Virus record (IMG/VR): IMGVR_UViG_3300010885_012303
Span: 1 to 22,218 of that record
Length of the DNA stretch: 22,218 nucleotides
Strand: one strand, 5' to 3'
Source: a virus
Part shown: piece by piece, positions 1 to 22,218 of the stretch
How positions within the stretch are numbered: the stretch's first letter is position 1
How the letters are laid out: each line of letters starts with the position of its first letter
Translations under genes and position numbers: made by a program
The notes under the pieces: model-generated
What the model was told of the DNA's origin: nothing
What the model saw: the letters and a program-made list of their open reading frames with translations, nothing else
The model's database searches: none

Positions 1-18
1 AAATGTAACTAAACTCAT
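1..18 (-). CDS. Start of next tail gene (partial, runs off the left edge)
   Basis: Only six codons are present (Met-Ser-Leu-Val-Thr-Phe). The ATG at 18-16 overlaps the TGA stop of the upstream tail-tip gene in an ATGA junction. A good Shine-Dalgarno (AAGGA) lies about 7 bases ahead of the start. The same 4-base overlap joins several genes of this operon, which supports a real gene. Its product cannot be judged from six residues. By position after the tape measure and tip genes it should be another tail-tip or fibre component. Confidence 0.6.
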
Positions 19-869
19 AATAATTCCTTAATTTCGTAGCTTGTTTGGTATCTTATATTATAAGGTTGTTGAATTGCTGACAATGTCTGCAAGCGACCTA
101 AAAATGCGCGTCTATTTAAATTCAGCGCTGAGCTATCATCATAAATATAAAGAACCTCAGCATCTGTGCCGCTGATCTTTATGATATCGCCATTTAAGAT
201 TGACTCGTTGTAATCTAAATGGTCGAGCGTAAATCTTGCGACCCTGCTTGATGTCCGTCTGTCAAAGTACTCAGCGCCACTGATTGCAGTATCAATAACG
301 GTGGTTGTCTCATCACCAACAGACGCGCCTAGATTCATGTTTAATTTTGGCTGATATATTGAGCCTACAAATATTCTACCTAGCTCAATATAACCTGCTG
401 CGTTTGTGCTATCAAAAAATTCAACTTCATAATAACGCGCGTCCGCTATCGCTGATGGAACGTAAACAATAGACTTAGTAAATAAAGCAATTTCTTCGGC
501 TGATAATTGCAAGTCCCAGAACCTTGAATCTTCCCATTCATACGTTCCAAAAGGCATTAAAGGCCATGCGTCAATAATACCGCTATCATAAGCAAGTGTT
601 GTATAACCACTATCCGAATAAGCTCTATAGCGCCAAGTTGCTAGACTTGTTAAGTTGTGGCTAACAATAGCAACAGAACCAATAATCCTAGATTGATCTA
701 ATGAAAACCTAAGCTTTGTAGAAGCGTTGACGGCATTAGTTGATCTTGCTTTTTTGCCTAATTGTCTATTTTTGATATTAGTCAATGGTAGCGTTGCAGA
801 CCACGATCCATAGGCCGCAAACGTAGCTACGTCTATTCGATTTTGATAGCCAATAATAATATTGCCCAT
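15..869 (-). CDS. Putative tail-tip protein with a discoidin-like N-terminal half
   Basis: This 284-residue protein is probably a distal tail or baseplate component; no enzyme motif is visible. The N-terminal half (about residues 20-175) looks like a beta-sandwich of the F5/8C (galactose-binding-like) type. It has LPLTNIKN near the start, alternating beta strands such as RIIGSVAIVSHNL, and a closing YYEVEFFD / YIELGRIFVG pair. The C-terminal part is also beta-rich. It starts at ATG 869, one base after the stop of the upstream tail gene, with a GGGG tract as a weak ribosome site, so translation is probably coupled. The domain reading is a fold-level impression, not a family match. The tail-tip role comes mainly from gene order. 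Confidence 0.55.
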   Translation of the reverse strand: MGNIIIGYQNRIDVATFAAYGSWSATLPLTNIKNRQLGKKARSTNAVNASTKLRFSLDQSRIIGSVAIVSHNLTSLATWRYRAYSDSGYTTLAYDSGIIDAWPLMPFGTYEWEDSRFWDLQLSAEEIALFTKSIVYVPSAIADARYYEVEFFDSTNAAGYIELGRIFVGSIYQPKLNMNLGASVGDETTTVIDTAISGAEYFDRRTSSRVARFTLDHLDYNESILNGDIIKISGTDAEVLYIYDDSSALNLNRRAFLGRLQTLSAIQQPYNIRYQTSYEIKELL

Positions 870-870
870 G

Positions 871-2394
871 TTAGCCCCAAAGCGTTAGTGTTGCGCGGTT
901 TGTCGAATAATCCGACTCAATGCCTATGATTTTGAATAGTTTACCACCGTTTAACCCAAAACGATTCAATGTTAAGTTTGCAACATTAACTAAATCTGGC
1001 AGCGTCTCTGATAAGTCAAGCGCAATTCGCACAGTGTATAGGTCTCGCCTTGCTTTATAAAGCGCAAGCACACGAGCTGCCTCGGTTGCTGCTGATGCTT
1101 GAGTGATTAATAAAGCGTCTCTAGTAATTTCAACAGCAAGACTATATTGATTTTTTATTGCTGTATCTTCTGATGATGCTGTTAATGATGGCTGTGCTAA
1201 TACGTTGCGCCTATCGTCTGCCACTGCTCCGGCCAAATCTGAATATTGCACGGTGTAATTCTTTTGGTAATTAACTTTGACTCGATAAGCCGCTATACCT
1301 TTGTCCGTATCGTTTGTGCGGTTATGCTCAATGCTTAAAATATTACCAGCGTAAATCTCAATGTTTGCCGCGCCTGTCGGAGCGTCAAAGCGTCCCATTC
1401 CAAATAATCCTGTAGCATCAAAACCGTAATAAGCACCGATTGATATGGCTATCTGATCCATTACATTAATTGATGTCTCTGTGCTTTCCAGCCACACGCC
1501 AACAACAGCAGAGTTAAGCGTATCTAATGCTGTTACATCGCCAGCAACAATATCACCCGCAGACACACCGCCTTTTAAGGCAATGGCTTTAAGTATTTGC
1601 GCTACTGTCCTATTGCCTGCCGCTGCGCCTTGTGTTGCATCACACGTTATTAATCCTGATGGCACTGTTGTTAGCCTAATAAACCCTTCTGCTAAACAAG
1701 TACGGTATTTTCCTGCCGATGGTGCTGTAGCTTGCAATAATGCGTTAGTTGCAACATCAGCCTCAAATACTAAAGCAACACCTCTATCATAAACGTTGCC
1801 GATTGCCGCAATTGCGCCATCATTAATCTGATAAATAAGCTTTGAACTATTGACCATTATCGGTTGAATGTTAAATACTTGACCGAATAATAAGGGTTTA
1901 GGCTTTTTAGCTATGTCCGCAACACCTTCCACGCCTGCTGGTAATGAGTTATTACCAGCATAAAGCGTTGTCTGTAATGGTTTATCAAGTATCGCTAATT
2001 TATCACGCACTAAAATAGTGGCTTTAGCAAAAGTAAATTCAACTTGCTCCATTGTGCCGTTTAAGATTGTTGTAAATGTTGAAAATGCCGCGCCCTCTGT
2101 TCCAATCTTAATAACTAAGCTTCTACCGTCAAACGAATAAGGCAATAAATAATCCAAGCCGCCATCAACATTAGATAATTCAACCGCACCATAACCCACT
2201 CGACTAGCTCCGCTTGTTGTGCCGTTGCTAAACATATTTCGACTGATTGATGCAGGGTTTACTATCCTTGCATCATAATAAGCATTAGGTGGCGTGTCGC
2301 TTGGCCCTGTTGTAAAGTTTTGAGATGAATATCTAAATACTTCAGTCGTTCCCGCTGCATCTATAGCAGCGGTTATCTCAACTAAATAAATCAT
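871..2394 (-). CDS. Putative tail-tip/hub structural protein downstream of the tape measure
   Basis: This is a 507-residue protein directly after the tape measure gene, with which it shares an ATGA overlap (ATG at 2394). In siphophages this position is taken by tail-tip (distal tail, hub) proteins. It opens with a strand-rich segment (MIYLVEITAAID) and carries motifs of early hub-like folds, such as VELSNVDGGLDYLLPYSFDGR at about residues 72-92. The C-terminal third ends in a segment where a helix of R/K/A-rich residues (about 440-455) leads into strands (VNVANLTLNRFGL), as in baseplate hub proteins. No signal peptide, membrane segment or catalytic motif is evident. I recognise similar hypothetical tail proteins in proteobacterial siphophages but cannot assign a precise function. 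Confidence 0.6.
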   Translation of the reverse strand: MIYLVEITAAIDAAGTTEVFRYSSQNFTTGPSDTPPNAYYDARIVNPASISRNMFSNGTTSGASRVGYGAVELSNVDGGLDYLLPYSFDGRSLVIKIGTEGAAFSTFTTILNGTMEQVEFTFAKATILVRDKLAILDKPLQTTLYAGNNSLPAGVEGVADIAKKPKPLLFGQVFNIQPIMVNSSKLIYQINDGAIAAIGNVYDRGVALVFEADVATNALLQATAPSAGKYRTCLAEGFIRLTTVPSGLITCDATQGAAAGNRTVAQILKAIALKGGVSAGDIVAGDVTALDTLNSAVVGVWLESTETSINVMDQIAISIGAYYGFDATGLFGMGRFDAPTGAANIEIYAGNILSIEHNRTNDTDKGIAAYRVKVNYQKNYTVQYSDLAGAVADDRRNVLAQPSLTASSEDTAIKNQYSLAVEITRDALLITQASAATEAARVLALYKARRDLYTVRIALDLSETLPDLVNVANLTLNRFGLNGGKLFKIIGIESDYSTNRATLTLWG

Positions 2395-5300
2395 GATGAT
2401 GCCTCTAGTTTGGCTTTACGTGTTAGCTCTGACATTTCAGCTTTCATTCCTTTTAATTCATTAATCATAGCCACATTAGCGTTTGATTGTAGATTAACCA
2501 ATGCCTGTAGCTCTATCACTTGTTCTTTTAATAAAGTTGCTTGCACTTCACTAGAGTCTTTAATTGATTGAGATATATTATCAAATAGGCCAGCAGTTTG
2601 TGAATGATTAGTGACATTAGCAGGAGAGCCAAAGTTTACAAGCTCTGCTCCTTGTTCACCGACTAAAGACACGCCGCTAGCCATACCACCCATTGCATAG
2701 GCTGGAATGCTTGCTAAATATTGATCTTTTAAAGCTTGATAAGCATTAGTCGCGTCCATATCTGCGCTCCACGCTCTGTTCATTCCTATGCCAAATCGCG
2801 CCTTGTGGTCTGAATCAAACTTAGATATTACAGCTTCCCAATATGGATTATTTGTCCCACCCGCCGCTGTTGTTGTTGGTACGTTTGACCTATACCCAGC
2901 TAATAATGCCGCTCTATCTGCTGTCGCTTTTACTCTTGCCGCCTCTGCTGCTGCCTCTGTCGCTGCCTGTGTCGCGGCTTGATTGTCTGCGTTTGTTTTA
3001 CCTAAATCACTAGCAACATTTAGCGCTAAATCTATCCCTGTTGCGCCTCCATTTGTTGTTGTTGCTAATGTTGCGTTTTCTGCCCTCGTTGCTGCTGCTG
3101 TGGCCTGTATTCTTGCCGCTTCTGCTGCTGCTGCTTTTATTTCTTGTGCTGATACAAATCCGGCTAAAGCATCACCCAAAATTAATATAGACGATGCAAC
3201 AGTATTAACGCTTACATCTAAAGCAATTAAATTGCTATTTGCGGCTTTTGCTTGGTCTAGCTGCTCTTGCATCAAATCAACTTGGCTTTTCGTTACAGCC
3301 ATTGCCTCTTCTAAGCCTTTTAATACAGACTTATAGTCTGCTTGATAAGCTTCGCCTGTTGCGTTGTATTGCCTTGATGAGTCTAAAAACTCTTTTCCCA
3401 GTGCGGGCAAGCTTGCTAATGCTGCCTCGTTTCCTTGAGCCGCTAATATTGAGGCATCGGTGAAAGCTTTTTTGCTTGAGTTATATATTTCCTCAGGTGA
3501 TGCGGTAGGATTTTTAGCGCCTGTTAATTCGTTGTAATACGTGAGTAATCCTTTTCCAAGCGTAACAAATTTATCACGCATTGCTGTCAAGCCCTTATAG
3601 GCTGTTTCTAGTGTTTTCTCTGTGTTAGCTAAAGCCAAGCTTGCATCAGTTAATTTATTTAATGCTGATGTATAAGCTTTTGTTTCAGCATCCATGCTTA
3701 ACGCTGCTTTTTCACGCTCTAAACCTAAAATAGCTTCTGACTCACCTAGCGCCTTATAAATTGCTATTTGTTGATTGTATGATGTATCAATAATTTTGTT
3801 TTGTTCTGCAAGCTTTTCTTTAACTAATTGAGCGCTTAAATCAGCAGCGTCCGCAAAATCTTGAGCCATAGCCAAAGCTAATACATAAATCTCACGACCA
3901 CGCACTGTAGTGTCGTTTTTTAATACATCAAGCAATGCTCTGTAGTTGGCTTTTGCATCAGTGACGATTCCAGTGGTTGAGTCAAAAGTCGCATTAACTA
4001 TTGGCATTAATAGACTAAGCTTTGAAAAGCTATCATTTAATGTTTGTGTTTTGCTAACAAGCTTGTCTTGATCTTTAAAGTAAAGATCAAAATAAGTGGC
4101 TAATGAATCTTTTAACGCTGATATACCGCCAGCAGTTACGATTAAATTAGTATCTAATAAGACACTGGCCGCGCCAATATCTTTTAGCCCTTGCTTAATA
4201 TTAATTAAATCTTTAAAAGCCTCGATTGCATCATCAGCAGTCCCTGGCAACATACCCATAATCGTGTTTAAATCTTCCATCTTTGATGATGCAATGATTG
4301 ACTGTACAACCATTTGTTTTTCAATATCGCCAGTTTTTTGTAGTATCTCTGAATAGTCAACCGCTGTCATTCCAAGCGTCTTAAGCTTTGCCTGTGCTGT
4401 GGCAATGATGACAGTCACGCGCATTAGCGTTTGATAGTAGCCTTCATTCTCTAGCTGAGCCTCTAAAAATTTAGGGTTAAGCAATGCCATTTGATCGGCA
4501 AGCTTTGACACTGTTGCTGTCAATATTTCACCATTTTTTTTAGCATCACTACCTAAAGGAATGCTACCAAGATCAATATTGAAACTATTTAGCTTGTCTT
4601 GTATAGCAACCCCATCGTCACCAATAACGTTAGCCGCTGAAACTATGCTTTGCGCTGTTTGAACAATGGTGTCGCCTATTGCTTTATTAATGTCTGAATC
4701 TAATGCCGCATAAAATGTTTGTATTTTTGTTTTGGAGTTTTCAATCAAGCCCCATAAGTAAGATGTCGTGCTTGTTACTAAAACGTCAGTGTATTGTTGA
4801 GCCGCGACTATTCCATCCTCGACCACACTACCCAATGTTTGGCTAACAAACTTAATCCCTGACCCCGCGAACTCGCGTTTTATCTTAGTTGAACCTAGAA
4901 ATGGATCAAGAATAAAACCCATCACAGAATTTATTACACTGCCAATCGCAGGAACAAGCTTTCCTAACGCTGTAACCAATAATGAAATTCCAAGCGACCC
5001 AGCTGCGGCTGAGGCTGTCATAAATCCAGACGCCAATCCAACGCCTATATTTGCCGCGCTTATAGATCCACCAGCCACAGCATTTTGCACAGAATTACTT
5101 GCTGTTGTTGATCCAATGCCTAAACCTGTTTGACCTTCTAAGCCAAACTTTTTAATGGCTGCGTTATTTATTGCATTATTTGAAACAGCAAGCATAGCTA
5201 AACTATTAGCCATTCCTTTGCTGTAATCAAGATCGGCTGTTGAATTTTTTGAAATGTTATCTAAAGCATCAAGAATTGAATTAGACATTTCATTGCTACC

Positions 5301-7811
5301 CAGCACAGTACCGCTCAATGATGCTGAGTAAGCTTCCTGCTGTTGCTTTTGATAATCAGCGCCAGTCATTTGTGGTGCTGCTGATGCACTTCCAGACATA
5401 GCCACACCAATAGCCAACATAAAGGCTAACATAGCCGCGCCTGTAGCAAAACCAATAGGGAATGGAGCCGCTGAGGCTGCTGCTACTGCTGCTGTTCCTG
5501 ATGCCGTTGCTTTTGTCCCGTCTGCAATTGTGTTGGGCAGTACAGACGCTTCGTTGGCCGCTGTTGACTGGAATATTCCAGAGATAAACGCGCCCACCAT
5601 TTTTGCATTATCAGTTATCATCTTGACCATTGACATGGCAGACTGAGCCATTTCAAACGCTCTAAATACTTTAGTCGCTACGCCTAAAGCCTTATAACCT
5701 GTTGAGCCTTTTTCAAAAAAACCTTGAGCCGCTTTGGTCATGTCGCCATAAGATTTGACTTGTAGCTTATCTTGTTTTGCGCCTGCGTCTGAGATGGCTT
5801 TATCTTTCTTGGCTTGGTCGCCCTTGCCGTCATTCATCTTTTCAATAGATAATAACTGTTGCTCTAGTCCGTCTGTAATGGCTGCTTGTGACTTTTCATA
5901 AGATGCAAAAGCAATGCCCATGTCACCGATTGACGCGCCTACACTGCCAAAAGCATCAGACAAACCTGTAGCCGCTTCCCTTGCCGCGTCTAAGTTAGCT
6001 GTAAGGATTGCCATTTCTGCTGTTGCTCTTTCATTAGCTGCTGTTTGAGCTTCGCTTATAGCTTTGATTCTGTCCGCTGCTGCTTTGCTTACTACCTCGT
6101 CCTTGCTGCCTTGGGTAGTTATATCAAGCTGTGCCATTTGTTCAGGTATCAATGCCTTTTCAGCTTGTAACCCTGCAATTTCTGACTTAAGCCTAAGCTG
6201 TTCCGCTAAAGTTAGATTGTATTTATTAGCAGTGTCTAGCTCTGCCTGTGCCGCTGCTATCTTTGCATCAATAGTCGATGCTGACTGAGCAATGATAGCC
6301 GCTTGAATAGCCCTAGTTTTGTCTAATGAGGCAAACAAAGCATCTTGTGTTTGTTGAGTGATTGCGTTTTTAGTGGCCTGCTCTGTCGCTATAGCCATAC
6401 TGCCCTTAGCCTTATCTTCAATCGCTTTGCGTTCTTCTGATAATGCTAGTAATTGTGTTCTTGATTGACCCTCTAATAATTTGCCAGCTATCTCTGAGCT
6501 TGCTATTGTTGCATCTTGTTGAGCCTTAAAATTAGCCTCTGCTTCTGCTAGTACTTTTTTTGCCGCTGCTGCTTCTTTTGTTGCTTTTGTTTGTGCTGCT
6601 GTCGCGTCTTTGTCCGAATACTTTTGGTGGATTTGATCCTTCATTGCGACGGTTACTTCGCCATAAGTATCTTTAGCCTCTTTTAATGCTTGGTTTTCTT
6701 TTTGTGATGCTGTGCCAAATTCTTTGATTCTCTGTATTTCTAAATCACGGAGCCTAACAGTTTCATCTTGTGATTTTTGAGTTTCTTTATCATTTTTTAG
6801 TTTTTGCGCAGTTCCCGCAGCGAAAGAATCTGATATTTTTTGTTGGTTCTTTAGTTGATTTAGCATTAATTCTTGTTGCATATACATCTCTTTAGCAACA
6901 GGATAAGTGGCACTATCTTTATTTTCTGGTATGTTTTTCTTTGCTGCTGCTACGATTATCTCAAGCGTGGCTATTTGTTTAGCTATACTTCCCCTAAATC
7001 TTTCAGTCAAATAATCAACTGTTATAATCATTCCAGATACAATATTTCCCAGCAGTCCACTTGCTTTGTCATTTAATAGAGCATCTTCAAAACCCGACCA
7101 AGCCTCACCAAGCATGTCAACCTTACCGCCCAATGTTTGCATTTTTATTGCGCTTGCGTCTACTGCACTGCTGCCCATTGCATGTATAAGATTTTCTATT
7201 ATCGGCCTTGTTAATTGTCCAGCCTCCATCATTTTCATGATTTCCGCTGTTGTTTTTCCTGTGACTTCAGCAAGTAACGAATATAAAGGAACTCCGCGCT
7301 CTATCATTGCGTTAGCATCTTGAGCCTGAAGTTTGTTTTTTGCGTATGCTTGTCCCAACTGTCGAATTATTCCAGATAATGTATCTGACTCCCCGCCAAT
7401 TTTAGAAACCATATTAGTTAAGTCTTGCATGACTTGAATTGTTGGCTCAATACCAAAATTCTTAAGCATCATATAAGATTTGGTTATTTCTTTGAGTGAC
7501 TGTGGTGTTTCTCTTGATATTTTTTGAATATCAGCCATTGCCTTAGCAGCCATTACTGAGCTTCCTGTAACAGATAGCAATTGCGCCCGCATATTTTCAA
7601 ATTCTATATTGACTTTTAAAATATCTTTAGCAAGAGACAACAGGCTAATTCCAGCTAATGCGCTGCCTGCTATTTTTGCAACGCTACCTAGACTACTCAA
7701 CGCGCGTTCACTGCGTCCAGTAGCTTGCTCCATTGCAGATAGATTGCGTGATGCTGTTACTGCACTGGTCGAATCAACTGCAACTTGAATAGAATAGGTA
7801 TCGGTGGTCAT
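2391..7811 (-). CDS. Tail tape measure protein
   Basis: At 1806 residues this is the largest gene in the window. It acts as the ruler and chaperoned core of the tail and exits with DNA at infection. Residues about 60-250 match the N-terminal tape-measure domain (EFENMRAQLLSVTGS, then IIRQLGQAYAKNKLQAQDAN and the ERGVPLYSLLAE stretch). The middle is helical and Ala/Lys/Gln-rich with long coiled-coil-like runs at about 340-750. Strong hydrophobic segments lie at about 775-805 and 920-985, typical of tape measures that enter the inner membrane. Near the C-terminus (about 1707-1729) is the Gly-rich GGMASGVSLVGEQGAELV motif seen in lambda-type tape measures. The start at 7811 has GGAG 9 bases upstream and overlaps the chaperone stop by 4 bases. 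At roughly 0.15 nm per residue the length implies a tail of up to about 270 nm. Confidence 0.95.
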   Translation of the reverse strand: MTTDTYSIQVAVDSTSAVTASRNLSAMEQATGRSERALSSLGSVAKIAGSALAGISLLSLAKDILKVNIEFENMRAQLLSVTGSSVMAAKAMADIQKISRETPQSLKEITKSYMMLKNFGIEPTIQVMQDLTNMVSKIGGESDTLSGIIRQLGQAYAKNKLQAQDANAMIERGVPLYSLLAEVTGKTTAEIMKMMEAGQLTRPIIENLIHAMGSSAVDASAIKMQTLGGKVDMLGEAWSGFEDALLNDKASGLLGNIVSGMIITVDYLTERFRGSIAKQIATLEIIVAAAKKNIPENKDSATYPVAKEMYMQQELMLNQLKNQQKISDSFAAGTAQKLKNDKETQKSQDETVRLRDLEIQRIKEFGTASQKENQALKEAKDTYGEVTVAMKDQIHQKYSDKDATAAQTKATKEAAAAKKVLAEAEANFKAQQDATIASSEIAGKLLEGQSRTQLLALSEERKAIEDKAKGSMAIATEQATKNAITQQTQDALFASLDKTRAIQAAIIAQSASTIDAKIAAAQAELDTANKYNLTLAEQLRLKSEIAGLQAEKALIPEQMAQLDITTQGSKDEVVSKAAADRIKAISEAQTAANERATAEMAILTANLDAAREAATGLSDAFGSVGASIGDMGIAFASYEKSQAAITDGLEQQLLSIEKMNDGKGDQAKKDKAISDAGAKQDKLQVKSYGDMTKAAQGFFEKGSTGYKALGVATKVFRAFEMAQSAMSMVKMITDNAKMVGAFISGIFQSTAANEASVLPNTIADGTKATASGTAAVAAASAAPFPIGFATGAAMLAFMLAIGVAMSGSASAAPQMTGADYQKQQQEAYSASLSGTVLGSNEMSNSILDALDNISKNSTADLDYSKGMANSLAMLAVSNNAINNAAIKKFGLEGQTGLGIGSTTASNSVQNAVAGGSISAANIGVGLASGFMTASAAAGSLGISLLVTALGKLVPAIGSVINSVMGFILDPFLGSTKIKREFAGSGIKFVSQTLGSVVEDGIVAAQQYTDVLVTSTTSYLWGLIENSKTKIQTFYAALDSDINKAIGDTIVQTAQSIVSAANVIGDDGVAIQDKLNSFNIDLGSIPLGSDAKKNGEILTATVSKLADQMALLNPKFLEAQLENEGYYQTLMRVTVIIATAQAKLKTLGMTAVDYSEILQKTGDIEKQMVVQSIIASSKMEDLNTIMGMLPGTADDAIEAFKDLINIKQGLKDIGAASVLLDTNLIVTAGGISALKDSLATYFDLYFKDQDKLVSKTQTLNDSFSKLSLLMPIVNATFDSTTGIVTDAKANYRALLDVLKNDTTVRGREIYVLALAMAQDFADAADLSAQLVKEKLAEQNKIIDTSYNQQIAIYKALGESEAILGLEREKAALSMDAETKAYTSALNKLTDASLALANTEKTLETAYKGLTAMRDKFVTLGKGLLTYYNELTGAKNPTASPEEIYNSSKKAFTDASILAAQGNEAALASLPALGKEFLDSSRQYNATGEAYQADYKSVLKGLEEAMAVTKSQVDLMQEQLDQAKAANSNLIALDVSVNTVASSILILGDALAGFVSAQEIKAAAAEAARIQATAAATRAENATLATTTNGGATGIDLALNVASDLGKTNADNQAATQAATEAAAEAARVKATADRAALLAGYRSNVPTTTAAGGTNNPYWEAVISKFDSDHKARFGIGMNRAWSADMDATNAYQALKDQYLASIPAYAMGGMASGVSLVGEQGAELVNFGSPANVTNHSQTAGLFDNISQSIKDSSEVQATLLKEQVIELQALVNLQSNANVAMINELKGMKAEMSELTRKAKLEASS

Positions 7812-8074
7812 TTTGTTTTGCTCCGTTTTGCAATTTGCTCTGCTTGAATATTTAAGTAAGCACTATCGAGCCGCATAATAGCACTTACTTCTAATGGCGT
7901 TAATTCTATGTTGGTCAATCTTGACCATGCGCCAATTTCCGAGTAACTAATTGGATTTTGACCAAACCCATTGCTTGAGCGTGTTCGGCTTAATTCACCA
8001 AACCACGCCCAGCAGTAGGCGTAATTTTCTGGCATAGACAATGATTTATAATCATCAGGTATCTCATGCCCCAT
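7808..8074 (-). CDS. Tail assembly chaperone, T-like part, probably made as a -1 frameshift fusion
   Basis: From ATG 8074 this encodes 88 residues of a phage tail assembly chaperone domain. Its centre (GELSRTRSSNGFGQNPISYS followed by EIGAWSRLTNIELTPLE) matches the conserved core of lambda T-like or TAC proteins. No Shine-Dalgarno precedes ATG 8074. The same frame stays open upstream without a stop to the slippery heptamer at 8188-8194 inside the preceding gene. The natural product is therefore probably a 257-residue G-T fusion: 131 residues from the G frame, 38 linking residues, then these 88. The fusion would bind the tape measure, whose gene overlaps this stop by 4 bases. Independent initiation at 8074 is less likely but cannot be excluded. 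Confidence 0.85.
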   Translation of the reverse strand: MGHEIPDDYKSLSMPENYAYCWAWFGELSRTRSSNGFGQNPISYSEIGAWSRLTNIELTPLEVSAIMRLDSAYLNIQAEQIAKRSKTK

Positions 8075-8172
8075 TGCAATAATCGCTTGAGCTTCATCGC
8101 GTAAACTACTGCCATTGTCGTTTGTTTTGCTGAGTTCAAATTCTCGTGTGCCAAACTCGACAATGTCATTGA

Positions 8173-8580
8173 TTAGGCTTTGGTGAAGTTTCCCAAGTTA
8201 TTGCTTGCCTCAAAAACTTGTTCACGGATTTCGCTGTTGCGTTCCATTAACTTTGTGGCGTTTTCTGGTGAATATTCAAAGTTAGTAATTCCACGCCATC
8301 CGACAACACGAATTGCTGCCGCGTCAATGCCGAATTGTTCATCGTCTTCAATGGTGCGTTCAACTTCTTTTCCGCGCTTAGCCGCTAACTGATCTTGTGA
8401 CTTTCTACGGTTTAATGTTTTGCGAACCCAATCTTGCACTTTTGGTGCTTGTGAACCAAGCACTGTAATAAATATGCCCGTATCGCCACCGTCAGCTCTT
8501 AAATATTCAAACTCATAAGCGTTTTCTGACGCGCTAACTAAATCTAAATCATCAAATGATAAACCTGTTTTTTTGCTCAT
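8173..8580 (-). CDS. Tail assembly chaperone, G-like (frame 0 product)
   Basis: This is a 135-residue protein between the tail tube gene and the T-like frame, the standard place for the lambda G equivalent. G coats the tape measure during tail assembly and is absent from the mature virion. It is acidic and mixed alpha/beta (SFDDLDLVSASENAYEFEY at the start, then a basic WVRKTLNRRK helix). It contains the segment AIRVVGWRGITNFEYSPENA typical of this chaperone group. I chose ATG 8580 (MSKKTG) because AGGA lies about 12 bases upstream. A longer frame to 8634 would run through the terminator stem and has no ribosome site. Near the 3' end the frame passes G-GGA-AAC, a -1 slippery site, five codons before the stop. 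Confidence 0.85.
   Translation of the reverse strand: MSKKTGLSFDDLDLVSASENAYEFEYLRADGGDTGIFITVLGSQAPKVQDWVRKTLNRRKSQDQLAAKRGKEVERTIEDDEQFGIDAAAIRVVGWRGITNFEYSPENATKLMERNSEIREQVFEASNNLGNFTKA
8188..8194 (-). promoter_or_regulatory. Programmed -1 ribosomal frameshift slippery heptamer (GGGAAAC)
   Basis: The minus strand reads G GGA AAC in the frame of the G-like gene, a perfect X-XXY-YYZ heptamer and nearly identical to the lambda G/T site GGGAAAG. A one-base backward slip here enters the open T-like frame (next codon CTT at 8188-8186), which continues 38 codons to ATG 8074 and on to 7808. A modest downstream inverted repeat (CCAAA at 8179-8183 with TTTGG at 8151-8155, enclosing CAATGACATTG) could act as a stimulator, but it is weak. 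Confidence 0.88.
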
Positions 8581-8604
8581 GTTCTTATGTTCCTGTTGAT
8601 TTAT

Positions 8605-8643
8605 AAAAAAATACCCACGCCCGCATGGTTGCAAGCGTGGGTA
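8605..8643 (-). terminator. Intrinsic terminator after the tail tube gene
   Basis: The minus strand has a perfect 9-bp stem (TACCCACGC paired with GCGTGGGTA, at 8635-8643 and 8612-8620) with a 14-base loop, followed at once by seven U residues. It lies 15 bases after the stop of the major tail protein gene and before the ribosome site of the chaperone gene. It should cap expression of the highly translated upstream genes, leaving downstream tail genes to read-through or antitermination. Confidence 0.88.
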
Positions 8644-8658
8644 ATTGTAGCACTATTT

Positions 8659-9870
8659 TTAAGCGAGTGAATCTTGAACCATGATTGTTGTCGCTAAATT
8701 AGCCACTGCACTACCACCCGCTGTATTTTTAAGCGCAGTAAATGGGAATGTGCGAGTTAATCCAGACGCGCCATCAGTTACATCAGCACCGCCAATTTTA
8801 ACGCGTGACATGGTAAACGATACAAAATCAGCCGTTGCAGTGCTATCTGTTGTTAATACCATAATGATAGACACTTCGGTTTCATTGATAAAGTAATCGC
8901 GGAATGTTGCGTCGGTAAAGTAAGCACTAAATGTACCTGTTGCGCCTACAACGCCTTGGAAAACATCTGGGCGTGTTAATGAACCAACTACTGCGTCAGC
9001 TACTGCAATATTTCCGTTAATGTCAAAATCAATTGAAGTAACGATTGCAACAGGTGTTCCTGCAACAAGTAACAAGCCATTTACACCAGCAGTCACGCCA
9101 CCAGTTGTAATTGCAGTTGGTGAAGTTAAAACTTGTGATGTGCCAGTGGTAACATTTAAGCCGACCAATGGAAAATCAATGGTCGCCATGCCATTAGCAG
9201 GGATTTTTACCTGTGCATTAGTTTGCATAATGTCAGTGTAAACCTCTGACTGCGCAACGTCTGAAAACCAATGTTCAACTGTGTAATAATCTTGTGTCTG
9301 TGAAGTTTCTGGCACATAAGTATATTTGCCGGGAATAGCAACAGTTACCCCAGTAACTGAGGTTGCATTATCTGCAAGCGCACTACCGTTTAACGTTTTA
9401 ACTGTTAATGTGGTTGCTGTTACAGCAGTCACTAATAAGTTTTTATTTAAGTTAGCCGCGTTAACGCTGCCCGCTGTAATGCGAACCACGTTACCGATTT
9501 TAATACCACCAGTTAACGGATTTCCTGTTTGGAATGTAATCACGCCAGTTGATGCAACAATAGTGACAGCCGCTGCGGTTAACGATGAAATCGCAACAAA
9601 GTCTTTACGCAATACGGATTGTAAAAAGTCTTTATATGTTCCCGCTGATAATTCACCGCTTAATGTACCCGTTGATTGTTTTGAGCCATGACGAAAATCA
9701 GCAATTTGTTGATCTGGGCGAATCTCGTTTGACTGGAATGTTTCTTTAGTCAAGTTGATTGTGCTTGTGACACGTCTTAATTCTTGACCGCCACTGCCTG
9801 AAGCTGCTACGCCTAAGCCTGTTTGTTTTTTGTAAGATACGACTTTTTTAACGCCTTGTGCAATTGTCAT
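8659..9870 (-). CDS. Major tail tube protein
   Basis: This 403-residue structural protein would polymerise into the tail tube. It begins with the phage tail tube type N-terminus (VVSYKKQTGLG, then LRRVTSTINLTKETFQSNEI at about residues 30-50 and FRHGSKQSTGTLSGELS). About residues 95-175 form a Thr/Val-rich beta insertion (GNVVRITAG, NLLVTAVTATTLTVK). The C-terminal half returns to the tube fold (FRDYFINETEVSIIMVLTTD, FTMSRVKIGGADV, TRTFPFTAL). It is low in Cys and charge, typical of virion proteins. ATG 9870 has AGAGG about 8 bases upstream. Position between the tail terminator and the G/T chaperones, with a strong terminator after it, fits a highly expressed tail subunit. Confidence 0.9.
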   Translation of the reverse strand: MTIAQGVKKVVSYKKQTGLGVAASGSGGQELRRVTSTINLTKETFQSNEIRPDQQIADFRHGSKQSTGTLSGELSAGTYKDFLQSVLRKDFVAISSLTAAAVTIVASTGVITFQTGNPLTGGIKIGNVVRITAGSVNAANLNKNLLVTAVTATTLTVKTLNGSALADNATSVTGVTVAIPGKYTYVPETSQTQDYYTVEHWFSDVAQSEVYTDIMQTNAQVKIPANGMATIDFPLVGLNVTTGTSQVLTSPTAITTGGVTAGVNGLLLVAGTPVAIVTSIDFDINGNIAVADAVVGSLTRPDVFQGVVGATGTFSAYFTDATFRDYFINETEVSIIMVLTTDSTATADFVSFTMSRVKIGGADVTDGASGLTRTFPFTALKNTAGGSAVANLATTIMVQDSLA

Positions 9871-9881
9871 TTTGTAACCTC

Positions 9882-10289
9882 TTATGGATAAATATCTGCT
9901 GAAAAATAAATTGATACCGGAATTTTATAAAGCACCCCGTCAATCAATGCCGGTGCAATTGAAGGTGTCTTGTCAATAATAACAGTTACACTGCCGTTTG
10001 TTAAACTTGTACCGCGTTTAAAATGATTAACCAATAAATCAACGCGGGTTGCTGCTGTTTTTGCGCCTACGTTAGCCGGATAACACAATAGAACCTGCAT
10101 AAATCCTTTTACGCGATAATGATTGCCTCCCAGTGTTGGGTTAAGTGTGTCTGCAATCATTAAATTAACTTGTTGATATGCTGTGCCAACGATGGGCGTA
10201 AACGGTACGTTTTCCCACGCTGTCGCAATCGTAGGCGTTAGCGCATTGAGTTTTGTTTCTAATGCGGTACGGATCTCAACCAGTGCCAT
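9882..10289 (-). CDS. Tail terminator protein (DUF4128-like)
   Basis: This 135-residue protein resembles the small alpha/beta tail terminator or tail completion family that caps the tail tube and joins it to the head. The N-terminal helix (IRTALETKLNAL) leads into WENVPFTPIVGTAYQQVNLM, and the centre has the repeated strand pattern RVKGFMQVLLCYPANVG followed by a helix (TRVDLLVNHFKRG). It ends in KIPVSIYFSAD. ATG 10289 lies inside the end of the upstream neck gene (14-base overlap), and the tail tube gene begins 11 bases downstream. The gene order neck, terminator, tube supports the call. The family name is from memory of the fold pattern. Confidence 0.75.
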   Translation of the reverse strand: MALVEIRTALETKLNALTPTIATAWENVPFTPIVGTAYQQVNLMIADTLNPTLGGNHYRVKGFMQVLLCYPANVGAKTAATRVDLLVNHFKRGTSLTNGSVTVIIDKTPSIAPALIDGVLYKIPVSIYFSADIYP

Positions 10290-10635
10290 TTAAAACTCCT
10301 TCAAATAATGCAACAGATACACGAACCATGCCGTTTGGTGCTTGTCTGCTATGTGCGTCATATTCTAATTTTTGAATATAAGGCACGTTGTTGGTTAAGT
10401 AAACAACACTGCCTGCTCTGCGTGGGATAACGCTTTGTGCTTTCATTACGCTACCGCTATCATCTTCACCGACAAAAGGCGAATCAATTGTACATTGCCA
10501 GTTACCGCGAGCGCGTCCAGTATCAACAGGTGTCATTTGAATAATGTTAGAAAAAACTTCACTTGTTGCAGCGCGTATTTTATTATCAACGTGACCATTA
10601 GCACGCGCCACAATTTGCGACATTGACCCCGTCAT
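10276..10635 (-). CDS. HK97 gp10-like neck (tail completion) protein
   Basis: This 119-residue protein carries the hallmark TPVDTGRARGNWQ motif (residues about 35-47) of HK97 gp10-like head-tail joining proteins, followed by the usual VVYLTNNVPYIQKLEYDAHS strand-helix and a C-terminal helix. Proteins of this family sit in the neck between connector and tail. ATG 10635 overlaps the stop of the upstream gene in an ATGA junction. A second in-frame ATG four codons on (10623, MSQIV) is an alternative start. The product overlaps the tail terminator gene by 14 bases. Confidence 0.88.
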   Translation of the reverse strand: MTGSMSQIVARANGHVDNKIRAATSEVFSNIIQMTPVDTGRARGNWQCTIDSPFVGEDDSGSVMKAQSVIPRRAGSVVYLTNNVPYIQKLEYDAHSRQAPNGMVRVSVALFEGVLNGTG

Positions 10636-10991
10636 TTTCTCACCTGCATTTCATAAAGCGCGGGTAATTCACCCGACCATATATGACGAACTGCCACCAC
10701 TTGATAAACTTCACTATCAACGGTTACTTTATCTGCTGGTTGTGGAGTTGGTGCGCCTAATGCCGCGATCATTACCTTTCTGTCGCCCGCTTGCACTACG
10801 CCACTAATAAAATCAATTCCGTTATAGTCTTTAATAACGGCAGTATGATTAGTGGATGTTGTTGTTCCGCCCGATAACTCCCCTGTTGTTGGGTCATAAG
10901 TGCCCTCAACAATAGACGTTAGCGTGATTGATTTGCCAAACTTATCGAGCAATTTATCTGCTGTAGATCGAGCGCGAGCGTCAAGTGTCAT
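10632..10991 (-). CDS. Head-tail adaptor / head closure protein
   Basis: This 119-residue protein has the features of the small head closure (stopper) family. An N-terminal helix (STADKLLDKFGKSITLTSI) is followed by a beta barrel with a GTYDPTTGELSGGTTT turn and strands GDRKVMIAAL, KVTVDSEVYQVVAVRHI. The sequence YDPTTGE is common in these proteins. ATG 10991 overlaps the stop of the upstream connector gene by 4 bases (ATGA), and the gene ends in another ATGA overlap with the gp10-like gene. Such tight coupling of three neck genes is typical for siphophages. Confidence 0.78.
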   Translation of the reverse strand: MTLDARARSTADKLLDKFGKSITLTSIVEGTYDPTTGELSGGTTTSTNHTAVIKDYNGIDFISGVVQAGDRKVMIAALGAPTPQPADKVTVDSEVYQVVAVRHIWSGELPALYEMQVRK

Positions 10992-11518
10992 GTTCTCACC
11001 AATGATCTCGACATATCATTACCCTGTTGTTTAAAAAACACCGATAACATGGCATCAATTTGAGCATAGCGGGTTTGTTGTGGTGAGTATTTGTCATATT
11101 CCACCTCGATAACGTCTACTTTTTCACGAATAACGCCTTGCGTTAAATCCTGCATTAAAATGGCTGTGTAAGATTTTAACGCTAATTCAGCACACGCATT
11201 TTTTACAGTAGTTGGCACAATGTCAAAATCCACATATTGCGGAAAAACATTTGCCGATAATGAATCAATTAATGGAACGTATAAGCGCGGCCAATCAAGC
11301 GACTGTGTTGAGTATCTGCGATAACCCGCATATTGCAAACGATATTGAGCCACCATATAATCTGTGGCTTTGCGCAATAATTGTTCTTTTGTTGCATCAC
11401 TTGTAATTGCCGCCCATGCCGTATTGCCAATGTTTGCGTGGTAGGTTGTTGCGTCTGCAACTGATACATAACTTTCAGCGTTTGCAAGTCCAGTGCCATT
11501 TTCAACTATTAAAGTCAT
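10988..11518 (-). CDS. Head-tail connector protein (DnaT-like / gp6-like family)
   Basis: This 176-residue protein opens with NGTGLANAESYVSVADATTYHAN, which matches proteins labelled 'putative DnaT-like ssDNA-binding protein' in phage head modules. That label is historical and the role is more likely connector/adaptor. It continues with an all-helical segment (EQLLRKATDYMVAQYRLQYAG, then DWPRL and TTVKNACAELALKSYTAIL). ATG 11518 has AAGG 7 bases upstream. The gene lies nine bases after the upstream head gene and overlaps the head closure gene by 4 bases, as expected for the first component of the neck cassette. Confidence 0.78.
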   Translation of the reverse strand: MTLIVENGTGLANAESYVSVADATTYHANIGNTAWAAITSDATKEQLLRKATDYMVAQYRLQYAGYRRYSTQSLDWPRLYVPLIDSLSANVFPQYVDFDIVPTTVKNACAELALKSYTAILMQDLTQGVIREKVDVIEVEYDKYSPQQTRYAQIDAMLSVFFKQQGNDMSRSLVRT

Positions 11519-11527
11519 AATATAACC

Positions 11528-11983
11528 TTAAAATGCCGGTGTAATTGTTGCGCCATCTTCAAGTGGTTCATATCTGATGTAATGTTTCCATGTGCCAGTA
11601 GTTGAACCAACACCAATAACGCTAGTTAAAATGCTATTTCCACCAACTCTAACTGCTCCCCAAGGAAATGCGCCCACGCCACTTGCGTTTGAAATAACAG
11701 GCGCGTTAGTTAATGCGCCAAGTTGTGCAAGAACGCTTGTTTTAGGTGCTTTGCTTGCAAGTGTAGCTGATGCTGCTGAGATTGTTTGTGCGGTAGCACT
11801 GTCATTATTTGTAATGCTGTATTGCAACGTTGATGCTGTTGCGTTATTTGCTGTGTAACATTCAGAAACAAGCGCATAAATTAAAACGTCACCAGTGATA
11901 TTAAAAAGCGTATCACCATTAACCATGACTTTTGCAGTTGTTTTTGCAACGTGATCTGAATTGTCTTTTGTTTGTCTGCTCAT
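11528..11983 (-). CDS. Head-associated protein of unknown function
   Basis: This 151-residue protein lies between the capsid gene and the neck genes. It is beta-rich and Ala/Thr/Ser-rich with few charges (TLFNITGDVLIYALVSECYT, STLQYSITNN, SVIGVGSTTGTWKHYIRYEP). This suggests a virion surface or head accessory protein. I have seen similar hypothetical proteins in this position in other siphophages but know no defined function. I chose ATG 11983 (MSRQTK), preceded by AAGGTGG about 8 bases upstream. An in-frame TTG two codons earlier is less likely. The start is two bases after the stop of the preceding small gene. Confidence 0.65.
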   Translation of the reverse strand: MSRQTKDNSDHVAKTTAKVMVNGDTLFNITGDVLIYALVSECYTANNATASTLQYSITNNDSATAQTISAASATLASKAPKTSVLAQLGALTNAPVISNASGVGAFPWGAVRVGGNSILTSVIGVGSTTGTWKHYIRYEPLEDGATITPAF

Positions 11984-11985
11984 AA

Positions 11986-12261
11986 TCAATCCACCTTATG
12001 AATTTGCAATGTGCCTGTTCCGCTTGTTGTAATCGCACCAATTTTGCGCGATTCATCAATACCTAAAGTGACTACATTATAAGCGAATAAAATATAACCC
12101 GTTGACGTGGTTACATCTGTTGCAGTTTCTTCTACTTTAATATAACAATCAATTGTTGACCAAACATCATACAAACCTTCGTGAAGTGCTGCTGATTGAG
12201 CTGCTGATGATGATATTGCAAATGATTGTTGTGAGTTGCCTTCTAAAAATACTGGGTTCAT
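11986..12261 (-). CDS. Small head protein, possible capsid decoration protein
   Basis: This 91-residue protein directly follows the major capsid gene. Its pattern (SSAAQSAALHEGLYDVWSTIDCYIKVEE, GYILFAYNVVTLG, GAITTSGTGTLQIHKV) is a compact all-beta fold like the small proteins often encoded next to capsid genes, where decoration proteins are found. I chose ATG 12261 (MNPVFLEG) because GAG lies about 8 bases before it. An earlier in-frame ATG at 12273 (MRKN) has no ribosome site, and the longest frame (to 12366) would overlap the capsid gene and run through a hairpin. The decoration role is inferred from position and size only. Confidence 0.6.
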   Translation of the reverse strand: MNPVFLEGNSQQSFAISSSAAQSAALHEGLYDVWSTIDCYIKVEETATDVTTSTGYILFAYNVVTLGIDESRKIGAITTSGTGTLQIHKVD

Positions 12262-12287
12262 ATTTTTTCTCATAAGATAATAAAGGC

Positions 12288-12321
12288 GGGGGAACGCAAA
12301 CAGGAACGAACGCGAACCCCC
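12288..12321 (-). other. GC-rich hairpin between capsid gene and the following head gene
   Basis: An inverted repeat pairs five G with five C at its base, then a 2x2 AA/AA (TT/TT) internal loop, then CGC with GCG, around a 14-base loop. It sits in the 68-base gap after the capsid stop codon. On the minus strand seven U residues precede the stem rather than follow it, so it is not a standard intrinsic terminator. It may be an RNA stability or processing element. Confidence 0.35.
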
Positions 12322-12329
12322 TAAAAAAA

Positions 12330-13478
12330 TTAACCGAGCAACGTCGCAACGTGGTTTGGTTTCCATACTTTAGCACCGTATAAGCAACGTACTTCAAGCA
12401 TAGTTTTCATATAACCTTTATAGACTGCGATTTCAAATACCAGACCGCTTGTTGGATCTTGAACTGTCATTACATCAACAGCAGAGTCACCACCGTTTGG
12501 CATAGCTGGAGCGCGCATACCTAGCTCAACGGCTGATTTATGGAAAGCAACACTTGGTGTGTAAGAATCGCCAATTGTTAAAGCGTTTGCTGTAGCAATG
12601 ACTTTTTGTGCGCCTGGAGCATTTAATGAAATAGTGCCAGCAGCCGCAACACCTGTGCCAACAACGTATTTGTTAACGGTATCCGCTGCAAATGTTACAA
12701 CGTCACCCGCTAATACTGTGCCGCTACCAGTTACAAGAGCAACATCAGTTGCACCGATAGCAGTTGAGCCAGAAGTTACATAAGAAGCACCAGCGCCTTT
12801 TGTGTGCGTGGTAATGCCAGCCGATTCTTTAATCATTACGCCTTGAAGGTCAAGCAAAGTACCTTGGCGCAATAAAGCTTCATTACCAGCAGTATTAACT
12901 TGTTGTAGTTGAGCAAGGTTGCGTAACTTAACGCCAGCAGCAGTATTCATTACTAGGCTGATTTGGTTATCAATCGGGCAACCGTTATCAACTAGGACTT
13001 GACGCACTTGAGCGATAGTGTCGAAGTTAGAAGCAAAAGGAGTAGTTCCAGCAGTACCAATGGCGCGTGAAGCACCTTTGTAAACTGTTGCAAATAAGTC
13101 TTGTTCAATCTTGTTGCACAATGCGCGAATGGCTTGAGATATTTGGTCACCATAAATAGTTTCGTAGCCTGAACCGTTGTTGACGTGTTTGACATCTTCA
13201 CCAGTCCAAGGAATCTGAACAGAAGCGTAAGAATCAAGAGTCATTGTTTTGTTGTCAACAGTTTGGTCAGTACCTTCAGGGATAGTCATTGAAGGCGCAA
13301 ATGAAGTGTTTGCTGATGGTGTGCGTGTGAAAGATGCACGGATAGTGTCGCCTTTAGCGGCTCTGTCTGTTGCGTTACCATTGATGGTAGCTGATGGAAT
13401 AAAGCCGACCAATTCACGACCGACTATGTCAGCCGCCTTATAAATGTCTGCCGCTAGGTTGTTTAATACGTTTGCCAT
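12330..13478 (-). CDS. Major capsid protein (P22 coat-like, HK97 fold)
   Basis: This 382-residue protein is the coat subunit that builds the procapsid shell on the scaffold. Features of the P22-type coat family are visible: N-terminal NVLNNLAADIYKAADIVGRELVGFIPS, then GDTIRASFTRTPS, the LDSYASVQIPWTGEDVKHV segment (about 83-102) and YGDQISQAIRALCNKIEQDL. An A-domain follows with QVRQVLVDNGCP. A Thr/Ala/Val-rich insertion at about residues 225-285 fits the extra beta domain common in this family. The C-terminus has PSVAFHKSAVELGMRAP and GLVFEIAVYKGYMKTMLEVRC strands. ATG 13478 has AGAAGG 9 bases upstream. It lies downstream of a scaffold-like gene, as in most phage head modules. Confidence 0.93.
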   Translation of the reverse strand: MANVLNNLAADIYKAADIVGRELVGFIPSATINGNATDRAAKGDTIRASFTRTPSANTSFAPSMTIPEGTDQTVDNKTMTLDSYASVQIPWTGEDVKHVNNGSGYETIYGDQISQAIRALCNKIEQDLFATVYKGASRAIGTAGTTPFASNFDTIAQVRQVLVDNGCPIDNQISLVMNTAAGVKLRNLAQLQQVNTAGNEALLRQGTLLDLQGVMIKESAGITTHTKGAGASYVTSGSTAIGATDVALVTGSGTVLAGDVVTFAADTVNKYVVGTGVAAAGTISLNAPGAQKVIATANALTIGDSYTPSVAFHKSAVELGMRAPAMPNGGDSAVDVMTVQDPTSGLVFEIAVYKGYMKTMLEVRCLYGAKVWKPNHVATLLG

Positions 13479-13481
13479 TTT

Positions 13482-13521
13482 GATTGCCTTCTAAAATAAA
13501 AAAAATAATTAGACGGCAATC
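13482..13521 (-). promoter_or_regulatory. Inverted repeat overlapping the capsid gene ribosome-binding site
   Basis: GATTGCC (13482-13488) and GGCAATC (13515-13521) form a perfect 7-bp inverted repeat around a 26-base A/T-rich loop. On the minus-strand mRNA the right arm contains the last GG of the AGAAGG ribosome site of the capsid gene. Folding would partly hide the site. The role is inferred; a 26-base loop makes the structure only modestly stable. Confidence 0.35.
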
Positions 13522-13533
13522 GAAACAGGGTTT

Positions 13534-14151
13534 TTACTCCGAGACTTTGCCGCCTTGCTTAATAAAACTAGCTCTCTCGGCTTGTGACATTGTGTCAAAG
13601 CCTGATCGACCTACTGTTTTCTGAGAGCCTGTACCACCGGCCCCACTCGCACCGCCTCCGCTGTTGGAAGGTGCTGAAATATAATGTTTACCGTCATCAC
13701 TGCCCGCCCATTCTGTGACGAACGCGCTTAAGTCCTTGTCGCCAATCATTGCTTTGCGACTATCACCATCAACAGTGATTTTAGCCTGTGTTGATAGCAT
13801 TGCTTTTACAGCGGGTAAAAATGGAGCTGATACACCAGCCTTTACAAGAGCATCGGTTAAGCCATTATCAAGTAATAACTTAGATGTAAAGCCAGACTCG
13901 GAGCTTAACTGGCCTTGTAATGTTTCCAGCACCTTTGCCGACTCTTTGCCAGCTTTGTTAGCCGCGCTTAAGTCTACAGTCAGTTTGTCTATCTGCGCTT
14001 CAAGATCAATCACCGTTTGTGGATCAATCTCTTGACCTTTCATAAGCTTCTTGTTCTTGTCTAGCAATTCCTGATTCTTTGTCTTAAGTCCGCTAATTGC
14101 CGACTCAACTGCTGAATCAATAACTGCTTGTATTTCTGGTGTAATTTTCAT
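13534..14151 (-). CDS. Putative scaffolding protein (GP20-like)
   Basis: This 205-residue protein lies between the MuF-like gene and the capsid gene, where phage scaffolds are encoded. It is highly helical: residues about 10-90 form a coiled-coil-like run (SGLKTKNQELLDKNKKLMKG, then IDLEAQIDKLTVDLSAANK). A segment with two hydrophobic helices follows (LLLDNGLTDALVKAG, FLPAVKAML). A flexible Gly/Ser linker (SNSGGGASGAGGTGS) leads to a C-terminal helix-like tail (FDTMSQAERASFIKQGGK), which is often the capsid-binding part. I chose ATG 14151 (MKITPE) because AGGGGA lies 5 bases upstream. An in-frame ATG at 14178 has no such site. No protease gene is seen nearby, so scaffold removal may not need cleavage. 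Confidence 0.75.
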   Translation of the reverse strand: MKITPEIQAVIDSAVESAISGLKTKNQELLDKNKKLMKGQEIDPQTVIDLEAQIDKLTVDLSAANKAGKESAKVLETLQGQLSSESGFTSKLLLDNGLTDALVKAGVSAPFLPAVKAMLSTQAKITVDGDSRKAMIGDKDLSAFVTEWAGSDDGKHYISAPSNSGGGASGAGGTGSQKTVGRSGFDTMSQAERASFIKQGGKVSE

Positions 14152-14212
14152 CTTGTCCCCTAAGGATTTGGAGGGCATAGCCCGATTAAAGATCGCCTAA
14201 CGATTTTGACGT

Positions 14213-14221
14213 ACTATAACA
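14213..14221 (-). promoter_or_regulatory. Possible extended -10 promoter ahead of the scaffold and capsid genes
   Basis: The minus strand reads TGTTATAGT, an extended -10 element (TGnTATAGT). It lies in the 84-base gap between the MuF-like and scaffold genes, about 60 bases before the scaffold start. The best -35 candidate, TTGATT, is only 15 bases upstream. The identical 9-mer occurs upstream of the terminase genes at 18517-18525. An extra internal promoter here would raise scaffold and coat output. Confidence 0.35.
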
Positions 14222-14235
14222 TGAAATATATTAAA

Positions 14236-15267
14236 TCAACTCTCTTTTGCTTTTAATTCTGCAAGCGTGTACTTATGCCCTGAGCTGTCCACAAATTTAT
14301 CCAGTGGCGTTCCTGCACGATATAGGTCAGCTCTGGCCTTGCCTAGCACCTCATCTTGAAATGCTACGGGCTGTTTTTTTAGCCATGTTTGATAGGTTTC
14401 TGTTTGGGCAACTTGCCCATTCATTGATGCTCTAGTTCTGCCATCAGGGTTTTTAATGCCCATACCTTCCCATGATTTTAGAACACTGACTGTAGACGAC
14501 CTGCAATTGATATGTGCAGGAGGATATAAAGCACTGTCAAGCGGATAGACTTTACCATCCCGCGCTTGGCATATTGAACTGGTTTTACCGTCTAATGTAG
14601 ATACCCATTGCACACCGCTAAATATATCCGCATTAGCTTTGTAATATTCTTGGCTTGCCGTGTTGCTTGCATGTGACATTGCCGTGCTAACTATCGCCTG
14701 AGCCTGTCGTCTGTTTAAAGCTGTAACACCGTCGGTAAATTGGAGCGCCTTTGTTCCTGTGACTCGCTTAACAACATCGCTGTAAGACTGCCCTTCGACT
14801 AAGCCAATTCTTACAGCGTCCTGTAATCTTGAAAAGCTATCGCTATCCAGTTTATCAATCCATTCTTTTATGAGCTTGCCTTGTAATGGCTTGGACTCTA
14901 TGGCCGCAAAAAGCACAGCAGGCGCAACAGCGGTTAAGTCTAAAACTATAGGCGTTACGCTGTTAGTCGTCTTAATCTGCCATTCTTGCTCGTAAGCGCC
15001 CGCCTCGTTCATGTTAATAAACAACTCTTTACCAGCTAAGTTATAGCCCTCCGTCATTATTGCCCTGACTGATTGTAACCTTGCGTCAATCTGGGCAATA
15101 CTCATAGAGCTATCTAAATCTAATGAGCGGAGCTGTGCAACTAAATCCTTTTCAACTACCTTTAATAAGTCCATGACTTTTTTAGTAGTGGAAGAATAAT
15201 AACGCCTTAAATATATCTCGTGAGCTATGGTTTTATCCCTTAGCTGAGTGTTAGCTGTTTCTATCAC
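14236..15267 (-). CDS. MuF-like minor head (head morphogenesis) protein
   Basis: This 343-residue protein belongs to the phage head morphogenesis (Mu gpF / SPP1 gp7) group, minor proteins that bind the portal and help DNA entry. The core MuF signature is clear: VQWVSTLDGKTSSICQARDG (residues 219-238) followed by PPAHINCRSS (249-258), with paired Cys residues at 233 and 255. Upstream is a helical RRQAQAIVSTAMSHASN segment. The C-terminus carries YQTWLKKQPVAFQDEVLG and FVDSSGHKYTLAELK, common in these minor head proteins. Translation starts at a GTG (15267) overlapping the portal stop as GTGA, with GGTGGGA about 8 bases upstream. No fused toxin or ART domain is present. Confidence 0.9.
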   Translation of the reverse strand: MIETANTQLRDKTIAHEIYLRRYYSSTTKKVMDLLKVVEKDLVAQLRSLDLDSSMSIAQIDARLQSVRAIMTEGYNLAGKELFINMNEAGAYEQEWQIKTTNSVTPIVLDLTAVAPAVLFAAIESKPLQGKLIKEWIDKLDSDSFSRLQDAVRIGLVEGQSYSDVVKRVTGTKALQFTDGVTALNRRQAQAIVSTAMSHASNTASQEYYKANADIFSGVQWVSTLDGKTSSICQARDGKVYPLDSALYPPAHINCRSSTVSVLKSWEGMGIKNPDGRTRASMNGQVAQTETYQTWLKKQPVAFQDEVLGKARADLYRAGTPLDKFVDSSGHKYTLAELKAKES

Positions 15268-16655
15268 GCTAACATCCCACCAGTGGCAGGGTTATTTTTA
15301 ATCCTTTCTTGCTCATCGTCAAAACTAATATCCTGCGCAATAATGTCAGCAGACACAAGGTTTTCAAACAAAACATTCGCGGATATTGCCCCTGCTTGCC
15401 AACTCTTAACAAGCACATCTACATCCTGTGCCGTCATCGAATTAGGTATAAAGTCACGATTTAACTCGACGCTTACATCACCAGCAACGCCCGACCAATC
15501 ACGCAACAACTCAAGCACATGAGTTAATCCAATACTAATTGATTGAGCTATTGAAGCCAATACGCTGTTTTCACTTGATCTGTGTATTGATGCGGTTTGT
15601 GCTGCTTCGGCTGCTCGCTTTTCAGGTGCTAAAATCCTAGCCCCTAAGATAGCCATCATTGATTCCTTTGCGCGTAAAGCTTCGCGTAACTCTCCCAAGC
15701 CTTGGCCTGTAAACTCTAAGTAAAAAGCTTTTGATTGTGGATCTGGTAATAGCCAAGCCGTGCCGCTACCTATTCGAAGTTGTGCAGACTGGTCATCAGA
15801 ATAGTATCCAGTAACAACAGGTGTTGGTAGTCCTGTAAAGTGTAAGCCATGTTCATAGTCTGCTGTAGTCCTGTAGTGGGATAAGTTAACGTCTATTAAA
15901 TCTAACAATGGTGGCTTGTCTACGCAGGGGCTGTTATCTCTAACACCAAAGAACTCAAACGGTATTTTACTAAGCAGCTGCCCATTGATTTGAGGGTAAA
16001 GCTCATCAATTAAAACAAACTCGCCTTTTTTGTCTTTTCTAAATAACCTTTGGCGATACGCGCCCTCGGCTAAATCTAATACGCGCCATTGTGGTTCACA
16101 TTTCGATTCAAACTCGTCGCCCTCAATTTCATACTCTTCTTCAAGAACAACCAGCATTAAATGCTCGACGTTGTTTATGCGTCCGGTTTTCCAGTTTATA
16201 ATTGATTCAGCATCGTACATGGTGGCATAAGATCTTGCGCCTTGTGCCTGTGCTTGGGCTAATGTCACAGCATTGCCGATAGGCGGGTAATCAACTAAGA
16301 CACCACAACGACCAAGCGTTATAACTTCTTCGGCTATCATTTCAGATAGTTGATGAAGCGACAATCCGCTCATGGTCACATCGGCTATGATGTCATCCAT
16401 TGCGCCTGGAGCTGTAACCGCCTCTGGCTTCATAAACAGCATTCCCGTCAAGCCATCAATCGTTCTTGCTGTCGCGTTGTAATATAACGCCCGCTGTTTG
16501 TAAGCATAATATTCAGCGTCATTTTGACCGCTTAGGCGTGGAAGGTATTTAATACCATATTCGTGGATCTCGTCTTGCCCTTCTGCTGCGTGTTCGCATC
16601 GTTCCCATTGCTCGTAATATTCGTGATACTCGCTGTGTTTTGTATCGACTGCCAT
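15264..16655 (-). CDS. Portal protein (DUF4055 family)
   Basis: This 463-residue protein is the portal, the dodecameric ring through which DNA is packaged at one capsid vertex. It has the features of the DUF4055 portal group: RALYYNATARTIDGLTGMLF (55-74), ITLGRCGVLVDYPP (112-125), and the segment LEFTGQGLGELREALRAKES followed by MMAILGARIL (about 310-345), then an AAQTASIHRSSENSVLASIA helix. It lies directly between the large terminase and the MuF-like gene, the canonical place. ATG 16655 has AGGA 8 bases upstream and sits two bases after the terminase stop. Confidence 0.92.
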   Translation of the reverse strand: MAVDTKHSEYHEYYEQWERCEHAAEGQDEIHEYGIKYLPRLSGQNDAEYYAYKQRALYYNATARTIDGLTGMLFMKPEAVTAPGAMDDIIADVTMSGLSLHQLSEMIAEEVITLGRCGVLVDYPPIGNAVTLAQAQAQGARSYATMYDAESIINWKTGRINNVEHLMLVVLEEEYEIEGDEFESKCEPQWRVLDLAEGAYRQRLFRKDKKGEFVLIDELYPQINGQLLSKIPFEFFGVRDNSPCVDKPPLLDLIDVNLSHYRTTADYEHGLHFTGLPTPVVTGYYSDDQSAQLRIGSGTAWLLPDPQSKAFYLEFTGQGLGELREALRAKESMMAILGARILAPEKRAAEAAQTASIHRSSENSVLASIAQSISIGLTHVLELLRDWSGVAGDVSVELNRDFIPNSMTAQDVDVLVKSWQAGAISANVLFENLVSADIIAQDISFDDEQERIKNNPATGGMLA

Positions 16656-16657
16656 AA

Positions 16658-17911
16658 TTAAATTCCTGTAATTGCTGCAAATGTGGGTCTATTATTAACT
16701 ATAGGATAGCGGTAAGCAACAAAATAACCTATTGCATCAACGACATGATCGAACCCAGCAGCTTTGTCAGGCTCGCCTGTTTTTGCGTAGCATTGTTTCT
16801 CTAGAGATTCGACCAGCATTGGACAATATTGCGAATTAACAAAGTATTTCCTAATGCTTAAGTTATGAATCATGGCGTTAACTGATAGCACTCTGTCTTT
16901 AATGAATGGATTGCGTGAATTAACCAATACTTGTAAGCCATACGACCTTAAGATGCTGTGGTCTGATTCACTAGCATTGTTTGACTTTCTAGCATTACCA
17001 CTTGCATCTGGATAGATTAATATTTTATGTGATGGATAGCGCTCTTTTAATAACCGCGCCATCGTTGGAGTATCAAACACGCCCGTGAACTCCATAACTG
17101 CACAAGCTGTATCGCTGCGAACAACATGAACAACGGCAGACATGTTAGCAACGTTAAAATCCAAACCAACGTGTAGTACATCATCAGGCATAATTGTTTC
17201 AGTCGTTGCATTAAGCTTTCTATCAAACTCATGGTAGACGCTCCCAGCGTTAAGGTTTACAAAGTTGCCGTCAAGATATGCAGATAATTGTGCGCTTGAA
17301 TAGGTTGCCTTTAATTGGTCAACATATCCAGCAGGAAGCCTTTTGTTTGAGCTTGTTGGAGCTTTGATTAGCTTATATCCTTTGCGCTTTTCTTTTCCCC
17401 ATGTCTCATACATAAAACCAAATCCTTCAGGTGTTGACACTGCCGCAAGAGTGTTTTTTCTCCCGTCTGGTTTCTTTTGTCTACATCTTCCAAGCATTTT
17501 AACCCATACTGTTCTTGCTTGGTCTATGCGTAGCGTATCAGCCTCATCTATCACCGCGTCAGCGACTTCAAACCCAACCAAACGCTCTGGGTTGTCAGCC
17601 GACCTAAATATTATCTGTGAACCGTTCTCTAGTTTGATGGTCGCATCACTTCGATTTAATTTATATTCTATCTTAAGTTTTTGCAGTATTTCTTCAAAGC
17701 GTGGAAACGCAATCAATCTAATTAAATCGTATGTCGGCTCAATAAAACCAAAATCCATTGTTGGATATTGTAACGCAAGTTTTATAATCCTTAATACTGC
17801 TGCGTGACTTTTTCCCGCCCCATATCCTGCAACCATTGCTGGATGTGTTGATTTTGAATTAATGAACTTTTTTTGCGGAGTGCTTACTCTAATCTTCGTC
17901 GTCATCGTCAT
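16658..17911 (-). CDS. terL: Terminase large subunit (packaging ATPase and nuclease)
   Basis: This 417-residue motor protein drives DNA into the procapsid and cuts the concatemer. The N-terminal ATPase has a Walker A motif GYGAGKS (29-35), Walker B AVIDEAD (119-125, with D122/E123) and a coupling motif STP (159-161). The C-terminal RNase H-like nuclease has its acidic residues in VGLDFN (D251), IYPDASG (D302) and FDHVVDAIGYF (D388, D392). Length is typical of the family. The start lies inside the end of the small subunit gene (23-base overlap in another frame). ATG 17911 and ATG 17905 are both possible; I kept the longer form. Packaging mode (cos or headful) cannot be read from this window. 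Confidence 0.96.
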   Translation of the reverse strand: MTMTTKIRVSTPQKKFINSKSTHPAMVAGYGAGKSHAAVLRIIKLALQYPTMDFGFIEPTYDLIRLIAFPRFEEILQKLKIEYKLNRSDATIKLENGSQIIFRSADNPERLVGFEVADAVIDEADTLRIDQARTVWVKMLGRCRQKKPDGRKNTLAAVSTPEGFGFMYETWGKEKRKGYKLIKAPTSSNKRLPAGYVDQLKATYSSAQLSAYLDGNFVNLNAGSVYHEFDRKLNATTETIMPDDVLHVGLDFNVANMSAVVHVVRSDTACAVMEFTGVFDTPTMARLLKERYPSHKILIYPDASGNARKSNNASESDHSILRSYGLQVLVNSRNPFIKDRVLSVNAMIHNLSIRKYFVNSQYCPMLVESLEKQCYAKTGEPDKAAGFDHVVDAIGYFVAYRYPIVNNRPTFAAITGI

Positions 17912-18308
17912 CTAATCCGTCATCTTCAATAAACTCAAATTTCTTTATTGAGGCTGTTTTTATAGTTGCTTCAACACGATCTGTTGATACTCCTGCCGCT
18001 TTACCTCTGGCAATTTCAGCCGTAATAGCTGCGTTGATTTGATTGTTTTTAACGGCAAGGTTGCGCAACGTCATTAAGTCTTTTAAATGCGATTCAAGCG
18101 TAATGCCAACAGCTTCAATGATGGGTTTGCGTAACTCGTCAACCCTTGCTGAAATATTGCTGTCAGCCATAAGCCGTGAAGCATTAGCTTGTATCGTTTC
18201 AGGCTTAGTTGTTGGCTTTGTATCAAACGCCCCACGATAAGCATCAGCCTGTGTTTTGCCTTCTGCAACCAGTTGAGCAAAGCGTTCTTGTTTAGGTGTG
18301 AGAGCCAT
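17889..18308 (-). CDS. terS: Terminase small subunit
   Basis: This 139-residue protein would recognise phage DNA and recruit the large terminase. The N-terminus (LTPKQERFAQLVAEGKTQADA, then ANASRLMADSNISARVDELR) matches the helix-turn-helix domain of the Terminase_2 family, followed by a helical oligomerisation region (about 68-105). It ends in a very acidic tail with DDDDDED. I chose ATG 18308 (MALTPK), with AGGTGA about 7 bases upstream. A longer frame starting at TTG 18329 has no ribosome site. The gene overlaps terL by 23 bases, so translation is probably coupled. Confidence 0.92.
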   Translation of the reverse strand: MALTPKQERFAQLVAEGKTQADAYRGAFDTKPTTKPETIQANASRLMADSNISARVDELRKPIIEAVGITLESHLKDLMTLRNLAVKNNQINAAITAEIARGKAAGVSTDRVEATIKTASIKKFEFIEDDGLDDDDDED

Positions 18309-18325
18309 AAGTTTCACCTGTTGAA

Positions 18326-18433
18326 TCAAGTATTGCCTGTTTGCCCGTGAAGTCTTGCCAGCGTTTTACTAATACACACGCACTTTCTGTACGACACATA
18401 AATAGCAAAGTGAGTATGCTTACAATCTTTCAT
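18326..18433 (-). CDS. Possible 35-residue Cys/His-containing small protein
   Basis: A short reading frame opens at ATG 18433 with AAGG 6 bases upstream and ends at TGA 18328-18326, 17 bases before the small terminase start. The predicted peptide begins MKDCKHTHFAIYVSYRKCVC, is basic, and has Cys4, His6, His8, Cys18 and Cys20, an arrangement that could bind zinc. It follows directly on an intrinsic terminator; the U tract runs into its ribosome site. It may be a real leader gene of the late operon or a chance frame. I recognise no family. Confidence 0.4.
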   Translation of the reverse strand: MKDCKHTHFAIYVSYRKCVCISKTLARLHGQTGNT

Positions 18434-18443
18434 ATTAACCTTT

Positions 18444-18472
18444 AAAAAAATGCCCTATTTATTTAACAGGGC
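18444..18472 (-). terminator. Intrinsic terminator upstream of the terminase operon
   Basis: On the minus strand GCCCT pairs with AGGGC (18468-18472 and 18452-18456) around an 11-base A/T loop, followed after one base by seven U residues. It would end transcripts coming from the replication operon, or stop early transcripts from the candidate promoter at 18517-18525 unless antitermination acts. The stem is short (5 bp) but the U tract is strong. Confidence 0.7.
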
Positions 18473-18516
18473 TTGAGTGGTTGGGTCGGAGAACCCCTTG
18501 CAAAATCGTTTTGGTG

Positions 18517-18525
18517 ACTATAACA
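18517..18525 (-). promoter_or_regulatory. Candidate late promoter (extended -10) upstream of the terminase genes
   Basis: The minus strand reads TGTTATAGT, an extended -10 element identical to the one at 14213-14221. A -35 is poor (TTATGG at 16-base spacing). Transcription would begin near 18510 and meet the terminator at 18444-18472 after about 40 bases, then continue into the small leader frame and terS. The arrangement resembles a late promoter with a leader terminator. Confidence 0.4.
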
Positions 18526-18560
18526 CTTTTTTAAAAAACCATAATAAAAACTACAATAAA

Positions 18561-18849
18561 ACTCAGGATAGGAAAAACTGCCCTGAGTCTTCCCTGAGTC
18601 TGCCCTGAGTTTTCAGTAAATCCTCTTGTAAGTCTTTATATATAAAAGAAAAAAAAAAAAAATAATATATATATAGAACTCAGGAATAGATATTTTATAT
18701 GTCTAGGTGATAATTTTATTTTTTACTAATAAGAGGTGATTTATATATCTATATTTATAAAAACTCAAAATCCTGAGTTTTTTGTAAGAAACGTATACAT
18801 GGCGAGGCCTGTAGGGCAAACTCAGGCTTAACCCTGAGTTTGCCTGAGT
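18561..18849. repeat. Array of nine CCTGAGT/ACTCAGG repeats with AT-rich core, candidate replication origin
   Basis: CCTGAGT occurs on the plus strand at 18582, 18593, 18604, 18772, 18833 and 18843. Its complement ACTCAGG occurs at 18561, 18678 and 18820. The three copies at 18582-18610 sit at exact 11-base spacing, one helical turn, inside an 11-base tandem repeat of the form CCCTGAGTCTT. The copies at 18820 and 18833 form a perfect 12-bp palindrome arm pair (18815-18826 and 18833-18844). The copy at 18772 pairs with a degenerate ACTCA to make a 9-bp hairpin (18759-18767 with 18774-18782). Between lies about 150 bases of nearly pure A/T, including 14 consecutive A (18649-18662) and a TA run. 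Iterons plus an AT-rich unwinding region next to replication genes suggest an origin. No initiator is identified. Confidence 0.6.
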
Positions 18850-20151
18850 TTATTTAGTCCAGAAATAATACGTTGTTGGCCTTTGTGCGTTGTTTAGTTT
18901 TACGAGTTTAGTGTGGATTGAATTGTTTGCTGTAAGTTCGTCAAGTAGTTGTTTTCGTAGCATTGGCAGTATCTGTGCTGTTTTGCTTCCCAGCTCTTTT
19001 GCTGTTATGCCTTTTCTACCAGCCTCTTTTATTCTTGCTTTTAATAGTTTTGTTAATCGTTCGTTTTCGTTGTCTGAGCCTAGGTGTTTAAATTTTTGTG
19101 AGAATACTTTTATTGATTCCATTTCTAATATTTCAAACCAATGCAGGATTTCTATGTTTTGACACTGATCTATTAGCATTGCTCCTTGGATAGCTCTAAC
19201 CCCTCCGCGATTATACATAGGAGCGAATGATTTGTTATCACCGGACAACGATATGCTTTTTTTCTTAAACCTATACACTAAATCATATTTTGCTTCGCTA
19301 TAAGCCTCTGTTACTGGTAATTGAGTCGAGCATAAAAACAAGTCTTTTGCATATTGCTGTTGTAATGCTAGTAAATCACTAATGATGCTGGCCGGAACTT
19401 GTATGTTGTGAAGCTTTAATTTAATCGGCAATAAACCATTAAGGCCAAAAAGTAGCGAATATCTAGCTAAAGAGCCGTTTGCAAGGTCTGATGTCTTTAA
19501 TCCGTCAAATATCTGTCGTTCTGTGCTTAAGCCAAAAACACAGACATTAGGCTCAATAATCTTTTTAGCCGCGTTACCTTTTGTTTTTTTACCAGACAAA
19601 GAGCTGTTTGCCGAGGTATAAGCCTCTGTGAGCAATACCACAATTTCTTTAGAGAATTGATTAGAATTTTTCCCGTTAATGCTCGATAGATACTCGCCAA
19701 ACTCGTCAATATAAAATAACATTGTTGGCGATTCTTCCAAACTATCCATGAAGGCCGCCCCTGATGCCATTTTTCCGTGTAAGCTATCACCCATGCCTAT
19801 TGTTTCAAGTATTAACTTTGCAGCCTTAAACGGAAAATCCTTGCCTTCGCCTGATTCAGCCATTGCAATAAACATTAAGTTTCCTTTAATGTTCTCATAA
19901 GCAATGTTTCTGCCTACAGCCACCGACATAACCGACATGGCCGCAGCAAAGGCTATAGCTGGTTGAGGATAAATACTTTCTTTTAAAATCCATTGCTGAA
20001 TATCTCTAGCTATGCAAGGAAACGGTATTATGTAATCAATATCACTTGACAGGTCGGGCTTCCAGTCCTGCGCCTCTGGTTCGTCATTCTCTCTTTCTTT
20101 TAAGCGATCATCTAAATATTTTTGTCCAGCTGTCGGATTATTGGCTTGCAT
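18850..20151 (-). CDS. DUF3987-like replication ATPase / helicase
   Basis: This 433-residue P-loop protein resembles DUF3987 proteins found in phage and plasmid replication modules and probably works as a replicative helicase or primase-associated ATPase. Features: ISIYPQPAIAFAAAMSVMSVAVGRNI-type helical lead-in (about 58-83, seen as KESIYPQPAIAFAAAMSV), a Walker A-like AESGEGKD (98-105), Walker B MLFYIDEFGEYL (144-155, D149/E150), and GSLARYSLLFG (226-236), the conserved Arg-containing motif. The C-terminus (about 360-433) looks like a winged-helix domain. I chose ATG 20151 (MQANNP) because GGTGGG lies just upstream and it overlaps the primase-like gene by only 14 bases. An earlier ATG at 20190 is possible. 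It is followed by the repeat array. Confidence 0.8.
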   Translation of the reverse strand: MQANNPTAGQKYLDDRLKERENDEPEAQDWKPDLSSDIDYIIPFPCIARDIQQWILKESIYPQPAIAFAAAMSVMSVAVGRNIAYENIKGNLMFIAMAESGEGKDFPFKAAKLILETIGMGDSLHGKMASGAAFMDSLEESPTMLFYIDEFGEYLSSINGKNSNQFSKEIVVLLTEAYTSANSSLSGKKTKGNAAKKIIEPNVCVFGLSTERQIFDGLKTSDLANGSLARYSLLFGLNGLLPIKLKLHNIQVPASIISDLLALQQQYAKDLFLCSTQLPVTEAYSEAKYDLVYRFKKKSISLSGDNKSFAPMYNRGGVRAIQGAMLIDQCQNIEILHWFEILEMESIKVFSQKFKHLGSDNENERLTKLLKARIKEAGRKGITAKELGSKTAQILPMLRKQLLDELTANNSIHTKLVKLNNAQRPTTYYFWTK

Positions 20152-20554
20152 AACCCACCGCCTCACTAATTCTTTGATATGCCAATTCAATACGTTTTAA
20201 GTCATTGCCCGATATTTTTATCTGATTAACAATATCAGATGCTGCAAGATGGATAATTCTAGTCTCGTATAATAGACACTTTAAAATGTCAGCAGCCGGA
20301 AATGGTTGGTATTCTCGCTTAAATCCTTCTTGATTTTCTGGAAACAAGTCACTTAACTCTAAGCCTATCGCCCCAACTATTGACGAAACATCACATCCAC
20401 TAAAGCAGTGAATTAAAAGATTACCATTATCACATTCTTTAATCGCTAAAGAAGGCGACCTATCATCATGAGCAGGACAACAGGCTATCCATCTATTGTT
20501 TCCAGTTGACTTAACTTTTTGCAAATGCTGTAAGACATTATTGGCTATTGACAT
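20138..20554 (-). CDS. Primase-type CHC2 zinc-finger protein without a catalytic domain
   Basis: This 138-residue protein carries the zinc-binding domain of DnaG-like and phage P4/T7-type primases: CPAHDDRSPSL (C26, H29) and HCFSGC (C50, C54), followed by GLELSDLFPE (about 64-73). This domain reads single-stranded DNA template sequence. The remaining 60 residues are helical, and no TOPRIM or archaeo-eukaryotic primase motif is present. The downstream DUF3987-like ATPase overlaps it by 14 bases, so the two may act as a split primase-helicase. ATG 20554 lies inside the end of the XRE gene (17-base overlap), with GAG about 8 bases upstream. Confidence 0.85.
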   Translation of the reverse strand: MSIANNVLQHLQKVKSTGNNRWIACCPAHDDRSPSLAIKECDNGNLLIHCFSGCDVSSIVGAIGLELSDLFPENQEGFKREYQPFPAADILKCLLYETRIIHLAASDIVNQIKISGNDLKRIELAYQRISEAVGYASQ

Positions 20555-20723
20555 GATTAATCTCTAGGTAGTCGCTCAATTTTTTAAAGGTTCTATACGT
20601 TGGGTTTATATCATCCCCCCTCTTAATACGTGAAATTTGCTGGTAGTTAATGCCAGTGGCTGCGGCTACTTTACTAATATTTTGCTTGTTAAGGTTATTT
20701 ACGATTTGGTCTAGTGTTAGCAT
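20538..20723 (-). CDS. XRE/Cro-like helix-turn-helix regulator
   Basis: This 61-residue protein is a minimal DNA-binding domain. ISKVAAATGINYQQISRIKRG (residues about 16-36) gives the two helices of a Cro/CI-type helix-turn-helix, and NPTYRTFKKLSDYLEI (40-55) the following helix. The small size is that of a Cro-type regulator rather than a full CI repressor with a protease domain. It is the first gene of the minus-strand replication operon and faces the plus-strand early operon across a 202-base AT-rich region, so it could control both. The ribosome site is weak (GAG 11 bases before ATG 20723). Confidence 0.85.
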   Translation of the reverse strand: MLTLDQIVNNLNKQNISKVAAATGINYQQISRIKRGDDINPTYRTFKKLSDYLEINHVNSQ

Positions 20724-20925
20724 GTTTATATACTCTAAAATTTAAACTTATGGATTTAAACTATATAACATTAATGCTATAATTAAAACCTAATTTTTAA
20801 ATTATTTTAAAATCCTTACAAAGTTTTTATTATAGAAAAAAAAAGAATATAAATAATTTTACTTTTTAAAAAATTTATAATATAATTACCTCGAACTAAA
20901 AAAACAACCTAACCGAGACAATGCG
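20724..20925. promoter_or_regulatory. Divergent early control region
   Basis: This 202-base, very AT-rich gap separates the minus-strand XRE/replication operon from the plus-strand early operon. It holds a good plus-strand promoter (20858-20886), weaker minus-strand -10 candidates (TATAAT at 20829-20834; TGTTATATA near 20763-20771) and a direct repeat ATTTAAACT at 20740-20748 and 20754-20762, 14 bases apart, just upstream of the XRE gene. The repeat is a candidate operator; which protein binds it is unknown. Confidence 0.6.
20858..20886 (+). promoter_or_regulatory. Early plus-strand promoter
   Basis: TTTACT (20858-20863) and a perfect TATAAT (20881-20886) are separated by 17 bases. A second overlapping TATAAT occurs at 20876-20881. 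Transcription would begin near 20893, about 33 bases before the first plus-strand gene. Confidence 0.65.
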
Positions 20926-21141
20926 ATGATTAAATTTGAAACAAACAAAGCTTACAAAAACCGTTCAATTTGTGATTCTGAAATGTTTTTTGAAATAACA
21001 GTTATTTCAAGAACTGAAAAAACTATCAAAGCATTAGTTGATGGAGTGGTTAAAACTTTACGCATTGCCATTTATGAAGGGCGTGAATTTGTAAAACCTT
21101 GGGGCTCTTATTCGATGTGTCCAATTATTAACGCAGCATAA
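20926..21141 (+). CDS. Small early protein of unknown function
   Basis: This 71-residue protein is the first gene of the plus-strand early operon. It appears to be a small beta-rich domain: FETNKAYKNRSICDSEMFFEITVISRT, then TIKALVDGVVKTLRI and a conserved-looking end (EFVKPWGSYSMCPIINA). I recall similar short proteins with the RSICDSD and YSMCP motifs in many phages and plasmids, all without known function. Two Cys residues are present (16 and 64). ATG 20926 has only a weak ribosome site (GAG about 10 bases ahead). A three-codon frame ATG-CGA-TGA overlaps just upstream. Confidence 0.75.
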   Translation: MIKFETNKAYKNRSICDSEMFFEITVISRTEKTIKALVDGVVKTLRIAIYEGREFVKPWGSYSMCPIINAA

Positions 21142-21150
21142 AACAAACCT

Positions 21151-21164
21151 CCCCAGAAGTGGGG
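21151..21164 (+). other. Small hairpin between the first two early genes
   Basis: CCCCA (21151-21155) pairs with TGGGG (21160-21164) around a GAAG loop. It lies between the stop of the unknown early gene and the ribosome site (GGAG, 21173-21176) of the next. No U tract follows, so it is not an intrinsic terminator; an mRNA stability or translation element is possible. Confidence 0.4.
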
Positions 21165-21182
21165 CAACCAACGGAGCAAAGC

Positions 21183-21350
21183 ATGACCTCAGAAGATGAA
21201 CAAAAAGCATTTAAAGCATCACAAGAACGAACACTAGTATCTATTAGTGCTGAACTACACAAAAAACTAAAAGTAATGGCAGTATCAACATCAACAAGCA
21301 TTTATGTCTTAGCTGATGAAGCGATTACAAAATACTTAAAAGGCAAGTAG
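21183..21350 (+). CDS. Ribbon-helix-helix DNA-binding protein (Arc/CopG-like)
   Basis: This 55-residue protein has the ribbon-helix-helix layout: a short strand RTLVSISAEL (about 16-25), helix HKKLKVMAVS (26-35), a turn STSTS, and a second helix IYVLADEAITKYLKG (40-54). Dimers of such proteins bind operators through the strand pair. I chose ATG 21183 (MTSEDE) because GGAG lies 6 bases upstream; the longer frame from 21159 has no such site and overlaps the hairpin. It may regulate the early promoter or associate with the adjacent ATPase. The stop codon is one base ahead of the next start. Confidence 0.78.
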   Translation: MTSEDEQKAFKASQERTLVSISAELHKKLKVMAVSTSTSIYVLADEAITKYLKGK

Positions 21351-21351
21351 A

Positions 21352-22197
21352 ATGGCAATCCCTAGCTTAGACAATGTAAAGTTTGATGATATTGAATTGG
21401 CAGTTAAGACAAAGAAAAGACCACAGTTCAGCATCATCTATGGCAAGGGCGGTATAGGCAAAACTACAGCCGCTTGTTATTCACCTGACCCAGTTATCTT
21501 GCCAGTTGGTAGAGAAACAGGTCAAGAAAGAATGATTGATAATGGTGTTCCTTCTTTTGAAAATACAAAAGGAATGCCACCTATTGAGTTTGTCTTTGGC
21601 TGTATGCAAAAGCTACTTAAAACTGAGCATAGCCGCAAGACATTAATCATAGATAATATTGGTTCATTTCGTGAGGCAGTAGAGGAAGATGTAGAGGCGG
21701 ACAACAAAGGCGTTGACCTTAAAGCTTATGGCAAGGGCGCAGCATTAGCATATCCATACTACACAAGACTATTAGCTGGCATAGATGCCATCATGAAAAA
21801 GAAAGACATGCACGTCATTCTAATTGCTCATGATGTTCTTTATAATATTAACAAAGAAGATGGCACGTATTACCAACGTATCGGCATTAACGCACCAGCA
21901 GGAGAAAATACAAACGTGCGAGGATTATTAGAAGCAAGAGCGCATAACGTACTTTATATCAGAGGTGAAGATCCAACCAGAACCGTTAAAGGTGTTATGG
22001 GTGGAGTTAAACAAATAGCCACATCAGGCAAAATAAACCGAGTAATTTACACCAAACCGCAAGGTACATTCTTTGCAAAGAGTCGCGTCAATGCTGAGCC
22101 TTACTATGAAATAGAACCCACAGAAACCGAGGAGGACTTATTAAACAATAAAACAAATGAAACTTTAATACAACTTTTTACTGACCTTTATAAATAA
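21352..22197 (+). CDS. Sak4-like RecA-fold ATPase (AAA_24)
   Basis: This 281-residue protein is an ATP-binding protein of the AAA_24/Sak4 type, a minimal RecA-like core used by phages for single-strand annealing recombination with an SSB. It has Walker A YGKGGIGKTT (about 30-39), Walker B KTLIIDNIGS (about 96-105), a central HVILIAHD strand (about 154-161), and the loop region NVRGLLEARAHNVLYI typical of this group. The N-terminal FDDIELAVKTKKRPQFSIIYG leads into the P-loop. It starts at ATG 21352 with AAAGG 8 bases upstream, one base after the RHH gene stop. Whether an SSB gene follows cannot be seen; the next ribosome site lies at the window edge. Confidence 0.85.
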   Translation: MAIPSLDNVKFDDIELAVKTKKRPQFSIIYGKGGIGKTTAACYSPDPVILPVGRETGQERMIDNGVPSFENTKGMPPIEFVFGCMQKLLKTEHSRKTLIIDNIGSFREAVEEDVEADNKGVDLKAYGKGAALAYPYYTRLLAGIDAIMKKKDMHVILIAHDVLYNINKEDGTYYQRIGINAPAGENTNVRGLLEARAHNVLYIRGEDPTRTVKGVMGGVKQIATSGKINRVIYTKPQGTFFAKSRVNAEPYYEIEPTETEEDLLNNKTNETLIQLFTDLYK

Positions 22198-22211
22198 ATT
22201 AAAACTAAATC

Positions 22212-22216
22212 AAGGA
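22212..22216 (+). promoter_or_regulatory. Ribosome-binding site of the next early gene (start beyond the window)
   Basis: AAGGA at the right edge, 15 bases after the stop of the Sak4-like gene, is a typical Shine-Dalgarno site. It implies that the plus-strand early operon continues immediately beyond the window. Confidence 0.45.
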
Positions 22217-22218
22217 AT

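Follow-up and report, generated by a model that had tools for sequence, protein, structure and literature searches.

An iteron array around an A/T core, beside a DUF3987-like helicase gene, as the probable replication origin of an uncultured phage

Introduction

SaPI and PICI elements carry origins of the form iterons-AT-iterons that lie immediately 3′ of the rep helicase gene, as described by Fillol-Salom 2018 (PMC6092414) and in Ubeda 2007 (via PMC7581432), and the C-terminal domain of SaPI Rep recognises its origin (PMC7581432). The P4 alpha protein is an initiator helicase whose C-terminal winged helix binds origin repeats, and the winged helix of pRN1 ORF904 recognises a site that lies 3′ of the gene encoding it, the origin likewise being 3′ of the replication gene (PMC4234260). 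SCCmec Cch2 uses its C-terminal domain to bind AAGTG direct repeats located a short way downstream of the Cch2 gene, at a putative origin (PMC7581432). Streptococcus phage Sfi21 (AF115103) has an annotated 302-bp origin directly downstream of a D5-type helicase gene. The layout has so far been described mainly for phage satellites and not for full phages, and we found no described origin for a DUF3987-like helicase in a full phage in the open-access literature searched.

Here we describe a comparable locus in an uncultured phage. The window analysed, 22,218 nucleotides long, is an IMG/VR fragment of a near-complete circular genome of ~33.8 kb when joined. A 290-base stretch within it is very probably, judging from its sequence, the site at which copying of the phage DNA starts.

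Results

Genome context and the CCTGAGT array

Contig G001 (33,885 bases) represents the same phage: its right part is 99.995% identical to window positions 1-18682, and its left end is 99.8% identical to 18618-22218. Virion genes in the window include a terminase and a portal, with further structural ORFs recognised by reading, while the replication module of G001 and the window comprises Gp157 (PF05565), ResIII, AAA_24 and an SSB-type protein (phrog_9002). The array stands at the 3′ end of the primase/helicase operon, as the first-pass annotation had it, and directly abuts the helicase stop codon. The features of the region are as follows.

17889-18329, minus strand: terminase small subunit gene (terS), the next gene after the array; this neighbourhood is not conserved in relatives
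18452-18472, minus strand: intrinsic terminator beyond the array
18561-18567, minus strand: CCTGAGT iteron, inverted copy in the left array (exact-motif count)
18582-18610, plus strand: three tandem CCTGAGT iterons in 11-bp phasing
18629-18677, no strand: conserved A/T core made up of TAAGTCTTT (18629-18637), A14 (18649-18662) and TATATATA; presumed unwinding element
18678-18684, minus strand: iteron at the core border, on the helicase side
18759-18767/18774-18782, no strand: 9-bp inverted repeat AAAAACTCA/TGAGTTTTT, containing a plus-strand iteron (18772-18778)
18815-18826/18833-18844, no strand: 12-bp inverted repeat GGCAAACTCAGG/CCTGAGTTTGCC with opposed iterons (18820-18826, minus; 18833-18839, plus)
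18843-18849, plus strand: iteron abutting the helicase stop codon (exact-motif count)
18850-20190, minus strand: putative initiator helicase, 446 aa from an upstream TTG (SGxGKD P-loop; phrog_3022, E 1e-37)
18853-19065, minus strand: C-terminal winged-helix domain, candidate iteron binder (residues ~376-446, mostly pLDDT 78-90)
20138-20554, minus strand: zinc-ribbon primase fragment of the helicase operon (family search)
20538-20723, minus strand: small XRE regulator, encoded at the head of the helicase operon (family search)

The nine exact heptamers reported earlier within 290 bases are all present: CCTGAGT or its complement ACTCAGG occurs nine times in 18561-18849, a number reached in none of 100 dinucleotide shuffles (mean 1.34, maximum 5). 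Neither orientation recurs elsewhere in the window, in keeping with what had been judged by eye, and a count over the whole genome of ~33.8 kb again returned nine copies, every one inside the array, so that no other region shows a similar density of the motif. The tandem triplet has the exact 11-base spacing claimed for it (plus-strand copies at 18582, 18593 and 18604), and four sites lie on one side of the A/T core and five on the other. By a sliding-window repeat score the array came second in G001, behind a repeat inside a long ORF (2391-7811); the corresponding array of G006 (L013) was not singled out. A blastn comparison of the array with phage records gave no matches, Rfam and tRNA scans of it found nothing, and neither a DnaA box nor an IHF site was found inside it.

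Triplets of CCTGAGT at 11 bp also occur in ten other IMG/VR contigs, several of them near terminases, which we treat as unrelated. Tandem copies with 11-bp spacing lie near ORFs resembling large terminases in L015, L016, L017, L018, L020, L021 and L023, and heptamer arrays at the ends of the T7 genome resemble these terminase-side tandems. One further case (L024:8557-8585) has three ACTCAGG copies at 11 bp inside a 283-aa ORF that looks replication-initiator-like by eye, in a lambda-O-like arrangement.

The two hairpins of the first-pass annotation, a perfect one of 12 bp built from two copies and one of 9 bp around a single copy, were both confirmed as inverted repeats. The relative L003, whose helicase is ~85-86% identical, keeps both opposed sites of the larger repeat and not its 12-bp arms, and on this ground the hairpins are probably inverted pairs of candidate binding sites; a hairpin or cruciform as the functional unit was rejected for the same lack of conservation. 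A terminator similar to that at 18452-18472 follows the array in L003 too, and the operon transcript therefore probably crosses the array. A minus-strand transcript passing the array in this way, together with a single strand that folds better than its shuffles (z -5.7), would suit a regulatory region whose operators, or whose structured 3′ UTR, act on expression of the late genes or of the helicase operon. We regard this reading as extremely unlikely, given the unconserved hairpin arms, helically phased sites that point either way, promoter-like matches no commoner than chance, the lack of any Rfam match, and a conserved element that is an A/T tract and not a structured RNA.

The A/T core

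The core had been described as a nearly pure A/T tract with a run of 14 A. The run is there (18649-18662) and is the sole A or T run of at least 12 in the 33.8-kb genome, but the wider description holds for the inner ~50 bases only, because the A/T content of 92% over 18629-18677 drops to 85% over 18629-18771. In calculated DNA stability the core ranks as the second least stable site of the window's genome and as the least stable in the relatives G004 and G006. A stability slightly below that of the core was calculated for the divergent promoter region at 20.74-20.89 kb, which counts against an origin here. GC skew, proposed earlier as a check, has its minimum and switch at ~20.96 kb and not at the array, a result which also counts against the origin reading and is uninformative because the skew switch coincides with a switch in gene direction. 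The lowest stability in the genome belongs to the stretch at 20724-20925, which separates the XRE gene from the rightward early genes and lies close to the skew minimum.

That iterons flank a core expected to melt easily supports the earlier proposal that repeats and an unwinding region together form an origin layout.

A candidate initiator

The helicase gene more likely starts at 20151, as in L003, than at the upstream TTG. Its product matches phage primase/helicase families (phrog_3022) and, weakly, DUF3987 (Pfam, E 0.014), a family for which the related helicases of L030 and L031 reach the cut-off; neither D5 nor DUF927 was matched in the Pfam scan of the window protein. The SGxGKD P-loop is invariant in an alignment of the relatives. 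AlphaFold2 predicted the helicase core at low confidence, which counts against the proposal made here, and the C-terminal domain at good confidence with a winged-helix topology. The top Foldseek matches of the model include winged-helix proteins, none of them below E 0.1, and a full-fold comparison was dropped since the core is too poorly predicted.

The remark in the first-pass annotation that no initiator is obvious was thus too pessimistic: SaPI Rep, SCCmec Cch2 and P4 alpha offer an analogy that makes the adjacent helicase, with its predicted C-terminal winged helix, the obvious candidate, and it is probably this helicase that opens the origin.

Conservation among helicase relatives

The helicase of L003 is 86% identical to that of the window over the full alignment, and those of L010, L011, L012, L013, L029, L030 and L031 are 44-56% identical; phage MW202423 also encodes a close relative. 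Conservation in relatives had been named as a test, and TAAGTCTTT...A-tract...TATATAT is indeed found downstream of the helicase gene in six of them (L003, L010, L011, L012, L013 and L030, with helicases 49-86% identical). Read on the helicase strand, the element runs from a TATATA stretch through a long T tract to TATATAATATAAAGACTTA (the closing part is a variant in L003), and the whole is flanked by short repeats. A strict core pattern, TAAGTCTTTATN{0,14}A11N{0,8}TATATAT, scanned over all of IMG/VR, matched exactly five contigs, all of them helicase relatives found independently by protein search, and the L030 core matches once the gap is loosened. The same pattern had no match in 84,980 bacterial and archaeal species genomes, and a helicase profile search of genome contigs returned no relatives. 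A looser core scan gave two extra contigs (L040 and L041), which were rejected as chance matches because they are coding and carry no helicase relative in the DNA examined.

At the same place as in the window, L003 has seven exact copies of CCTGAGT. The motifs learned for each region are CCTGAGT in the window and L003, CAACTGAG/CAACCGAG in L010 and L011, ACCTGAGT/CCCGAGT in L012 and ACACCTGA in L013. Relative to AAAGACTTA, which is the TAAGTCTTT box on the helicase strand, the sites lie at the following positions.

Window: -141, -48 (the core-border iteron), +27, +38, +49, +69
L003: -141, -45, +28, +40, +73
L012: -142, -48, +27, +40, +71
L010: +29, +40, +51
L013: +30, +68

The array, the core, their co-conservation with the helicase gene and the spacing can be read directly from the DNA: the letters of the iteron drift while position, orientation and ~11-bp phasing relative to the core are largely kept. 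Repeat counts are clearly above shuffles in the window, L003, L010 and L012. They are marginal in L013 (G006) and not significant in L030, which counts against the origin reading, and the case for these two relatives consequently rests on the core and the site positions. Both L031 and L029 have arrays of their own (TATAGGCG and GACGCGAGTT, respectively). Two further results count against an origin: L029 is an exception in that the exact core is absent and the repeats lie upstream of the helicase gene, and MW202423 has neither the exact core nor a significant array.

These comparisons bear on which protein would bind the iterons. The stretch could be an origin whose iterons are bound by the XRE protein of the operon or by a host factor that recruits the helicase, much as lambda O recruits DnaB. 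In the window, L003, L012, L013 and L030 the primase/helicase genes are indeed preceded by a small XRE gene, yet L010 and L011 have a different HTH type and L029 an Arc-like gene there while an array persists. Moreover, CCTGAGT within one mismatch is absent from the promoter region of the XRE operon, where an autoregulator should bind, and the array lacks DnaA boxes and IHF sites. Replacement in some relatives and the missing motif at its own promoter region make XRE the weaker candidate, and we consider recruitment of this kind unlikely.

The same relatives also bear on whether the terminase might recognise the stretch, as a packaging site (pac/cos) or as a terminal-repeat element. For this reading, the array of the window has terS as its next gene, several other IMG/VR phages (some of them T7-like) carry tandem CCTGAGT with 11-bp spacing close to terminase genes, and contigs G001 and G004 both open in the core. 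The two ends of G001 share an imperfect 65-base overlap (L005:1-65, L006:16821-16885) in which the length of the A-run differs; those of G004, opened inside the core (L032 start, L033 end), overlap exactly over 121 bp, and G004 is therefore a circular assembly, for which such an overlap is typical. Other contigs, that of the window among them, continue across the core. In relatives the array remains beside the helicase, but the large terminases change (phrog_38319 in the window, phrog_3717 in G004, phrog_979 in G003), as do the portals (phrog_145, phrog_12082 and phrog_1497), and in the pairwise comparisons made among the window, G003, G004 and G006, similarity between terminases or between portals was slight or absent. 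The gene after the array is an exonuclease gene in L003, and HNH and PAPS-reductase genes follow it in G006. The site is thus not linked to a terminase type, as a cos or pac site would be, and with a conserved core beside differing terminase and portal families we judge a packaging site very unlikely.

Wider DUF3987 phages

Moraxella phage Mcat10 and Synechococcus phage Ssp-JY40 encode remote DUF3987 helicases, with an identity of only 24-36% over the matched part. Both have strong arrays. An A/T stretch directly after the Mcat10 helicase gene is surrounded by GCAGACA iterons, some ten in number and pointing both ways (L045:3553-3796; 10 sites, shuffle maximum 5), and nine to ten GTCGGTTAGC-type iterons lie behind the gene of Ssp-JY40 (L038:4678-4928; 10 sites, shuffle maximum 5). 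These iterons are unrelated to those of the window and occupy the same place relative to the helicase, which speaks for the origin reading. The Mcat10 record has an attL annotated at 3801-3813, just beside the array. A Spartinivicinus plasmid has a weaker array by its helicase, and the arrays of Loktanella, Klebsiella, Sinorhizobium, Serratia and Pseudoalteromonas phages fell below significance in the stretches tested, which counts against the origin reading.

In the annotated Sfi21 origin, TATATATAGAGAGAGACTTA closes the A/T tract (L048:6640-6656) and is similar to the TATATAATATAAAGACTTA of the window's family. CHPC1156 and the satellite Javan760 have ...GTGAACTTA and ...GCGAACTTA there, with GAACTTA in both; the ACTTA ending is absent after the A/T tract in 98201 and Javan555. 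The AGACTTA of Sfi21, and the ACTTA of CHPC1156 and Javan760, may be due to chance. That self-loading phage helicases in general, beyond the family of the window, use a core with the TAAGTCTTT box as their loading or melting element seems improbable to us.

Discussion

The reading that we favour, and think likely on the basis of sequence comparison and structure prediction, is an origin at which the phage helicase binds the iterons through its C-terminal winged helix, melts the core and starts forks. The helicase would bind the CCTGAGT sites that flank the core, assemble there as rings, melt the A/T core (18629-18677) and load or translocate outward, after which the phage primase and a host polymerase would start forks. 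Origin activity, binding, melting and ring loading are what we infer from the arrangement. Such a scheme would give the DUF3987-type phage helicases, a little-studied group, a proposed initiator-iteron pair. As the iteron letters differ among relatives while the layout is largely fixed, these phages form a natural set for tests of co-evolution between winged helix and origin. The scheme also suggests a simple rule for origin prediction in uncultured phages, namely to look beside the helicase gene.

Among described systems, the locus matches the SaPI/PICI origins and the annotated Sfi21 origin in layout. Its array is non-coding and immediately 3′ of the helicase gene (L029 excepted), iterons flank both sides of an A/T core (four and five in the window), the iteron sequences are element-specific and the helicase has a C-terminal DNA-binding domain, here a predicted one. 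Unlike SaPI/PICI Rep proteins, which are DUF927 or D5/Primase-C-terminal, the helicase of the window matches only DUF3987 and phrog_3022; the core has a conserved TAAGTCTTT plus an A-tract, and the phage, unlike a satellite, brings along terminase, portal, capsid and tail genes of its own. Sfi21 shares repeats on both sides of an A/T tract (49/50 A/T in Sfi21) and a module of Gp157, AAA_24, SF2 helicase, SSB-type, primase and helicase genes with the origin 3′ of the helicase gene, but it has a D5-type helicase and a Prim-Pol primase in place of the DUF3987-like helicase and zinc-ribbon primase fragment, iterons of a GTAAC family and a different gene order. P4 alpha and pRN1 ORF904 are SF3 helicases with no detected sequence relation to that of the window; the pRN1 operon resembles the window's in including a small repressor gene, whereas its origin is a stem-loop without iterons. 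The Cch2 system differs in having three iterons only, a D5-type helicase and a chromosomal cassette as its setting. In contrast to lambda-type origins, where the iterons lie inside the O gene with a DnaB loader adjacent, the array is intergenic, and no O-like family was found among the replication genes scanned in the window. Since the locus departs from them in its helicase family and in the kind of element that carries it, we do not file it under PICI or D5 origins; it would instead extend an origin design reported to be exclusive to satellites to complete phages with unrelated virion modules.
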